A stretch of 64,000 bases of DNA, taken from positions 62,001 to 126,000 of the forward strand of contig NZ_MWQY01000006.1 in the NCBI RefSeq assembly GCF_002087085.1, in the 5' to 3' direction. Shown here in pieces: positions 1 to 64,000 of this stretch. Each line of letters starts with the position of its first letter. The stretch's first letter is position 1. The translations under genes and the position numbers were made by a program. The DNA is from Marispirochaeta aestuarii. Its GTDB lineage: Bacteria > Spirochaetota > Spirochaetia > JC444 > Marispirochaetaceae. The notes under the pieces were generated by a model. It did no database searches and was not told the origin of the DNA. It saw only the letters and a program-made list of their open reading frames with translations.

Positions 1-320
1 ATTCCGGCATAGAGTCCGTCCTTGCAGTCCAGGGAATAGTCGGTACCGTCGATACGTATCGTTCCCGGTCCCCCGACATTGATTACCCCCAGCTCCCGGC
101 GTTCGAGGAAATAGTCGACCCCGAATACCCCCCGGTCTGTCTTCAGCTCCAGGGACTCATTGAAAGGCATGATCCCGCAGATAACGATGCGGTCTATATG
201 GCTGTAGACCATTTTCAGGCTGCCGGGAACAAAAAGATTCTGAACAAGAAACTCCCTGCGCAGGCCTTCGGTATCGAGAACTTTGCCGTGTCCGGGGTGC
301 ATAGGATGCCGTATTTCCAT
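1..320 (-). CDS. kduI: 5-keto-4-deoxyuronate isomerase KduI, N-terminal part (runs off the window)
   Basis: KduI (4-deoxy-L-threo-5-hexosulose-uronate ketol-isomerase) converts the unsaturated uronate product of pectin or glycosaminoglycan breakdown to 3-deoxy-D-glycero-2,5-hexodiulosonate in the cytoplasm. The 106 visible codons read MEIRHPMHPGHGKVLDTEG and later contain MVYSHIDRIVICGIMP, YFLERRELGVINVGG and GTIRIDGTDYSLDCKDGLY. These match the start of the KduI cupin fold closely. The start is the ATG at 318-320, preceded by a modest GGAG. The 3' end lies outside the window. A good promoter and a palindrome lie just upstream, and the next gene upstream is an IclR-family regulator in the same direction, as in KdgR-type uronate regulons. 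The family call is firm. Confidence 0.93.
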   Translation of the reverse strand, partial: MEIRHPMHPGHGKVLDTEGLRREFLVQNLFVPGSLKMVYSHIDRIVICGIMPFNESLELKTDRGVFGVDYFLERRELGVINVGGPGTIRIDGTDYSLDCKDGLYAG

Positions 321-338
321 GAATCACCGCTCTCCAAG

Positions 339-353
339 TTTCACATCGTGAAA
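339..353. promoter_or_regulatory. Palindromic operator in front of kduI
   Basis: TTTCAC-ATC-GTGAAA is a perfect inverted repeat with 6-base arms and a 3-base centre. It sits about 20 bases upstream of the kduI start codon and downstream of the predicted transcription start. Loose half-sites (TGTGAAA, ATGAAAC on the minus strand) lie between it and the -10 box. The same TTTCAY-N3-RTGAAA pattern overlaps the iclR start codon at 1261-1277, so the IclR-type regulator is the likely binder (inference). Confidence 0.6.
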
Positions 354-378
354 TCTTGTTTCATCTTTTTTCACAATA

Positions 379-406
379 ATTCTACCATAGATTTCCGGCG
401 GGTCAA
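379..406 (-). promoter_or_regulatory. Predicted sigma-70-type promoter of kduI
   Basis: On the minus strand TTGACC (406-401) is followed after 16 bases by TAGAAT (384-379). This puts transcription start near 372, about 50 bases before the kduI ATG. The IclR-type operator lies immediately downstream, consistent with repression. Confidence 0.6.
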
Positions 407-457
407 CAAAAAGTTTCACATTATGGTATCTTTTTCCTCTAAGAGGAACAAAGAGCC

Positions 458-1267
458 CTAAACCGCGACGATTTCAACCTCGTCGGTATCGTAGCCCAGA
501 CGGGCTGAGATTTTCAGGGCGGTTTGACGGACCAGGGAACCGAGTTCATCCATGGAATAGCGGGTCTGATGAGGGCTCCAGGCTGTGCTGATTGCGGCAA
601 TAACCTTGTTCCGGTAATCGTAGATCGGAGCGGCCACACAGCTGGTATTGTACTCCCACTCCTCGTCGTCCAGGCTGTATCCCTGGTCGCGGTACTTCCG
701 TATAAGACTCAAGAGTTCCGGGACCTCTGTCACGGTTTTCTCGGTCCGCTTTACGCGTTCCTCTCCTTCCAGAATTCGCTGAAGGGAATCTTCGGGTTCG
801 TCGAAGAGCAGAGCTTTGCCGATGGCGGTACAGTGAAAGGGACGGCGCATGCCGATTATCGCGAAGCGATGGGTACTGTCGAACTTTTCGATCTTGTCTA
901 TGTAGACGACCTCGCCGTCCTTGCGGATGGCGAGAAAAACAACCTGCCCCAGCAGATTGGCGAGCTCCCGCATGTAGTACTCCGCCTCGGTCTTGAGCTC
1001 GATGCGGTTAAGGTACATTCCGGACATGTGTACAAAACCGAGTCCCAGGCGGTAGCAGTTGGTCCGGGGGGCTTTTTCCACGTAGTGCCGGCCCAGGAGC
1101 CCCGCAAGAAGCCGGTGAACCGTGCTCTTATGAAGATCCAGCCTGTTGGAAATCTCCGTCAGGGTAAAGCCCTGGGGATCCCGGGACAGAAGCTCCAGGA
1201 TATCGAAGGCCCGCTCGATGGACTGTACAGCCCCTTTTTTCCGGGAATTTTCAGAACTCTGTTTCAT
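458..1267 (-). CDS. IclR-family transcriptional regulator (KdgR-like)
   Basis: This 269-residue protein has the two-domain IclR layout. An N-terminal winged helix-turn-helix (about residues 17-78) includes FTLTEISNRLDLHKSTVHRLL. A C-terminal effector-binding domain (about 90-260) has the family marks CTAIGKALL and GYSLDDEEW, followed by CVAAPIYD. Length is normal for the family. It lies directly upstream of kduI in the same direction with a 137-base gap, so it probably controls uronate breakdown, as KdgR does in enterobacteria. That assignment rests on the neighbour and on the shared palindrome. Its own ATG lies inside the second copy of the palindrome and has no clear Shine-Dalgarno sequence, so autoregulation at the start of the message is likely. 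Confidence 0.9.
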   Translation of the reverse strand: MKQSSENSRKKGAVQSIERAFDILELLSRDPQGFTLTEISNRLDLHKSTVHRLLAGLLGRHYVEKAPRTNCYRLGLGFVHMSGMYLNRIELKTEAEYYMRELANLLGQVVFLAIRKDGEVVYIDKIEKFDSTHRFAIIGMRRPFHCTAIGKALLFDEPEDSLQRILEGEERVKRTEKTVTEVPELLSLIRKYRDQGYSLDDEEWEYNTSCVAAPIYDYRNKVIAAISTAWSPHQTRYSMDELGSLVRQTALKISARLGYDTDEVEIVAV

Positions 1268-1277
1268 ACTATGAAAC
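1261..1277. promoter_or_regulatory. Palindromic operator overlapping the iclR start codon
   Basis: GTTTCAT-ACT-ATGAAAC is a perfect 17-base inverted repeat that contains the regulator's ATG (1265-1267). It shares TTTCAY-N3-RTGAAA with the site before kduI. Two copies at the only two upstream regions of this pair support a regulator-specific operator. Confidence 0.62.
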
Positions 1278-1338
1278 AGAGTATCTGATTATTCGGTAAA
1301 TTGCAACAGAAATCGTATAGGGAGCTCAGACAGGGTGA

Positions 1339-2127
1339 TTATAGCATATAATCCGGATCCCGTATTACCGCGTTCTCCTGGTTGATGCTCAGGATTCTCT
1401 CCAGGTATTCGGGGCTTATGTACTGCGCCTCGTATTCCACCCCCTCGCGGTCGAGCTGCCGCAGGAAGGAGCGCAGATGGTTCCTCGAACCTTTCATCAG
1501 GTTCTGGTACAGGATGCTGATATCATCGTTGTCCGTCAGCTCCAGGTTCTGCTGCAGATCATGAATGTCCAGGTCCTCGATGAGGGCCCCGACCTTCAGG
1601 GCATCCACCACTGAGGTCTTTCCCCTGGCAGTGAGGTCCGCATACAGACTGACGAGGCCGCTGTCTTCGTACACCCCGGCATCACCTGTTCCGGCTTTTT
1701 CGAGACCGTAGGCATCCAGGAGCATTCCCACGGACTCCATGTGTTGCTCTTCACTCATGGCGATATTGCGAAAAACAGGAAGGTTCCAGGTTTCGTAGAG
1801 TTCCTGGTATACGTCCCTGGCGAGTTTCTCCTCCTCCCACATGAACAGCAGTCCTTCCGCCTCCTGCTGTGACAGACTGCCCGTATCTGCATCCGCCAGA
1901 ACAGACTTCAGGTCATCGGTAAAGCGGGAATCGAAACCGTAGCTCCCCCCCTGCCCTCCGGCGGCAGCCCTGCCGGGTCCGTTCCCGCGTCCCGGAACAG
2001 CCATTCCGGCTCCCCGGCCGGTTCCGTTTCTCAAGCCCCGTTCATAGTTCGTATCCTGCTGGCCCGCCGCAACGAGGAACAGTCCGGCAAACATCATGAC
2101 AATGGTAACAGTGATCAGCTTCTTCAT
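1339..2127 (-). CDS. Exported DUF2202 (ferritin-like) protein
   Basis: 262 residues. An N-terminal signal peptide (MKKLITVTIVMMFAGLFLVAAG) precedes a Gly/Arg/Pro-rich low-complexity linker (about residues 25-65). The rest is a DUF2202 domain, a four-helix ferritin-like fold. Its putative metal-ligand motifs are visible: EEEKLARDVY near residue 98, EEQHM in the next helix, then a DIHDL helix and SRNHLRSF. The family has no settled function; a di-metal centre is inferred from the fold. The ATG at 2127 follows a good GGAGG (tttacctccg on the plus strand). It is divergent from the polyferredoxin operon and shares a 221-base upstream region with it, suggesting a joint redox or metal-stress role in the envelope. 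Confidence 0.85.
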   Translation of the reverse strand: MKKLITVTIVMMFAGLFLVAAGQQDTNYERGLRNGTGRGAGMAVPGRGNGPGRAAAGGQGGSYGFDSRFTDDLKSVLADADTGSLSQQEAEGLLFMWEEEKLARDVYQELYETWNLPVFRNIAMSEEQHMESVGMLLDAYGLEKAGTGDAGVYEDSGLVSLYADLTARGKTSVVDALKVGALIEDLDIHDLQQNLELTDNDDISILYQNLMKGSRNHLRSFLRQLDREGVEYEAQYISPEYLERILSINQENAVIRDPDYML

Positions 2128-2242
2128 CTTTTACCTCCGATGAATGGTTTTGTTTCTTGATCCTTACAGGTACAAGCTACCGGAGCTGTGTGGAGATGCG
2201 GTGAAGCACATTTGAAAAGAATGTGTATTTGAGCCGCTGTTT

Positions 2243-2259
2243 CTTCACTCAATCTTCAC
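2243..2259. promoter_or_regulatory. Direct repeat CTTCAC with 11-base period, possible OmpR-type site
   Basis: CTTCAC occurs at 2243-2248 and again at 2254-2259, one helical turn apart, which is the usual arrangement of OmpR/PhoB-family half-sites. It lies in the divergent region between the DUF2202 gene and the polyferredoxin operon, which itself encodes an OmpR-type regulator. Binding by that regulator is inference. Confidence 0.35.
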
Positions 2260-2298
2260 AGTCTGCCCACTATTTCTCCATGAACCGACGCTAAGGTG

Positions 2299-2304
2299 TA
2301 TACT
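2299..2304 (+). promoter_or_regulatory. Possible -10 box of the polyferredoxin operon
   Basis: TATACT lies 45 bases before the ATG at 2349. No good -35 element is 16-18 bases upstream, which would fit an activator-dependent promoter. Confidence 0.4.
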
Positions 2305-2348
2305 GTAACGTGGGCCCGGAGGCCTTTACACAAGGAGAGAAACGACAA

Positions 2349-3188
2349 ATGAAGAGAAAGGGCATATCCCTGCGCAGGGTGGTGCAGATTTTTTTCCTGC
2401 TCCTTATTACCCTGATCGCGGTCAACCACACCCTGGAAGAGCGGGGAATCGAGATTCCTTTAGTTGGTTCGGCATCGCTGCATGCGGTCTGCCCCTTCGG
2501 CGGGGTGGTATCGATCTATCAGTATGCTGCAGCCGGAACCTTCACGAAAAAGATCCATGAATCATCCTTTATTCTGATGATAATCGTATTCGCCCTGGCC
2601 CTGGCCTTCGGCCCGGTCTTCTGCGGATGGATCTGTCCCCTGGGTACGGTGCAGGAGTTTATCTCCCGGATCGGGCGCAGGCTATTCGGCAAACGGCACA
2701 ACAATTTTATTCCCCGGGCGGCGGACCGCTATTTACGCTATCTGCGCTATCTGGTACTGGGATGGGTCATTTACGCCACAGCCGTTTCCGGGGTCCTGGT
2801 ATTTGCGGACTACGATCCCTACTACGCCCTCTTCAACTTCTGGACCGGAGAGGTAGCGGTCTCCGCCTTTGTCATTCTGGCCCTGGTCCTGCTGGCAGCC
2901 CTCTTTGTTGAACGGCCTTTCTGTAAATACGCCTGCCCCTACGGGGCCGTTCTGGGGCTCTTCAATATTGTCCGGGTCTTCGGGATCAAACGAAATACGG
3001 ATACCTGTATCAACTGCAGGGCCTGCGACCGGGCCTGTCCCATGAACATACAGGTCTCCACCGCAGGCAGGGTACGGGACCACCAGTGCATCAGTTGCCT
3101 GGAATGCTCCAGCGAAACCGCCTGCCCCGTACCGGCAACGGTGGAACTTGCAGCCGGAAACATCAGCATAAAAAAGGCGGAGGTATAG
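2349..3188 (+). CDS. Membrane polyferredoxin, NapH/YccM-like 4Fe-4S protein
   Basis: 279 residues if started at the ATG at 2349, which has AAGGAGAG 10 bases upstream; a longer GTG-started frame from 2310 is unlikely. About four to five membrane segments carry two cytoplasmic CxxxCP-type motifs, CGWICPLG and CKYACPYG. They are followed by a soluble tail with two ferredoxin clusters, CINCRACDRACP and CISCLECSSETACP; the last is slightly irregular (CxxCxxCxxxxxCP). Such proteins pass electrons through or across the inner membrane to envelope redox enzymes. The next gene starts one base after the stop, and a two-component system follows in the same operon. The partner oxidoreductase is not encoded here, so the electron acceptor is unknown. 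Confidence 0.88.
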   Translation: MKRKGISLRRVVQIFFLLLITLIAVNHTLEERGIEIPLVGSASLHAVCPFGGVVSIYQYAAAGTFTKKIHESSFILMIIVFALALAFGPVFCGWICPLGTVQEFISRIGRRLFGKRHNNFIPRAADRYLRYLRYLVLGWVIYATAVSGVLVFADYDPYYALFNFWTGEVAVSAFVILALVLLAALFVERPFCKYACPYGAVLGLFNIVRVFGIKRNTDTCINCRACDRACPMNIQVSTAGRVRDHQCISCLECSSETACPVPATVELAAGNISIKKAEV

Positions 3189-3189
3189 C

Positions 3190-3921
3190 ATGAAAGTACG
3201 TTCCCCCCTGCTGGCGGTAATAATCGTTGCTGTCTTTGTTTCGGGTATCGGTCTCTCCATGGCCTTCAACCTGTGGCGTACCGAAGCATCCAAAGAACCG
3301 GCCCGCTACGAATCCGGGGAGTTTGCCGGGGAGTACAATCCGGCGGATATCCGCGGGTCCTATACCTTCGGCGACATCGAAGATACCTTCGGGGTCCCCG
3401 CACAGGTGCTGGGCAAAGCCTTTGCCCTTGGACCCGACAAGGCCCCGGCTGCCTACCAGGTAAAGGAACTGGAGGAAAGTTACGGAGAACTCCCCGATGG
3501 AGGGGAGATCGGTACCGACTCTGTCCGGCTCTTTACCGCCCTCTACCTGGGACTTCCTTATACTGCGGAAGAGACAACCCGGCTTCCCGCTCCGGCCCTG
3601 GATCTCCTGAAAGAGAAACTTGCGCCCGCCGATATCGACAGTCTTCGGGGAATCACGGCGGAACCGCAGGATCTTGTTCCCGCGGCACCTGAGGAAGCTG
3701 TGCCGGAGAATACTGAGGAAAGCGCTGCTGCCGGAGAAGTGAAAGGAAACACCACCTTCGGGGAACTCCTGGAATGGGGGCTTACCCGCGAGCAGATTGA
3801 AGGGGTGCTGGGAATCCCCATGGGCCCCCGGACCGTGACGGTTCGGGATTACGTCAAGGAACAGGGACTCGAGTTCTCGGTCTACCGGACAGCCCTGCAG
3901 GAGCTGTTGAACACACAATAA
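3190..3921 (+). CDS. Membrane-anchored protein with repeated G-x-x-TFG helical modules
   Basis: 243 residues. One N-terminal membrane anchor (about 7-26) is followed by an extracytoplasmic region. Two copies of a similar module are visible: IRGSYTFGDIED, then FGVPAQVLGKAFALGP (about 55-85), and VKGNTTFGELLEWG, then TREQIEGVLGIPMGP (about 183-215). Each is followed by a short helix (VKELEESYGE, VRDYVKEQG) and a hydrophobic helix. An acidic Ala/Pro/Glu-rich linker separates them. I recognise the module as one that accompanies NapH-like ferredoxins, but I know no defined function. It is probably translationally coupled to the polyferredoxin (1-base gap) and may dock it to a periplasmic partner or feed the kinase downstream; both are inference. 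Confidence 0.72.
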   Translation: MKVRSPLLAVIIVAVFVSGIGLSMAFNLWRTEASKEPARYESGEFAGEYNPADIRGSYTFGDIEDTFGVPAQVLGKAFALGPDKAPAAYQVKELEESYGELPDGGEIGTDSVRLFTALYLGLPYTAEETTRLPAPALDLLKEKLAPADIDSLRGITAEPQDLVPAAPEEAVPENTEESAAAGEVKGNTTFGELLEWGLTREQIEGVLGIPMGPRTVTVRDYVKEQGLEFSVYRTALQELLNTQ

Positions 3922-3931
3922 GAGGACAGGC

Positions 3932-4615
3932 GTGGCGGAAGTTTTTATAGTAGAAGACAACGACAACGTCAGAGATGCCCTGGCAGGATACCTGAAACTC
4001 GAGGGAATAGATGTCCGTGAGTTCGGATCCCTCGGTCCCGCGGAATCGGAACTCAAACGCAGGACACCGGACCTGCTGGTGCTGGATGTGATGCTTCCCG
4101 ACGGCGACGGCTTCCTCTTCGCCAAACAGGTAAAATCCCGCAAGGATATCCCCATCCTCTTCCTTACGGCCCGGGACCAGGAATCCGACCGCATTACCGG
4201 CCTCGAGATCGGGGCGGACGATTATGTTGTAAAGCCCTTCTCTCCCCGGGAGGTGGTCCTGCGGATCAGGAAAATCCTGGCCCGGACCTCATCTGAAGGA
4301 GACGAAAAAGGCCTGGTTTTCCAACTGGAGGGCTCGCGGCTGGAGATAGACCGGGAAAAACACCGGATCAGCATAGACGGGACCGGTCTCTCGCTGACGG
4401 CGGCGGAATGGAACATCCTTGTTCACCTGGCAGAAAGGCAGCCACAGGTATTTTCCCGCCTGCAGCTGCTGGAGTCCTGTCTCGGTTCTGTGGCGGAAGG
4501 ATCTGAACGCACCATCGATACCCATATAAAGAATCTGCGCCGCAAGATGGAAAACGAGGGCTGGATAGAGACGGTCCGGGGATTCGGCTACCGTTTTAAC
4601 GGGGAGAGCGGATGA
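3932..4615 (+). CDS. OmpR/PhoB-family response regulator
   Basis: 227 residues. The receiver domain has the acidic pocket (VEDND at 7-11), phospho-acceptor Asp52 in LLVLDVMLPDGDG, the T/S position in FLTA, and Lys101 in DDYVVKPFS. The C-terminal winged helix (about 135-225) includes LTAAEWNILVHLAERQPQVFSR and ERTIDTHIKNLRRKME, followed by the wing GFGYRF. The GTG start at 3932 has AGAGGA just upstream. It follows the repeat protein by 10 bases and overlaps the kinase by 4 bases, so it is the cognate partner. It probably controls this operon and perhaps the divergent DUF2202 gene. Confidence 0.93.
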   Translation: MAEVFIVEDNDNVRDALAGYLKLEGIDVREFGSLGPAESELKRRTPDLLVLDVMLPDGDGFLFAKQVKSRKDIPILFLTARDQESDRITGLEIGADDYVVKPFSPREVVLRIRKILARTSSEGDEKGLVFQLEGSRLEIDREKHRISIDGTGLSLTAAEWNILVHLAERQPQVFSRLQLLESCLGSVAEGSERTIDTHIKNLRRKMENEGWIETVRGFGYRFNGESG

Positions 4616-5889
4616 AGTCCGCCTATTCCTGGCTGCTCCGCAGTTTTCTTGCCGCTTTTCTTATCCTGATCAGCGTGCAGATACTCATTCTGGGGGCTGG
4701 AATAGTTCCTGTTCTGGAAAGCTACTCCCGCAGCCAGATACACCGCCTGGATGAGCTGGCACAGCGTATTCTTATTAATCCCGCGGAGATCAGCGCTGAA
4801 AATCCGCAGCACTCGGGGCCCTTTTTTGTCTTTTCCGCCGACCGGGAGCTTGTCTACTCCAACCGCGGGCGGGGACGCACTATCCCCGAGACGGACTACC
4901 GGCCGGTCCGCTATGACGGGCAGGTAATCGGATACTATTATGCCGGGGAGATCCGTTTTCTCGATACCCGGTCAAACCGGCTCTTTCTTGCTTCCCTGGG
5001 AATCCTGCTTGCCTTTTCGATGTTTGCCTCCCTGGGAATCGCAGTGCTTGCAGCGGTACGCACAGCCCGGGGAATCGCCGGACCTGTCTCGGTACTGCGA
5101 AGAGACATACAGCAGCTGAGGGGCCTGAAGGCTCCGGAGATTCGTGACTTCCCGGTCCGGGAGCTTTCGGAGATTTCCGTCAGCCTGAACAGGGTTGGAA
5201 CCATTCTCGCAGGCGAGGAGGAGTACAAGCAGCAGTGGATGCAGAATATCGCCCACGACCTGAGGACCCCCTTGAGCGGATTGCGGGGACAGCTCGAAGG
5301 GATGCGGGACGGTGTACTGGAAGCAGGGCCGGAACGATACCAGCGCACCCTTAAGGAGCTTGAACGGCTGGAAGCCATGATAGCCTCGGTAAGCGAACTC
5401 TCCAGAATCGAAAACCTGAAGGAGCTCCAGATTGATGCGATATCCGGCGAGAACTTCTGCAGGGAGACATACAGAACCTTTGAAACCCGTCTGGCCGAAG
5501 GGGGCAGCAGTCTCACCTGCTCCGCGAAGATCCCCTATTTTTACGCCGACGGAAACCTGATTCGACGGGCCGTGGAAAACATCCTGGGAAATGCCCTTGT
5601 CTACGCCGGCCCCGGAGCATCAATCTTTATGGAGATTACAGCAGGAGATCAGGACGAGACGGTCCTTAAAATCAGCAACGACGGACCTCATATACCGGAA
5701 GATCAGCTGGAGAAAATTTTCCAGCGCTTTTACCGGGGAGAGTACAGCCGCTCCACCCCCGGTACGGGCCTGGGACTGAACATAAGCCGGGAGATTGTCC
5801 AGCGTCACGGCGGCTGCATCAGCGCCGAAAACCTGAAACCCCGGGGAGTAGCTTTTACAATTACCCTCCCGAAACCGCAGTCACAGTGA
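4612..5889 (+). CDS. Sensor histidine kinase of the polyferredoxin operon
   Basis: 425 residues. Two membrane segments (about 9-30 and 122-150) enclose a small extracytoplasmic domain of roughly 90 residues, too short for a Cache fold. A HAMP-like linker leads to the HisKA helix IAHDLRTPLSGLRGQ (His near 219). The ATP-binding domain has an N-box (AVENILGNALVYAG), a G1 equivalent (ISNDGPHIP), an F-box (IFQRFYRGE) and a G2 box (GTGLGLNI). It starts with the ATGA overlap of the response regulator stop. Its 3' end overlaps the convergent mgsA gene by 29 bases. The signal is unknown; the operon suggests a redox cue. Confidence 0.92.
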   Translation: MKSAYSWLLRSFLAAFLILISVQILILGAGIVPVLESYSRSQIHRLDELAQRILINPAEISAENPQHSGPFFVFSADRELVYSNRGRGRTIPETDYRPVRYDGQVIGYYYAGEIRFLDTRSNRLFLASLGILLAFSMFASLGIAVLAAVRTARGIAGPVSVLRRDIQQLRGLKAPEIRDFPVRELSEISVSLNRVGTILAGEEEYKQQWMQNIAHDLRTPLSGLRGQLEGMRDGVLEAGPERYQRTLKELERLEAMIASVSELSRIENLKELQIDAISGENFCRETYRTFETRLAEGGSSLTCSAKIPYFYADGNLIRRAVENILGNALVYAGPGASIFMEITAGDQDETVLKISNDGPHIPEDQLEKIFQRFYRGEYSRSTPGTGLGLNISREIVQRHGGCISAENLKPRGVAFTITLPKPQSQ

Positions 5890-6367
5890 GTCCTGTCCCT
5901 TCGGGAATATTCCTGTCGATATAATTGCTGTAATCCTTCAGAATTCGCTCGTAGGGTCCGGACAGTAAAGGCGAAGAAATAAGAAAATCCGCCGTTGAAC
6001 GGTTACAGGCAGTAAGAACATTGTACAGAACCGCTATTCTTAAAAGCGCCTTTACGTCCACATCATGGGGCTGAGGTTCCATGGGGTCCCAGAAGAATAT
6101 GATCATATCGATAAGCCCGTCGACTATATGAGATCCCAGCTGCTGATCCCCGCCAAGAGGCCCGGATTTGAGAATCCGTATGGAAAGGGCTTTGGGCTTT
6201 CCATCGGGCAGGCGTTCCTGCAGACAGGTCTCCACCAGCCGCCCGGTGGTTCCGGTACAGATCAGGTTATGTTGTGAAAGAAGCTCCCAGTTCCATCCGA
6301 CCCATTCAAGGAGATCACTTTTACGATTATCGTGAGCAACCAGGGCAATATTCTTTTTCAGTTTCAT
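5861..6367 (-). CDS. mgsA: Methylglyoxal synthase
   Basis: 168 residues. It makes methylglyoxal and phosphate from dihydroxyacetone phosphate, a bypass of lower glycolysis used when sugar phosphates build up. The MGS fold is recognisable from start to end: IALVAHDNRKSDLLEW, GTTGRLVE (phosphate loop), KSGPLGGDQQLG with the catalytic GDQQ, FFWDPMEPQPHDVDVKALLR and YNVLTACNRSTADFLISS. It is slightly longer than the enterobacterial enzyme (about 150). The ATG at 6367 is preceded by a GGGGGA-type ribosome site. It is convergent with the upstream two-component system and downstream of the ZIP gene. Confidence 0.95.
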   Translation of the reverse strand: MKLKKNIALVAHDNRKSDLLEWVGWNWELLSQHNLICTGTTGRLVETCLQERLPDGKPKALSIRILKSGPLGGDQQLGSHIVDGLIDMIIFFWDPMEPQPHDVDVKALLRIAVLYNVLTACNRSTADFLISSPLLSGPYERILKDYSNYIDRNIPEGTGLTVTAVSGG

Positions 6368-6402
6368 GGGGCTCCCCCTCTTTCCGGCTATTTACTTACG
6401 TA

Positions 6403-6418
6403 AAAGGTAACAACCTTT
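6403..6418. promoter_or_regulatory. Small palindrome between the ZIP gene and mgsA
   Basis: AAAGGT-AACA-ACCTTT is a 16-base inverted repeat 36-51 bases upstream of the mgsA start and after the ZIP gene stop. It could be a weak hairpin terminator of the upstream gene or an operator of mgsA. The sequence alone does not decide. Confidence 0.3.
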
Positions 6419-6466
6419 ATTTAAATAACCAGTACCGGGAAACCTTTTTTACATAAAACTAATATG

Positions 6467-7285
6467 TCAGGCAAACATCAGAAGGCTGAAAGCCATTACC
6501 ACCATACCCAGAATAACGCCGTAGATTGCGATATGGTGTTCTCCGTACTTCTCCGCGGTGGGCAGCAGTTCGTCCAGGGAAATGTAGACCATTATGCCGG
6601 CAACGGAGGCGAAGATAATACCGAACACAATATCGTTCATAAAGGGAAGCAGCACGAAGAAACCGAGGGCCGCTCCCACCGGTTCGGACAAACCTGAAAG
6701 AAAGGAGAGCCCGAAGGCCTTCCTTTTGTCGTTGGTGGCGTAGTAAATAGGTACCGATACGGCTATGCCTTCGGGAATATTGTGTATTGCGATGGCTACG
6801 GCGATGCTGATCCCCAGAGCAGGATCGCTCAGGGCGCCCATGAAGGTTGCAAGACCTTCGGGAAAATTGTGGATGCCGATGGCCAGAGCGGAGAAGATGC
6901 CCATACGCATCAGTTCCTTCTTTTTCCTGTGCTCCTGTGCCTCGTGCTGCTGCATCTCTTCGATCTCCCGGGCTTCGTGGGGATTCTCGAAGCCGGGAAC
7001 AAGTTTATCTATGAGGCTTATCAGGAGAATCCCGCCGAAAAAACTGGCGGTGGTAATCCAGTACCCCCGGGTAGCGCCCAGGGCTTCGGTGAGGGAATCC
7101 TTCGCCTTTACGAAGATCTCGATCATGGAAACATAGATCATGACCCCGGCAGAAAATCCCAGGGCAGCGGAGAGAAAGCGGGTGTTTGTCTTATGGGCAA
7201 AAAAAGCGAGGGCACTGCCGATTCCCGTGGACAGACCGGCGAAGAGGGTAAGCCCGAAGGCGAACAATATGACAGATGCGTCCAT
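6467..7285 (-). CDS. ZIP-family divalent metal transporter (ZupT/GufA type)
   Basis: 272 residues with about eight membrane segments. The ZIP signature motifs are both present: [14 protein letters not shown] in TM4 and [13 protein letters not shown] in TM5, which form the binuclear metal site. The cytoplasmic loop between TM3 and TM4 is rich in His, Glu and Lys ([16 protein letters not shown]) and probably binds metal for sensing or delivery. It imports zinc and possibly iron or manganese into the cytoplasm; specificity cannot be read from the sequence. The start at 7285 is 23 bases after the stop of the chemoreceptor gene, so the two are probably co-transcribed. Confidence 0.93.
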
Positions 7286-7308
7286 ATATTTATAACTCTC
7301 CTGCTGCT

Positions 7309-9180
7309 TTATACCTTAAAATCTTCTATCAGACCAGAGACATTGGTCTGGATTACCGCGGTCTCTTCGGCGGCCTTTACCAGAGACTCCATCCGCTCCT
7401 GGACCTCCCGGTTCATTACCCCCATGCGTTCAGCCTCCTGCAGGGTCTTCTTCGAGGATTCCCCTACCTGCCGCAGGGCTTCGAGCAGGGCCTCGTTCCT
7501 CTGTTCCAGGTTGGCCGAGAGTTCACTGATGGCATCGGTCTGGGCCCGTGCGTCATCGAGCATTCCGCTGATGCTGCGGCTGGCCCTTGCCTGGTCCTGA
7601 ACGGTCTCGGAAATCCTGCCCGAGGCCTCACCGATCTCCAGGATTCCCGCCTGCATCTGTTCGAAACTGGCACTTGTACGTTCCGCGTCCTCAAGAGCCC
7701 GCTGGATCTCCTGAGATACCAGTTTAAGGCTGTTGTTGCTCTCCTTTGTCTGGGCGGCGGAGCTTTCGGCAAGCATGCGGATTTCATCGGCCACTACGGC
7801 GAAACCCTGCCCGGAATCCCCCGCGTGGGCTGCCTCTATGGCGGCATTCATGGCCAGCAGATTGGTCTGGGAAGCGATGGATGCAATGGCCTGGTTGATC
7901 TCCGACAGCCGGGCGGACATGGTGGCCACCTCCCGCACCGAGTTCAGGGCGGCGCTGACCGCTTCGCTTCCCTCTTTAGAGAGGGTTTCCAACCGGGAGC
8001 CCTGCCGGGAGACGGAGAGTATTTTGCCCGCTGCGGTTTCCACGGAATCGATGAGCCCCTGGACATGCTCCATGGCCCCGGTAACCGCTTCGGTCTGGCG
8101 GGAAAAGGCCTCTCCGATCTTTGAAACCACCAGTGCGACCTCTTCTCCCTGGTGAATGGCTTCGCCGTTTATATGGTCCTGAATGCGCATTTCATGCTCT
8201 GCGGCGCCAATGCTTTCACTGGAATCTCCGGCCACCGCTCCGGCCTCCCGAACAGCGCTCAGAAGCTCATGCTGGATTCCGTCCAGGTGGGCAAAATGCT
8301 CCTTCAGCTGAACCATGCTGCCGTGAAGCATGCGGATGAACTGATTTATACCCCCCGCCAGGGCGGCAATCTCGTCCACGGAACAGATAAAGACCGCACC
8401 GGTCAGGTCCTTCTCCTTCGAGGTAAGGGCGTCAACCCGCTGCTGGACCCGGGAAAAGAGGATACTGGTATTCTTTGCCCAGACAAATACCAGGGCCATT
8501 ACAATAAAGGCATAGATTCCCCAGGGCAGAACCATCTTTGCCACCAGCATGGGAATCTGCTGAGCGAGGGCGGCAGCGTGGAGATCCTCCAGCCGGGAAG
8601 TCTCCAATAGAACCGAAGTAAAGGCCAGACACAGGTTCATCAATGTCATGAAAGAGGGCATGATGATGATCTTGCGGAACTGCCTGTCATGACGACAGGA
8701 TTCAGGAAAGCGGGTTATTCTGTGATTATGCAGAAAGTTCAGAACCTTTCGATCGAGACTCACATAGACGAAGGCCGCACCGAGGAGCATGTAGGAAAGG
8801 GCCATTCCGGAATAGAGCAGCAGGCGTGCGGAATCGATTCCGAAGAGCTGTATCGACACAAGAGTGACAATAATAACCAGCACCAGGTTGAAAAGGATGA
8901 AGAGCTTGAAGATCGCCAGGGGGGCCGCTCCCAGACCGCTCAGGGCCGCCTCATCCACATCCTGCTCGGAACCGAGAATCCGCGGATCAAAGCACCTCCT
9001 CTGCCTGCACGTAACAATCCCCATCACGAACATCATGAGGATGCCCGTGGGAAGCAGCGCGGAGAGGAAGCGGGGAAGCATCGAAGGATCCATGTAGAAG
9101 GCGAACCCGAGGCTGTAAAGTCCCAGAAGAAATATCCACGGCAGATATACTATTAAAATGACACTGTTTTTTTCTTTCAT
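7309..9180 (-). CDS. Methyl-accepting chemotaxis protein with polytopic membrane sensor
   Basis: 623 residues from the ATG at 9180, with AAGGAA upstream; a 46-residue extension to 9318 is rejected because it reads through the divergent promoter region. The N-terminus has about six membrane segments (first 8-30, last near 215-240) and no large periplasmic domain. The cytoplasmic part has a HAMP-like stretch, adaptation helices, and the kinase-contact hairpin tip [23 protein letters not shown] followed by [12 protein letters not shown]. No C-terminal methyltransferase-tethering pentapeptide is seen. It signals to CheA/CheW, which are not in this window. A polytopic sensor suggests detection of membrane energy, a lipophilic ligand or a transporter partner. 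Confidence 0.92.
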
Positions 9181-9273
9181 ACTTCGATTCCTTGCACACA
9201 ATATTTTATCGGCACCTATACGAACTGAGATTTCCGTTACCTTTCCAGTATAAGTAATCGGCAGACAGATCGC

Positions 9274-9294
9274 ACAACTTTTTATAAAAGTTGT
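9274..9294. promoter_or_regulatory. 21-base AT-rich palindrome upstream of the HisKA_2 sensor gene
   Basis: ACAACTTTT-TAT-AAAAGTTGT has 9-base perfect arms. It lies in the divergent region, 32 bases before the ATG at 9327 and 93 bases upstream of the chemoreceptor. It is better placed as an operator than as a terminator because no gene ends there. Confidence 0.45.
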
Positions 9295-9326
9295 TTTAAT
9301 TTGTCTAAAGAAATACAATTAGAAGG

Positions 9327-10346
9327 ATGAAGGCCTTCCTGCAGAGAAGGGATGAACTTTTTCGTATTCTGCTGAAATCGATAATCTATTTTGGCGCGGT
9401 AGCCTATATACCGAGCCTTATCGCCTGCCTGCACGACGAGCTCTATCTGCTGGCGGTCATAGATACCCTGGGCTACCTCTCGTTGGTGGGGGTCTATATT
9501 TATCCCGGGGCCAGATACGAGCTGCGTCTTTTTACCACGGTCTTCGTTACCCTGTTTATCGGCGCGGCGGTCCTCATCGAGACAGGACCCTACGGTGCGG
9601 GGCATATATGGCTGCTGTGTGCGGTATTCATTGCGGCCCTGTTCAGCAGACCGCGAATAATTATCACATCCATCATTTGTACCCAGCTGATAATGCTGAT
9701 TTACGGAGTACTGAACGAGGCCCGCATGTTGAAGCATGAAATCCCATCCCTCAGCGTGTTTGCAATCTCCGCCAACATGCTGCTGATCTCCGTTACCGTC
9801 TCCCTTATAACCTATTTCCTGCTCCGCTCCCTGCAGGAGGAGGTCGAGGAACAGGAGAACCTCATGCGGCTTCTCCACCACAGGGTTAAAAACAACCTTC
9901 AGGCCTTTGAGAGTCTGATCGCCCTTTCCTCGGACGAGATCGACAGAAGCAGCGGATTGCATCATCGGGCCCGGGCGATCTCCGCAGCCAACAATCTGCT
10001 CCTGGATGCGCCGGAAACGGGGATGGTAGACATGGCAGAGCTGATCAGAATGCTCACCGATGCGTCGGCGATGGCAATTGATAATCAGGGAAAGCTGTCC
10101 GTACATGCGGAAAAGCTGAACGAGGTAGCCGTCGGCCTCTCGGACCTGATTGAGATTCTCAGGGACCTGAGGCCGCTGCGCTTTACTGTTCTTGAAGATA
10201 CAATATTGATACAGGGAGAGGGATCCTTTGGCCCGATAAGGGACAGGCTCAGGCTGCTGAATCACAGCCTGATTCCCGCCGAATGGCTGGATGTTCAGGA
10301 TGAGCACATCATCCTTCGCATTCCAGGCCTTAAATCGCCGCGGTAA
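9327..10346 (+). CDS. Membrane HisKA_2-type sensor with degenerate ATP-binding domain
   Basis: 339 residues. About six membrane segments (roughly 15-165) and a short coiled coil lead to a HisKA_2/HWE-type dimerisation helix, LLHHRVKNNLQAFESL, with the phospho-accepting His at 184 or 185. The following 140 residues are where a HATPase_c domain should be. Only a remnant of the N-box (GLSDLIEILRD) can be seen; no DxGxG, no F-box and no GxGLG are present. It therefore probably acts as a histidine phosphotransfer protein or a silent receptor rather than an autokinase (inference). The ATG has AGAAGG very close upstream, so the start is slightly uncertain. The 3' end overlaps the convergent SDR gene by 17 bases. 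Confidence 0.75.
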   Translation: MKAFLQRRDELFRILLKSIIYFGAVAYIPSLIACLHDELYLLAVIDTLGYLSLVGVYIYPGARYELRLFTTVFVTLFIGAAVLIETGPYGAGHIWLLCAVFIAALFSRPRIIITSIICTQLIMLIYGVLNEARMLKHEIPSLSVFAISANMLLISVTVSLITYFLLRSLQEEVEEQENLMRLLHHRVKNNLQAFESLIALSSDEIDRSSGLHHRARAISAANNLLLDAPETGMVDMAELIRMLTDASAMAIDNQGKLSVHAEKLNEVAVGLSDLIEILRDLRPLRFTVLEDTILIQGEGSFGPIRDRLRLLNHSLIPAEWLDVQDEHIILRIPGLKSPR

Positions 10347-11097
10347 TCCCCCCGTCCACGTACAGAAGCTGTCCGTTTACAAAATCCGAGGCCTGGGATG
10401 AGAAAAACAGCAGCGCCCCGATCAGCTCCGCAGGATCTCCCCAGCGTCCGGATGGGGTGCGGCCGCAGATCCAGGAGTCAAAGGCGGGATCATCCTTGAG
10501 AGGCTTGGTCATTTCCGTGGCGAAATATCCGGGGCCTATGCTGTTAATCTGGATTCCGTACTTCGCCCAATCCACCGTCATCCCCCGGGTCAGCATCTTG
10601 AGGCCTCCCTTGGAGGCGGCGTAGGGTGCGATGGTCGAACGTCCCAGATCGCTCTGGAGGGAACATATGTTGATTATCTTGCCTTTTCCCCGGGGCTTCA
10701 TCCCCCGGGAGACAACCGCCCTGGAGACCAGAAAGGCCCCGGTCAGGTTGACATCCAGGATCTTCCGCCACTGGTCTTCGGGGAACTCCTCCAGGGGTGC
10801 GCGGTACTGGATTCCCGCATTGTTGACCAGGATATCGATGGGACCGAAATTGCTTTCGATGTCCTGAATACCGGCATCGATGGACCGGGCATCGGAGATG
10901 TCGAAGGAGGATACGTATACATCGTAGCCCTCCCCTTTCATCTCTTTATAGGTCTTCTCCAGCTGTTCGGGATTACGCCCGTTCAGCACGACCCGCGCTC
11001 CGTTGGCGGCGAGGCCCCGGGCCAGGATGAGGCCCAGACCGCGGCTCGATCCGGTTACCAGGGCAATTTTATCTTTTACATCGAAGAGGTTCTGCAT
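10330..11097 (-). CDS. SDR-family oxidoreductase, gluconate 5-dehydrogenase (IdnO)-like
   Basis: 255 residues of the classical short-chain dehydrogenase family. It has the NAD(P) motif TGSSRGLG (15-22), NNAG (92-95) and the catalytic triad Ser146, Tyr159 and Lys163 (YAASKGG). The best functional guess is 2-keto/5-keto sugar acid reduction, as in gluconate 5-dehydrogenase or KduD-type enzymes. It lies at the end of the ABC-transporter operon, 87 bases after the M24 gene, with a hairpin in between. KduI-type uronate catabolism nearby and an IdnD-like dehydrogenase at 27445 support a sugar-acid role. The exact substrate is not determined. Confidence 0.85.
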   Translation of the reverse strand: MQNLFDVKDKIALVTGSSRGLGLILARGLAANGARVVLNGRNPEQLEKTYKEMKGEGYDVYVSSFDISDARSIDAGIQDIESNFGPIDILVNNAGIQYRAPLEEFPEDQWRKILDVNLTGAFLVSRAVVSRGMKPRGKGKIINICSLQSDLGRSTIAPYAASKGGLKMLTRGMTVDWAKYGIQINSIGPGYFATEMTKPLKDDPAFDSWICGRTPSGRWGDPAELIGALLFFSSQASDFVNGQLLYVDGGITAAI

Positions 11098-11154
11098 ATG
11101 ATTTCCTTTACCTTGTTTGCAGATACTATACGGGAGGACGGGCAGAAATGCCAG

Positions 11155-11181
11155 AGGGGTCAGGCATAAAGCCGGACCCCT
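11155..11181 (-). terminator. Hairpin between the M24 gene and the SDR gene
   Basis: AGGGGTC at 11155-11161 pairs with GACCCCT at 11175-11181, and a further short GGC/GCC pairing closes a small loop. It starts a few bases after the M24 stop codon. There is no following T-run, so it is more likely a partial terminator or an mRNA-stabilising hairpin inside the operon. Confidence 0.45.
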
Positions 11182-11184
11182 GTC

Positions 11185-12324
11185 TCAGAGCAGGAAGGAT
11201 GTATCGTGGGATGACAGGCGCACAGGACCGCTGTCGCTTATCAGGTAGTTATGTTCTATCCTGGCACCGAAGCCCTCGCCGTAGGCGCCGGGTTCCAGGG
11301 TGACCACATCTCCGGCGGCAAGCAGTTCCCTGCTGTCCGCCACAAAGAAGGGCGCCTCCGGATGTCCGAGGCCAAGACCGTGTCCCGCATGGTGATCGAA
11401 AAAGTCTCCAAAACCGCCTGCCTCGATGGCCTTTTTAACAGCCTTGAAAACCTCCCCCGCCGGTACGCCGGGGCGGAGTTTCTCCTCCCCCGCTTCAATC
11501 GCCCGGTGCAGGGCATTCTCCAGGTCCCGGTATGTTTTGGTCAGCTTCCCTGCCGCCACAATGGTGCTGGTGTAGTCTGCCCGGTACCCGTGGGCGTAGG
11601 GATTCAGATCGATGATGACCGGGTCCCCCTCTTCGATTGCCCGGGTTCCCGGCTGTCCCGTGGCTCTCCAGGCCCGTGGGCCGCTGATAAGATCGCAGAA
11701 GAGGTTGACCGTTTCGCCGGCGGAAGCGATAAGAGACTCATAGATTCTCCCGTACAGGTCGATCTCCCGTATCCCCGCCTTCAGCTCCGCTCTGGCCCGT
11801 TCATGACCCTTCCCGGTTATGTCCACCATGGCCCTGATGATATCCAGTTCATCCGGATCCTTTGCCCTGCGTTGACGATACACGGCATCGCTTATATCCT
11901 CGAGGCGGGTATTTTCCGGAGCGGCCCCTGAGGGAAAGACACCTTCCTCGATACCCAGCACAAGCTCCTGCCTGCCCGAAGACAACTCCTCCAGCAGAGC
12001 GGCGAGGGCTTTAAGGCCCTCCCGCCATACAGGCTTTCCCGGATTCACCGCAGCATCGTACCAGGTCCAGCTGCGGACCTCGTCGGCGAAGGCAAACTCC
12101 GCGTTCCCGGCTGCGGAATTGTTCACCAGCAGGATGCTTCTGCCGTCCCTGTCCAGCACCAGGTAGTTGGGTCCCCAGCCCGCGAGGGTCAGTTCCGAGG
12201 CCAGGAAACCGCTGTAGTAACAGACATGCCGGGGATTGGCCAGAACAATACAATCGCTTGTAACGCTGTCCAGGAGCTGTTTTCTCCGCCCGAGGCAGCC
12301 CTCTTCAGTAAGCCGGGGAATCAC
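11185..12324 (-). CDS. M24-family metallohydrolase (Xaa-Pro peptidase / creatinase-like)
   Basis: 379 residues with the pita-bread fold split into an N-terminal creatinase-like domain (about 1-150) and the catalytic domain (150-379). The five metal ligands are visible: the Asp pair in VIIDLNPYAHGYRADYTST, His in HHAGHGLGLGHPEAP, Glu in TLEPGAYGEGF and Glu in ARIEHNYLI. Family members hydrolyse Xaa-Pro dipeptides, creatine or related amides. Its place in a sugar-type ABC operon next to a cyclase-family hydrolase argues for a small-molecule amide or amidine substrate rather than a general peptidase (inference). It overlaps the upstream cyclase gene by 4 bases, so translation is coupled. Confidence 0.88.
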   Translation of the reverse strand: MIPRLTEEGCLGRRKQLLDSVTSDCIVLANPRHVCYYSGFLASELTLAGWGPNYLVLDRDGRSILLVNNSAAGNAEFAFADEVRSWTWYDAAVNPGKPVWREGLKALAALLEELSSGRQELVLGIEEGVFPSGAAPENTRLEDISDAVYRQRRAKDPDELDIIRAMVDITGKGHERARAELKAGIREIDLYGRIYESLIASAGETVNLFCDLISGPRAWRATGQPGTRAIEEGDPVIIDLNPYAHGYRADYTSTIVAAGKLTKTYRDLENALHRAIEAGEEKLRPGVPAGEVFKAVKKAIEAGGFGDFFDHHAGHGLGLGHPEAPFFVADSRELLAAGDVVTLEPGAYGEGFGARIEHNYLISDSGPVRLSSHDTSFLL

Positions 12325-13013
12325 AGGCGTCCTATAAGGCGGACCGGCGCGCCGGAGGCGAACTCCCCCTGGACCTTCAGGGGCGCCGGGATCAGTTCGA
12401 AGCTTTTATCCAGGACCCGGGTAATCTCCCCGCCCACGTTCTCGATAATGTAGATTCCCCGTCCCAGCAGGAAGCGGTGGTTCCCGGCCCGGAAGGGCTG
12501 CTCAGTGTATTCAGTGCGCAGATCGATGTCGGGAGCATCGATTCCGATGAGGCGCACCCCTCTGTCCGCCGCCCATTGTGAAGCCCCCTCATCGAGAGTG
12601 CAGTATTCCTCGTAATAACGGGAGGGGTCGCTCAGAAAGAGGGGAGCCCGTCCGGTATAGACGATCAGGGCGTCCCCCGCCTCCAGGCTCAGATTGTTCT
12701 TTTCCAGCCGCGCCTGGAGTTGTTCCGCACTGATTCCCCGGGAAGGCGGGGTTTCAGGTCCGTAATGTTCCGAAAGGTCCAGGGCCACAGCCCGTCCGAT
12801 CAGTTCCTGCAGGGGAACCTGGTCGAGTCGCCGTCCGTCCCTGACCATGTGCCAGGGAGCATCGATGTGGGTCGCCGTGTGGAGGCTGAAGGTGGCGAAG
12901 GCATGCCTGCAGCCATGGCTTGCAAAGTGCTGAACATTTCGGAAGAAGGGAAACCCGAAGGGATGAAAACAGTCCTCGTCAAAGCCGTAACTCAGATCAT
13001 AGTAACTTGCCAT
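12321..13013 (-). CDS. Cyclase-family (kynurenine formamidase-like) metal hydrolase
   Basis: 230 residues of the Cyclase family (Pfam PF04199), zinc- or manganese-dependent amidohydrolases that include kynurenine formamidase and isatin hydrolase. The metal motif HxxTHxDxPxH is present as HTATHIDAPWHM (about residues 45-56). DALIVYTG and the later IGIDAPDID follow the family pattern. The gene begins directly after the stop of the permease gene and overlaps the M24 gene by 4 bases. It probably opens a lactam, lactone or formamide made from the imported compound. The substrate is unknown. Confidence 0.87.
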   Translation of the reverse strand: MASYYDLSYGFDEDCFHPFGFPFFRNVQHFASHGCRHAFATFSLHTATHIDAPWHMVRDGRRLDQVPLQELIGRAVALDLSEHYGPETPPSRGISAEQLQARLEKNNLSLEAGDALIVYTGRAPLFLSDPSRYYEEYCTLDEGASQWAADRGVRLIGIDAPDIDLRTEYTEQPFRAGNHRFLLGRGIYIIENVGGEITRVLDKSFELIPAPLKVQGEFASGAPVRLIGRL

Positions 13014-13988
13014 CTATTTTCGCCCCTTCCCGTGACCGGCGGCCAGAATTATGCCGACAATGACTACCCCGGTGACGATGTACCGGAGACTGGCACCGAA
13101 TCCGATGATATTCAGGAGGTTTACGATAAGGTACAACAGTACCGAAGCGCCGATGATTCCCTGCACGTTGGAATCGCCTCCGGCGATGCTGGTTCCGCCG
13201 AGGACGACCACGGCTATGGAGTTCAGCAGATACTCGTCACCCATCCCGAGGGTTGCCCCGCCGGAGAAAGCCGCCAGAAGAACACCGGTAATCCCCGCGA
13301 ACATGCCGCTCAGGGTGTAGGTGATGAGTTTCCGGTAATTGACCTTGACCCCCGCCAGCCAGGCGGCCTTGGTGTTCTGGCCGATAGCCTGAATGCCCCG
13401 GCCGTAGGCCGTACGGGACAGGAGCAGATGAACCGCGAAGGAGAGCAGCACCACCAGCAGAAAGAGAATCGGAACCTGCAGGATCTTTATGTTTACAAAG
13501 GTCTCCAGTCCCCTGGGAGGTTTGATAAGCATTCCCCGAAAGAATACAATAGCCAGGGTCCGGACAATAAAACTGGAGGCCAGGGTCGCGATCATGGGAG
13601 GAATCAGGGCAAAACGGATCAGTATGAAGTTGAAAGCCCCCACGGCTGAACCGGCGGCAATCCCCGCGAGGATTCCCATAAAGATGCCGCTGTCCATTCC
13701 CCCCATCACCTTCATGGCAAAGGACCCCGCCAGGGCAATGGTATAGGGAATCGAAAGATCGATATTCCCCGGGCCGTTGGTGATAACAAGCATCTGCCCC
13801 AGCCCCACCAGCACGAAGAAGGAGGCAAAGCTGATTGATGCAGCCAGAGTCTGGAAGGGGCTCCGGGAAACCATGGCAACCATCAGAAAAACGATGACCA
13901 CCCCGGTATAGGACCAGGCCCAGCGAATGGAAATGAAAGATTTAAAGAGTTCCCCGGGGGTTCTGTTGTTAACTGCAGTATCAGACAT
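13014..13988 (-). CDS. Ribose-type ABC transporter permease, second subunit
   Basis: 324 residues, BPD_transp_2 family (RbsC type), with about nine to ten membrane segments. Family marks include GPGNIDLSIPYTIALAG after the second segment, GIMAG-like small-residue helices, and the EAA-like cytoplasmic loop around YGRGIQAIGQNTKAAWLAGVKVNYRKL that contacts the ATPase. The last helices end in a short basic tail. It overlaps the upstream permease gene by 8 bases. It forms the inner-membrane channel for a pentose-, sugar-acid- or autoinducer-like ligand together with the gene at 13981. Confidence 0.92.
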   Translation of the reverse strand: MSDTAVNNRTPGELFKSFISIRWAWSYTGVVIVFLMVAMVSRSPFQTLAASISFASFFVLVGLGQMLVITNGPGNIDLSIPYTIALAGSFAMKVMGGMDSGIFMGILAGIAAGSAVGAFNFILIRFALIPPMIATLASSFIVRTLAIVFFRGMLIKPPRGLETFVNIKILQVPILFLLVVLLSFAVHLLLSRTAYGRGIQAIGQNTKAAWLAGVKVNYRKLITYTLSGMFAGITGVLLAAFSGGATLGMGDEYLLNSIAVVVLGGTSIAGGDSNVQGIIGASVLLYLIVNLLNIIGFGASLRYIVTGVVIVGIILAAGHGKGRK

Positions 13989-14952
13989 ATCGGACCTTCC
14001 CGCTTTTTTTCAGCTGGCTGTTGATGAACAGCACAGCGAGGATAATTATGCCCTGGGCGCCGATCTGCCAGTCCGGAGATATGCGCAGAAAGGTGAGCAG
14101 GGTTCCAACCAGGGTCATGGTACAGGCCCCCAGCACAACGCCCACGGCGGATACCGTTCCCCCGGCGAAGCTTCCGCCCCCCAGAACCACGCTGGCAACA
14201 GCAATAAGCGTATAGTTCCGGGCTATATTCGGGTCTGCGCTGGTAGTTATACCCGCCAGGGCAAAACCGCTCAGTATCCCGAAGAGGCCGACCATTCCGA
14301 ACACCGCCATCTGCAGCTTCAGCATGGAATGCCCGGACTGCTCGATCGCCTTTCTGTTGCCCCCCATTCCCCGAAGGAGAATTCCGAAACTGGACTTGAA
14401 GAGCAGCACGTGCAGCAGAATTGCCAGGATAACCAGAAAGAAAATCGGCATCGGAACCACAGGGGTTCTCATGTTCATGGCGCCGACCAGGAACTCAGGT
14501 ACGTTTCCCCCCGGATGAGGCTGGATCATTATCGCGAGCCCGGTCCATATGAAGGACATTCCGATGGTAACGACGATGGACTGCAGGTTCCGCAGATAGA
14601 GTACCGCACCGACCAGCATATATACGGCAATGATGCCGAAGAGCAGCAGGATTCCCAGCAGGGGTCTGGTGGGAAGGAGGGATCCGGCTATGCAGGTGAC
14701 CAGGCTCACCAGGTTTCCGATGGACAGATCGATCTCCGAGATCGTCATGGCGAACATCTGCGCTATCGTTGCCAGGGCTACGGGAATCGCCATATTGAAC
14801 AGCAGATTGAATCCGGTGTAGTTGATAACCCTCGGCCGCAGTACGAGAATCGGGACAAATACAATCAGTATAGACATCAGGGGCATGAGGACGTCCCGGG
14901 CGCGACCCTTGCGCCGCAGGCTCATTCTTTTTTCTCCCAGCTTGTTTTCCAT
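13981..14952 (-). CDS. Ribose-type ABC transporter permease, first subunit
   Basis: 323 residues, RbsC type, with about ten membrane segments. It has the family sequence MTISEIDLSIGNLVSLVTCIAGS and the coupling loop SSFGILLRGMGGNRKAIEQSG before a conserved helix, then VVLGGGSFAGGTVSAVGVVLG. It differs enough from the next permease to be a heterodimer partner and not a recent duplicate. The ATPase gene ends 20 bases upstream. The ATG at 14952 follows a weak GGAGA-type site inside the gap. Confidence 0.92.
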   Translation of the reverse strand: MENKLGEKRMSLRRKGRARDVLMPLMSILIVFVPILVLRPRVINYTGFNLLFNMAIPVALATIAQMFAMTISEIDLSIGNLVSLVTCIAGSLLPTRPLLGILLLFGIIAVYMLVGAVLYLRNLQSIVVTIGMSFIWTGLAIMIQPHPGGNVPEFLVGAMNMRTPVVPMPIFFLVILAILLHVLLFKSSFGILLRGMGGNRKAIEQSGHSMLKLQMAVFGMVGLFGILSGFALAGITTSADPNIARNYTLIAVASVVLGGGSFAGGTVSAVGVVLGACTMTLVGTLLTFLRISPDWQIGAQGIIILAVLFINSQLKKSGKVRYV

Positions 14953-14972
14953 ATACTCTCTTCTCTTATCTC

Positions 14973-16430
14973 TTAAAATGATGCTTTAAGAATATCTTCT
15001 TCGCTCGCTTCGGACGCGAGGAGCTCGGCGATGATCTTTCCGCCCTTGAAAACATACAGACGATCGCAGTACTGCAGTTCGTCCATCTCGGTGGTGTACC
15101 AGACGAAGCTCCTGCCTGCTTCCCGTTCCTTCAGAATGCGGCGGTAGATAACCTCCTTGGTCCCCACATCGACTCCCCGGGTCGGATCATCCATGAGTAC
15201 AATCTTTGCCGAGGACTCAAGACAGCGGGAAAAGATCGCCTTCTGCTGGTTTCCGCCGCTCAAACTCAGAATATTGTCTTCGATGGAACCGGCCTTGATA
15301 TCGATCTCGTCCCGCCATCGCCTGGCGATATTCTCTTCCCTGGCGGAGTCGATCAGAAACAGCTTCCGGACCTTGTTGTAGACCTGAACAGTGATATTCC
15401 TGGTTATGGACCAGATCGGAAAGACTCCGTCGGCCTGCCGGTCCCCGGGAAGAAAGGTAACCGGAGCGTGAACCTGGTAATCCGGGTTCTTCCGCCCGTC
15501 AAAAAGTTCTATCAGCAGAGCAGTCTGTCCATGGCCCGCAAGGCCGGTAAGTCCCACGATTTCGCCTTCATGGACCCTGAGTTTTACCTCTCCGTTCTGC
15601 TTCCGTGGTTCGATCACGAGCTTCTTTTCCGCTGCGCCCTGGTCTTTTTTCGAAGCGAGGGCGGTCTCCGCCGCGGATTCCTTGGCTATATCGGCCTTCG
15701 CCTCTCCCATAAGTTCAATAATGCTTTCCCGGCTCGAGGTCGCCGTCTCCTCCACTCCGACCTTGATACCGTCCTTCATTACGACGATCCGGTCCGTGGA
15801 AGCCAGGACCTCGTCAAGCAGATGGGATATATAGATTACACTCAGCTTCTTTTCCCGCAGGGTGTCCAGGTAATCGATCAGCTGCTGGGACCGTTTATGG
15901 TCCAGGGCACTTGTCGGTTCGTCCAGGATAACCAGCCGCAGAGGCTTGTCGGGGGCGGTAAAGGCCTTGGCAATCTCCACCATCTGGCGCTGTCCCAGGG
16001 TCAGACTGCTTACAACTGAATCGGGGTGAATACCGTGGTCGGGGAAAATCTCGTCCAGGGATGATATAATCATCTCCCGGGCCAGCTTTTTCCATCCAAA
16101 TCCGGATATATTGGGATGAAAGACCTTGATGTTTTCCGCCACTGTCAGGTTCGGGCAGAGACTCAGCTCCTGAAATACTACGCGGATACCCTGGCTGTTG
16201 GCACTGAATATATCGTATCCGGGGGGCTGAAGCTCTCCGTCAATATAGAGTTCCCCTTCCGTCGGCGGATAGGTTCCGGTCAGGATGTTCACCATGGTGG
16301 ATTTTCCCGCCCCGTTATGTCCGACAATACCAAGACACTCTCCCTCAAAAATTGACAGATCAACCTGATGGAGTGCCCGGGAACTCATGAAATATTTGCT
16401 TATGTTTTTCAGTTCAATGATGGTTTTCAT
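14973..16430 (-). CDS. Ribose-type ABC transporter ATP-binding protein (two NBDs)
   Basis: 485 residues, RbsA-like with tandem nucleotide-binding domains. The first has Walker A GHNGAGKST, signature LTLGQRQMVEIA and Walker B LVILDEPTSALD. The second has a degenerate Walker A (GLAGHGQTAL), as usual for this family, with LSGGNQQKAIFSR and Walker B IVLMDDPTRGVD. A Lys/Ala-rich linker (about 245-275) separates them, and the total is slightly shorter than RbsA (about 500). It energises import by the two permeases. It is separated from the upstream binding-protein gene by an 89-base gap that holds a strong hairpin. Confidence 0.93.
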   Translation of the reverse strand: MKTIIELKNISKYFMSSRALHQVDLSIFEGECLGIVGHNGAGKSTMVNILTGTYPPTEGELYIDGELQPPGYDIFSANSQGIRVVFQELSLCPNLTVAENIKVFHPNISGFGWKKLAREMIISSLDEIFPDHGIHPDSVVSSLTLGQRQMVEIAKAFTAPDKPLRLVILDEPTSALDHKRSQQLIDYLDTLREKKLSVIYISHLLDEVLASTDRIVVMKDGIKVGVEETATSSRESIIELMGEAKADIAKESAAETALASKKDQGAAEKKLVIEPRKQNGEVKLRVHEGEIVGLTGLAGHGQTALLIELFDGRKNPDYQVHAPVTFLPGDRQADGVFPIWSITRNITVQVYNKVRKLFLIDSAREENIARRWRDEIDIKAGSIEDNILSLSGGNQQKAIFSRCLESSAKIVLMDDPTRGVDVGTKEVIYRRILKEREAGRSFVWYTTEMDELQYCDRLYVFKGGKIIAELLASEASEEDILKASF

Positions 16431-16462
16431 TTTCGACCCATATCCCTCGTCAATTAATCAAG

Positions 16463-16489
16463 GGTCTCCTGCCTTAGGGGCAGGAGACC
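16463..16489 (-). terminator. Intra-operon hairpin after the binding-protein gene
   Basis: GGTCTCCTGCC (16463-16473) pairs perfectly with GGCAGGAGACC (16479-16489) around a five-base loop. It lies between the solute-binding protein stop (16520) and the ATPase start (16430) and lacks a T-run. Such hairpins usually protect or partly terminate the message so that the binding protein is made in excess. Confidence 0.65.
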
Positions 16490-16519
16490 GATACATGAAA
16501 TCAGCACTCCCTGTATTTA

Positions 16520-17581
16520 TTACATGGGAAGCGGATCGGCGGGAGGCGGGTCTCCGGCCTTCCAGTTCTTGATAAGTTCCTGTACCCATTCCTGGGGATA
16601 GATTATGGAAGCGACGCCGCCGGGCTCGGTATTCTCAAGATGGAAATCCAGACTCTCTTCGGTTACCGTAAGGGGGGGCAGAAGGATCTCTTTGGGAACA
16701 TCCGTACCGTTCAGAACCTCAACGGCGGTCCAGAAGGCGATGGTGGCCACACCGGGGGCGATACTAATGGAGATGGTCTCGTAGCCGCTATCCTCTTTCA
16801 TCTCTTTCCAGATGGTCATTTCATCATAGCGGTTGCCCATCATGACCATGGGAATCTTTTTACCCGCGGCTTCGAAGGCCTTAACGGCTCCGTAACCGTC
16901 TCCCCCCTGGGTGATGACCGCATCGACCTTGGACAGAGAAGGAAGAATACCCGCGACCTCCCGCTGGGCAACGGACTGGGTCCAGTTACCGTAAACCTCT
17001 CCGATAATTTTGAGCTTCGGATAGTTCTTCAGTGCCTCCATGGCACCTTCGTGGATAGCGTCGTTTACATAGGTTCCGGCGAGTCCCCGGATCTCGAGGA
17101 TGTCCGCGCTGTCCATACGATCAGCGATAAACTCGACCTGGGCCGCACCCATGTACTGGAAGTCGGTAACCAGGCGCCATGCCCGTTCTTCGGTTATAAC
17201 ATTGTCAAAGGATACAACCACAATTCCCGCGTCAAGGGCCTGCCGGACCGCTCCGTTCAGGGCCGTGGGAGACGCAGCGTTCAGTACGATGGCGTCATAT
17301 CCTTCCAGAATCAGGTTCTGGATCTGGGCGGCCTGTTCCGCCGCGGAACTTTCGTTGGTCGTAAATACCGGAGCTTCTTTCACTATTCCCTTGTCTATGG
17401 CGATCTTTGCGGCGGTTTCCCAGTCCTTGATCATGGTCTGGCGCCAGGAGTTTCCGGCATAATCGTTGCTCAGGGCAATCCGGTAACCTCCTTTCTCGCC
17501 TGCTCCTTCCTTCTGACCCTCCGCAAAGGTGCCCATCGCGAAGAGCGACAGAATCAGTACGACAGCAATAACTCGTTTCAT
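16520..17581 (-). CDS. Periplasmic sugar-type substrate-binding protein
   Basis: 353 residues from the ATG at 17581, which has GGAGG 7 bases upstream; a 69-residue extension into the promoter is rejected. A signal peptide (MKRVIAVVLILSLFAMGTFAEG) is followed by EGQKEG, a mature end common in spirochaetal binding proteins. The rest is a Peripla_BP_4 (RbsB-like) fold: RIALSNDYAGNSWRQTMIKDWE, LNAASPTALNGAVRQALDAGIVVVSFDN, and VDAVITQGGDGYGAVKAFEAAGK. It delivers ligand to the permeases. Ligand identity is unknown. It is the first gene of the catabolic operon and lies directly downstream of the yesM/yesN genes. Confidence 0.92.
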   Translation of the reverse strand: MKRVIAVVLILSLFAMGTFAEGQKEGAGEKGGYRIALSNDYAGNSWRQTMIKDWETAAKIAIDKGIVKEAPVFTTNESSAAEQAAQIQNLILEGYDAIVLNAASPTALNGAVRQALDAGIVVVSFDNVITEERAWRLVTDFQYMGAAQVEFIADRMDSADILEIRGLAGTYVNDAIHEGAMEALKNYPKLKIIGEVYGNWTQSVAQREVAGILPSLSKVDAVITQGGDGYGAVKAFEAAGKKIPMVMMGNRYDEMTIWKEMKEDSGYETISISIAPGVATIAFWTAVEVLNGTDVPKEILLPPLTVTEESLDFHLENTEPGGVASIIYPQEWVQELIKNWKAGDPPPADPLPM

Positions 17582-17604
17582 ACATTGTCCTCCTGTTTGG
17601 TCTT

Positions 17605-17623
17605 GGTAAACGCCATGTTTACC
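17605..17623. promoter_or_regulatory. Palindrome in the 5' leader of the binding-protein gene
   Basis: GGTAAAC-GCCAT-GTTTACC has perfect 7-base arms. It lies just downstream of the predicted -10 box (17637-17632) and before the Shine-Dalgarno. It could be a repressor operator or a leader hairpin. Confidence 0.5.
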
Positions 17624-17631
17624 TGTGTAAA

Positions 17632-17637
17632 ATTGTA
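17632..17637 (-). promoter_or_regulatory. Predicted -10 box of the ABC catabolic operon
   Basis: TACAAT on the minus strand at 17637-17632 puts transcription start near 17625, about 45 bases before the ATG. No consensus -35 is present; the palindrome at 17647-17666 covers that position, as expected for an activated promoter. Confidence 0.45.
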
Positions 17638-17646
17638 CGAGGTGAA

Positions 17647-17686
17647 TTTCCATAGCAGAATGGAAACATTTGTGAATAACTGGAAA
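17647..17686. promoter_or_regulatory. Candidate AraC/YesN-type activator site
   Basis: TTTCCAT-AGCAGA-ATGGAAA (17647-17666) is a perfect inverted repeat over the -35 position. TGGAAA occurs again at 17681-17686, 20 bases after the TGGAAA at 17661, that is, about two helical turns. Direct half-sites with this spacing are typical of proteins with two AraC-type helix-turn-helices. The YesN regulator encoded immediately upstream is the obvious candidate. Confidence 0.5.
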
Positions 17687-17690
17687 TTTT

Positions 17691-19304
17691 TTAAGGTTTT
17701 CCCTTTTTCGGGGATCTGTTTCCCCGGGAATACGCGGACGGAGAGATTCCAGCCTGTTTTCGGAACACCCTGCTGAAGTAAAAGGCATCCGCGTAACCCA
17801 CAGCTTCCGCGACTTCGCCCACGCTGAGAAGGGGGTCCTTGTCCATCAGTTCCATGGCCTTCCGAATCCTGAAATCCGTCAGGTAGCTGATAATTGAAAC
17901 CCCGAGCTGCTTCTTGAAAACACCGCTTATATAACTGGGGGTAACCGAGATATGATCGGCAATCTTATCCAGACTGAGGGAGGCATCCCGATGGTTTCCT
18001 TCGATATAGGCTTTCGCCTTCTGAACGATCATCCGGGTTCTGGAACTGACATTTCCCCGGATGCGCTGGAATATCTGGGAGACGATCTTTTCAAGCCAGG
18101 CCTGCATCTGCGGCAGGGACTCCATGCTCTGCACCGCGGCAAGGGCATCGGAGCCGTCCCTGAACATGCTGGAAAGGCCGATGGAGTTTTCATCCAGGAA
18201 CTCAATCATAACCGACACGGCATCCATAAGCGCCATTTCGCAGTATTGCCGGCGGGGACGCTGAAGTCGGAGCTCCTCGAAGAGTTCATGTATAAGTTCT
18301 GTTATTTCATCTTCACTTCCGCTTCTCAGCAGAACCATCAGGGAGTTCCGGTCCACCGGTGACCGGTAGGAGCTGCTCTCCTTATTCCCGTCCTTTTCGG
18401 GCTGCCAGACGTAGACCCTGTCCTCACCACTGTAAAAGCGCTCTCCCAGGGCTTTTCCGGCGTGCAGGTAGGCCTCCCCGAGCTCTTCAGGAACAGAAGC
18501 CACCGACCCGATCCCCAGGGAACAGCGGAACCTGAGCTCCGTGGAAATGTTCCGGCGCAGGTGTCCGGCAGCCTGAAGGACGGATTCCCCGGGTTTCTTC
18601 TCTGGTTCTGCATTCAGGTTCCCGAGCAGTACCCAGCGATTCTTTTTCATACACACCAGTTCAAGGGCTTTGAAGGTATTCCGGATAAACGAATCAAGAA
18701 CCTGCTGGAGCATCTCCCGGGTAAGGGGAACCTCCCCCCTGGTCTCAATAATTACGGGCAGAATGTTCCGTGAATCTATCTCTATTCCAAACAGCCGAAA
18801 CCCGTTTGCAATGTCCCCGGGACTCAGACGCCCCGAGCGGTTCAGCAGGGCCCGCAGAAAGTCACCCCGGGGGTCTTCCTGCTGAACTCCGGTATCCCGC
18901 TGTCCCCGTCGATACAGGGATCGCTCCTCTTCCACAATTACCCTGCGGGCAGTCTCCAGGGAACTGCGGAGTTCCTCCGGATCTATGGGCTTGAGCAGAT
19001 AGTTCAGGACCCCGATGCGGATTGCCCGTCGGGCGTAGCTGAACTCCTCATAGCCCGTCAGTATGATGATCACCATCCTTGGATACAGGGTCTTCAGCCT
19101 GTCCGCAAGGTCAAGACCATTAATAAAAGGAATATTGATGTCCACAACCGCGAGACGGGGAGTATGCTCCTCGGCGAACTGAAGGGCCTCTTCACTGTTC
19201 TCCGCCTGGGCAACCACGGTGAACCCAAGCTCGTTCCAGTCCACGGAGCGCAGGATGAGACTGCGGATCAGGGCCTCATCGTCCACAATCATCACAGGTA
19301 TCAT
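17691..19304 (-). CDS. YesN-type response regulator with AraC DNA-binding domain
   Basis: 537 residues. The receiver domain (1-120) has DDE at 8-10, phospho-acceptor Asp55 in LAVVDINIPFINGLDLAD, ILTGYEEF, and the Lys in LNYLLKPIDPEEL. A long central region of about 300 residues is typical of YesN proteins. The AraC-type double helix-turn-helix (about 430-530) has LSLDKIADHISVTPSYISGVFKK and VGEVAEAVGYADAFYFSRVFRKQ, followed by AGISPSAYS. Its start overlaps the kinase stop by 4 bases. It ends 110 bases upstream of the ABC operon, whose promoter has AraC-like half-sites. It probably activates that operon in response to the extracellular sugar or sugar acid. Confidence 0.94.
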   Translation of the reverse strand: MIPVMIVDDEALIRSLILRSVDWNELGFTVVAQAENSEEALQFAEEHTPRLAVVDINIPFINGLDLADRLKTLYPRMVIIILTGYEEFSYARRAIRIGVLNYLLKPIDPEELRSSLETARRVIVEEERSLYRRGQRDTGVQQEDPRGDFLRALLNRSGRLSPGDIANGFRLFGIEIDSRNILPVIIETRGEVPLTREMLQQVLDSFIRNTFKALELVCMKKNRWVLLGNLNAEPEKKPGESVLQAAGHLRRNISTELRFRCSLGIGSVASVPEELGEAYLHAGKALGERFYSGEDRVYVWQPEKDGNKESSSYRSPVDRNSLMVLLRSGSEDEITELIHELFEELRLQRPRRQYCEMALMDAVSVMIEFLDENSIGLSSMFRDGSDALAAVQSMESLPQMQAWLEKIVSQIFQRIRGNVSSRTRMIVQKAKAYIEGNHRDASLSLDKIADHISVTPSYISGVFKKQLGVSIISYLTDFRIRKAMELMDKDPLLSVGEVAEAVGYADAFYFSRVFRKQAGISPSAYSRGNRSPKKGKP

Positions 19305-21118
19305 GCAGGATCCTCCTGAAGATCCCGGCTTTCAAAGGGCACGGTGATTGTCACCCTGGTCCACTCTCCAAAGCTGCTCTCGATGGACAGCCCGAAGTCA
19401 TTGCCGAAACACTGTTTGAGCCTCTGGTCCACACTGGAGAGGCCGAAACCGCCCAGCCCTTCCCGTTCCCGCTGGCTGAGGACCTCCCTGATTCGATCCG
19501 CTTTGATACCCGCACCGTTGTCTTCCACCCGCAGGCGGACACATTCCTTCTCCCGTATGCCGGTGACGGAAATAAAGCCCACCCGGCGGGATGCTTTAAG
19601 CCCGTGATATATCGAATTCTCCACCAGGGGCTGCAGGGAGAGTTTTACAATCCTCTGATCAAGGATCTCGTTATCCACATCAACCTCAAAATTGAGCTTC
19701 TCCTGGTAGCGGGTCTTCTGAATAATCAGGTAATGCCGGATCGTCTGAACCTCTTCCCGGATGGAGATTACCGGACGGCCGTTGCTCAGGACGCCCCGGT
19801 AAAAGAGGGAGACCGATTTTGCCAGATTATAGGCATCATCGTTGCGTCCCAGCTGAGTCAGGGAGGAGATACTCTCCAGGGTATTGTACAGAAAATGGGG
19901 ATTGATCTGGGACTGCAGGGCCATGAGTTCCAGTTCCCGTTCCCGCTGGTGATGAATATAGACCCGGTCCATGAGGTCCGACATTCTGCGGAGCATATGG
20001 TTGAAGGCCCCGGTCAGTTCGCCTATCTCATCCCGCCGGTCCTCCTCAAGCCGGATGGAAAGATCCCCGGAAGCGGCATCGCTCATGGAATCCGACAGGG
20101 AGACGATGGGCTTCGATATTCCCCGGGCGATCAGAAAAGCGAAGGCCAGCTCCAGACCGACCCCCAGGGCTCCGATGATGTATACCAGCCGGGTAAAACG
20201 CAGCCCGAAGGCCAGGAGTTCCGTCAGGGGGACTATACCGATGATGGTCCAGTTGAGCCTGTCTATCCGCCGGGACAGTACCAGGAGGTCCCCCTCATCG
20301 GTCCGCTGGATTCTGCCCTGCTGATAGCCCTCCCCGATCCAGGACAGGTAGGAATCGTTCAGAAGGTCCGCAAAGGGCCCCCGGAACCTCATCTCCGGAT
20401 AGATCAGGGAACCGCTGTTATCCACCACCATGAAGCGTCCCGTGCGTCCGTAGTCCAGATGGCTGTACAGGGAGGAAAATATGGAATCGCTGACGCTCAT
20501 CTGGAGTATGCCCAGGATTTCACCGCTTTCTTCACGGACAATGCTGCGCAGCATGGTGAGTCCCACAATCCCCTTGTTCATCCCCGAGTAACCGTGTTTT
20601 CCCAGATCCAGCCAGATATTCCGGCCGCTGTTCAGGGTGATCAGGTCCACCATCTCCCGGGGCAGCAACGGCGAAGTGGAAAAGCTGTCGTCCGAGACGC
20701 TTCCGACCCCTACCCGGACCCCTTCGCTGGTATACAAGGTCAGACCGTTGATAACGTTTCGCAGATAGGTGATCTTCTGCAGGGCGGATCGCACCAGAAA
20801 ATAGTGGTCCGTGTTTTCTCCCGGGTCTGTATCCTGCAGCTTGCTCAGCACAGCCTGAACAGTCTCATCGTGGGAGACCGTGGCCCCGGCCTCCTCTATG
20901 CTGTTAAGAACACCGTTCAGGCTCTGGATAATGATATCCATGCTCTGTTTTGTTGTTTCCGAGGTTCTCTGGATCAGCATGTCCGAGGCAACCTTGTTGG
21001 CCATATATACGGTAACACCGATCAGAAGGATTATAATGAGAAAATTGGGCAGATAGATCTTTTTGCTGATCGACAGGTCCCGGTACCAGCCGGAAAGACC
21101 ACTGAATACGCGCTTCAC
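19301..21118 (-). CDS. YesM-type sensor histidine kinase
   Basis: About 605 residues if started at the GTG at 21118. The open frame extends to 21250, but that would overlap the upstream gene by 86 bases; the GTG lacks a strong ribosome site, so the start is uncertain. A membrane helix near 17-38 and a second near 300 enclose an extracytoplasmic sensor of about 260 residues (Cache-like size). HAMP follows (ARGISKPIVSLSDSM and LSIRLEEDRRDEIGEL). The His_kinase domain has the typical LQSQINPHFLYNTLESISS. The ATP-binding site has LQPLVENSIYHGL and VEDNGAGI. It phosphorylates the YesN-type regulator downstream. The tethered DctP homologue upstream may present ligand to its sensor. Confidence 0.9.
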   Translation of the reverse strand: MKRVFSGLSGWYRDLSISKKIYLPNFLIIILLIGVTVYMANKVASDMLIQRTSETTKQSMDIIIQSLNGVLNSIEEAGATVSHDETVQAVLSKLQDTDPGENTDHYFLVRSALQKITYLRNVINGLTLYTSEGVRVGVGSVSDDSFSTSPLLPREMVDLITLNSGRNIWLDLGKHGYSGMNKGIVGLTMLRSIVREESGEILGILQMSVSDSIFSSLYSHLDYGRTGRFMVVDNSGSLIYPEMRFRGPFADLLNDSYLSWIGEGYQQGRIQRTDEGDLLVLSRRIDRLNWTIIGIVPLTELLAFGLRFTRLVYIIGALGVGLELAFAFLIARGISKPIVSLSDSMSDAASGDLSIRLEEDRRDEIGELTGAFNHMLRRMSDLMDRVYIHHQRERELELMALQSQINPHFLYNTLESISSLTQLGRNDDAYNLAKSVSLFYRGVLSNGRPVISIREEVQTIRHYLIIQKTRYQEKLNFEVDVDNEILDQRIVKLSLQPLVENSIYHGLKASRRVGFISVTGIREKECVRLRVEDNGAGIKADRIREVLSQREREGLGGFGLSSVDQRLKQCFGNDFGLSIESSFGEWTRVTITVPFESRDLQEDPA

Positions 21119-21164
21119 AGGCTTATCATAGCATAGAAGGAGAAGGGTGTGACTCTGAAAAAAA

Positions 21165-21983
21165 CTACTCCCCCTGCCTGTAAAGAGAAAGCAGTTCCTC
21201 TTCGCTTCGCTCCACTTCAGGACTCGCCCCGGCGGCAAAGTTTTCCGCATACTCCCTCAAAAGGCGCCTGTATGCAGGATCCAGGGACTCATAAAAATCA
21301 GTATTCACCATTAATCGGTACCGGGGAATATGGTACTCCGGGACAAGCAGCTCCTCCGTCCAGCGGTCCCAGTCCTGGTGATACCACTCAAAGATATCCA
21401 GATCGATATAGGCGAAACGACCGTTCCGGGCTTCCCGCTGCAGCACGGTTTCGGAGAGAACAAGAGTTTCAATTCCTGCCTGAAGGGCGGGTATAACCCG
21501 GTCCTCCCGTAAAGCCAGTACATTGGAATTCTCCGGGAGGGGATCCTTGATTTTCCATACATGCCTGGCGGGACCTGCCGTCGTTGCCAGGGTGAAACTC
21601 TTTTGGAATTCCCCATCGCCGCGAATCAGACAGATTTCCAGGGTTCCTTTCTCGAGACCTCTCAGAAGCTGATCCTCAGGTCCGAGACCGCCGTCGGGGT
21701 AGAGTTCCACAATCAGTTGAAGACGTGTGGCGGTTTCCAGGGGAGCGGCAAAATCCTGACTGAGACTCTGGTGCAGAGGATGATAACGCGGGAGTCCGTG
21801 GGCAACCTTGATTACCCTGAAGTCCTGGTCTCCCCCAAGGTCCCGATGAATCCGGCCTCCCTCCACTATCGAGGTTCCGCCGGGCAGAGGAAGATAGGGC
21901 AGAAAAACCAGAAAGGCAAGGCTGTATATCAGAAGTATCACCATGATACCCAGCAGTATGGGAACAAGGAGGCCGGATTTCAT
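21165..21983 (-). CDS. Membrane-tethered, shortened DctP-type solute-binding protein
   Basis: 272 residues. An N-terminal hydrophobic helix (about 5-30) without a clear cleavage site should hold the protein in the inner membrane. The soluble part begins like TRAP binding proteins: IKVAHGLPRYHPLHQSLSQDF, then VELYPDGGLGPEDQLLRGLEKGTLEICLI. It ends like them with MVNTDFYESLDPAYRRLLREYAENF. The middle is about 50-70 residues shorter than a normal DctP (about 320), and I cannot find the region that carries the conserved carboxylate-binding Arg. No transporter subunits accompany it; it is framed by an AraC regulator and a YesM kinase. A role as the ligand-sensing accessory of these regulators is inferred. 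Confidence 0.78.
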   Translation of the reverse strand: MKSGLLVPILLGIMVILLIYSLAFLVFLPYLPLPGGTSIVEGGRIHRDLGGDQDFRVIKVAHGLPRYHPLHQSLSQDFAAPLETATRLQLIVELYPDGGLGPEDQLLRGLEKGTLEICLIRGDGEFQKSFTLATTAGPARHVWKIKDPLPENSNVLALREDRVIPALQAGIETLVLSETVLQREARNGRFAYIDLDIFEWYHQDWDRWTEELLVPEYHIPRYRLMVNTDFYESLDPAYRRLLREYAENFAAGASPEVERSEEELLSLYRQGE

Positions 21984-24184
21984 GACAGGACCTCCCTTTT
22001 AGCAGCCTCGAGCTTCCTGTATTTGCCGGGAGGGATCCTTTCATACTTTTTAAACACCCGGATAAATGTCTGAAGGCTGGAGAAACCAGTCCTGAGGGCC
22101 ACCTCGCCCACCGGGAGATTCGGGTCACGCAGGTATTCCCTGGCCCTCTCCACACGGCTGCGATTCAGGTAGTCAATATAGTTTGTCCCGAAGTATTCCT
22201 TGAAGATACGACTTACATAACTCGGACTCAAACCCACGGCGTCACCGATATCTATAAGAGATACTTCCGGTTTATCCAGGTTCCGGTCAAGATAATCGGC
22301 TATGCGCTGTGCGTTGGGGGCTGTTCTGTCCGTCTTTTCCGCCTGAATCAAAGCGGCGGTATCCCTGCAGACAGACAGGAGCCATTCACGCAGCTCCGCC
22401 AGGGTCTCTTTTTCCTGATACTCCCTGTACAGGGAAGCTTGTGCAGACGGTGACGACTCCCCGGAAAAGGGCATATGCTTTTCCCGAATCTCCATAAGAG
22501 AGTAAACGCTTTCCTCAAGGATCCGCCGGCAGAGGCCGGCCTCCATTCCGGGGCACAGTGTAAACTGCTGAAACAGACTGTCCAGAAGAAACTCCAGATC
22601 ACCGCTGTTTCCGGCTTTGACACAGGCAATCAGATTCCGTTCGGCTTCCATTGCAGGTGAAAGCTTCTGCGCGAGTCCCCGGGCATCGTCATACTGATGC
22701 ACCGAGGCGTATCCGGAAAGAAATCTCTGCTCCGCCGCTCCGCGGGCCTGCCGGTACGACAGGTGCAGCATGCCCGGACTCTCGCAGCTTCTGCCGATTC
22801 CGCAGCTCACGGAAAAGGGAAAATCCCTGCGCACCAGGGCCACAATATCCCCGGCACGATCAAGACAGAAATCATCGTCACAATTCTTAAGAAGACAACA
22901 GAGGGTGTCTGCCTCCGTCAGTCCGCTCATCCACAGGGCTTCCGGGCGGAACTGCGCCCTGATCCGTTTATGCATGGCATCCTTTACAAGGCGCAGGGAT
23001 ACCGGGTCCCGGGAATGCCGGAGTTTTTGATATCCGTCGATCCGGAAAACGAGGGCCCGGAGGCTTCCCTCCGGAACGGATAATCCACAGAGATGCAGCA
23101 TATTCCGAAGATCCGCTTCTTCGCTTTCCCGGTTGAATACCAGCCGGTACAGGGTATGCTCCTGTATAAGCGGTCTGGCGTATTCCAGGATCGCCGAGGA
23201 ATTCCCCAGCTGTTCCAGGGGATAGTAGAGCCGCCTGGAAACCCGAAGACCGATCAGCAGCAGAAGGAGAAGGGTCAGTATTATTATAATAAGATTCGCA
23301 ATCAGCATTCCCCGGGCAAAAGCGATCAGTTCATCCACATCGGATTCACAGGTAAAAACCCAGCGGGTGTGGGGGACCGTATAAAAAGAGACAATACGCC
23401 TGGTTTTTTCCTTTTCATGAACAAAGAAGCCCCTGTCTCTGGAAGCTGCGGTTCGGAAAACAGCCTCGTTACCAACGAAGTTACCGATTCGCTCCCCTTC
23501 CGGATGTTCCAGGATGTATCCGTCCGCATTCATAACCTGCAGGGAAGCAGGGGTTCCGCCTCCGGTGCTGAAATTTGAGAAGAGGACAGCCGTGTTCAAA
23601 TTGATTGCAAGTCCTGCGGTTTTATCCCAGGTTCCCACGGGCAGATTGCTCAAGATTGTAATAAGCGAAGAGTTCTTGCCGTTTGAATCCGTCACCATCC
23701 GGGTGGGCAGCCTGTTCCGGCCAAGGAAATGACTGTTGAACTGATCGATCCAGGAGGTATCATAAAACACATTGACCCGGGAAACTCCGCTGTTGGAAGC
23801 GAGGATGATTCCCTCCCCGGCGGAATAGAGATAAATCGAGGATATGAAATCATAGGAGCCGACAAAGGATGCAAAGATGTCTGTTATACGGGCATGCAGC
23901 TGGTAGTCCTCCAGGGAAGGATCAATTACAAAGGAAAGGACATCCGGATTACGGCCGATGACAGAGATGAGGTTCTCCAGTCCCCGGATTTTTTCGTCCA
24001 CCCCCAGGGCATGGGAAACAAGGGAATCATTCACGGACAGAAGGAAGTTCTCCCGGGCATGCCGGTAGGTCAGATAATTGAAGATCAGGTTCAACACGAG
24101 AACCGGGATGACCGCGAAAGACAGGACAGATATGAAAATCCTGGAAAAACGGGAAGGATGAGACAGAGATGAGTCAATCAGCAT
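21980..24184 (-). CDS. Membrane-bound AraC-family regulator with extracytoplasmic sensor
   Basis: 734 residues from the ATG at 24184, which has AGGA 8 bases upstream; a GTG at 24199 is the alternative. Two membrane helices (about 14-36 and 290-312) enclose a Cache-like sensor of about 250 residues. A long cytoplasmic region follows. The C-terminal AraC double helix-turn-helix (about 635-730) includes VSLIDIGDAVGLSPSYVSRIFKE and VGEVALRTGFSSLQTFIRVFKKY. No receiver domain or kinase is present, so this is a one-component transmembrane regulator. It overlaps the DctP-like gene by 4 bases. It is divergent from the TRAP operon, which it probably activates; three 10-base-spaced repeats lie between them. 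Confidence 0.9.
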   Translation of the reverse strand: MLIDSSLSHPSRFSRIFISVLSFAVIPVLVLNLIFNYLTYRHARENFLLSVNDSLVSHALGVDEKIRGLENLISVIGRNPDVLSFVIDPSLEDYQLHARITDIFASFVGSYDFISSIYLYSAGEGIILASNSGVSRVNVFYDTSWIDQFNSHFLGRNRLPTRMVTDSNGKNSSLITILSNLPVGTWDKTAGLAINLNTAVLFSNFSTGGGTPASLQVMNADGYILEHPEGERIGNFVGNEAVFRTAASRDRGFFVHEKEKTRRIVSFYTVPHTRWVFTCESDVDELIAFARGMLIANLIIIILTLLLLLLIGLRVSRRLYYPLEQLGNSSAILEYARPLIQEHTLYRLVFNRESEEADLRNMLHLCGLSVPEGSLRALVFRIDGYQKLRHSRDPVSLRLVKDAMHKRIRAQFRPEALWMSGLTEADTLCCLLKNCDDDFCLDRAGDIVALVRRDFPFSVSCGIGRSCESPGMLHLSYRQARGAAEQRFLSGYASVHQYDDARGLAQKLSPAMEAERNLIACVKAGNSGDLEFLLDSLFQQFTLCPGMEAGLCRRILEESVYSLMEIREKHMPFSGESSPSAQASLYREYQEKETLAELREWLLSVCRDTAALIQAEKTDRTAPNAQRIADYLDRNLDKPEVSLIDIGDAVGLSPSYVSRIFKEYFGTNYIDYLNRSRVERAREYLRDPNLPVGEVALRTGFSSLQTFIRVFKKYERIPPGKYRKLEAAKREVLS

Positions 24185-24527
24185 CGATAATTCCTGCACT
24201 GTGCTTTGTGATTATCATCGGACACCGGTAAAGGCCTGTATTTTTGTTACAGGCAGGGGTACGGGAAATCCCTACACCGCTGGGTGCTGCAAAAAGTGCA
24301 GTTTTCAGGATGTCCGACAGAAAACCCTATTATACAGAAAAAACAGACCTTGTCATTAAGTGTCATTTTTTGTGATTTCCTGCGGATAGTTAACAATATT
24401 TTACTCCGTTGCACCAAATTTATTTTTAAAAAAACTGACCGTTTACAGCTTCTTTTCCGGGCTCCTAAAATCAGAGTCAGACTTCCCCGAGAAAGGACGT
24501 CATCATCTTTAACGGAGGTGTTTCGTA
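24185..24527. other. Divergent intergenic region (343 bases) between the AraC regulator and the TRAP operon
   Basis: No coding frame of note is present. The region is AT-rich between about 24300 and 24470, unlike its surroundings. It contains a set of three TGTSATT repeats (24351-24377) and the GGAGG before dctP. I see no clear consensus -35/-10 pair for dctP, which suits activator-dependent transcription. Confidence 0.7.
24351..24377 (+). promoter_or_regulatory. Three direct repeats with exact 10-base period, candidate AraC operator
   Basis: TGTCATT at 24351, TGTCATT at 24361 and TGTGATT at 24371 lie on one face of the helix, about 150 bases upstream of dctP. Tandem half-sites at helical spacing fit binding by AraC-type proteins, here the divergent regulator at 21980-24184 (inference). 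Confidence 0.5.
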
Positions 24528-25517
24528 ATGAAACGTGCTCTTATTGTACTTACTGTCATTGCTGTCCTCACAACAGGCATTTTTGCCGAGGGCTCTTCCG
24601 AAGGCGCAGCCGATTCCTACACCCTGCGGCTTTCTCATGTTCTTCCAACTGACCACCAGAACCACAAGACTGCGGTAAAGTTTGCCGAACTGGTCAAGGA
24701 AAAGACCGGCGGAAAAGTGAACATCGAAATTTTCCCCGCCGCCCAGCTCGGAAACGAGAAGGAGATTACCGATTCCGTGGCCATGGGTACCCTGGATTTT
24801 GCCCTCTGCGGATTTGGTGAGGTAACCAAGCGTTTTCCGGTATCCGGCATCTTCGACGGGCCCTTTGTATTCCGGGACCGCGAACACCTGGCCCAGGTTT
24901 ACACGAGCGATATCTTCTGGGACATCATGGCGGACATGGAAGAGGTTGGAATACAGATGGTCTCCCCCGGATACTACGGAACCCGTCACGTGACAACCAC
25001 CGATACGCTGGTCAAAACACCCGCCGACCTGAACGGTCTCAAGCTCCGCTGTCCCGACCAGCCCATGTTCGTGGCGACCACGAAAGCTATGGGTGCCACC
25101 CCGACTCCCATGGCCTTTTCCGAGGTCTACCTTGCCCTTCAGCAGGGCGTCGCAGACGGTCAGGAGAACCCGGCGGCAGCCATTACCTCCATGAAGTTCT
25201 ACGAAGTCCAGAAATACCTGGTAAAGACAGGCCACATCATCTACGGAAACCACATCTTCGGCAGCACCCGGACCCTGTCCAAGCTGCCCCAGGAGCTTCA
25301 GGCAGCAATCGCCGAAGCGGGAAAGGAAGTTTCCGGCTGGTGGATCGAACAATCCTTCGCTGACGAGGACGTTCTGCTCAAGGGCCTTGAGGACAAGGGA
25401 ATGACCATTGTTGAACCGGACAAGGAAGCCTTTGTTTCCGCTGCCCAGTTTATCTACGATGAGTATGAATCAAAATGGGGCGAAGGACTGCTGGAAAAGC
25501 TCAGAGCCATTCAGTAA
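24528..25517 (+). CDS. dctP: TRAP transporter solute-binding protein DctP
   Basis: 329 residues. A signal peptide (MKRALIVLTVIAVLTTGIFAEG) is followed by EGSSEGAADS. The DctP fold is full length: LRLSHVLPTDHQNHKTAVKFAEL, VNIEIFPAAQLGNEKEITDSVAMGTLDFALC, the substrate-contacting LNGLKLRCPDQPMF with its Arg, GVADGQENPAA, and FYEVQKYLVKTGH. It binds a C4-dicarboxylate, sugar acid or similar carboxylate in the periplasm. AACGGAGG lies upstream at a good distance. It is first in the dctPQM-dehydrogenase operon and is followed by a large hairpin. Confidence 0.95.
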   Translation: MKRALIVLTVIAVLTTGIFAEGSSEGAADSYTLRLSHVLPTDHQNHKTAVKFAELVKEKTGGKVNIEIFPAAQLGNEKEITDSVAMGTLDFALCGFGEVTKRFPVSGIFDGPFVFRDREHLAQVYTSDIFWDIMADMEEVGIQMVSPGYYGTRHVTTTDTLVKTPADLNGLKLRCPDQPMFVATTKAMGATPTPMAFSEVYLALQQGVADGQENPAAAITSMKFYEVQKYLVKTGHIIYGNHIFGSTRTLSKLPQELQAAIAEAGKEVSGWWIEQSFADEDVLLKGLEDKGMTIVEPDKEAFVSAAQFIYDEYESKWGEGLLEKLRAIQ

Positions 25518-25541
25518 CAGAAAAGCGGTAGAATATTACAT

Positions 25542-25593
25542 GCGGCAGGCAGCCGTCCTCCCGGAGGGGACGGCCACCGGCCGTTTATGCCGC
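25542..25593 (+). terminator. Intra-operon structured RNA between dctP and dctQ
   Basis: An outer stem GCGGCA (25542-25547) / TGCCGC (25588-25593) encloses a very strong inner hairpin, GCCGTCC (25552-25558) / GGACGGC (25568-25574). The dctQ Shine-Dalgarno starts within 6 bases of the 3' arm. No T-run follows. This is typical of message-stabilising or attenuating structures after binding-protein genes. Confidence 0.6.
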
Positions 25594-25609
25594 CTTACAG
25601 GGAGATTGT

Positions 25610-26155
25610 ATGTTTAACAAAACCAGGGGATATCTGGCCTCCTTGGAAACCATATTTCTGATAAGCTGCCTGGGAGTAATGGGAATAGTGCTCTTTGCGC
25701 AGGTTGTAACCAGATATGTCTTTCAGACGCCCCTTGTATGGAGCGAAGAGGCCGCCCGATACCTTCACGTATGGATTGCCCTTTTCGGCATCCACTTTGG
25801 ACTGCGTCAGAATGCCCACATCCGGGTCACCTTTTTTTACGACCGTATGCCGGGAAAAATAAAGGGTCTCGTCCGTGTTTTCTCGGATCTTGTCATCCTT
25901 GCCACCATCGGCGTCTACCTTCCCGGTTCCGTCATTTTTATACAGGACCAGGCGACAATCGTTTCCTCCGCCATGGAGGTCAATATGGGCCTGGTGTACA
26001 TTCCATCTTTCATCGGTTTTTTCGTGGCATTCCTCTATTTTCTGGTGCAGACCCTTCAGTCCGTCCACCTTGTATTCAGCGGGCATCCTGAGGATGTCCC
26101 CGCCCTGGAAGAGACGCCTGCAACCATTGTCCAGGGAGGTCAGGACCAATGCTGA
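25610..26155 (+). CDS. dctQ: TRAP transporter small permease DctQ
   Basis: 181 residues with four membrane helices, the usual DctQ layout. Family marks include VVTRYVFQTPLVWSEEAARYLHVWIALFG and the following GLRQNAHIRVTFF. It forms the membrane complex with DctM and uses the sodium gradient. AGGGAG precedes the ATG. Its stop overlaps the dctM start by 7 bases. Confidence 0.94.
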   Translation: MFNKTRGYLASLETIFLISCLGVMGIVLFAQVVTRYVFQTPLVWSEEAARYLHVWIALFGIHFGLRQNAHIRVTFFYDRMPGKIKGLVRVFSDLVILATIGVYLPGSVIFIQDQATIVSSAMEVNMGLVYIPSFIGFFVAFLYFLVQTLQSVHLVFSGHPEDVPALEETPATIVQGGQDQC

Positions 26156-27423
26156 TTCTCTTCGGAATCTTTTTCCTTCTCCTCATCGCGGGAGTACCCA
26201 TAGCTTTCTGTCTTTTTTCCAGTTCCATAATTTACATGCTGATTTACGATCTTCCCATCCAGATGGCCGCTGCGAAACTCGTTGCCGGCCCGGATTCGTT
26301 TCCCCTTCTGGCCATCGCCTTTTTTGTTCTCGCCGGGGCAATCATGAACTCCGGAGGGATCACAAAGCGAATCTTTTCCTTTGCGGAACACCTGGTGGGA
26401 CACCTGACCGGAGGCCTGGGGCATGCGAACGTACTGGCCTCCATCATCTTTTCCGGCATGTCAGGTTCAGCAGCAGCCGATGTGGGAGGCCTGGGTGCAA
26501 TCGAACTTCAGGCCATGCGGGAATCCGGCTACAGTGAAGACTTCAGCCTGGCGGTAACCGGAGGCTCCTCCATTATCGGACCGATTATTCCTCCCAGTAT
26601 TCCCGCAGTCGTCTTCGGCGTCGCTTCGGGGGTATCCATCGGACGACTCTTCGTGGCGGGGATTATTCCCGGGTTCCTGATGGCCGCAGCCATGTCCGTT
26701 CTGATCTATTTTCAGTGCCGCGGCTACGATCATCTGAAACGCAAACGTGCCGGCATCGGTGAGATCGCCCGGGCTTTCAAGGTCTCCTTTTTCCCCCTCC
26801 TTACCCCGGTAATCATCATGGGGGGGATAATCGGGGGAGTATTCACCCCCACGGAAGCAGCAATAATAGCAGTATTTTATGCCCTGATCCTCGGTTTCGC
26901 CTATAAGGCAATAAGCCTCAGGGACCTGCCGCGCTTCCTTGTGGAGACCCTCAACACGACCATCGGAATCCTCTTTATTATCGCCTCCGCCAGCCTCTTT
27001 GCCTGGGTGCTGACCATATCCCAGTTTCCCCAGAACTTTGCCCTTACCTTTATGGGGCTCGTGAGCAATAAATACGTGGCCCTTATTCTGCTTAACCTAT
27101 TCCTCCTGATTGTCGGCTGCTTCATGGAGACGACCCCGGCGCAGATGATCCTGGTCCCCATACTCCTGCCCATCTTTGTCTCCCTCGGAGTAGATCCGGT
27201 ACACTTCGGTATCATCATGATTCTAAACCTTATGATCGGCCTGATGACACCACCCCTGGGACTGGTTCTGTATGTCTTATCCAGTGTCTCCAAAGTTCCC
27301 ATTGAAAGACTTTCGAAAACCGTATTACCTTATGTTATAGTTATAGGGATAGTTCTACTTTTCGTTACCTATATTCCGCAGATCGTTCTGTTCCTGCCGA
27401 ATCTGATTTACGGTCAGGGCTAA
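26149..27423 (+). CDS. dctM: TRAP transporter large permease DctM
   Basis: 424 residues with about 11-12 membrane segments. DctM family marks are MSGSAAADVGGLGAIELQAM, GGSSIIGPIIPPSIPAVVFG, and GVFTPTEAAIIAVFYALILG, followed near the end by MILNLMIGLMTPPLGLVLYV. It is the transport channel that takes ligand from DctP. Length is standard. The dehydrogenase gene follows 21 bases later. Confidence 0.95.
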   Translation: MLILFGIFFLLLIAGVPIAFCLFSSSIIYMLIYDLPIQMAAAKLVAGPDSFPLLAIAFFVLAGAIMNSGGITKRIFSFAEHLVGHLTGGLGHANVLASIIFSGMSGSAAADVGGLGAIELQAMRESGYSEDFSLAVTGGSSIIGPIIPPSIPAVVFGVASGVSIGRLFVAGIIPGFLMAAAMSVLIYFQCRGYDHLKRKRAGIGEIARAFKVSFFPLLTPVIIMGGIIGGVFTPTEAAIIAVFYALILGFAYKAISLRDLPRFLVETLNTTIGILFIIASASLFAWVLTISQFPQNFALTFMGLVSNKYVALILLNLFLLIVGCFMETTPAQMILVPILLPIFVSLGVDPVHFGIIMILNLMIGLMTPPLGLVLYVLSSVSKVPIERLSKTVLPYVIVIGIVLLFVTYIPQIVLFLPNLIYGQG

Positions 27424-27444
27424 ACGAAAGAGAGGAGATTACTG

Positions 27445-28467
27445 ATGTTACAAACACGACTGCCAGAAGCATATACCGTCGAATACCGGGACGTTCCGGT
27501 ACCGGAAATCGGTCCGGAGGAGGTGCTGATAAAGGTCAAGCGCTTCGGTATCTGCGGGTCGGATATCCAGGTCTATCACGGACAGCACAAGTACATGACC
27601 TTCCCCGTGGTCCAGGGACACGAAGCCGCGGGTACCCTGGAGAAGATCGGCGACAAGGTATCCGGGCTCAAAGTCGGACAGGCCGTTACCGTGCAGCCCC
27701 AGATTTTCTGCGGGGTCTGCCAGCCCTGTAAGTCCGGGCATCCCAACGTCTGCCAGAACCTGAGGGTCTACGGTGTACACACCGACGGACTGGGCCAGGA
27801 GTACTTTGCAGTCCCGGCAGAAAAGATCATACCCCTGCCCGAGGGCTGCTCTTTTGACGACGGCGCACTGATAGAGCCAATTACCGTAGGCGTGGGGGCC
27901 GTCCGGAGATGCGGCGATGTCAAGGACAGGAATATCTGCATTCTCGGAGCAGGACCCATCGGCAATTTTACCGCCCAGGTCGCCCAGGCAAAGGGCGCAC
28001 AGGTCATGGTAACAGACATCAATCAGAAAAAGCTCGATCTCGCCGCTTCCATGGGAATAAAGAACACCATCAACACGGAAAACAGGGATCTCAAGACCTG
28101 CATCGCCGATGTGTTCGGACCCGCCGGGGCGGACATAATCATCGACTGCGCCGGCGCCCCGGCAAGCCTGACCTCCGCGATCAAAAGCGCCCGGCCTGCA
28201 TCGAAAATCGTCATTGTGGCGAACTTCAAGGTTCCGGTGGAGGTGGAGATACCCCTGATCCAGCGCCAGCAGATAGACGTTCTGGGAGTAATGATGTACA
28301 TCAAGGAGGATTTCTTTACCGCCGTGGACCTGGTCAGCCAGGGAAAAGTAACAACGGAGGGAATCATCTCCGAGTATTTTGATATCAGCAAGCTGAAAGA
28401 GGCCTACGAATACATCGATGCCAACCGGCTGGATGTAAACAAGGTAATGATGACCTTCGGGGAATAG
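27445..28467 (+). CDS. Zinc-dependent MDR dehydrogenase (sorbitol/L-idonate type)
   Basis: 340 residues of the zinc-containing medium-chain dehydrogenase family. Catalytic zinc ligands are in GICGSD (Cys near 38), GHEAAG (His near 62) and the Glu of ALIEPITVG. The structural zinc site is CGVCQPCKSGHPNVC. The NAD-binding motif is ILGAGPIGNF. The Asp in VTDINQKKL favours NAD over NADP. As last gene of the TRAP operon it should oxidise the imported compound or its product: a polyol, aldonate or 3-hydroxy sugar acid. L-idonate or L-gulonate 5-dehydrogenase activity is my best guess; the family call is firm and the substrate is not. Confidence 0.9.
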   Translation: MLQTRLPEAYTVEYRDVPVPEIGPEEVLIKVKRFGICGSDIQVYHGQHKYMTFPVVQGHEAAGTLEKIGDKVSGLKVGQAVTVQPQIFCGVCQPCKSGHPNVCQNLRVYGVHTDGLGQEYFAVPAEKIIPLPEGCSFDDGALIEPITVGVGAVRRCGDVKDRNICILGAGPIGNFTAQVAQAKGAQVMVTDINQKKLDLAASMGIKNTINTENRDLKTCIADVFGPAGADIIIDCAGAPASLTSAIKSARPASKIVIVANFKVPVEVEIPLIQRQQIDVLGVMMYIKEDFFTAVDLVSQGKVTTEGIISEYFDISKLKEAYEYIDANRLDVNKVMMTFGE

Positions 28468-28488
28468 CCCGCCCATCCTTCCGATTGC

Positions 28489-28520
28489 AGCCCTCCCCGA
28501 AGCACCGGGGAGGGCTTTTT
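28489..28520 (+). terminator. Rho-independent terminator of the TRAP operon
   Basis: AGCCCTCCCC (28489-28498) pairs perfectly with GGGGAGGGCT (28507-28516), followed by a T-run. It lies 21 bases after the dehydrogenase stop and before the ABC exporter genes. Confidence 0.9.
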
Positions 28521-28556
28521 CTTGCCCCGGGTCTCCCAGCTCGCTATATTCTCTTT

Positions 28557-29435
28557 ATGAGCAGTATAATCAGGGTTGAAGGGCTCACGAAAAACTACGG
28601 CTCTCTGACCGCGGTGGATCATGTCTCCTTCGCTATTGAAGAGGGCATATGCTTCGGACTTCTCGGCCCCAACGGCGCGGGCAAGACCACTACAATCGAG
28701 ATGATGGAAGGAATCCTCGCCCCCACGGAGGGGACTATACTGTTCCGGGACCAGGCTATCGGGGCCAATTTTCACGAGCGGGTGGGAATCCAGTTTCAGC
28801 ACACCGCCCTGCAGGAGTTCATCACCGTCGAGGAGACCCTGAAGCTATTCTCTGCTCTCTACATCAGGCACCGGGACCTGGAGGAGGTTATCGAGATCTG
28901 CAGCCTCCGGGACATACTCAAGCAGGACAACCGCAAACTCTCCGGCGGTCAGCGGCAGCGTCTGCTTCTGGCTCTGGCCCTTGTCAACGATCCGGAACTG
29001 GTTTTCCTGGATGAACCCACGACGGGCCTTGACCCTCAGGCACGGCGTAACTTCTGGTCCCTCATCGAGAAGATCAGGGCGGAGGGAAAGACGATAATCC
29101 TGACCACCCACTATATGGACGAAGCTCAGGAACTCTGCGACGATATCGCCATAATGGACCATGGGCATATCATTGCCCGCAACTCGCCGGAGAATCTGCT
29201 CTCCGCCCATTTTGAGGGCGTTCTGGTGCGGCTTCCCTGGGAGGAATCCCAGCCGCTCCCCTTTCCCGAGAACGTTCGGCGGATTAACAATCACATCGAG
29301 ATTCACTCCCAAGATGTTGACAAGACCCTTCATGAGCTGATCCACGCGGGGGTACACCTTGAAGGGCTCTCCATTCACGCCCCCGACCTGGAGGACCTCT
29401 TTCTCAAGCTGACGGGATCCTCCCTTCGGAGCTGA
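28557..29435 (+). CDS. ABC-2 type exporter ATP-binding protein
   Basis: 292 residues from the ATG at 28557; the longer frame from 28485 runs through the terminator and is rejected. Walker A is LLGPNGAGKTTTIEMMEG, signature LSGGQRQRLLLA, Walker B LVFLDEPTTGLDPQARR, and the H-loop His is in ILTTHYMDEAQELCDD. A C-terminal extension of about 70 residues resembles DrrA/CcmA-type exporters. The start has no good ribosome site, so it may be leaderless or weakly translated. It pairs with the membrane protein 17 bases downstream. The cargo (drug, lipid or peptide) is unknown. Confidence 0.9.
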   Translation: MSSIIRVEGLTKNYGSLTAVDHVSFAIEEGICFGLLGPNGAGKTTTIEMMEGILAPTEGTILFRDQAIGANFHERVGIQFQHTALQEFITVEETLKLFSALYIRHRDLEEVIEICSLRDILKQDNRKLSGGQRQRLLLALALVNDPELVFLDEPTTGLDPQARRNFWSLIEKIRAEGKTIILTTHYMDEAQELCDDIAIMDHGHIIARNSPENLLSAHFEGVLVRLPWEESQPLPFPENVRRINNHIEIHSQDVDKTLHELIHAGVHLEGLSIHAPDLEDLFLKLTGSSLRS

Positions 29436-29452
29436 CAATAAGGAAACTGAAT

Positions 29453-30445
29453 ATGCGAAAATTTCTTGCCCTGCTGCACGCACGGAATATGGAATTTCTT
29501 CGGGACCGGGCAACCCTCTTCTGGAACCTGGTTTTTCCCCTCTTTCTTGTCTTCGGCTTCGCCTTCGCCTTTTCCGGCGGAACCGAATACCTTTTTAAAG
29601 CCGGAGTCCTGGGAAATGCCCCGAAGGCTGAACCCTTCATGCAGGAGGAGTATGTCGAGTTCGTTCCCTACGACGAGGCGGACAAGGCGGCGGAAAAACT
29701 GCGGCACCACCAGATCGACCTGCTCATCGACTTCGACTCCGGAACCTACCTGGTGAACAGGGAATCCCCCAAGGGGAAGGCCGCGGAGAAACTGCTTCTC
29801 GCAAGTCCCGGTTCCCCCCTGGAGCGAAGGGAGGTCAGCGGCAAAGCTATCCGATACGTGGACTGGCTCGTCCCGGGAATAATCGGCATGAACATGATGT
29901 TCTCATGTATCTTCGGGGTGGGATGGGTAATCGTGCGCTACCGCAAGAACGGTGTGCTCAAACGGCTCAAGGCGACGCCGGTACGGGCCATCCAGTTCAT
30001 CCTGGCCCAGCTTTTTTCCAGGCTCTACATCGTGCTTATAACCGCAGCCATAGTATACGCGGGCAGCAACCTTATCCTGGACTTTATCATGCTCGGATCA
30101 TACCTTGATCTTTTACTGGTAACCGCCCTGGCTACCCTGTGCATGATCAGCTTCGGCCTGATTTTCGCTTCCCGTCTCAAGAGCGAGGAGCTTGCAGACG
30201 GACTTATGAACCTGGCGACCTGGCCAATGATGGTTTTTTCCGGGGTATTCTTCTCCATGGAAGGGACTCCCCAGGTTCTGCAGTGGATCGCCCGGGCCTT
30301 TCCCCTGACCCACTACATCGAGGCGGCCCGGGCAATCATGCTTGACGGTGCCGGCCTTGTGCAGGTAGCCCCGAACCTCATGATCCTTGCGCTTCTCTCC
30401 GCCCTTTTTCTGGGCATAAGCGCTCTCAGTTTCAAATGGGAATAG
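29453..30445 (+). CDS. ABC-2 type exporter membrane protein
   Basis: 330 residues. One N-terminal membrane helix (about 22-42), an extracytoplasmic domain of about 110 residues, then five more helices as in ABC2_membrane_3 proteins. Family marks are YVDWLVPGIIGMNMMFSCIFG, RYRKNGVLKRLKATPVRAIQFI (coupling helix), and LATWPMMVFSGVFFSMEG, followed by FPLTHYIEAAR. AAGGAAA precedes the ATG. It forms the exporter with the ATPase just upstream. A short CCTC/GAGG hairpin after the stop is too weak to call a terminator. Confidence 0.9.
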   Translation: MRKFLALLHARNMEFLRDRATLFWNLVFPLFLVFGFAFAFSGGTEYLFKAGVLGNAPKAEPFMQEEYVEFVPYDEADKAAEKLRHHQIDLLIDFDSGTYLVNRESPKGKAAEKLLLASPGSPLERREVSGKAIRYVDWLVPGIIGMNMMFSCIFGVGWVIVRYRKNGVLKRLKATPVRAIQFILAQLFSRLYIVLITAAIVYAGSNLILDFIMLGSYLDLLLVTALATLCMISFGLIFASRLKSEELADGLMNLATWPMMVFSGVFFSMEGTPQVLQWIARAFPLTHYIEAARAIMLDGAGLVQVAPNLMILALLSALFLGISALSFKWE

Positions 30446-30556
30446 CAGCGGCCTGATAGAGAAATCCCGGGGCAAACCTCGCGACAGAGGTAATTCTGTC
30501 CACGCGATCTTCTGCGATCAATATCCGGAATTACTGATATTCTTCCTCGATATGAA

Positions 30557-30585
30557 TTGATTTTCCGCCGGGAATTTCTTATTTA
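30557..30585 (+). promoter_or_regulatory. Possible promoter of the flavodiiron gene
   Basis: TTGATT (30557-30562), a 17-base spacer and TATTTA (30580-30585) lie 40 bases before the ATG. A TAATT-N5-AATTA palindrome lies just downstream. This is moderate support only. Confidence 0.4.
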
Positions 30586-30624
30586 TTACATAATTAGTCA
30601 AATTAATACGACGCGAGGAGTACT

Positions 30625-31860
30625 ATGAATATTACATCTGCAGCCGACGGAATTTACAGACTTTCCGCAAACGCGGAGGATATACTTTTTGAAGGTCTCT
30701 GGCCGATCCCCAACGGGGTTTCCATGAACTCCTACATTGTTCAGGGGGAAAAGACAGCCATCATCGACGGTGTATGCGGCTGGGACGGGGTTCCCCAGAC
30801 ACTCTTCAGCCAGTTCGAGCAGGCCGGTATCGATGTGAACTCCATCGATTACGTGGTGATCAATCACATGGAACCCGACCATTCGGGCTGGCTGGAGGAC
30901 TTCCGGAAGATCCGGCCGGATTTTACCATAGTCACCAGCAAAAAAGCCGTTCCCATGCTGGAATCCTTCTATGGAATACACAACAGGGTAATCGAGGTGG
31001 GAGACGGCGACTCCCTTGACCTGGGCGCAGGGCGGGTCCTGGCCTTCGCGGAGATTCCCAACGTTCACTGGCCGGAAACCATCGCGACCTTCGACACCCT
31101 CTCCGGGACCCTCTTCTCCTGCGACGCCTTCGGCTCCTTCGGGGCGATCAGCGACGCTCCCTATGACGACCAGCTCTCCGCTGAACAGATCGAGTTCTTC
31201 GAGGCCGAAGCGGTACGGTACTATGCGAACATTGTCGCGGCCTTTTCCACACCGGTAAAAAAAGCGATTGAAAAGTGCGGAACCCTTCCCATCAGGATCG
31301 TGGCCCCCGGCCATGGAATCGTATGGCGCAGGGACCCCCACAAGATAATCAATGATTACCGCCGGTACGCGGAATATCAGAAAGGACCTGCCAGGGATGA
31401 GGTAACCCTGATCTGGGGATCCATGTACGGGATGACGGAAAAGGCCGTGGGCCCCGCCGTTGAAGCCATGGAAGCGGAGGGAGTCAAAGTCCATGTACAC
31501 CGGGTTCCCGAGTCCTCCTGGGGCGACATTCTGGCCTCGGTATGGACATCCACCGGGGTGGTCCTGGCAATGCCCACCTACGAGTACAAGATGTTCCCCC
31601 CCATGGCGGCTGTCCTGGACGAGCTGGGGAAAAAGAGGGTTCAGAACCGCAAAGCCTTCCGCTTCGGTTCCTACGGCTGGTCCGGAGGCGCCCAGAAAGA
31701 GCTGGACGAGATTATGGAACGCTTGAAGATGAAATGGGAGTTCCTCGAACCCCTGGAGTTCAAAGGCAGCCCCGATGAAGATCATCTGACAGAGATCCGC
31801 TCCCGCTGCCGGGAACTTGCACGGGAGGTAAAAAAGATCGCCGCTGCATCCCCGGTTTAG
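30625..31860 (+). CDS. fprA: A-type flavoprotein / flavodiiron protein (FprA-like)
   Basis: 411 residues. An N-terminal metallo-beta-lactamase-like diiron domain has the ligand motif NHMEPDHSGW (H-x-E-x-D-H), His in NVHWPETIATFD, Asp in FSCDAFGSFG, and His in PGHGIVW. A C-terminal flavodoxin domain (about 255-400) has the FMN loop WGSMYGMTEKA. Such proteins reduce O2 to water or NO to N2O in the cytoplasm and protect anaerobes. There is no fused rubredoxin, so an external electron donor is needed. GCGAGGAG lies upstream. It stands between the exporter and the feo genes, which fits oxygen and iron stress defence. Confidence 0.94.
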   Translation: MNITSAADGIYRLSANAEDILFEGLWPIPNGVSMNSYIVQGEKTAIIDGVCGWDGVPQTLFSQFEQAGIDVNSIDYVVINHMEPDHSGWLEDFRKIRPDFTIVTSKKAVPMLESFYGIHNRVIEVGDGDSLDLGAGRVLAFAEIPNVHWPETIATFDTLSGTLFSCDAFGSFGAISDAPYDDQLSAEQIEFFEAEAVRYYANIVAAFSTPVKKAIEKCGTLPIRIVAPGHGIVWRRDPHKIINDYRRYAEYQKGPARDEVTLIWGSMYGMTEKAVGPAVEAMEAEGVKVHVHRVPESSWGDILASVWTSTGVVLAMPTYEYKMFPPMAAVLDELGKKRVQNRKAFRFGSYGWSGGAQKELDEIMERLKMKWEFLEPLEFKGSPDEDHLTEIRSRCRELAREVKKIAAASPV

Positions 31861-31869
31861 CTACCGGGG
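31850..31869 (+). terminator. Possible weak terminator after the flavodiiron gene
   Basis: CCCCGG (31850-31855) / CCGGGG (31864-31869) form a GC-only hairpin that spans the stop codon. There is no T-run, so function is uncertain. Confidence 0.3.
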
Positions 31870-31893
31870 ATTGCTGTTCCCGGAATTCACGAA

Positions 31894-31911
31894 AGTTAAT
31901 TGACATTAACT
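31894..31911. promoter_or_regulatory. First DtxR-type operator of the feo operon
   Basis: AGTTAAT-TGAC-ATTAACT is a perfect inverted repeat with 7-base arms. It overlaps the -35 box. It shares AGTTAR-N6-YTAACT with the second site at 31926-31943; the centres are 32 bases apart (three helical turns). The DtxR-family regulator encoded at 34896 is the likely binder. Confidence 0.65.
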
Positions 31912-31928
31912 CACTCCTCCGGTATAGT
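31900..31928 (+). promoter_or_regulatory. Consensus-like promoter of the feo operon
   Basis: TTGACA (31900-31905), exactly 17 bases, then TATAGT (31923-31928). The two palindromes overlap the -35 and -10 boxes, so bound repressor would block RNA polymerase directly. Confidence 0.75.
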
Positions 31929-31943
31929 TAGGTAAATCTAACT
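31926..31943. promoter_or_regulatory. Second DtxR-type operator of the feo operon
   Basis: AGTTAG-GTAAAT-CTAACT is a perfect inverted repeat over the -10 box and start region. It resembles the TTAGGT...ACCTAA family of DtxR/MntR operators. Confidence 0.65.
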
Positions 31944-31963
31944 TATTTCGGAGGACCATACCC

Positions 31964-32233
31964 ATGAGACATTCCGATGGCAATACGATGATGACCCTGC
32001 GGACCCCCGCAGATCTCCGGACCGGCCGCAGCTGCCGGGTCAGCGCCCTGGGAAAAGGGCGGAGTTTCAGGGCCCGCATGGTATCCCTGGGAATCCGCCC
32101 GGGAGCGATACTCACCGTTGTCGGCGGACACGGAGCGGGTCCCAGGCTCCTTCAGGTGGGACCTCAGCGTGTGATGATCGGAGCGGAGATGGTCCGTCAT
32201 ATCTTTGTAACGGAGGAACCATACAATGAATAA
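31964..32233 (+). CDS. feoA: FeoA-domain protein, first copy
   Basis: 89 residues, a single SH3-like FeoA domain: LRTGRSCRVSALGKGRSFRARM, then VSLGIRPGAILTVVGGHGAGP. FeoA assists FeoB in ferrous iron uptake on the cytoplasmic side. GGAGG precedes the ATG. The gene follows the iron-type promoter directly and overlaps the second feoA by 8 bases. Confidence 0.92.
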   Translation: MRHSDGNTMMTLRTPADLRTGRSCRVSALGKGRSFRARMVSLGIRPGAILTVVGGHGAGPRLLQVGPQRVMIGAEMVRHIFVTEEPYNE

Positions 32234-32474
32234 AGACCGGACCCTGCATCTGGCGCAGATGCGCCCCGGCGAGACTGCGGTAATTACCGGTTACCTGGCG
32301 GGAGGCCGGGACTACCGCAGAAAGCTTCTCTCCTTCGGGCTGACCGCAGGCACCAGGATAACCCTGCTCAAGACGGCCCCCCTGGGGGATCCCGTGGAGA
32401 TCTCCGTACGGGGCTACTCCTTGAGCCTGAGAAAAACCGAAGCGGCGGTACTGGAATTGAGGGGTGATGCATGA
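32226..32474 (+). CDS. feoA: FeoA-domain protein, second copy
   Basis: 82 residues, FeoA domain: RPGETAVITGYLAGGRDYRRKL, then LSFGLTAGTRITLLKTAPLGDPVEI, followed by VRGYSLSLRKTEAAVLEL. It is closer to the standard FeoA pattern (G-D-P-hydrophobic-E) than the first copy. The Shine-Dalgarno region (GGAGGAACCATA) is almost the same as that of the first feoA (GGAGGACCATA), suggesting an old tandem duplication. It overlaps feoB by 4 bases. Confidence 0.93.
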   Translation: MNKDRTLHLAQMRPGETAVITGYLAGGRDYRRKLLSFGLTAGTRITLLKTAPLGDPVEISVRGYSLSLRKTEAAVLELRGDA

Positions 32475-34783
32475 GCGCCACACTTACACGCATGAAGACC
32501 ATCGCCCTTGCGGGAAACCCCAACTGCGGAAAAACAACGATCTTCAACGCCCTTACCGGATCCAGTGCCAAGGTGGGAAACTGGCCCGGTGTTACCGTGG
32601 AGCGTCGGGAAGGACGCCTTAAAGGAAGCTCTGCTGAAACAGCCGTTGTGGACCTTCCGGGGATCTACTCCCTCTCCGCCGAATCCGAGGACGAAAGGGT
32701 TGCCCGGGACTTTATCATAAGCGGCAGCGTGGATCTGGTAATCAGCATTGTCGATGCCGCCAACCTGGAACGCAACCTCTTTCTCACATCCACAATTCTG
32801 GAGAGCGGCATACCCACCGTGGTGGCCCTGAACATGATGGACGCGGCGAAAAAGAAGGGAATACGCATCGACCTCAAGGCGCTCTCTGATGAACTCGGCT
32901 GTCCGGTGCTTCCCCTTTCCGCCATACAGCCTGAAAGCCTGAAGAATTTCAGGAACGAACTGGACAGAACACTGAGCAGCGGTATCCCGGCTCCGAAGAC
33001 CCGGATTAAATACAGCCCGGAAATCGAAAGCACCATTGGAAGCTGGTCGAAGAAACTCTCCGGTCCGGCCTCGGAACTGGGAGTCACCGACAGATTCATT
33101 GCACTGTCCCTGCTTGAGGAAGACCCCTTCATAACGGAACATTTTGGTCCCCTCCTCGGAGAAGAGGAGATTGAAAAGGCCCTTTCATCCATCGGTGATC
33201 TGGCGGGGACTACCGTGGATATGCTCATTGCCGACAACCGCTACTCCTGGATAAACTCCCTGTGCAATACAGCGACAAGCAGGAAGGAGGAGGGAACAAA
33301 GAGAGCCTCCAGGGGAGGACTGGATGCCATCCTGCTGCACCGCTTTCTCGGAATCCCGATCTTTCTGGGGGTCATGTACCTGGTTTTCTGGTTTACCATG
33401 GCCGTGGGGGGATCATTCATCGATTTCTTTGACATCCTTTTCGGCGGAATCTTTGTAGACGGCCTGGGGACCCTGATGGCAGGCCTGGGGAGCCCCGAAT
33501 GGCTGACAGCCATAATCGCCGGAGGTATCGGGGGCGGAATTCAGACCGTATCCACCTTTATTCCCATCATCTTTACCATGTTCCTCATGCTCGCGCTTCT
33601 GGAGGATTCGGGATACATGGCCCGGGCCGCCTTCGTTATGGACAAGGCCATGCGGGCGATCGGACTTCCCGGCAAGGCCTTTGTCCCCATGCTGGTGGGT
33701 TTCGGCTGTACCGTCCCTGCGATCATGGCCACCCGGACCCTGGAGTCGAAACGTGACCGTTTTATGGCCATCTTTATGACTCCCTTCATGTCCTGCGGCG
33801 CACGGCTTCCTGTCTATGCCCTCTTTACCGCGGCCTTCTTCGGGAACCTTGCCGGGGGAGTGGTATTCTCCATCTACCTGGCGGGGGTACTTCTGGCGGT
33901 CCTTACGGGGCTGCTTCTCAAACACACCCTCTTCAAGGGAAAGCATACACCCTTTGTTATGGAGCTTCCCGCCTATCACAGCCCCAGAATGGGACACATC
34001 ATGAACAGTGCGTGGAGACGGCTGAAGATCTACATGTTCAGGGCCGGAAAGGTAATAATCCTGGTGGTTCTTCTTCTTTCGGTACTGAATTCCTGGGGAA
34101 CCGACGGGACCTTCGGCAACGAGGACTCGGAGGAGTCGGTACTCTCTGTCATAGGAAAAAGCATAACCCCCGTATTCACTCCCATGGGAATTGTGCAGGA
34201 GAACTGGCCGGCTACGGTCAGCCTTTTTACAGGGCTCTTTGCCAAGGAGGCTGTTGTGGGGACCCTGAACGCCCTCTACTCCCAGGAAAGCTTCGGAGGT
34301 GAAGAACCTGCAGAAGACGAAGAACCCTGGAGTCTGGCTGCCCTTACTGTCGAGTCCCTGGCCAGCATCGGTGAGAACCTGTCCGGGGTCCTGGATGGGC
34401 TGCTTGATCCCCTCGGTCTGGGGCTCATCTCCTCGGATGCCGATTCTCTGGCAGAGGAACTGGAAACCGATGACAGTGTATTCACCGGCTTACGGGACAA
34501 TTTCAGCCCCGTCAGCGCCTATGCCTTCCTGCTCTTCATTCTCATCTACTTCCCCTGCGTGGCGGCCCTGGGTGCTGCGGTTCAGGAGACAGGAAAGGGC
34601 TACGGTACGGTGCTGGTCACCTACCTGACTCTCCTGGCATGGATTATCTCGACCCTGGTTTTCCAGATCCTCGAAGGAGGCTCCCTGCTCTGGATTACGG
34701 TGGCTCTGCTTCTTCTGGCTGGCATCTTTGTCAGTTTCACCCTTATGGGACGCGGACGGGAACGGCTACGCTATCCCGGCTGA
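32471..34783 (+). CDS. feoB: Ferrous iron transporter FeoB
   Basis: 770 residues. The N-terminal G domain has G1 GNPNCGKTTIFNALTG (15-30), G2 GNWPGVTVE, G3 DLPGIYSLS and G4 NMMD, followed by the helical GDI domain. The membrane part has the Gate segments (GFGCTVPAIMATRTLESKRDRFMA, and PFMSCGARLPVYALF) and the late FSPVSAYAFLLFILIYFPCVAALGA. It imports Fe(II) through the inner membrane in a GTP-dependent way. Length matches E. coli FeoB (773). The start overlaps the second feoA stop (ATGA). The conserved NPNCG and gate Cys/Gly residues are intact, so it should be functional. Confidence 0.97.
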   Translation: MSATLTRMKTIALAGNPNCGKTTIFNALTGSSAKVGNWPGVTVERREGRLKGSSAETAVVDLPGIYSLSAESEDERVARDFIISGSVDLVISIVDAANLERNLFLTSTILESGIPTVVALNMMDAAKKKGIRIDLKALSDELGCPVLPLSAIQPESLKNFRNELDRTLSSGIPAPKTRIKYSPEIESTIGSWSKKLSGPASELGVTDRFIALSLLEEDPFITEHFGPLLGEEEIEKALSSIGDLAGTTVDMLIADNRYSWINSLCNTATSRKEEGTKRASRGGLDAILLHRFLGIPIFLGVMYLVFWFTMAVGGSFIDFFDILFGGIFVDGLGTLMAGLGSPEWLTAIIAGGIGGGIQTVSTFIPIIFTMFLMLALLEDSGYMARAAFVMDKAMRAIGLPGKAFVPMLVGFGCTVPAIMATRTLESKRDRFMAIFMTPFMSCGARLPVYALFTAAFFGNLAGGVVFSIYLAGVLLAVLTGLLLKHTLFKGKHTPFVMELPAYHSPRMGHIMNSAWRRLKIYMFRAGKVIILVVLLLSVLNSWGTDGTFGNEDSEESVLSVIGKSITPVFTPMGIVQENWPATVSLFTGLFAKEAVVGTLNALYSQESFGGEEPAEDEEPWSLAALTVESLASIGENLSGVLDGLLDPLGLGLISSDADSLAEELETDDSVFTGLRDNFSPVSAYAFLLFILIYFPCVAALGAAVQETGKGYGTVLVTYLTLLAWIISTLVFQILEGGSLLWITVALLLLAGIFVSFTLMGRGRERLRYPG

Positions 34784-34815
34784 CAGTAGCCCTGGAATCA
34801 GAAATACTCAAGAAT

Positions 34816-34858
34816 ATCGCCACGCCTTCAAACACAGGGCGGGGCGATTCATTTTTTT
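34816..34858 (+). terminator. Terminator of the feo operon
   Basis: ATCGCCACGCC (34816-34826) pairs with GGCGGGGCGAT (34838-34848) with one mismatch, then after three bases a seven-base T-run. It lies about 30 bases after the feoB stop. Confidence 0.75.
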
Positions 34859-34895
34859 AAGGCAGCTCTAAAAACTGCCCTTAGATGGAACAAAG

Positions 34896-35630
34896 ATGGA
34901 TATTGCGGTATTATCTGAACCAGACATGAAGAACACCGGAGACCTCGCGCTGCAGGAGTTGCATAAGCGCTTTCCCGCAGCCCTGGATTATCTGACAACA
35001 ATCTTCCTGATCGACAGGGAATACGGAAAGGTTGCAAACAGTAAACTCGCCGCCCGCCTGGGAGTCTCAAAACCGGCGGTCAGCCAGGCTGTCGGCCGGC
35101 TGAAGCGCCACCACCTCGCGGACCAGGACTCCTACGGAACCATCCGGCTTACCCCGGAGGGCAGGATCTATGCGACCCGCATACTGAAGCGGCACTATCT
35201 GATAGAGCATCTCCTGATCCTGCGCCTGGACTACCCCTGGGACAAGGCCGACGATGAGGCCCTCAGGCTCCAGGCTGCCATATCGGAAGAGTTCGCCGCT
35301 CATCTTTTCGAGACCTTTGGGCGTCCCGACACATGCCCTCACGGGAATCCCTTTCCCGGCAGCCCCAGGGAGAAGGAGCTTCTGGATGCACCGAGGTTGA
35401 GTGAGGCCCGTGAAGGTTGCAGGACTGTTCTGTTGCGCATCACCGAAGAGGGGGAAGCCGTCGAAGGACTCCTCCATTTCTGCAATGAAAATCAGCTGCG
35501 CCCAGGGCGGGAACTTGAGATTTTGAAGAAAGCCGGAGACAATGTTCTGCTGGGCTGCTGTGAGGGCAGAACCATTACAATCCCTCAAGGATATGCCGTA
35601 CATCTCAGGTACAGGGCGCTTCAGGACTGA
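34896..35630 (+). CDS. DtxR/MntR-family metal-dependent repressor
   Basis: 244 residues in three domains. The N-terminal winged helix-turn-helix (about 20-85) has VANSKLAARLGVSKPAVSQAVGRL. The metal-binding dimerisation domain (85-165) has HYLIEHLLILRL and the late CPHGNPFPG motif typical of the family. A C-terminal SH3/FeoA-like domain (170-240) has RPGRELEILKKAGDNVLL. It lies just after the feo operon in the same direction. With bound Fe(II) or Mn(II) it should repress feo through the twin palindromes at 31894-31943. The first ATG at 34896 is used; an ATG at 34926 is possible. Confidence 0.92.
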   Translation: MDIAVLSEPDMKNTGDLALQELHKRFPAALDYLTTIFLIDREYGKVANSKLAARLGVSKPAVSQAVGRLKRHHLADQDSYGTIRLTPEGRIYATRILKRHYLIEHLLILRLDYPWDKADDEALRLQAAISEEFAAHLFETFGRPDTCPHGNPFPGSPREKELLDAPRLSEAREGCRTVLLRITEEGEAVEGLLHFCNENQLRPGRELEILKKAGDNVLLGCCEGRTITIPQGYAVHLRYRALQD

Positions 35631-35673
35631 TCAGGTCTTGACCATTTCGACATAACCTGTGAAATTCCCGGGT

Positions 35674-36285
35674 ATGATCCGACGATTTCTGCTTATTGCT
35701 CTCCTGTGCCTGCCGAGCATACTCACGGCCCATCCGCACATGTTTATCGATACCCGCCTGAAAATCGGCATTGAGGGGAACAGCCTCAGACAGGTCGAGA
35801 TTACATGGTACTTTGACCCCATGTTTACCGCATCAATTGTCGGAGACTTCGACGGCGACCGTAACGGCGTATTCACTCCTGAAGAGACCAGGGAGGTACA
35901 GGAATATGCATTTTCCAATCTTGAAAACTACGACTATTTCACCTTCCTCGAGCTGAACGGAACGACCCATGTACCCCGGCGAATAGAGAACTTCAGGGTC
36001 TTCGTGGAAAACCGGCAGCTTGTCTACCGTTTCTCCATTCCCTTTGACCTGGAGCTTAAGGAGAAGAAATTCGCCATAGCCATTTATGATGAAACCTATT
36101 TCTGCGACATTCTCTTTCACGAAGAGGCCCCGGTTGAGTTTCAGGGCACCAGGCCGGCAGGCTGGGAGATAGTCGAGAACAGGGACAGGAGCATTAATTA
36201 CGGCGGACCGGTCTCAGTCTCCAGGGAGGGCAAAGAGTATTCGGGTACCGCCTTTCCCCAGCAGCTCCAGGTCTCTCTGAGATAG
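35674..36285 (+). CDS. DUF1007-family periplasmic protein
   Basis: About 203 residues from the ATG at 35674; a GTG at 35659 in the same frame is possible, and neither has a strong ribosome site. A signal peptide (MIRRFLLIALLCLPSILTA) is followed by HPHMFIDT, a mature N-terminal His motif suited to binding Ni, Co, Cu or Zn. The DUF1007 core follows, including ITWYFDPMFTASIVGDFDGDRNG, which has an EF-hand-like DxDxDxNG loop, and a late YDETYFCDILF. Genes of this family are commonly next to NicO/RcnA metal transporters, as here (3-base gap). It probably supplies or senses the metal in the periplasm. Confidence 0.86.
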   Translation: MIRRFLLIALLCLPSILTAHPHMFIDTRLKIGIEGNSLRQVEITWYFDPMFTASIVGDFDGDRNGVFTPEETREVQEYAFSNLENYDYFTFLELNGTTHVPRRIENFRVFVENRQLVYRFSIPFDLELKEKKFAIAIYDETYFCDILFHEEAPVEFQGTRPAGWEIVENRDRSINYGGPVSVSREGKEYSGTAFPQQLQVSLR

Positions 36286-36288
36286 AAT

Positions 36289-37188
36289 ATGACCAGACGA
36301 GCGCTGATCCTGCTGGCACTCCTTGCGGGATGCACGGCCATATTTCCCCAGAGCAATCCCTTTCTCTCCTCCGGTAATGGCAGCACCAGGGAAGAACCTG
36401 AAACCCGGGTCACAACCCCCGCAGCCCCGAGGCCTTCAAATCCAGTGCTTGCCCGCATATCCGCCGTACAGAGGAGACTTCAGCGCAGGATCTCATCTTC
36501 CCTCGAGAAAGCCTCGTCAGGGGAAGATCCCGCAGCCCTGTTGGTGCTTGCCGGCCTCGCCTTCCTCTACGGATTCATTCACGCCCTTGGACCGGGACAC
36601 CGGAAAACGGTACTCCTGGGATACTTCCTCGGAGAAAAAGCCCGTCCCGCCGCCGGAATCGCCACGGGTATCCTCCTGGCCCTTGCCCATGCCGGAAGCG
36701 CCCTGATACTGGTAGGGGGATTTTCATGGCTGGCGGTCAATTCAATGCTTGTCTCCATAAACCGGGCGGAGCAGTACCTCTACCCGGCCACATACGGCAT
36801 AATAAGCCTGCTGGGTATCTGGATGCTTGTGCAGGGAATCCGGGAGTTCCGCGGCCGCGAACACGCAGGTTCCGGGCGCTCCGTCAATGCCGGTACCGGC
36901 GGGATTATACTCTCGGGACTGGTACCCTGTCCCGGGGCTTCGGCCATAATGATTTTTTCCATCGCCTCCGGAGGCATCTGGATCGGGATTATCGCGGTGC
37001 TTGCCATGTCCCTGGGAATGGGAATTGTGCTGGCCGGAATCGGACTCGTGAGCATTCTCTTTCGCGGAAGGATAGCCACCCTTATCAATGATGGGAATAC
37101 CGGGAGGCGACTGGAACTAGTCCTCCATATGGGAGGGGGAATCCTCGTCGCCGGCTTCGGGCTCCTGCTTCTGGCGGGAAGCCTTTGA
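36289..37188 (+). CDS. NicO/RcnA-like nickel-cobalt transporter
   Basis: 299 residues. An N-terminal signal-like helix and a Pro/Arg-rich region (about 20-80) precede about six membrane segments. The NicO motif HxxGPGHxK is seen as IHALGPGHRKTVLLGYFLGE, with the second motif LLALAHAGSALILVGG and the third SGLVPCPGASAIMIF. It exports or imports Ni(II) or Co(II); direction cannot be read from the sequence. It follows the DUF1007 gene by 3 bases. Its last 72 bases overlap the convergent Cys-rich small-domain gene. Confidence 0.9.
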   Translation: MTRRALILLALLAGCTAIFPQSNPFLSSGNGSTREEPETRVTTPAAPRPSNPVLARISAVQRRLQRRISSSLEKASSGEDPAALLVLAGLAFLYGFIHALGPGHRKTVLLGYFLGEKARPAAGIATGILLALAHAGSALILVGGFSWLAVNSMLVSINRAEQYLYPATYGIISLLGIWMLVQGIREFRGREHAGSGRSVNAGTGGIILSGLVPCPGASAIMIFSIASGGIWIGIIAVLAMSLGMGIVLAGIGLVSILFRGRIATLINDGNTGRRLELVLHMGGGILVAGFGLLLLAGSL

Positions 37189-37437
37189 GGCTGAGCCGTT
37201 CTTTATTCTCGCAGAAATCTCCTCGAGAATTTCATCATAGCCTCCCGGGACATGGGGTTTTATACAGGGACTGCAGTCCTTGACCCCATCTTCGGTCAAA
37301 GTGTAGCTCCCGCCGCAGTCGGGGAACCAGTAGAGGGGGCAGAAACAGAAGAGGCAGTTTATCTCTTCAATCCCTTTGTGGCAGGGATAATACCTGCATT
37401 TCCGGTTGCTGAACCAGCGATAGCTTTCCTTCTGCAT
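37117..37437 (-). CDS. Cysteine-rich small-domain protein (PF04071 type)
   Basis: 106 residues. The core (about 10-65) is the Cys-rich small domain: NRKCRYYPCHKGI, then NCLFCFCPLYWFPDCGG, then VKDCSPCIKPH. It has nine cysteines, arranged to bind one or two metal ions. The C-terminal 35 residues are charged and disordered. Such proteins are known from methanogens and anaerobes, sometimes with cobalamin genes; no biochemical function is settled. It starts 17 bases after the kinase stop (37455), so it may be co-transcribed with the kinase. It overlaps the end of the NicO gene, a possible antisense link. Confidence 0.8.
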   Translation of the reverse strand: MQKESYRWFSNRKCRYYPCHKGIEEINCLFCFCPLYWFPDCGGSYTLTEDGVKDCSPCIKPHVPGGYDEILEEISARIKNGSASKASRQKQEPEAGDEDSPSHMED

Positions 37438-37454
37438 AGATAAAGGCAGTATAC

Positions 37455-40325
37455 TCAGACCCTCTCTTCGTATGCAACGGGGCCCAGTCGGAGTTCCCAG
37501 CGGGTTCCCTCGTCCCTCGTATACTCCATATGGCCATTCAGCTGGGTTTCCACGATACTGTAGACAAGTGCCAGACCGAGGGTTTTCGATGACAGGGGAT
37601 CAAAATCCTTCGGTAGTCCTACACCGTTATCGCTGAGGGTAAGAAGGATTCCCTCTCCCTGAATATTCCGCAAGCCGATTTCAATCCAGCCTGTCTCTCC
37701 TTTCGGAAAGGCATGCCTGACGGCATTTACCAGAAGTTCATTCACAACAAGACCAAGAGGTACCGCGACATCGACAAGACTATCAACTGATTCGAGATTA
37801 TAGCGGAAGCGGATCCCCTTTGTTTCATCGTCGAAGGTGCTGCGGACAAGTTCGGTGAGCTCAAGAATATACTCCTTCAGATCTATTCTTGACAGGTTCT
37901 CCGACTCATACAGACGATGATGCACCAGAGCCATGGAGTGAATCTTGGCTTCTATATCCTGGAGAATATCCTGCATATTCACATCTTCGAGGCCTAATCG
38001 GCGCATGGCGACCATGGAGGCAATAACCTGCATCGTGTTCTTCGTTCGATGGTACAGTTCCCGAAGCAGGGTACTCTTTTCGTTGAGAGCCCGTTCAAGC
38101 TGGCGTCGTACCATTACGGCATCTGTTATGTCCCGGGAGATCCCACAGATACCGATAATCTCTCCCGCGTCATCCCTGACCGGGACCCTGATGGTCTCCA
38201 GATTCCGCTGCCGTCCGGCGGAATCCCGGATATTTTCTTCACGGCAGGGCTCTCCCTCCAGGACCTTGCTTTCAATGCGTCGGCTGTCCCGGGCATCCTG
38301 CAGATCAAAAAGGTCTTCATCCGTGAGCCCGATGAGTTGGTCCCTGTCCCTGCCCGTGAACTGCAGGTATGCCGAATTGGCGTGAGTATAAAAGAGATTC
38401 CGGTCTTTCAGGAATATCATATCCTCCGCTGACTCGATAATCGCATTGAGCCGGGCGTCCCTGCGCTGCAGCTCATCCAGGGCTTCCTTTTTTTCGGTGA
38501 TATCGATGACGGTTCCTTCTGCAGCGATTACTTCTCCCGATTCATTCAGTATGGTTCTGGTCCTGTCCTCCACCCAGTAGATCCGGCCTTGAGGATCTAC
38601 GAGACGGTACTCCTGGGTAAACCCCTCCCTCTTTTCCCGAACAGCCTGTTCCACTTCCCCGGAGACCCGTATCCGGTCCATGGGATGGACGATGTCTCCG
38701 TACAGCACGCTTCCATCCAGAAAATCCCCGGCCCTGTAACCAAAGCGGCTGACATTCTCACTTACATAGGAGACGGGCCAGCCCCTGGAAAGCTCCCAGC
38801 GAAACAGTACAATGCGGCTGTTGCGTACGATCTTGTCAGCCTTGAGGAGCCTCCGGGCCATCTCTTCCCGTTCGTCTCGGACATCCAGGGAATGCAGGGC
38901 ATAGGCTATATCCTCTCCCAGAGCATCCAGGAGTTCTTCTTCAACCTTGTCTCCGAAGAATAGAGAAGGAAGAGATACAGTGAGAAATCCGAAGAACCGG
39001 CCCATGTACATAAGAGGAACAGAATACGCACATCTGTCCTTGTAACTCCCCGCAAGGGGACAGTGAAGACACGACTCTGAAGGACTCATCACCGAGTAGG
39101 CCGACTCTCTTTCCATGGCATATCGTCCGCAATCCGGCAGATCTCCCGATTCCAGCAGTTTAATCATCGGCAAGGAGGACTCTCCGAGCCCGGACTCGAA
39201 GAAGTTGGAAAAGCTTCCGTTCTGATCGAACAGGGCTATCCAGGCATTATAGTAGCTCCGGGTCTCGGTAAGGGTCCCGCATATCCGCCGCATCATGGAG
39301 CTCCGCTCCGACTCCCGGACAATCAGCTGGTTCACCCGGCCTACAGCCTCAAGAACACGGTTAATCTGAGCCAGACGGGCTTCCGCGGTATCCCGTCTCT
39401 GGATTTCCGCCCGCAGTTCCGCCGTGCGAAGGGCAACCTGACGGCGCATAAGCTGAACCCACAACAATGCGGCTGCTGCAACAAGCAGAAGCGGACCCAC
39501 CACATAGGAGGCATAACGTAGAGCGTCCGGCATCTCTATTGCCCTGGGTTCGAGAGGACCAATCCACCTGTCGTAGAGTTTCCGATATTCTCCCCTCTGT
39601 TTGAGAATACTCAGCCCCTCAATGAATGCGGTCAGCAGCTCCCTGCGGCCCTCGGGCACCGCGAAGCAGTATTCCGTCTCGTGGTAAAGGTCTCCACCCG
39701 CTTCTATTCCCTGTATACCCTGCTCTTTCAGATAATAGAGAATGGGGAGACGGGCTCCGGCGAGGTAATCCCCCCGGCCATCGGAAAAAAGAGTCAAAGC
39801 CTGGGCCAGAGAGTCGGTCCTGATCAGGCCGGCTGAAAAGCCTTCCGCACTCAGATGATCATCCATAATGTCACCGCGCATTACGATTATGCTTTTCCCT
39901 GTCAGATCACTGAGGGTTGATGCCGCAGGTCCGCCGGAACGGTTAAAGAGGGTCTGATGGATCTCAGCAAAGGGCTGGGAGAAATCGACCTTGAGGTCCC
40001 GTTCACTGCTGAAAAACATTCCTGCAGCGGCATCGATTTCTCCTGCTTCCAGCTGGGACCGGATCTCTATCCAGGGGGCAACGCGCAGTTCCGCCTTGAA
40101 TCCCATAACTTCCGCAATCGCCCTGGTCAGGTCAATGGAAAACCCCACGGTCTCCCCTGTATCGCCGGTAAATGAAAAGGGGGGATAATCGGTCTCACAG
40201 ACGATTACATGAACCGTCTTTTCCGCGTCGGATAGATCCCGGGCAAAGACGGGGGCAATCAGAAGGAGGATCAGAAACAGATGAATCCCAGCTCGTTTAA
40301 ACTGCAATTCCTTCGCGCAAGGCAT
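37455..40325 (-). CDS. Hybrid sensor: SBP_bac_3 - GAF - PAS - PAS - HisKA_2 histidine kinase
   Basis: 956 residues from the ATG at 40325, which has GGAGG upstream; a 46-residue extension is rejected. After a signal peptide comes a periplasmic amino-acid-type binding domain (about 30-255): VIVCETDYPPFSFTGDTGETVGFSIDLTR and VDFSQPFAEIHQTLF. A membrane helix (about 268-290) is followed by a coiled coil. A GAF domain (about 320-470) contains DCGRY, CLHCPLAG and KDRC cysteines. Two PAS domains follow (480-595, 600-715). The HisKA_2 helix is LLRELYHRTKNTMQVIASM. HATPase has LVVNELLVNAVRHAF and LSDNGVGLP. No response regulator is adjacent. It likely senses an amino acid or similar solute plus a cytosolic redox or metal cue. 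Confidence 0.93.
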   Translation of the reverse strand: MPCAKELQFKRAGIHLFLILLLIAPVFARDLSDAEKTVHVIVCETDYPPFSFTGDTGETVGFSIDLTRAIAEVMGFKAELRVAPWIEIRSQLEAGEIDAAAGMFFSSERDLKVDFSQPFAEIHQTLFNRSGGPAASTLSDLTGKSIIVMRGDIMDDHLSAEGFSAGLIRTDSLAQALTLFSDGRGDYLAGARLPILYYLKEQGIQGIEAGGDLYHETEYCFAVPEGRRELLTAFIEGLSILKQRGEYRKLYDRWIGPLEPRAIEMPDALRYASYVVGPLLLVAAAALLWVQLMRRQVALRTAELRAEIQRRDTAEARLAQINRVLEAVGRVNQLIVRESERSSMMRRICGTLTETRSYYNAWIALFDQNGSFSNFFESGLGESSLPMIKLLESGDLPDCGRYAMERESAYSVMSPSESCLHCPLAGSYKDRCAYSVPLMYMGRFFGFLTVSLPSLFFGDKVEEELLDALGEDIAYALHSLDVRDEREEMARRLLKADKIVRNSRIVLFRWELSRGWPVSYVSENVSRFGYRAGDFLDGSVLYGDIVHPMDRIRVSGEVEQAVREKREGFTQEYRLVDPQGRIYWVEDRTRTILNESGEVIAAEGTVIDITEKKEALDELQRRDARLNAIIESAEDMIFLKDRNLFYTHANSAYLQFTGRDRDQLIGLTDEDLFDLQDARDSRRIESKVLEGEPCREENIRDSAGRQRNLETIRVPVRDDAGEIIGICGISRDITDAVMVRRQLERALNEKSTLLRELYHRTKNTMQVIASMVAMRRLGLEDVNMQDILQDIEAKIHSMALVHHRLYESENLSRIDLKEYILELTELVRSTFDDETKGIRFRYNLESVDSLVDVAVPLGLVVNELLVNAVRHAFPKGETGWIEIGLRNIQGEGILLTLSDNGVGLPKDFDPLSSKTLGLALVYSIVETQLNGHMEYTRDEGTRWELRLGPVAYEERV

Positions 40326-40465
40326 CGGTCGTTCCTCCCTGGAATAGTATAGATACACCCCGGAGCATTCGCAAATCTCCACGGGCGGAAAACTTCCCCG
40401 CGGGGTATTGGCATCCACCGGGGCAAAGGGGTAATCTACACGCCGCAGAAGAATTGGAGGCATCC

Positions 40466-42301
40466 ATGCGTTTTATTCCCGAAAACTCTTCAGTTGTCTA
40501 TTCCCGTCATCAGCATACAAAAACCCCGCAGTCCCTGTCCGGACGCTGGCCCCAGGAAAACGACGATCTCAAGCTTGTGCTTGAAGAGGAGAGGGAGAAC
40601 GAATCACCCCGCTATCGTTTTGTTCTGAGCGCCAGACAGGATCTTTTTATTCGCACCCTCAGCCTGACCGGAAGACTGGAAGGAACCCTGCGTCCCGTTT
40701 CCCTGCTGAGTGAGGGCGGCCAGTCCCGGAGCCATGTCGAGATTCTTGGTCCTGCGGACAGACAGATTTCCGCCGGATCTCCCTGGGTTCAGACAGGCGC
40801 TAAATCCGGAGAACACGTATCATCCGGTCTGGTCCTGCTCTCCGACGGGCTGAATCCCGACCTCATACTCGCCCAGGAAGCTCCTTTCCAGGAATATACC
40901 TCTTTTACGGTAAACAGCGGCAGGCAGCCGGTACGCATAAGCCTGATCTGGCACGTGGAACGGGCGGTGGAGGCGGCTCAGGTATATTCAACCGGCTGGA
41001 CAGCCCAATCCTCCGGAACAGGTGAACTGCTGCTGCGGGAATGGAGCATCCGGAATGCCGGGAAGCTCCCCGCCAGGACCGCCCCGAAACAGGAGCCTCC
41101 GATGCTGTGCTGTCCGATGCAGCGCAGATCCGCGGAACTTACTGTGGACTATCTTCGCCGCCAACTGAACGCCGCCCGGGAAAAGCAGATTCCCTTCGAC
41201 GTCATTATGATCGAAGAAGGATGGCAGAGGTCAATCGGCGACTGGACTGCCACATCAGAGCAGTTTGGTGCGGATCTTCCCAGGATTTCCCGGGAAATCG
41301 GAGAAGCCGGTTTTACCCCCGGATTGTGGCTTGCTCCCTTTGTCGCTGCCAGGGAATCCGACCCGTTCACGAACCCCGGATGGCTGCTGCGGAACGAGAA
41401 AGGTAAACCCGTGGAAGCTGACTGCTATCCGCGGCGGAAAACGAGAATGTTCGCACTGGATATTACACACCCCGAGGTGGCCGAGCACATCGCAGGGATC
41501 ATCAGGACCCTCACCCGGGAGTGGGGCTTTAAATATCTCAAGCTCGATTTTCTTGAAGCCGCTTCCCTCAAGGGAAAACGCCATAACGATAAACTCACCC
41601 CCGCCCAGATCCTTACCCGCGGACTGCAGCAGATCCGGGAAGCTGCGGGAGACGACGTGCATCTTGCCGGAAGCGGACTTCCCTTTCCGGCAGGGGCTGG
41701 AGTTCTTGATTCCGTAAACGTCAGCCCGGAGATTCTGCCGCAGCAGAAAAAAGCGCGGCTTTCCAGAATGATGAATGCCCGGACTGCCCGGGATGAGGGC
41801 CGGTTCATACAGAATCTGGTACTTCGAAGCCACTTAAACAGGACTTTCTGGTTCAATGACGCTGCATACCTGAGTTTTCTGTACCCCGGCGCTGAAAACG
41901 GCACCAGGGAAGCAGAGGAACTCTCTACAGCAGTTACCCACAGCGGAGGAAGCCTCTTTGTATCCGATGATCTGAGCCTCTATGGAGAGGAGGAGATCGC
42001 CCGGATCAAAAACAGCGTTACGGCAGCCAGGGAACTCAGCACGGGGCAGACGACTCCTCTGCGGATCTTCAGCGATCCGGGAATCTGCACGGTTTATAAT
42101 GATCAGGGATGCATAGTCATTTTCAATCTCAACCAGACTGAAAGCACCATCGAACTGAGGCTGTCGCCTTACAGAAAGCTTTTGGAACCCTATAATTCCT
42201 ACCGCCCCTTTGAAGGTGCCGAGGACCATCCCCTGGAAGCGCCTCGAAACATTACCCTGAAACCCCGGGAATACAAACGGATACTGCTGCGCAGTGTTTA
42301 A
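40466..42301 (+). CDS. GH36-like glycoside hydrolase (alpha-galactosidase family) with altered motifs
   Basis: 611 residues from the ATG at 40466, with GGAGG 5 bases upstream. An N-terminal beta-sandwich (about 1-210) is followed by the TIM barrel. The barrel has FDVIMIEEGWQRSIGDW (usual family form D-D-G-W-Q), GFTPGLWLAPFVAARESD, the nucleophile region FKYLKLDFLEAAS, and GAGVLDSVNVSPEILPQ, where relatives have an R-x-G/S-x-D acid-base motif. A C-terminal beta domain (about 530-611) closes the protein. No signal peptide is seen, so it is cytoplasmic. The nucleophile Asp is kept but the DDG and acid-base Asp positions are Glu. Substrate is unknown; alpha-galactosides are the family default. 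Confidence 0.82.
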   Translation: MRFIPENSSVVYSRHQHTKTPQSLSGRWPQENDDLKLVLEEERENESPRYRFVLSARQDLFIRTLSLTGRLEGTLRPVSLLSEGGQSRSHVEILGPADRQISAGSPWVQTGAKSGEHVSSGLVLLSDGLNPDLILAQEAPFQEYTSFTVNSGRQPVRISLIWHVERAVEAAQVYSTGWTAQSSGTGELLLREWSIRNAGKLPARTAPKQEPPMLCCPMQRRSAELTVDYLRRQLNAAREKQIPFDVIMIEEGWQRSIGDWTATSEQFGADLPRISREIGEAGFTPGLWLAPFVAARESDPFTNPGWLLRNEKGKPVEADCYPRRKTRMFALDITHPEVAEHIAGIIRTLTREWGFKYLKLDFLEAASLKGKRHNDKLTPAQILTRGLQQIREAAGDDVHLAGSGLPFPAGAGVLDSVNVSPEILPQQKKARLSRMMNARTARDEGRFIQNLVLRSHLNRTFWFNDAAYLSFLYPGAENGTREAEELSTAVTHSGGSLFVSDDLSLYGEEEIARIKNSVTAARELSTGQTTPLRIFSDPGICTVYNDQGCIVIFNLNQTESTIELRLSPYRKLLEPYNSYRPFEGAEDHPLEAPRNITLKPREYKRILLRSV

Positions 42302-42309
42302 TCGTAACT

Positions 42310-42341
42310 GCCCTGAAAACATGACAAGCGCTTTTCAGGGC
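42310..42341 (+). terminator. Hairpin after the GH36-like gene
   Basis: GCCCTGAAAA (42310-42319) pairs perfectly with TTTTCAGGGC (42332-42341). It lies 9 bases after the stop. Only a short T-stretch follows, so it is a fair but not ideal terminator. Confidence 0.6.
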
Positions 42342-42390
42342 TGCCCTTTATATCTCCTGCAAAGCGAAGGGAATTGTTTCAGATAAAAAT

Positions 42391-42418
42391 TTGAAATTCC
42401 CTGCTCACTTCATATACT
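42391..42418 (+). promoter_or_regulatory. Promoter of the chemoreceptor gene
   Basis: TTGAAA (42391-42396), a 16-base spacer and TATACT (42413-42418) lie 20 bases before the ATG at 42438. This is a good sigma-70-type match. Confidence 0.6.
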
Positions 42419-42437
42419 AGTGTGAAGGGGGCCATAT

Positions 42438-44429
42438 ATGAAACTCAAACAGCAATTTCTGCTAATCGTAGGAATTCCCATCCTCGGAATTCTTTTAATA
42501 TTTGTGACAGGATACTACAGCTTTACCAGTCTGGGCAAAGAGGTTGACTTCCTTACTGCCATCCAGCAGGACCGCGCCACCCTGCTCAACGCCGACAGGG
42601 ACGCCTTCCAGGGTTTTCTGGCGGAGAGAATGGCCCTGGACTCCACGGATATACAAGAACTGGAAAGCCTGGATGCGGACAACCTGGAAAACCTCGATCA
42701 GGCCTGGGAACGGGCCGTCGGCCCCTCGAAGAATTTTACCCGGGACATGGAGCCGGAGTTCGAGCGTTTCACGCAGGAATATGAAAAATGGAAAGAGAGG
42801 AGCCGGGCCATACTCAGCATAGCTGTATCGACGGCGGACGAGATGGTCCTGATCCAGGAGGCAGCGGACCGGACCTCTGCGGCCTTCGATGAAATGCGGG
42901 AACTGATCAACCTGCTGGGAGAAAACATCGACGGGCTGTTGAGCGGCAATCTGAGTGCGGCCCGCAGGCGCAGTCTGGAACAGGCCCTCTCCCTGACATT
43001 GAATGCGGACCGGGACGCCTATCAGGCCTACGTGGCCCGCCTTCGCGCACTGAGTGCGACAAGCCAGAAGGATCTTGACCTCTTTACCGGGGAGAACGAA
43101 GAGAATATCCAGCAGACCCTGGAACGCTTTACCAGCGCCGTCGATATTGTCGGCTCAGGGACAGCCCAGCTGGCACAATCCTTTTCTTCGGCTTCCGAGG
43201 CATGGATCAGGGAGAGTAACACGGTATTTTCCAAACTGCATGAGGTTTTCGACGATAAAGACGAGCAGGCACGCCTGGCTGTGGAAAGTGACGAGGCCTT
43301 CAACACCATGAGAACCTCCATAGACGTCCTGGGGAACCTGCAGGAAGAGCGGGCTCTGCAGGAAATCGAAAACATGAATACAATGATTGCCCGGACCCTC
43401 TGGATCTATATAATTGTCGTTCTTGTGGCCGTCGCGGCATCCCTGCTGATCGTCATTCTTCTTGCCTCCGCCCTGCTCAAGGCAATCCGGATCTCCGTGG
43501 AGGCGGCGGAACGCATAACCCAGGGAGACCTTACCGCAAGTATCGATATTCAGCGCAGGGACGAAATAGGGACCCTGGCCGCCGGTCTCAGATCGATGAT
43601 AGCCAGACTTAAACGGATCGTCGGAGAAATCCGTCAGTCCGCCCAGAATATATCCCTGGGCAGTGACGAAATAGCCAAGAGTTCCCAGCAGCTCTCCCAG
43701 GGAGCCACCGAACAGGCCTCCAACTCCGAGGAGATCTCCGCCTCCATGGAACAGATGGGCGCCAACATTCAGCAGAACGCGGACAACGCCTCCCAGACAG
43801 AGAAGATAGCCCAGCGGGTTGCGGAGGATGCCAACCAGAGCGGAGAAGCGGTGGGTAAGACCGTGGAGGCCATGAAGCAGATTGCCGAAAAGATCGGCAT
43901 CATCGAGGAAATCGCCCGGCAGACCAACATGCTTGCCCTGAATGCGGCCATAGAGGCCGCCCGGGCGGGAGAACAGGGCAAGGGCTTTGCGGTGGTTGCC
44001 GCAGAGGTCCGTCGTCTTGCCGAACGCAGCCAGAATGCCGCCGCGGAGATCAGCGAGCTCTCCTCCAGTTCCGTGGAGATCGCCGAAACCGCCGGAGAGC
44101 TGCTGACCAAGCTGGTTCCGGACATCCGGAAGACCGCGGAGCTGATCCAGGAGATCAGCTACTCCAGCAACGAGCAGAAGAGCGGGGTGGAGCAGACAAA
44201 CAGCGCAATGATGCAGCTGGATTCCATAACCCAGCAGAACGCCTCCTCGGCGGAGGAACTCTCCTCCACCTCCGAGGAGCTCTCCTCCCAGGCGGAGGGT
44301 CTGGTGGCAATGATCAATTTCTTTACCCTTGACCAGGACCAGGGTCCTTCCGTTCAGACTCCCAAACTGCTGCCCAAAGAGACGGTCTCCATGGATATGG
44401 AAGACGAGGAGGAGTTTGAGGAATTCTAG
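42438..44429 (+). CDS. Methyl-accepting chemotaxis protein with large periplasmic sensor
   Basis: 663 residues. Two membrane helices (about 7-28 and 318-342) enclose a helical sensor of about 290 residues. It has internal similarity: the pattern ..[15 protein letters not shown]... recurs as ..[15 protein letters not shown].., so it is a double four-helix-bundle type sensor. HAMP (about 345-395) and the signalling hairpin follow, with tip [23 protein letters not shown] and then [17 protein letters not shown]. The C-terminus ends in an acidic tail (EDEEEFEEF) without a methyltransferase-binding pentapeptide. It is a single gene with its own promoter. Ligand is unknown. Confidence 0.95.
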
Positions 44430-44473
44430 ACAGGGCATCGGCTTCCCCTGATCAGGGTATCTTCCTCCAGGAT

Positions 44474-45238
44474 TCAGCCGACCTCAGCCAGCCAGGCATT
44501 CAGATTCTCCTGCCTGGCCCGGGCTTCGCTGTTTCCGCCCGTGAAGGTACCCAGCTTTTTTTCCCCCTGTATGCGTCCGTCCAGCATGAAGAGCACCCGT
44601 TCACTCCTGGCCGCCACCCTCGAATCATGGGTAACCAGTACAATCGTCGTTCCGCCGCTGTGCACATCCTTGAGAATATCCAGGATCTCTGCGGCGGATC
44701 CGGAATCCAGAGCCCCCGTGGGCTCATCCCCGAAGATCACCGCCGGCTCGTTGATCAGACTTCGGCAGATACCGACCCTCTGCAGCTGTCCCCCGGAAGC
44801 CTGATCGACGGAGTTGCCGGCCAGGGAACCTATTCCCGTACGCTCCATCAGATACCGGGCCCGACGGTCGATTTCAGAGCGCCCGCGCACACCCTCGGCA
44901 TAGGCGGGCAGACTGATATTATCCAGAAGGTTCAGGTTTTTCAGCAGATGTATCTGCTGAAATATGAAACCCATCTTACCGAGCCTGAGGCGGGAGAGCT
45001 CCTTTTCCTGCAGGCTGCTGATCTCCCGCCCGTTAAAGCATACCCGGCCGGAGCTGGCCCGGTCCATGCCGCTGATGGTATAGAGGAGGGTGGATTTACC
45101 GGAGCCGGAGGGCCCCATTATGGCGACAAACTCTCCCCTCCTGATCTCGAGGTCTATATCCTGGAGAACATTCACCCGCATATTCCTCCCCAGGGGATAC
45201 CACTTATTCAGATTTTGTGTTTCAAGTACTGCATTCAT
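44474..45238 (-). CDS. LolD/MacB-type ABC ATP-binding protein
   Basis: 254 residues from the ATG at 45238, with AAGGAG upstream. Walker A is MGPSGSGKSTLLYTISG, the signature is SGGQLQRVGICR, Walker B VIFGDEPTGALD, and the H-loop is LVTHDSRVAAR. It is of the class that drives FtsX-domain mechanotransmission proteins rather than import. The partner is the 787-residue FtsX protein just upstream in the same operon. It is the last gene of the OMP-MFS-FtsX-ATPase cassette. Cargo is not known. Confidence 0.93.
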   Translation of the reverse strand: MNAVLETQNLNKWYPLGRNMRVNVLQDIDLEIRRGEFVAIMGPSGSGKSTLLYTISGMDRASSGRVCFNGREISSLQEKELSRLRLGKMGFIFQQIHLLKNLNLLDNISLPAYAEGVRGRSEIDRRARYLMERTGIGSLAGNSVDQASGGQLQRVGICRSLINEPAVIFGDEPTGALDSGSAAEILDILKDVHSGGTTIVLVTHDSRVAARSERVLFMLDGRIQGEKKLGTFTGGNSEARARQENLNAWLAEVG

Positions 45239-45257
45239 ATATTTCTCCTTGTTCCAT

Positions 45258-47621
45258 CTATTCAACTGTTATTACCGATACGGTCTTTTTCAGAGAGCCT
45301 GCGATGCTCAGGACAGCCGCAGCAGCCACAAGGCCCATAAGCATGAGCGGCAGCATGCAGTATGCCTTCAGCGGATCGATCACGAAGCTGATTCCCGGCG
45401 CTCCCAGGAATCCCCAGATAAAACCAACGAAGCCCTGCCCCAGGGTATTTGCAAAGAGACTGCCCGCCGCAACTCCCGTTCCCAGCAAAATCAGTGCAGT
45501 ACTCAGGTACTGAATCCGGACTGAGGCAGGAGTAAATCCGATACTCCGCATTACGGCGATACGCCCTGCATCCCTGGCAGCGAGCATACGAAAGAAGAGG
45601 CCGGTTATGAGGACCGCAATCAGGCTCCCCAGGGCGATGGCAGCCGTAATGAGCCGTGAAAGCTGAAGAATGGTAGAGCCCAGGGTCTGATCCAGGTAAC
45701 TCTCAAGATGCGTAACCCGGGCGGAGGGAAGCAGAGCGCCGAGTTCCCCGGCCTTGGCCTGAACGTCAATTCCGGGACCAAGATCCAGAGCAAGGGTATA
45801 TCCCAGGGGTAGCCCCGGAAAGCCTTTGAAAGAGGCCTTGGCGGTCCGTCCGCCGTTGGTAATGTCCTGGTAAATCCCGCTGATCCTCATCTCCCGGGTA
45901 GTATCGCCGGCTTTCAGAACCAGCGAATCGCCAATCTTCACATTCAGATCCCGGCTGTTGAGATATGAAACAGCCAGCTCGTCGCCGGAGACAGGTACAG
46001 TCCCTTCAAGATATTTCAGAGGGAAGAGGGAGTGGTTTCCGCTTTCCACCACCAGCGAAGCTCCATCATCCGGACTATCCGCAGTATCAGGCTCAAGTTC
46101 ATAGCGGGACCGCATCATCAGGGCATACCCTTCTATATCGGGATCCATCTTCAGCAATCCCGTCAGCTCTTCAAGACCCGTTTCAGTTTCCCCTGCATAC
46201 CGCAGGTCTATGCGGATGTCACTCCGAGCTATCCCCATGTAGGAGATAAAGTCGGGAGAAGCAAGGGTGGTCAGAAAATGGAAGGGGATCAGGATGATCA
46301 GAGCAGAGAAGAAATAGACCAGGAACAGCAGAGCAAAAAGCCTGGGGCGCTGCAAGATATCCCGAAGACCAAGTGCCACGTTAAGGTTTATACCCCGAAA
46401 AACCTTCAGAGGCAGAGGCCTCCTTCTGCCGGAAGCGTCCCCCACAGACCCGGAGCGGAGGGCTTCAACCGCGCTTACAGCTTCAAAGCGGCGAAAAACC
46501 GGCAGAAGAAGCAGAAAGGCAAACAGAAGAATCCCCGCGGCTGCACTCAGGGAAGCAAGATAGCGGGATGTCTCCGACGGAGCCTGCCCGATACTGAACA
46601 GAATATTTGAAGTGAGTACCGGGTTACAGAGAAGTGAGGCAAGGCTTCCGCCCAGAGCGGCAAGCCCGCTGATAAAAAGATATTTGACCAGAAAGATCCT
46701 TCGTATCGTCCTCCTCGGTAAGCCCACGGCCTTCATAACCCCGATCTCCCGGTAATCCTCCTCTATGGAGCCGAGGATGATAAAACGCAGACAGAGGACC
46801 GCAATGATCAGCAGGAGAAGACTCAGGATTCCCAGGACCACTGCCATGATTCCGTCGCTTATGCTGTTGAGCACATAGAATATGCGATAATCCACCGCCG
46901 GACCTGATTTCGGCAGATCCGTCTTCTGCCAGGCTTCGCTGAACTCATCGATCCGCGAGGAATCGCTAAGGCGAAAGCTGATCAGATACTCCCTGTCCGG
47001 AAAAATCTCCTCCAGCTCCCGGAAATCCGCTCTGTTCATCAGGAAGCGTTTGGAATGAACCACCGCTGGATTCATCTGGGCATCCCGCACAAGGAGGGAT
47101 ACCCGGAAATCCCGTTGTATTCCGGAATGTGTCAGGCTGACATGATCGCCGACTCTTACCCCCTTTTCCCGGGCATAATAGACGGGTACCCCTATTTCTC
47201 CCCTGGCCGGCTCAGGGATCAGGTTTTTCATATCCAGCAGATAATCAAAACGGGGATTCTGGACCACGAGACTGATATCCATAATGCTGTTTGTCTCGGC
47301 TTCATCGGCGCCGGAAAACCTCAGGGATGCACCATCGATGCTGATCATCCCGGAGATCTGGCAGTCTTCCACCAGGCCCCTGCTCCCTGCCCAGGAAGCG
47401 ATCTCTTCAGCCTCAGCGGCAGACAGCCTCCCTCCGTGCATCTGCACAAAATGGGGGGCTTTGGCGGTGCTGAAAAAAAGACGCAGGGATCCTGCAAGGT
47501 CGCTTATAAGTCCTGCGCCCCCTGCGGCCAGAAGGGCCGAGAGAAAGATAAAAATAAAGACGACCAGCAGCGAAGCTTTCCGCCGCGACAGGTCCCGGAG
47601 GAGAATTCTTGAAAGGATCAT
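45258..47621 (-). CDS. FtsX-domain ABC permease (large, two-module)
   Basis: 787 residues with about ten membrane segments. An N-terminal helix (about 15-37) precedes a periplasmic domain of 200 residues. A first FtsX module of three helices (about 255-390) is followed by another helix, a second periplasmic domain and a C-terminal FtsX module (about 650-780). The FtsX signature occurs as EIGVMKAVGLPRRTIRRIFLV and as RIAVMRSIGFTPASVRIQYL. This two-module layout is that of the lipoprotein-release or toxin-export superfamily. It overlaps the MFS gene by 4 bases and precedes its ATPase by 19 bases. No membrane-fusion protein is present in the operon. Confidence 0.92.
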   Translation of the reverse strand: MILSRILLRDLSRRKASLLVVFIFIFLSALLAAGGAGLISDLAGSLRLFFSTAKAPHFVQMHGGRLSAAEAEEIASWAGSRGLVEDCQISGMISIDGASLRFSGADEAETNSIMDISLVVQNPRFDYLLDMKNLIPEPARGEIGVPVYYAREKGVRVGDHVSLTHSGIQRDFRVSLLVRDAQMNPAVVHSKRFLMNRADFRELEEIFPDREYLISFRLSDSSRIDEFSEAWQKTDLPKSGPAVDYRIFYVLNSISDGIMAVVLGILSLLLLIIAVLCLRFIILGSIEEDYREIGVMKAVGLPRRTIRRIFLVKYLFISGLAALGGSLASLLCNPVLTSNILFSIGQAPSETSRYLASLSAAAGILLFAFLLLLPVFRRFEAVSAVEALRSGSVGDASGRRRPLPLKVFRGINLNVALGLRDILQRPRLFALLFLVYFFSALIILIPFHFLTTLASPDFISYMGIARSDIRIDLRYAGETETGLEELTGLLKMDPDIEGYALMMRSRYELEPDTADSPDDGASLVVESGNHSLFPLKYLEGTVPVSGDELAVSYLNSRDLNVKIGDSLVLKAGDTTREMRISGIYQDITNGGRTAKASFKGFPGLPLGYTLALDLGPGIDVQAKAGELGALLPSARVTHLESYLDQTLGSTILQLSRLITAAIALGSLIAVLITGLFFRMLAARDAGRIAVMRSIGFTPASVRIQYLSTALILLGTGVAAGSLFANTLGQGFVGFIWGFLGAPGISFVIDPLKAYCMLPLMLMGLVAAAAVLSIAGSLKKTVSVITVE

Positions 47622-48922
47622 ATGCTGCAGCCCTCCTGCCGTCTCTCCTGCCTCCTTTCCGGCCAGACCGAACAGAGCCAGCGCAGAGCAACAAGCCAGG
47701 AGGTCAGGGTCAGGCCGAAACCGGCGATGATCAGCATCAGGGCGATACCTCTTCCCGGCCCTGTACCGATCAGACGTCCAAGGGTCGAAGCCAGAGCCCC
47801 ATGGTCCACAAGAAGAGGGATAAAGAGACGGTCCGCCAGGAGTCCTGAGCTGGTGTAGGCGACAATGTAGCCGGTCTGGGTTATCAGACCGATCAGTCCC
47901 CAGACACGTCCCTGAAAATTGCCGGGGACGGATGTACGGATAAGGACCTCGGCCCCGGTATTGATAAAGGGCAGACAGAAAAAGAACAGAAAGAAGCTGA
48001 GACTTATCCAGACAAGCCCGGTGCTGAAGCCCATCATTCCAAGAAAGATTCCCGCCCCTCCAAGACTGAGGGCAATAAGTATATCCAGCCTCTGGGGCAG
48101 ACCGAGAAGACCGATCAGAATCCCCCCGATGAGCATTCCCGAAGCGGAGAGAGCCTGGACCGTCCCCAGGGTTCCCGGATCGTAGAGACTGAGCATCATC
48201 GGTCCGAAGAGAACCTGCAGCATTCCCACAAAGAGGGTGACAATCGAGAGCAGGAGCACCGTCTCCATGACCTGTCTCCTGTCCTGCAGGCAGGCAATCC
48301 CATCCTTCAGGTCGGCGAATATATCCTGACGTCCTGTCAATTCTTCCGCGGGTCGCATACCGGGAATAGAGCAGGCTGCAGCCACGGCCAGGGCGAAACT
48401 GCCGATATCCAGGAGCAGAATGATTTCTAGACCCCCGGCGGTCAGCAGAAAACCCGCGGCCAGGGGCGCCAGCAGATACTGAGCCGAGGACGCCAGCTGA
48501 ACCAGGGCACCTCCCCTGGCGAACTGCTGTGCATCCAGAAGATCAGTCAGGGAAGCCTTGTACGCCGGATTCTGAAGCGCGGTAAATACCGAGCTGACAG
48601 CTATCCATAAAGAGGCTGTGCCCGGCGTCAAGGTCCCGGCCCTCAGGTGGAGCAGAATGGCGATTACCCCCGCGGCGGAACCAAGATCCCCGAGGATGAT
48701 CAGTTTTCTGCGGTCCATCCGGTCCGCCAGCAGGCCGCCCGCCGGCCGCAGCAGAATCGACGGGATAAACAGAGCAGAGACAAGCAGGGCGACACTGCCC
48801 GCCCGGGATGTCTCGGTAAAAACATATACCCCCAGGGCAAAACCGGTCATACCAGTACCCAGGGCAGATATCAGCTGCCCCGCCCAGAGAACCAGAAAGG
48901 TGAACATGGATTTCCGTTTCAT
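47618..48922 (-). CDS. MFS efflux transporter (MFS_3, macrolide-efflux-like)
   Basis: 434 residues, 12 membrane segments. The loop 2-3 motif RPAGGLLADRMDRRKLIILGDLG is the MFS motif A. The family resembles MefA and enterobactin exporter types. GGGGGTGCAGG precedes the ATG. It begins 12 bases after the outer-membrane protein gene and overlaps the FtsX gene by 4 bases, so the three are one transcript. It exports a small lipophilic compound in its family; here it probably acts together with the ABC module on the same or a precursor molecule (inference). Confidence 0.9.
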   Translation of the reverse strand: MKRKSMFTFLVLWAGQLISALGTGMTGFALGVYVFTETSRAGSVALLVSALFIPSILLRPAGGLLADRMDRRKLIILGDLGSAAGVIAILLHLRAGTLTPGTASLWIAVSSVFTALQNPAYKASLTDLLDAQQFARGGALVQLASSAQYLLAPLAAGFLLTAGGLEIILLLDIGSFALAVAAACSIPGMRPAEELTGRQDIFADLKDGIACLQDRRQVMETVLLLSIVTLFVGMLQVLFGPMMLSLYDPGTLGTVQALSASGMLIGGILIGLLGLPQRLDILIALSLGGAGIFLGMMGFSTGLVWISLSFFLFFFCLPFINTGAEVLIRTSVPGNFQGRVWGLIGLITQTGYIVAYTSSGLLADRLFIPLLVDHGALASTLGRLIGTGPGRGIALMLIIAGFGLTLTSWLVALRWLCSVWPERRQERRQEGCSI

Positions 48923-48934
48923 TCCTGCACCCCC

Positions 48935-49849
48935 TCAGAACTGCCAGAGACCGGCAAGGGAGACAAAATACCCGTCTCCGGTATCCGCAGTGGAGTCATC
49001 CTCCCAGCGCTCCCGGCCCTGAAAGGCGTATCCCCCGGTAAGCGCCAGGAATGTCAGATCCAGCCGGGCGAATACACCGTAGTAGTGAAGTTCATATGCC
49101 TGGTCATGATCTGCGGAAACAAAGGAGAGCACGTCGCTCTTTACACCCAGGTCAAAACCTGCAAAGTCCCCTGCGGGACTTTCAGAATCGAAAAAGCGGT
49201 ATCCCAGGCTCGCTTCAAATATCAGATCCCGGACATCCCGGAACTCGTCGATCCGGAGATCGCCGTTGAACCTGATGCGCTGCTGCGGAAAAAGAGTGAA
49301 TGCCAGGCTGGGACCGGTGATGAAATCGAATCCCGCCTCAAGAAGGGGTGACCGGTACTTCAGGCGCACGAAGGGCACCGGTATGACCGGAGAATCCAGA
49401 CCGAAATCCGATACCCCCAGCCCCCCGCCGACAGCCAGGTTCACTCTGCTTCCGGACAGAATCTCATACCCGTAAACCGCCGCGGCCTGGAAGGTATCGA
49501 GTCCGCCGCTTACCGGCCGGTCAGACTCGCTCTTGAACAGACCGACAGCCTGGTGCCGGTTCCTGTCCATATCAAGCAGAAGCTCAATGCCGTGATAGGT
49601 ATCGGAATAGGCCGGAGCCGGATAACCGTCAAAGACGCTCCGTGTATACAGGCCAACGAAGGATAGCGTTTCCCCCACAACAGCTCCTCCGGTGCTGATG
49701 GAATACGCTTCTTCGGAATCGAGGCGTATCAGTTCATACCCGAGCATGGGAACCAAGGCAGGCCTGTCGGCGCCTTCGCCGACAAGGGGAGCCTGCAGCA
49801 GCAGGGCAGACACAATACATACATAGAGAACAGAACATCCGTTTTTCAT
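48935..49849 (-). CDS. Predicted outer-membrane beta-barrel protein
   Basis: 304 residues. A signal peptide (about 1-25) is followed by alternating hydrophobic/polar strands separated by short turns. Examples are SFVGLYTRSVFDGY, GIELLLDMDRNRHQAVGLF, VNLAVGGGLGVSDFG, and YGVFARLDLTFLALTGGYAF. The protein ends in a Phe (GLWQF), the usual outer-membrane insertion signal. I estimate 10-12 strands. No known family is recognised. It is first in the operon with the MFS and ABC genes, so it may be an exit pore or receptor for the exported compound. Confidence 0.7.
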   Translation of the reverse strand: MKNGCSVLYVCIVSALLLQAPLVGEGADRPALVPMLGYELIRLDSEEAYSISTGGAVVGETLSFVGLYTRSVFDGYPAPAYSDTYHGIELLLDMDRNRHQAVGLFKSESDRPVSGGLDTFQAAAVYGYEILSGSRVNLAVGGGLGVSDFGLDSPVIPVPFVRLKYRSPLLEAGFDFITGPSLAFTLFPQQRIRFNGDLRIDEFRDVRDLIFEASLGYRFFDSESPAGDFAGFDLGVKSDVLSFVSADHDQAYELHYYGVFARLDLTFLALTGGYAFQGRERWEDDSTADTGDGYFVSLAGLWQF

Positions 49850-49941
49850 CGGAACCCCCTCAAAAAGTGCATTCTTTGAGTTAAGAGTAGCCGGGGGTTC
49901 GCGGTCTTCATATCGAACATTAATCGTAAAACAGGGAGAAA

Positions 49942-49969
49942 GGACCTACGTAATTAATACTAGGGGTCC
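49942..49969. promoter_or_regulatory. Inverted repeat upstream of the exporter operon
   Basis: GGACC (49942-49946) and GGTCC (49965-49969) flank an AT-rich core, with CCTA/TAGG also symmetric apart from two extra bases. It lies 93 bases upstream of the outer-membrane protein ATG, between it and the LuxR gene. It may be the LuxR operator. Confidence 0.4.
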
Positions 49970-50018
49970 GTAAAAGGATGTACTGAGAAGTTTTTCAGGT
50001 GTCTGCGGCGGCAGAGAC

Positions 50019-50960
50019 CTAGGATCTGAGCTTGTTCAGGAGTTCCACCCGGCTCCTGGCGCCGGCTTTCTGATAGAGGTTATAGATGTGGGTGCGTACA
50101 GTGGCAGGAGAGATGAAGAGCCGGTGGGCGATCTCCTTGTTTGCCAGTCCATGGGCAATCATGACGGCTATCTCCGCCTCCCGGGGAGAGAGTCCCAGGG
50201 CCTGGACACGTTCCGGGGGTACGGCCTCCATAATCCCGGATCCTTCACCGACGGACCTGAACAGGCGCATCGCCGCACTCATGGAGACCATGTTCCAGGC
50301 CAGATAGTAGAGATGGTCCAGGGAAAAAGCCGCCAGCCAGTCGATTCCTGCAGACTGTATCAGGGACTCGAGAAAGCCTGCGGGGGCAAACACAAGCGTA
50401 CACAGACCGTAGGCCTTAAGCAGGGAGCGAAGGACTGCGGGTTCCCTTGCATTTACCGATCTGATCGCAAGGAGCCCGAAGGAAGCCATGGCCAGGGCCG
50501 TCAGGAGGTGGCCCGCCAGATTCCATCCCCGGACACCCGTAAGGGCGATGATTCCCCCTCCGCTGCTGCCGGCCAGAAAAACCATCCCCATGTTTGCGGC
50601 GCTCTTGAGAATGACAAGGGAAACAAAGAACTGCCCCAAAATGGCAGGGGCCCTGGGAAGGGATGGAGGAGGCAGCATCCGCCGCATCAGAAGGAGAACG
50701 AGAACCCACAGGGCGGTATTCGTTCCCGTAGCCAGGAAGAGAAGCAGCCCGATTACTCCCTCGTCATGATCCCCCGGCATGCTCTGGAAATAGTAGATAA
50801 ACATGACAAGGGCCATACCCAGGAGAAAAAGAGCCTGAATGGACAGCAGGTACGACAGAAGCCTGTTCCGCAGCCGGATGCGCATTAAAACGAGAGCGGC
50901 GCCGCCCATGAAGCCGGAGGCAAAGAAGAGGATATAGAAGACCATGATAAAGTTCTGCAC
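50019..50960 (-). CDS. LuxR-family regulator with polytopic membrane sensor
   Basis: 313 residues. About seven to eight membrane helices (residues 5-225) form the sensor. A short linker precedes the LuxR helix-turn-helix (about 250-313): LGLSPREAEIAVMIAHGLANKEI, AHRLFISPATVRTHIYNLYQK. No receiver domain is present. Such one-component membrane LuxR proteins sense membrane-soluble signals. It lies 30 bases after the acyl-CoA ligase gene and 169 bases before the exporter operon, in the same direction. It is therefore likely the regulator of the cassette. Confidence 0.9.
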   Translation of the reverse strand: MQNFIMVFYILFFASGFMGGAALVLMRIRLRNRLLSYLLSIQALFLLGMALVMFIYYFQSMPGDHDEGVIGLLLFLATGTNTALWVLVLLLMRRMLPPPSLPRAPAILGQFFVSLVILKSAANMGMVFLAGSSGGGIIALTGVRGWNLAGHLLTALAMASFGLLAIRSVNAREPAVLRSLLKAYGLCTLVFAPAGFLESLIQSAGIDWLAAFSLDHLYYLAWNMVSMSAAMRLFRSVGEGSGIMEAVPPERVQALGLSPREAEIAVMIAHGLANKEIAHRLFISPATVRTHIYNLYQKAGARSRVELLNKLRS

Positions 50961-50990
50961 TCCGACGGCCCTGCCCTTATAAGCGCTTCC

Positions 50991-52706
50991 TCAGCTGTTT
51001 TTTTCCACCACGTGGCGCCGGATCTTTTTGGTGGTGGTCATCTCCATGGGTGTATCCAGGACGGTCACCCGTTCTATCTTCTGGTAGCTGTGGAGCTTCG
51101 TGTTGACCTCCGCAACGATGGCCTCGATCCGAGCCCGGATGCGGTGGTCTCCCTCGTCCTCATCCCGCAGGTCCTCCTCAAAGAGATCCCGGTTCGGGTA
51201 GATCAGGGCTTCGATACGTTCGCCGGGGGTACGCTTGTCCAGGGTGAAGCCCCGGATCATGATCTGCTCGATCTCGTTGTAGAGCTGGAAGGCATCCTCC
51301 AGCTCCTCGGGATAGACGTTTTTGCCCCCCTCGGTAACGATCAGGTTCTTGGCGCGTCCCGTCAGGTACAGGTAATTGTCCCGGTCAAGGTAGCCCACGT
51401 CGCCGGTCCGGAAGAATCCGTCGTCGGTAAAGACCTCGGCGGTCTCCTCCGGCATCTGGTAATAGCCCCGCATCACCATGGGTCCCTTGATGGCGATCTC
51501 TCCCCTGCCTTCGGAATCGGGATCCAGGATCTTCACCTCCGTTCCGGGCAGAATCCGTCCGACACTGCGGACCTTGTACTGCTCTTTGGGGTTCAGGGCC
51601 ACAATGGGAGAGGTCTCCGTCAATCCGTAGCCCTGGACAAAGTCGATTCCCAGCTGATTGTACTGCCGGAATACCGAAGGAGCCAGAGGGCCGCCGCCGG
51701 AGATACAGATCCGGATGGAAGCCAGAGAGGCCTTGTCCAGAACAGATTTGAAAAGGATCTTCCCCGGGTTGACCCTGAAAAGGACCTTGATTGTTCCGCT
51801 GAGGAACATCAGTCCCCGGATAATACCGTACACCACCGGCCCCTTTGCGCGGATTCCCTTCATTATCCCCTGGAGCAGCCGGTTGAAAAGCATGGGAACC
51901 CCCAGAAACATGGTCACATTGGCGGCCTTCAGATCATGGAGGATCTGCTTGACCACCATACGCTTGCCGAATACCGTCTCGGCTCCCACCGAGAGACTCT
52001 CGATAAAAACCGCCAGCATGCTGTAGGAGTGGTGTATGGGAAGCAGGGCGTAAAAAACATCGGAATGATAGATATTCAGGTTTGCCTGGGCGATCAGGCA
52101 GTCCGCCACCAGGTTTCGGTGGGTCAGCATTACCCCTTTCGGCCTGCCGGTGGTTCCGGAGGTGTAGAGAATGGCCGCCAGCTCCTCATCGTCAACAGCA
52201 AGAGGTTTTTCCAGAGGATCAGCCTCAAGATCGTAAATATAGGGATCCTTCCCGGGATTCAGGCAGACCAGACTTGAGAAATCCTCCCTGATAAAAGCAT
52301 CATACTTCTCCCCGTCGATAAAAAGGGCCTTTGCACCGGCGGAGCTGAGGAGTCCCCGGATCTCAGCGGCGGAGAGGGCGTAATCGATGGGCACCACAAC
52401 AGCACCGGCATAGAGAACCGCCAGGTAGGCCACCGCCCACTCGGGACTGTTGGCGCCGCTTACGCCCACTCTTTCTCCGGGAGCAATTCCGCGCTGACGA
52501 AGGTATCCCGCAATCCGGCGGACGCGCTCCAGGGCCTCGCTGTAACTGAGGCTGACACGATCGGGCTCGTATACGGTAAAACAGGGGCTTTCCGGGTATC
52601 GTTGGGTCGAAATGGTAAAAAGCTGGGGAACCGTCGGCCATTCGCCCGTGAACAGGCTACCGCGATAATCGTCAAGAAACTGCCAGGGAACCGTGTTGCG
52701 CTTCAT
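50991..52706 (-). CDS. AMP-dependent acyl-CoA ligase (long-chain type)
   Basis: 571 residues of the acyl-adenylate family. The P-loop is ILYTSGTTGRPKGVMLTH, then GYGLTETSPIV, the ATP-binding Asp in DDGFFRTGDVGYLD, and the C-terminal hinge/Lys region LTGRAKNLIVTEGGKNVYPEELE. It activates a fatty or aromatic acid to acyl-AMP and acyl-CoA in the cytoplasm or at the inner face of the membrane. It is slightly shorter than FadD15-like enzymes. GAGAGG precedes the ATG. Co-transcription with the LuxR gene (30-base gap) suggests a fatty-acid-derived ligand or cargo for the cassette (inference). Confidence 0.92.
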   Translation of the reverse strand: MKRNTVPWQFLDDYRGSLFTGEWPTVPQLFTISTQRYPESPCFTVYEPDRVSLSYSEALERVRRIAGYLRQRGIAPGERVGVSGANSPEWAVAYLAVLYAGAVVVPIDYALSAAEIRGLLSSAGAKALFIDGEKYDAFIREDFSSLVCLNPGKDPYIYDLEADPLEKPLAVDDEELAAILYTSGTTGRPKGVMLTHRNLVADCLIAQANLNIYHSDVFYALLPIHHSYSMLAVFIESLSVGAETVFGKRMVVKQILHDLKAANVTMFLGVPMLFNRLLQGIMKGIRAKGPVVYGIIRGLMFLSGTIKVLFRVNPGKILFKSVLDKASLASIRICISGGGPLAPSVFRQYNQLGIDFVQGYGLTETSPIVALNPKEQYKVRSVGRILPGTEVKILDPDSEGRGEIAIKGPMVMRGYYQMPEETAEVFTDDGFFRTGDVGYLDRDNYLYLTGRAKNLIVTEGGKNVYPEELEDAFQLYNEIEQIMIRGFTLDKRTPGERIEALIYPNRDLFEEDLRDEDEGDHRIRARIEAIVAEVNTKLHSYQKIERVTVLDTPMEMTTTKKIRRHVVEKNS

Positions 52707-52756
52707 GTAAACCTCTCCTGTTCTGTATTCTCATAATGTCTGTACCGATAATTGTA

Positions 52757-52768
52757 TACCCTGAGGTA
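52757..52768. promoter_or_regulatory. Imperfect TACC/GGTA palindrome upstream of the acyl-CoA ligase
   Basis: TACC-CTGA-GGTA lies about 50 bases upstream of the ligase ATG. It has the same core arms as the 19-base palindromes before pntA and the lipoprotein cassette, but a four-base spacer, so relation is uncertain. Confidence 0.25.
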
Positions 52769-53563
52769 CTAAATGGCTATAGATCCCCGGCAGAAGAGGA
52801 TGGCCTTTCCTGCCAGGGAGACCCTTTCTCCCTGATCCCTGCAGAAGAGTTCCCCGCCCCGCCGGGAAACCTGAAAGGCAAGCAGATCCTCCTTTCCCAA
52901 AACTCCGCTCCAGTAGGGAACAAGGGTGGAATGGGCCGACCCGGTTACCGGGTCTTCAAAAATCGAGGCCCGGGGAGTAAAAAAACGGGAGACGAAATCC
53001 GCGGCGCTTCCTTCTTCCGCTCTGGCGGTGACGGAAATACCTCCGGGGTCAAGATTGATTTCATCGAGAATGTTCCTGTCAAAGCGGATATTCCTGACCT
53101 CCCCTTCCGATGGATAGACGAGAATATAATCCCGGGCCTTCAGGACCTCCCGGGGCTGAATGTTCACAGCCCGGGCGATCGTCTCCGGGAATTCACAGAA
53201 GCGGGGAGGCCGGGAGGGAAAGTCCAGTACGATACGATCGTCCCGGAAGCGTATCGGAAGCTCTCCGCTGCGGGATGAAAAGACCAGGGACTCGATGGAA
53301 GAATCTGCGAAGTTCCTGATAACAAAGGCCGCCGCCAGGGTCGCGTGACCGCAGAGATCCATCTCGATCTCCGGGGTAAACCAGCGGATACGCCAGGTAC
53401 CTGCTTCCCTGACGCAGAAGGCGGTTTCCGGCAGAAAAAACTCCCCCGCCACACGCAGCATGATCTCCTCCGACGGCCAGTCCTCAAGAATGCAGACCGC
53501 CGCCGGGTTTCCACCGAAGAGCTTTGAGGTAAAGGCATCCACATGAAAAAAATCGATACGCAT
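52769..53563 (-). CDS. PhzF-family protein
   Basis: 264 residues. It matches the PhzF/DapF fold: FFHVDAFTSKLFGGNPAAVC at the N-terminus, LPETAFC with the catalytic Glu, MDLCGHATLAAAF, and near the C-terminus FEDPVTGSAHSTL with the phosphate-type loop. PhzF proteins isomerise or act on trans-dihydroanthranilate-like or other small carboxylic substrates; most members have no known role. The ATG at 53563 follows TCTTCCC, a weak ribosome site. An open frame continues upstream through the antisense of the transhydrogenase, but this is not coding. It is divergent from pntA. Confidence 0.92.
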   Translation of the reverse strand: MRIDFFHVDAFTSKLFGGNPAAVCILEDWPSEEIMLRVAGEFFLPETAFCVREAGTWRIRWFTPEIEMDLCGHATLAAAFVIRNFADSSIESLVFSSRSGELPIRFRDDRIVLDFPSRPPRFCEFPETIARAVNIQPREVLKARDYILVYPSEGEVRNIRFDRNILDEINLDPGGISVTARAEEGSAADFVSRFFTPRASIFEDPVTGSAHSTLVPYWSGVLGKEDLLAFQVSRRGGELFCRDQGERVSLAGKAILFCRGSIAI

Positions 53564-53621
53564 GGGAAGAAGAATACGGGCATACCGGAAATAAGGCAAT
53601 ATTGAAGAGTTTTCTTTACTG

Positions 53622-53627
53622 TATAAC
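53622..53627 (+). promoter_or_regulatory. Possible -10 box of the transhydrogenase operon
   Basis: TATAAC lies 54 bases before the ATG and just upstream of the palindrome at 53634-53654, which would then cover the transcription start. The -35 match is poor. Confidence 0.4.
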
Positions 53628-53633
53628 TCATAT

Positions 53634-53654
53634 TTACTACCTTTATGGTAGTAA
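53634..53654. promoter_or_regulatory. 21-base palindrome upstream of pntA
   Basis: TTACTACC-TTTAT-GGTAGTAA is a perfect inverted repeat with 8-base arms. Its central 19 bases match 15 of 19 positions in the palindrome at 58456-58474 (TAYTACC-N5-GGTARTA). This suggests an operator shared by two transcription units. Confidence 0.6.
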
Positions 53655-53680
53655 TTCAAAGTCCCTTTAGGAGGAGGCTG

Positions 53681-54826
53681 ATGGTCATTGCCGTACCAAA
53701 GGAGCAGGAAAACTGGGAAAACCGGGTTGCTTTGACCCCCGAGGGGGTAAAAAAACTGGTGGGGACAAAATCCGCCAGGGTGTTGATAGAAGAATCTGCG
53801 GGGGCGGCCTCGGGCTTCTCCGACCGGGAGTACAGCGATGCCGGAGCAGAAATTACAGCGGAGAGAAAGGCGCTTCTGAAGGAGGCGGACATTCTTCTCC
53901 GAATGGGCAAGCCTCCCGCCGCTGAAATCCCTGAGCAGAAAAGCGGCTCTTTTCACATCAGTTTTCTGGACCCCTACAACGAACAGGATCTGGTTCAGAA
54001 AATCGCGAAGCAAAAAATCAACGCCTTCAGCATGGAGATGATTCCCCGCAGTACCAGGGCCCAGAAGATGGACGCCCTGAGCTCCCAGGCAAGCCTTGCG
54101 GGCTACGCGGCGGTAATCGAGGCGGCCGGGGAAATAAAAATGGCTTTTCCCATGATGATGACCCCCGCAGGAACAATCTCTCCGGTACGGGTTTTCGTAA
54201 TCGGCGCCGGGGTAGCCGGGCTTCAGGCCATTGCCACGGCAAAACGTCTGGGGGCCCGGGTAGAGGCCTACGACACCCGGCCGGTGGTGGAGGAACAGGT
54301 CGTGAGCCTGGGGGCAAAGTTCATCAAGATCGACCTGGGAGAGACGGGACAGACCAGGGACGGCTACGCCAGGGAACTGACACAGGAGCAGCTGGAAAAA
54401 CAGCGGGAGCTGATGCAGGATCGCTGCATAGCCGCAGATGTGGTCATTACCACTGCCAAGCTCTTCGGACGTCCGGCTCCCCTGCTGATTCCCCGGGCCA
54501 CAGTTGAAGCCATGCGACCCGGTTCCGTACTGGTGGACCTCGCCGTCGACACCGGAGGCAACGTGGAGCTCTCCAGCCCCGGTGAAATTGTCGACCACAA
54601 GGGGGTGAAGATCCTGGGCCTCCGGAATTTCCCCGGACAGGTTGCAAAGCACGCCAGCCAGATGTATTCCAACAACCTGGTCAACCTGCTCCTGGAGTTC
54701 TGGAAGGACGGCAATCCGGGTCCGGATTTCAACCCAGAAGATGAGATCGTACAGGGAGCCCTGATTACCCGGGACGGCAGCATCGTTCACCCCGGGATCC
54801 GCAAAATATACGGACTGGAGGAATAG
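53681..54826 (+). CDS. pntA: NAD(P) transhydrogenase subunit alpha part 1
   Basis: 381 residues from the ATG at 53681, which follows GGAGGAGG; an in-frame ATG at 53645 is rejected because it lies inside the operator. It has the alanine-dehydrogenase/PNT N- and C-domains: VPKEQENWENRVALTPEGV, NAFSMEMIPRSTRAQKMDALSSQ, and the NAD(H)-binding GAGVAGLQAIATAKRLGARVEAYDTRP. It is the soluble NAD(H) domain (dI). With the next two genes it forms the proton-translocating enzyme that makes NADPH from NADH. The split into alpha-1 and alpha-2 is the type seen in Rhodospirillum and many spirochaetes. Confidence 0.96.
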   Translation: MVIAVPKEQENWENRVALTPEGVKKLVGTKSARVLIEESAGAASGFSDREYSDAGAEITAERKALLKEADILLRMGKPPAAEIPEQKSGSFHISFLDPYNEQDLVQKIAKQKINAFSMEMIPRSTRAQKMDALSSQASLAGYAAVIEAAGEIKMAFPMMMTPAGTISPVRVFVIGAGVAGLQAIATAKRLGARVEAYDTRPVVEEQVVSLGAKFIKIDLGETGQTRDGYARELTQEQLEKQRELMQDRCIAADVVITTAKLFGRPAPLLIPRATVEAMRPGSVLVDLAVDTGGNVELSSPGEIVDHKGVKILGLRNFPGQVAKHASQMYSNNLVNLLLEFWKDGNPGPDFNPEDEIVQGALITRDGSIVHPGIRKIYGLEE

Positions 54827-54829
54827 ACC

Positions 54830-55123
54830 ATGGATATACGTCTTGTTTTTATTCTCGTACTGGCGACCTTTCTCGGCTTCGAGCTCATCTCCAAGGTTCC
54901 GTCCCAGCTGCACACCCCTCTGATGTCAGGATCCAATGCCATCTCCGGCATCACCATCGTCGGGGCCCTCCTGAGCCTGGTGGGAAGCTTCAGCGTCGAA
55001 GGCAACGTAACGCGCATCATTCTCGGGACCCTGGCGGTCACCTTCGCGACAATCAATGTCGTCGGGGGCTACCTGGTAACCGACCGCATGCTGCGGATGT
55101 TCGTTAAAAAGGAGAAAAAGTGA
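54830..55123 (+). CDS. NAD(P) transhydrogenase subunit alpha part 2
   Basis: 97 residues with three membrane helices; the protein carries the first part of the membrane domain (dII). The motif FLGFELISKVPSQLHTPLMSGSNAISGI is the family signature and includes the HTPLMSG loop. The start is 3 bases after the pntA stop. The stop overlaps the pntB start by 4 bases. Confidence 0.95.
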   Translation: MDIRLVFILVLATFLGFELISKVPSQLHTPLMSGSNAISGITIVGALLSLVGSFSVEGNVTRIILGTLAVTFATINVVGGYLVTDRMLRMFVKKEKK

Positions 55124-56535
55124 TGCCCAGCCTGTCACCGGACCTTCAGAACCTGCTGTATATAATAGCTTCGGTATTATTCGTTTTCGGCATCAAAATG
55201 CTGGGAAAACCGGAAAGTGCCCGCAGCGGAAACGCTGTATCCGCCCTGGGTATGCTTATTGCCATTATCACGGCCCTTTTGAGCGAACAGATTCTCCACT
55301 GGCAGTGGATCCTTGTCGGGCTGGCTGCGGGAAGCATAATCGGTGCCCTTGCGGCCCGGCTGGTCGCCATGACAGCCATGCCGGAGATGGTCGCCCTCTT
55401 CAACGGTTTCGGAGGTATCGCGAGCCTTCTGGTCGGCTGGGCGGAGTTTCAGAAAATCTACAGTGCCGGGGAACTGATGAGCGCCTCCTACTACCAGGTT
55501 TTTATTATCCTGCTCACTGTCCTTATCGGCGGAGTTACCTTTTCCGGTTCCCTGATCGCCTGGGGCAAGCTTTCCGGCACAGTTCCTTCCCGGCCGATTC
55601 TCTACCGGGGACAGCGGATCGTTAACGGTATCCTGGTCCTGCTGATCATCGGGTTTATAACGTTCCTCACCGGGCGCCTGGACCTTACCGGTCTGGAAAA
55701 TTATACGCACTTTCTCTTTATCGCGGCCCTTGCACTGCTCTTCGGCGTACTCTTTGTTATACCCATCGGAGGGGGGGACATGCCGGTGGTAATATCCCTG
55801 CTGAACTCCTACAGCGGCATGGCGGCCTGCGCCGCGGGTTTCGTAATCAACAACAATGTGCTGATCGTATCCGGCGCCCTGGTGGGCTCTTCCGGAATCA
55901 TTCTGACAACCATAATGTGCAAGGCCATGAACCGATCCCTGACGAACGTCCTCTTTTCCGGTTTCGGCAGCGTCTCGACCTCCACACAGGGCGAAGGCTT
56001 CCAGGGAGAGGCCAAGGCTATAAGTGTTGACGACGCCTACTACGTACTGGAGGCGGCCAAGAATATCCTGATCGTTCCCGGTTACGGCATGGCGGTGGCC
56101 CAGGCCCAGCACGCCGTCCAGGAGCTCGCCACCCTGCTGGAAAAGAACGATGCGGAGGTAAACTTCGCCATTCACCCCGTGGCCGGCCGTATGCCGGGGC
56201 ACATGAACGTCCTGCTTGCCGAGGCCAACGTTCCCTACGAGAAGCTCAAGGAGATGGACGACGTGAACCCACAGATCGAGAACGTGGACGTGGCGGTGGT
56301 TATCGGCGCCAACGACGTGGTCAATCCGGCAGCCAGGACCGTGGAATCGTCTCCCATATACGGCATGCCGGTCATCAACGTGGACAAGGCCCGGACGGTG
56401 ATTGTGCTCAAACGCTCCCTGAATCCCGGCTTTGCCGGCATCGACAACCCCCTCTTCTTCAACGAGAACACCCGGATGCTCTTCGGCGATGCCAAAGCTA
56501 CGGTGCAGGGGCTGGTGGCGGAGTTCAAGAATTAG
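55120..56535 (+). CDS. pntB: NAD(P) transhydrogenase subunit beta
   Basis: 471 residues. About nine membrane helices (1-285) carry the remaining proton channel, with MTAMPEMVALFNGFGGIAS and IGGGDMPVVISLLNSYSGMAACAAGF. The C-terminal NADP(H) domain (dIII) has VPGYGMAVAQAQH, HPVAGRMPGHMNVLLAEANVPYE, VVIGANDVVNPAA, and KRSLNPGFAGIDNPLF. It completes the three-subunit enzyme. The start overlaps the previous gene by 4 bases. A MITE-like repeat begins 6 bases after the stop. Confidence 0.96.
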   Translation: MMPSLSPDLQNLLYIIASVLFVFGIKMLGKPESARSGNAVSALGMLIAIITALLSEQILHWQWILVGLAAGSIIGALAARLVAMTAMPEMVALFNGFGGIASLLVGWAEFQKIYSAGELMSASYYQVFIILLTVLIGGVTFSGSLIAWGKLSGTVPSRPILYRGQRIVNGILVLLIIGFITFLTGRLDLTGLENYTHFLFIAALALLFGVLFVIPIGGGDMPVVISLLNSYSGMAACAAGFVINNNVLIVSGALVGSSGIILTTIMCKAMNRSLTNVLFSGFGSVSTSTQGEGFQGEAKAISVDDAYYVLEAAKNILIVPGYGMAVAQAQHAVQELATLLEKNDAEVNFAIHPVAGRMPGHMNVLLAEANVPYEKLKEMDDVNPQIENVDVAVVIGANDVVNPAARTVESSPIYGMPVINVDKARTVIVLKRSLNPGFAGIDNPLFFNENTRMLFGDAKATVQGLVAEFKN

Positions 56536-56540
56536 TTACT

Positions 56541-56681
56541 GTCCCGAATCGTGGGGATGGATGAGGATTAACAGTAGTTTCTCAAAGGAATTATCCTTCC
56601 CACCGTTTATTATTCCGGGAAATTTTCCTGCGTATCGGTAAAATCCGGCTGCAGGGCGCTTTTATCCCCACGATTCGGGAC
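56541..56681. repeat. MITE-like element with 18-base perfect terminal inverted repeats
   Basis: GTCCCGAATCGTGGGGAT (56541-56558) is repeated as its exact reverse complement at 56664-56681, with 105 bases between. One more base on each side also pairs (TGTCCC...GGGACA). The inside has no reading frame and is more AT-rich than its surroundings. A clear target-site duplication is not visible. The 105-base loop is large for a terminator, so a non-autonomous transposon relic (about 143 bases) is the better reading; it may also end the pnt message. Confidence 0.6.
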
Positions 56682-56755
56682 ACTATTAACAAATTATTGC
56701 CCAAGACCATGGTAAACTTCCGTATTCCCCCAGGAAGCATCTCCGCCGCGCCCCT

Positions 56756-58279
56756 TCATTGGGCGTCGCGGGTTCTTACCCGCAGCGAAAGTTCGGTACG
56801 ATTTCTTACCTTGAGCTTGGTCATAATATGGTGAAGATGGTTCTTGACAGTCCCTTCGCTGATAAACAGTTCCGCCGCGATCTCTTTATTGCTGTATCCC
56901 CTGGCTACCAGCTCAAGGAGTTCCGCTTCCCTGGGTGTAACACCATACCGGATGATGAGCTCCTCCGTAGTACCGGAATCGGCTGAAGGGTTTTGCAGCA
57001 TCAGAAGTGCCGGAGAGGCCTTGAGTACCAGAAGGTTGGTGGAAATAAAGAGTATCAGCAGGGTTGCAATGGTAGAAACCAGATAGGCCGAAGAACTGTG
57101 GAATGAGGGCCCGAGGATCAGGGTGATCAGGAATCCGAAGGGAGTAAAGTCTCTTGAAAGAATAAGTTCGCGGTAATGGATCGTTTCACCGAAAACAATC
57201 AGAAAGAATATCATCACGGCACCGACAATGATCAAGGCACCCTTGTCGCCCTTTAGAACAACAGCAATGAAACGGATCGCTGCATAGAGGAGCGCTGCAA
57301 GCACAGCCATGAGGAAATAGAGCACAAGGCGGGAGTAGAACAGTACCGGTGTTGCGAGCATAATCAGCGAATTGAGGGCGACAAATCCGCTCATGCCCAG
57401 AAGGAACCAGCGTCCCAGCTTTCCCGGGTAGATTCGATCAAGAGCCCAGATAAAGAGTATCGGGACAGCGTGGCTTGTCAGGTACTCGATTTTTAACTGA
57501 ACAAGCCACTGAATATCCGGAATAAACTGGGTTATCAGCATTTGGCCAAGCAAGAGTACCCGCAAGGCCAGTACCCAGAACATCGCGCTCAATAACAGTG
57601 CCGCTCCGGGTCCGCCGGGTGTTCTGAGAAAGAGAAAAAGATTGTAGATACCCATCATCAGGAAGCTGCCGAAGAGCAGCAGATCGTACATGGTTTCGAT
57701 GGTAAGCATAGAATTGATCTGATCCACCGTACCGATTTGAAGAGGCTTCCACATGCCCCCGCGGCGGTGATGGAAATTGGATACCTGCAACAACAGGGAA
57801 GCACGGTTATCGTCGGTTTCGAATTGCACTGTTCGCATACGGTATTCCGGCTCGGAGCTTTCCCGGCTTGTCCCTACGGTGCCGCAGCCTGCGATCTCTT
57901 TACCGTTTATCCAGAGCTTATAGGCGGTTGAGGCATTGGGAATCCACAATCCTGCCCTCGTCATTTCCGGAGGCAACAGAATATCCAGGGTAAAGGTGGC
58001 GAAACCCGTTCCCCCGACCGGATTCCTGCTGTCCGGCCATTGGTTCCAGGTTCCGGGCATGAGGAAGAATCCATCGGGCTTCGGCTGTTCTCCTCCGTCT
58101 CCGGCGGGTCCCAGGAGTTGTTTCCAGTATATGTGCCACTCCCCGGCAAGATCCACCGGCCCGTTTCGGCCGAAGTCCCATTGCCTGAGATCAATGACTC
58201 CTTCGGATGCCCGGGGAAAAGAAGGTGCGGCACTGCAGCCTCCGCCGAGGAGTGCTGCCCACAGGAGGAGGATCAGCAT
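56756..58279 (-). CDS. LuxR-family regulator with DISMED2-like sensor and 7TM-DISM domain
   Basis: 507 residues. The N-terminus has a lipobox-like stretch ending in Cys15 (LLGGGC). A periplasmic jelly-roll sensor (about 25-190) contains LAGEWHIYWKQLL and MPGTWNQWP, as in 7TMR-DISMED2 carbohydrate-binding-like domains. Seven membrane helices (about 200-415) follow, then the LuxR helix-turn-helix (about 435-500): YGVTPREAELLELVARGYSNKEIA, AELFISEGTVKNHLHHIMTKLK. There is no kinase or receiver domain. It is divergent from the two lipoprotein genes and shares a 235-base region with them, so it probably controls them in response to an envelope sugar or polymer. Confidence 0.92.
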   Translation of the reverse strand: MLILLLWAALLGGGCSAAPSFPRASEGVIDLRQWDFGRNGPVDLAGEWHIYWKQLLGPAGDGGEQPKPDGFFLMPGTWNQWPDSRNPVGGTGFATFTLDILLPPEMTRAGLWIPNASTAYKLWINGKEIAGCGTVGTSRESSEPEYRMRTVQFETDDNRASLLLQVSNFHHRRGGMWKPLQIGTVDQINSMLTIETMYDLLLFGSFLMMGIYNLFLFLRTPGGPGAALLLSAMFWVLALRVLLLGQMLITQFIPDIQWLVQLKIEYLTSHAVPILFIWALDRIYPGKLGRWFLLGMSGFVALNSLIMLATPVLFYSRLVLYFLMAVLAALLYAAIRFIAVVLKGDKGALIIVGAVMIFFLIVFGETIHYRELILSRDFTPFGFLITLILGPSFHSSSAYLVSTIATLLILFISTNLLVLKASPALLMLQNPSADSGTTEELIIRYGVTPREAELLELVARGYSNKEIAAELFISEGTVKNHLHHIMTKLKVRNRTELSLRVRTRDAQ

Positions 58280-58455
58280 GCATTTTTGTTTTCCAACCAG
58301 AACTAGCGGCTCCAGTGTTATCCCGCCTTTCTCTGTTATTGTCTCATATAGTGGACATTTCGATCTGGATAAAGTCTACCCCCGGGGTCTTGAAAGGTCA
58401 ATCAAGGACCGTAATGGGGAAGGGGTGAAAATGTAACTAAAGTTATATAGTTATT

Positions 58456-58474
58456 TATTACCAATATGGTAATA
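58456..58474. promoter_or_regulatory. 19-base palindrome upstream of the lipoprotein cassette
   Basis: TATTACC-AATAT-GGTAATA is a perfect inverted repeat, 41 bases before the ATG at 58515. It closely matches the palindrome before pntA. A second small palindrome (TAACT-AA-AGTTA, 58434-58445) lies just upstream. Confidence 0.6.
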
Positions 58475-58514
58475 TTTGATTAGTTGAAAGCGAAAGTTTG
58501 GAGGTATAGTCGGG

Positions 58515-59552
58515 ATGAACGGGATAAAACGCACCGGAAAAACAGGAACAGCCGGGTATTTCGTTTTGATTATGCTGGTTTTAACACTTCTCAGCGCCTG
58601 TGCCGATACTGGTGCGACCGGCGGGGACACAGGGGGACTCGCTGCTTCAGCAGCGCCGTATATCATGCCCGAACCTGGGGTTCACTATCTTGTTTCCGGC
58701 AGCTCCCTTACGGTGAGTATTGAATCGCCGTCCCGGGATGCCGAAATCTTCTTTACCCTGGATGGTACGGAACCTGCGGAAAACTCGACGCGCTACGTAA
58801 GCCCCTTCCTCGTAGACAGTTCCATCGTCGTGCGTGCTGTGGCCCTGGAAGACGGCAAGAGGGAGAGCCCGGCCGCCCATGCCACCTTCGTCATTCTGGA
58901 GACAAGCCAGACCAGCGCCCCGCCTCTAATAAGCCCGGCGGGAGGCCTTCGTCACAACCCCACATCCATAAGCATAAGCAGTGCGACTGTGGACGCCAAG
59001 ATTTACTATACCACCGACGGAAGCCTGCCTCATGGTGGATCCACTCTATATGAAGGACCATTTACCATCGATGCCCCGGTGCAGAATGTCCGGGCCGTGG
59101 CGATCAAAGCGGGGGAGGAGCGCAGTTTATCCTCTGCAAGTTTCAGCTTTTCAGCCTCGATGCCGGAGATCCTCCGCAGAGGACAGTGGGAAGGATACTG
59201 GGATCGATCGGGAAGCGGTTCCATACCCGACGGAGGTATTTTCGCCGCTGCATATTATGAAGCTCCGGCCCGGGGTACCTCCCTGACGGCGGGCAGTGCC
59301 ACCGGAGGTGCCGAGATTCGTTTCACAGTCGACGGAAGTATCCCGGAGGAATCCTCCCTTCTTTATAACGGTCGCATGATGGTGTGGTGGGACGGCAATC
59401 CGGGAAACCTGCGGATCGGAGGAAATCTTGTTACCGGGCCGATTACCTCGAGCACTGGGATGAAGATACGCGTTTTCCGGGAAGGCTATGAGCCGAGTCC
59501 GGTACATACCATGGGATTCACCACAGCGGCCCCCACACCGGCCCCGTACTAA
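58515..59552 (+). CDS. Lipoprotein with chitobiase C-terminal-type (CHB_HEX_C) repeats
   Basis: 345 residues. Signal peptide with lipobox LLSAC (Cys29). Three repeats of the CHB_HEX_C/Fn3-associated type are visible: VSIESPSRDAEIFFTLDGTEP (about 72-92), ISISSATVDAKIYYTTDGSLP (151-171) and LTAGSATGGAEIRFTVDGSIP (255-275). Each has the Y/F-F/Y-T-x-D-G-x-x-P signature and a strand that ends in VRAVA. The repeats are beta-sandwiches that usually bind or space carbohydrate-active domains, yet no catalytic domain is attached here. GGAGG lies 10 bases upstream. It is followed after 9 bases by the FG-GAP gene, so it is a surface or periplasmic adhesin-like pair. Confidence 0.9.
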   Translation: MNGIKRTGKTGTAGYFVLIMLVLTLLSACADTGATGGDTGGLAASAAPYIMPEPGVHYLVSGSSLTVSIESPSRDAEIFFTLDGTEPAENSTRYVSPFLVDSSIVVRAVALEDGKRESPAAHATFVILETSQTSAPPLISPAGGLRHNPTSISISSATVDAKIYYTTDGSLPHGGSTLYEGPFTIDAPVQNVRAVAIKAGEERSLSSASFSFSASMPEILRRGQWEGYWDRSGSGSIPDGGIFAAAYYEAPARGTSLTAGSATGGAEIRFTVDGSIPEESSLLYNGRMMVWWDGNPGNLRIGGNLVTGPITSSTGMKIRVFREGYEPSPVHTMGFTTAAPTPAPY

Positions 59553-59561
59553 ACGGAGACA

Positions 59562-60890
59562 ATGCAGATGTATACCAAAAAACGTTTTACTATTCTGCCC
59601 AGGGTACTTGCGGGCATGACGATTCTGACAGTGATTTCCGGCTGCGCAGGAGCCGGTGCGGGAGTCGGTGAAAACAGCGGCGACGCTTTACCAGGCGTAA
59701 CATGGCAGCAGCTTGCCAAATTTACCGGGGGCGCTGAGTCACACACCCAGGCCGGCTTCAGCGTCGCAATCGACGGGCATACGGCGATAGTCGGCGTCCC
59801 CGGTGACGACATCAGAGGCTACAACGCCGGATCTGCCTATGTTTTTGTTCGCGACGGTTCAGGGATCTGGAGCAGGACGGACACACTCACCGCCTCAGAC
59901 GCCGGGGAAAACGACATTTTCGGCTCCAGCGTCGCCTTAAGCGGCGACTTCGCTATCGTCGGAGCGCCCTTACACAACGGTCCCACGGATAACCCTTTTG
60001 ATACGGACGGGATAAGCCGGGACTCCGGGGCGGCCTATGTCTTCGTGCGCAGCGGGGACAGCAGCTGGAGCCAGGAGGCGAAGCTCACCGGCAACAGGGA
60101 CCTGGTCATAGCGGATGACAATTTCGGCTCCAGCGTTGCAATCAGCGGAGACACGGCGATAGTCGGGTCGCCCTATGATGAAAAGGGAACTGCAAACCCG
60201 GACTCCGGGGCGGCATACGTGTTCCGGCGGAACGACGAAGGCAATTGGCCTCAGGAGATCAGGCTCAGCGCCGCCGATGCCTCCGCGGGGGACCAGTTCG
60301 GCTCTCAAGTCGCGATCAGCGGATATTCAGCCATCGTCGGAGCACCCTTCAAAGATGACGGGGGTAACTCTTCCGGATCCGCCTATATCTTTACCCGCAA
60401 CGGCAGCTGGAGTCAGACAAAACTCAGCGTCGACGTCTCGGCAGGGAATCAGCTCGGTTTTGGCGTCGCAATCGACGGCGATACGGCGATTGCAGGGGCT
60501 CCCGGTGGTGGTGACGACTACAGAGGCCTGGCGTATGTTTTTACCCGCGACGCCGCAGGAAGCTGGAACCTGTCGGACACGCTCAGCCCTGTCGACGCCA
60601 CGGAGGGCGCATGCTTCGGCTGGAGCGTGGCTATCGACGGCGACAGCACCATCGTCGGGGCAGTCGGTGACGGTGCCGGCGGCTTTAACTCAGGGGCGGC
60701 GTTTGTTTTTAACCGCAGCGCCGAAGGTACCTGGAACCAGTCGGGAAAGCTCACCGCCGCCGACGCCGTTGCACACAATTGGTTCGGTCACAGCCTGGCG
60801 ATCAGCGGCCAATCCGCGGTAATCGGGGTCCCACGGGATGACGAAGTGGCTCAGAACTCAGGGGCAACGTACTTTTTTGCCCTGCGGTAG
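59562..60890 (+). CDS. Seven-repeat FG-GAP beta-propeller lipoprotein
   Basis: 442 residues. Lipobox VISGC (Cys28). Seven repeats of about 50-60 residues have the core FG-x-S-V-A-I-x-G-x-x-A-I-V-G-A-P followed by SGAAYVF: for example DIFGSSVALSGDFAIVGAPL, DNFGSSVAISGDTAIVGSPY, DQFGSQVAISGYSAIVGAPF and NWFGHSLAISGQSAVIGVPR. Seven repeats suggest a full seven-bladed propeller like the integrin alpha chain. Several DxDxxG-like calcium sites are possible but not regular. No enzymatic motif is seen. An adhesin or substrate-binding role is likely. GGAGA precedes the ATG at 59562. It is co-transcribed with the chitobiase-repeat gene. Confidence 0.9.
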   Translation: MQMYTKKRFTILPRVLAGMTILTVISGCAGAGAGVGENSGDALPGVTWQQLAKFTGGAESHTQAGFSVAIDGHTAIVGVPGDDIRGYNAGSAYVFVRDGSGIWSRTDTLTASDAGENDIFGSSVALSGDFAIVGAPLHNGPTDNPFDTDGISRDSGAAYVFVRSGDSSWSQEAKLTGNRDLVIADDNFGSSVAISGDTAIVGSPYDEKGTANPDSGAAYVFRRNDEGNWPQEIRLSAADASAGDQFGSQVAISGYSAIVGAPFKDDGGNSSGSAYIFTRNGSWSQTKLSVDVSAGNQLGFGVAIDGDTAIAGAPGGGDDYRGLAYVFTRDAAGSWNLSDTLSPVDATEGACFGWSVAIDGDSTIVGAVGDGAGGFNSGAAFVFNRSAEGTWNQSGKLTAADAVAHNWFGHSLAISGQSAVIGVPRDDEVAQNSGATYFFALR

Positions 60891-60913
60891 CTGCCGATGA
60901 CGGTGATTCCTGG

Positions 60914-61513
60914 CTAGGGCTGCCCGTTAAGAAAATTCCGGATTCCTGTAAGGATCATCTCCGCCGAAAGGGCGGAGAGGATCATCCCGGTAATCTTGCT
61001 CAGAATGACGATTCCCCGGCTTCCCAGGGCTCGTTTGATCAAAGACCCGGATAGCAGAACCGCGGATATGCAGGCTACCGCCGACAGCAGGGCCAGGGAT
61101 CCCATCAGCTTTGCGGAGAAGGAGTCGAGTTCCGCTCCCATGACCAGGAGGGTACCGATGGTGGCTGGTCCGACAATTATGGGGATAGCCAGGGGAACCA
61201 CCGCAACGTCCCCGTCATGGGGCACCGCGGCGCTCCCCGCCTGGCCGTGAACCAGACTGATGGCAGAGAGCATCAGGAGCACTCCGGCACCGACACGGAA
61301 GGCATCCAGGGTTATTCCGAAAACCGCGAACATCTGCCTCCCTGCAAAAAAGAGAAGCAGGCTCACCACGGCGGTAGCCCCTGAGACCGAGAGGGCCAGC
61401 CTGCGGCGGCGGTGAACGTCATAGCCCTCGGTCATGCTCAGAAACATGGTAAGACCGAAGAAGGGCGTCAAAACAAAGAACAATTTTATCCAGAGACTGA
61501 AGAATACGGACAT
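60914..61513 (-). CDS. MarC-family integral membrane protein
   Basis: 199 residues with six membrane segments. Family marks are FFVLTPFFGLTMFLSMTEG at the N-terminus, AGVLLMLSAISLVHG, VVPLAIPIIVGPATIGTLLV and the late KITGMILSALSAEMILTGI. MarC proteins (also annotated as NAAT) have been suggested to carry neutral amino acids, but function is not settled. It converges on the FG-GAP gene with 23 bases between the stops. It stands alone; the ROK gene ends 35 bases upstream and is in the same direction. Confidence 0.9.
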   Translation of the reverse strand: MSVFFSLWIKLFFVLTPFFGLTMFLSMTEGYDVHRRRRLALSVSGATAVVSLLLFFAGRQMFAVFGITLDAFRVGAGVLLMLSAISLVHGQAGSAAVPHDGDVAVVPLAIPIIVGPATIGTLLVMGAELDSFSAKLMGSLALLSAVACISAVLLSGSLIKRALGSRGIVILSKITGMILSALSAEMILTGIRNFLNGQP

Positions 61514-61548
61514 GGGGGGATATTACACGTTTACACTGCCAATTACCA

Positions 61549-62451
61549 TCATTGAACAGATGCGGCATCCTCCGCCAGAAGCAGGGCCCCCGTGATTCCC
61601 GCCCGGTTCTCCCGCTCAGGAAACACAATATACTCTTCCTGCTCTTCGGTAATCTCGGGCCTGTCCACATAGCCGTTGAGAAACTCCTTCAGGTATCGCC
61701 GTATGGCAGGAAATATCTGGGGCTGGTGCATTACCCCGCCCCCCATAATGATGCGTTGGGGACTCAGCATCAGAACCATGGAGGCCAGGCCCTGAGCGAG
61801 ATACCAGGCTTCCAGGTCCCAGGCGGGATGATCCTCCGGCAGTTCAATCCCCGGTCTTCCCCAGCGCGCCTCGATCGCAGGTCCGGCAGCCATGCCCTCG
61901 AGACAGCTTCCGTGGAAGGGACAGGTTCCGGGAAAGGGATCGTCCCGGCGGGGAGCCACCCGGATATGGCCGACCTCGGGGTGAACAAGACCGTGCAGTG
62001 CTTTGTTGTCGACCACGACCCCGCCGCCGATACCGGTCCCGATGGTCAGGTATAAAAAGGTATCGCAGCCCCGTCCGGCACCATAGAGCCCTTCTCCCAG
62101 GGCTGCGGCGTTTGTATCCGTGTCGAAACCGACGGGCACATTCATTCTGTTTGTAAAGAATCCGACAATATCGGTATCGGCCCACAGTATCTTAGGCGTC
62201 GAGGTAATATTCCCGAAGGTATCTGAAGAAAGATCCAGATCCACCGGACCGAAGGAGCCGATACCCAGGGATGCAATGGGCCCCAGATCCTTTTCGCATC
62301 CGCTAAAGAACTCATACGCCCGCATCATGGTCTCTTCCGGTGTTGTCGTGGGGAAACGGGTTTCCCTGAGTATTTCCACCGGTGAGTAGCCGACAGCGCA
62401 GACAAATTTTGTACCCCCGGCTTCGATTCCGGCAAGCAGCGGTTTGGACAT
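61549..62451 (-). CDS. ROK-family sugar kinase (fructokinase-like)
   Basis: 300 residues from the ATG at 62451, with AAGGAG 7 bases upstream; an in-frame ATG eight codons earlier lacks this. N-terminal ATP motif AGIEAGGTKFVCAVG, then SLGIGSFGPVDLD, the DTNAAALGEGLYGAG substrate loop with the catalytic Asp, TIGTGIGGGVV, and the zinc motif GHIRVAPRRDDPFPGTCPFHGSCLEGMAAG (HxxxxxxxC-x4-C type). This combination is that of bacterial fructokinase/mannokinase ROK enzymes. It phosphorylates fructose or mannose in the cytoplasm. It may be co-transcribed with marC downstream. Confidence 0.9.
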   Translation of the reverse strand: MSKPLLAGIEAGGTKFVCAVGYSPVEILRETRFPTTTPEETMMRAYEFFSGCEKDLGPIASLGIGSFGPVDLDLSSDTFGNITSTPKILWADTDIVGFFTNRMNVPVGFDTDTNAAALGEGLYGAGRGCDTFLYLTIGTGIGGGVVVDNKALHGLVHPEVGHIRVAPRRDDPFPGTCPFHGSCLEGMAAGPAIEARWGRPGIELPEDHPAWDLEAWYLAQGLASMVLMLSPQRIIMGGGVMHQPQIFPAIRRYLKEFLNGYVDRPEITEEQEEYIVFPERENRAGITGALLLAEDAASVQ

Positions 62452-62617
62452 TATGCACTCCTTTTTACATATCACTTATGGAGCATTCTATCCCGGTTTT
62501 CTGATTCTGTCGCGGGGTGCGAAGAACCCACCTCAGGCTCCTCCCGGGTCAAATCCAGCTCAACTTAAACAAAAGTTTAACACGAAATAGCTTGACCATC
62601 CCCACAAACATTATTAC

Positions 62618-62638
62618 ACATACAGACAGGTTGTATGT
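62618..62638. promoter_or_regulatory. Palindromic operator at the tetR start
   Basis: ACATACA-GACAGGT-TGTATGT has perfect 7-base arms and ends 3 bases before the ATG at 62642. It resembles AcrR/TtgR-type operators in sequence and covers the ribosome-binding position. Autoregulation of tetR and the efflux operon is likely. Confidence 0.6.
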
Positions 62639-62641
62639 ATC

Positions 62642-63256
62642 ATGAGACGGACCAAGAAAGAAGCAGAACAGACCAAGGAATCCATCTTTCAGGCGGGGAT
62701 AGAACTGCTGGCCAAAAAGGGGATTCATGAAACCTCCATGAGCGATATAGCCAGGGCAGCCGGCGTTACGCGGGGGGCCATCTACTGGCACTTCGAGAAC
62801 AAGGAGGCCCTCCTGCGGGAGATCCACGGACGACTCCAGAATTTCTATCAGAGCCTGGTGGATGCTGTGCGCAATGATTCAGCTTCCCTTACAGAAAGCC
62901 TCAACAAGACAGTACGACAGCTTTTTAAGAAATACCGGAAGGACGCCGCCTTCAGGCGCCTCCAGGACCTGAGTATCAAAATAAGTGTGCTCTATGCAGG
63001 AAATGATTCCATGGCGAATGATATAATTAAAACAGAAGAGCAGGATATCCGGCTCTTCTGTGAGGCCGTTAATGACAGTCCTGTAACCAAAAGTTGTACT
63101 CCTCTACAGCTCTTCATGATAATGGAATCACTGATTGGGGGCCTCCTGATCCGCCAGTACATACGTCAGGAGTTATTAAGCGATGAAGATATAGATGCCG
63201 CCGTGGCTTTCATAGTCAGGGGTTTTTCCGGCATCGGTGAAATTTCAGATAACTAA
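62642..63256 (+). CDS. TetR/AcrR-family repressor of the efflux operon
   Basis: 204 residues. The N-terminal helix-turn-helix (about 10-60) reads GIHETSMSDIARAAGVTRGAIYWHFENKEALL, which is the AcrR/TtgR pattern. The C-terminal domain (60-200) is the AcrR-type ligand-binding part, with the typical late RQYIRQELLSDEDIDAAVAFIVRGF. No clear Shine-Dalgarno lies before the ATG; the operator occupies that place. It lies 17 bases before an RND membrane-fusion gene, which it should repress until a toxic lipophilic compound binds. Confidence 0.92.
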   Translation: MRRTKKEAEQTKESIFQAGIELLAKKGIHETSMSDIARAAGVTRGAIYWHFENKEALLREIHGRLQNFYQSLVDAVRNDSASLTESLNKTVRQLFKKYRKDAAFRRLQDLSIKISVLYAGNDSMANDIIKTEEQDIRLFCEAVNDSPVTKSCTPLQLFMIMESLIGGLLIRQYIRQELLSDEDIDAAVAFIVRGFSGIGEISDN

Positions 63257-63273
63257 ACATCAGGAGAAAACAG

Positions 63274-64000
63274 ATGAATACTAAGCATTTACGAGTGCTG
63301 GCTATTGCAGCACTTTTGGCAGCAGCGCTTACCGGGTGTTCCCGGGAAGCTGAAGAGACAACCCGGAGCATAGACGAAATCCATGCCCAGGAAGGGATTC
63401 CCGTACGGGTTCGGGAATTAAAGCCGGAAACCTTTACGTCCAGACTGGGCTACACATCGTCCCTTACCGGATCGGTGGAGTCCACAGCATCAGCCCTGAT
63501 CGGAGACGTAATCGAGGAAGTTTTGGTTTCGGTTGGAGATTACGTGGAAAAAAACCAGGTTGTCCTGAGCTTTCCGGCGGACAATGCTTCGCTGAATTAT
63601 GAGCAGGTCAGGATCAATTTTGAGAACGCGAAAACCTCCTTCGAACGGATCAGCAGACTCTACACCGCCGAGCAGGGAATCTCCCGGCAGGATTACGACA
63701 ACGCCCGCACCCAGTACGAGATAGCCAAGGCCAACTGGGACACGGTACGGAAAATGAAGGACGTCCGGGCCCCGATCTCCGGGTACCTGACCCGGCTCAA
63801 CGTATTGGAGTCAGACAATGTGAGCCCCGGCGACCCCCTCTTCACGATTTCCAACCACACAAAGCTCAAGAGCACTGTCTGGGTCACCGACCGGGAAATC
63901 GGCAGGATCTCGGTGGGGCAGGAAGCAATCGCCGCCTGGCGGGAACATACTCTTCCCGGACGGGTCATCCAGGTCGATATGGCCATGGACCAGGAACGCA
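63274..64000 (+). CDS. RND efflux membrane-fusion protein, N-terminal part (runs off the window)
   Basis: 242 codons are visible with no stop. A lipoprotein signal peptide with lipobox LTGC (Cys22) is followed by a barrel-sandwich (lipoyl-like) half with GDVIEEVLVSVGDYVEKNQVVLSF. An alpha-helical hairpin follows (about 110-160, including RISRLYTAEQGISRQDYDNARTQYE), then the second lipoyl half with VRAPISGYLTRLNVLESDNVSPGDPLFTI and the beta-barrel domain. This is the HlyD/AcrA layout. AGGAGA precedes the ATG. It joins an inner-membrane RND pump, presumably encoded beyond the window, to an outer-membrane channel. Confidence 0.92.
   Translation, partial: MNTKHLRVLAIAALLAAALTGCSREAEETTRSIDEIHAQEGIPVRVRELKPETFTSRLGYTSSLTGSVESTASALIGDVIEEVLVSVGDYVEKNQVVLSFPADNASLNYEQVRINFENAKTSFERISRLYTAEQGISRQDYDNARTQYEIAKANWDTVRKMKDVRAPISGYLTRLNVLESDNVSPGDPLFTISNHTKLKSTVWVTDREIGRISVGQEAIAAWREHTLPGRVIQVDMAMDQER

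Follow-up and report, generated by a model that had tools for sequence, protein, structure and literature searches.

Two regulatory modules probably joined in one gene string between a TRAP and an ABC transporter operon of Marispirochaeta aestuarii

In M. aestuarii, four regulatory genes lie in a row between a TRAP transporter operon and an Rbs-type ABC transporter cassette. Our analysis of the surrounding stretch of 64,000 nucleotides (hereafter the window) leads us to propose, with a probability of roughly 0.6, that these genes constitute two modules joined end to end, one in which a membrane AraC regulator and a tethered binding protein (DctPs) would serve the TRAP operon, and another in which a YesM/YesN pair would serve the ABC cassette. 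The genes, in window coordinates, are the following:

24528..28467, plus strand: TRAP operon DctP-DctQ-DctM with a zinc dehydrogenase (ADH) gene, the presumed AraC target
21980..24184, minus strand: AraC gene, 734 aa from the ATG at 24184, a transmembrane one-component regulator with an orthologue in G445, a genome of another family
21165..21983, minus strand: DctPs gene, a tethered, reduced TRAP-type (DctP family) binding protein of 272 aa
19301..21118, minus strand: yesM, a YesM-type sensor histidine kinase with a GTG start
17691..19304, minus strand: yesN, a YesN-type response regulator (Response_reg, GGDEF_2, HTH_18)
10330..17581, minus strand: Rbs-type ABC cassette with cyclase, M24-peptidase-like and SDR genes, the presumed YesN target

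A preliminary description of this DNA had given the order AraC, DctP-like, YesM, YesN on the minus strand, with four-base overlaps at both ends of the chain and with the TRAP and ABC operons on either side; order, strand, domains, overlaps and position were all confirmed. The araC and DctPs genes overlap by an ATGA at 21980-21983 and yesM and yesN by another at 19301-19304, while DctPs and yesM do not overlap and are separated by a gap of 46 bp (21119-21164). In G002, which belongs to the same genus, the whole stretch is found in the same order (SDR, ABC cassette, four regulators, TRAP, ADH), with the same flanks, both overlaps kept and 75-86% protein identity. The genome of a third genus member, G001, which is fragmented and has 12% contamination, gave no match to DctPs, to the AraC profile or to RbsB. 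Within the window, the cyclase (PF04199), M24-peptidase-like and gluconate 5-dehydrogenase-like genes (10330-13013) come after the ABC genes; a gene for a MASE11 and HisKA_2/HWE kinase with no obvious ATPase domain match (9327-10346) and one of chemoreceptor type (7309-9318) are arranged head to head.

AraC has two transmembrane helices (16-34 and 293-311) and, according to Pfam, a weak dCache match (dCache_1, below its curated cut-off), GGDEF_2 and HTH_18 (E=1e-22), with no Response_reg; it thus combines in one chain an extracellular sensor between two membrane helices and a C-terminal AraC helix-turn-helix, without a receiver. YesM carries dCache, HAMP, His_kinase (PF06580) and HATPase domains and is encoded beside a regulator with Response_reg and an AraC helix-turn-helix, as in a two-component system. 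A profile comparison detected no relation between the extracellular sensor domains of AraC and YesM, and the AraC sensor matched that of a TRAP-adjacent AraC paralogue at locus L033. Unrelated sensor sequences are no proof of different ligands.

The third component, DctPs, has a single N-terminal transmembrane helix, no lipobox, and a match to the Pfam family DctP (PF03480) of 42.8 bits, against a cut-off of 23.4, that covers residues 61-120 only; the protein is thus DctP-like and tethered, as had been described, but reduced. In a profile alignment with full TRAP proteins, residues 50-123 and about 226-250 were matched, and about 40 residues of lobe II together with the C-terminal part were unmatched. 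Going by established TRAP structures, we take the matched parts to be lobe I and the missing ones to be lobe II, so that, as judged from the alignment, DctPs appears to retain its anchor and lobe I and to have lost much of lobe II. Because of this loss, ligand sensing by DctPs is doubtful. In the window and G002, R140 lines up with the RH motif and is a candidate for the conserved arginine that meets the substrate carboxylate, but the corresponding residue of the G445 homologue is not an arginine; an AlphaFold model made without an alignment reached a mean pLDDT of 39.7.

Such a reduced protein could be what is left of a transport binding protein that is decaying and has no role any more, an idea to which the shortened lobe II and the fast evolution of its remnant lend some substance (residues 124-190, the least constrained part, with an omega of 0.36-0.52 between the window and G002). 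Nevertheless, omega for the whole gene was 0.20, indicative of purifying selection, and fell to 0.08 in lobe I and 0.11 in the anchor; moreover, the open frame and the overlap are kept in both species and a homologue is retained in G445. We therefore regard decay as very unlikely, and DctPs appears from its sequence to be a binding protein that is kept though reduced, and a probable co-sensor.

A profile of the sensor half of AraC, for which the sequences of the window, of G002 and of the L033 paralogue beside TRAP genes were used, gave one strong match beyond the genus, in G445, a genome that surfaced in this profile search only. There, an AraC gene overlaps that of a 349-aa DctPs homologue with a TM anchor; next come the orthologous TRAP genes and ADH (70% identity to the window for DctP, 83% for DctM and 57% for ADH), and no YesM/YesN genes are found among them. 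Two transketolase halves come after ADH. The window AraC was by far the best match of the G445 AraC among the regulators compared, and the two DctPs proteins were reciprocal best matches, albeit with a modest margin (45-50 bits vs 42 for an ordinary TRAP protein). The G445 genome holds no close relative of YesM (at best 31-37% identity over part of the protein) or of RbsB (27%); these matches are generic, which implies that G445 lacks the YesM/YesN-ABC half as a unit. The G445 pair (L085:3779-8449) and a CUT1-type ABC operon that includes a sulfatase gene point away from each other, so that here too the pair lies between TRAP and ABC genes.

The preliminary description had called for a search for the four-gene order and its neighbours. 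This order is conserved in G002 and only half of it is present in G445; when 393 genomes of the phylum were queried at strict cut-offs with AraC, YesM, DctP and RbsB, the locus did not turn up a second time, and DctP and RbsB had only relatives of 41-46% identity with different neighbours. Scans of GTDB contigs with DctPs and the AraC sensor returned nothing, a weak negative given that the method needs short exact peptides.

The intergenic regions contain the following promoter-like and candidate operator sites:

24442..24471, plus strand: promoter-like site of the TRAP operon, TTTACA-N18-TAAAAT
24389..24403, plus strand: GTTAACAATATTTTA, candidate core of the AraC operator ahead of the TRAP operon, with conserved counterparts in G002 and G445
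24329..24356, minus strand: araC-dctPs promoter-like site, ATGACA-N16-TATAAT (11/12), conserved in G002
21125..21153, minus strand: yesM promoter-like site with a TG-extended -10 (TATGAT), also in G002
17659..17690, minus strand: conserved direct repeat with 20-bp spacing and TTTCCA boxes, a candidate YesN site upstream of the ABC operon

The preliminary description took the genes of the string to be co-transcribed. The site in the 46-bp gap, common to both species, means that a transcript of all four genes is not assured, and YesM/YesN may be a separate transcription unit. Since promoter-like sites in the region occur at chance count, it is only the presence of this one in both species that supports it. 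It ends 6 nt before the yesM GTG, and a leaderless transcript would possibly follow. The GTG start of yesM has no clear Shine-Dalgarno sequence.

On the TRAP side, the motif GTTAACAATNNTTTA was found 53, 53 and 54 bp before the TTTACA of the TRAP promoters of the window, G002 and G445, respectively. The candidate operator of the window matched that of G445 at 14/15 positions, a score reached by 28/4000 dinucleotide shuffles; because several comparisons were made, the p-value is moderate when taken by itself, and the shared spacing adds weight to it. All nine occurrences of the motif in 0.97 Mb of DNA are explained by overlapping copies of these three loci. We presume, from this candidate operator with its conserved spacing, that AraC controls the TRAP promoter from the membrane. 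The motif is absent from the ABC promoter, no copy was found between the G445 AraC and its divergent ABC genes, and a search for an operator common to the TRAP and ABC promoters gave nothing above shuffle level. The conserved repeat of the ABC promoter (shuffle fractions of 0.08 and 0.02) has a 20-bp spacing close to the 21-bp periodicity of AraC-family sites (PMC3870299). In the TRAP promoter region, a direct repeat did not exceed chance.

These results bear on the earlier interpretation, according to which AraC and YesM sense a single ligand by way of one shared antenna, DctPs, balancing two uptake routes. Its basis stands, as the four genes are strung together between both transport operons in two species that agree in gene order and overlaps, and a tethered co-sensor is probable. 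The shared antenna itself was not borne out and now seems improbable to us: the two sensor domains are unrelated by profile comparison, the promoters have no common site above shuffle level, and the G445 pair without YesM/YesN reveals that the halves are separable in evolution. The sensor, operator and G445 results remove the positive reasons for a shared ligand, not its possibility.

A somewhat stronger competitor, though still unlikely, is that DctPs is the co-sensor of YesM, with the AraC gene merely preceding it. Three-component systems of a binding protein, a YesM/LytS-type kinase and a YesN-type regulator have been described, as in the CuaD-CuaS-CuaR system of Ruminiclostridium cellulolyticum, where the binding protein is a co-sensor for the kinase (PMC10384115), and DctPs lies immediately ahead of yesM, ending 46 bp before it. 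Three further loci of the same genome (L035:6218-10640, L036:7110-11198 and L041:7141-11101) combine a YesM/YesN pair with neighbouring Rbs-type ABC genes; in all three, the kinase or regulator gene adjoins that of a Peripla_BP_4 protein, anchored by a transmembrane helix in L035 and L041, as predicted from sequence, and lipoprotein-like in L036. Yet the ABC system next to yesN also uses a Peripla_BP_4 protein and not a TRAP-type one, DctPs overlaps araC but is separated from yesM by a gap with a promoter-like site, and its sole homologue outside the genus accompanies AraC and TRAP genes, without YesM. At L035, L036 and L041, as in the L099 case described below, the extra binding protein belongs to the family used by the neighbouring transporter, a rule that would place the TRAP-type DctPs on the TRAP side. 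At L037, YesM-YesN lies directly ahead of a TRAP operon.

Further support for an AraC partnership comes from L099:9048-12870 in genome G020, where the gene of a membrane AraC shares 8 bp with that of a second SBP_bac_1 lipoprotein. This lipoprotein has 45% identity to the transport binding protein encoded immediately upstream; by its sequence this is an independent case of AraC with a duplicated binding protein. Together with the G445 pair, the candidate operator confined to the TRAP side, the L033-related AraC sensor and the recurrence of YesM/YesN with Rbs-type genes, this case makes the two-module arrangement the most likely one on the genomic evidence. In the first module, the transmembrane AraC and its own tethered, TRAP-derived DctPs, encoded by overlapping genes, would make contact through the extracellular Cache-type domain of AraC; DctPs would relay the state of the TRAP substrate or of the transporter, and AraC would then activate, rather than repress, the divergent TRAP-dehydrogenase operon from the candidate site at 24389. 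In the second, a YesM/YesN phosphorelay would likewise activate rather than repress the downstream Rbs-type ABC cassette, with YesN acting probably from the repeat at 17659-17690. Against this arrangement, the AraC-DctPs pair occurs outside the genus in one genome only and the margin of DctPs homology is modest; DctPs adjoins YesM too in the window and may contact both regulators; the loss of lobe II makes its ligand sensing doubtful; and the p-value of the operator match was obtained in one comparison among several.

Like TfoS, AraC unites in one protein an extracellular sensor between two membrane helices and a cytoplasmic AraC DNA-binding domain, a layout shared by YesS/RhgR. The yes locus of Bacillus subtilis has YesM/YesN together with the membrane AraC protein YesS, and the premise of the preliminary description that membrane AraC regulators and YesM/YesN pairs are separate solutions needs care in view of it. 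To our knowledge, no dedicated tethered binding protein accompanies transmembrane AraC regulators such as TfoS and YesS/RhgR, and a literature search, which covered few subscription papers, found no described binding protein coupled to a membrane AraC regulator. DctB of B. subtilis is a DctP-family protein. The account of its DctB-DctS-DctR system presents this accessory extracytoplasmic protein as a co-receptor in C4-dicarboxylate sensing (PMC6978683), a role resembling the one proposed for DctPs, although the partners named there are a histidine kinase and the transporter DctA and here a one-component AraC regulator is proposed. As in CuaD-CuaS-CuaR (PMC10384115), a dedicated, non-transport binding protein gene stands beside those of a YesM/LytS-type kinase and a YesN-type regulator near a transporter operon; in contrast to CuaD, DctPs is TRAP-type and reduced, its gene overlaps that of a membrane AraC, and its homologue elsewhere occurs without a kinase or response regulator. 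In Vibrio cholerae, the chitin-binding protein CBP switches ChiS, a regulator that binds DNA while remaining in the membrane (PMC11856585). The same combination is proposed here from genes, but ChiS is a noncanonical hybrid kinase instead of a Cache protein of the AraC family, and CBP does not belong to the TRAP type.

Sensor kinases, and ChiS as one membrane protein that binds DNA, are already known to be switched by binding proteins; what makes this locus of interest is the probable coupling of a dedicated binding protein to a transmembrane AraC, with a second case in L099. A tentative generalization is that the group has a recurring design in which a transmembrane AraC is paired with a dedicated duplicate of the binding protein of the adjacent transporter, one of TRAP type here and in G445 and of SBP_bac_1 type in L099, and that in this genus little more than an anchored lobe I may be left of the partner, which would signal by contact with regulator or transporter instead of by closing on a ligand. 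If true, the coupling of AraC and a binding protein would extend the co-sensor idea to a large and little-studied family of regulators, for which AraC-DctPs offers a simple two-gene unit to test. Furthermore, the locus illustrates how two regulatory modules may come to lie in one string of genes and yet need not respond to a common signal.
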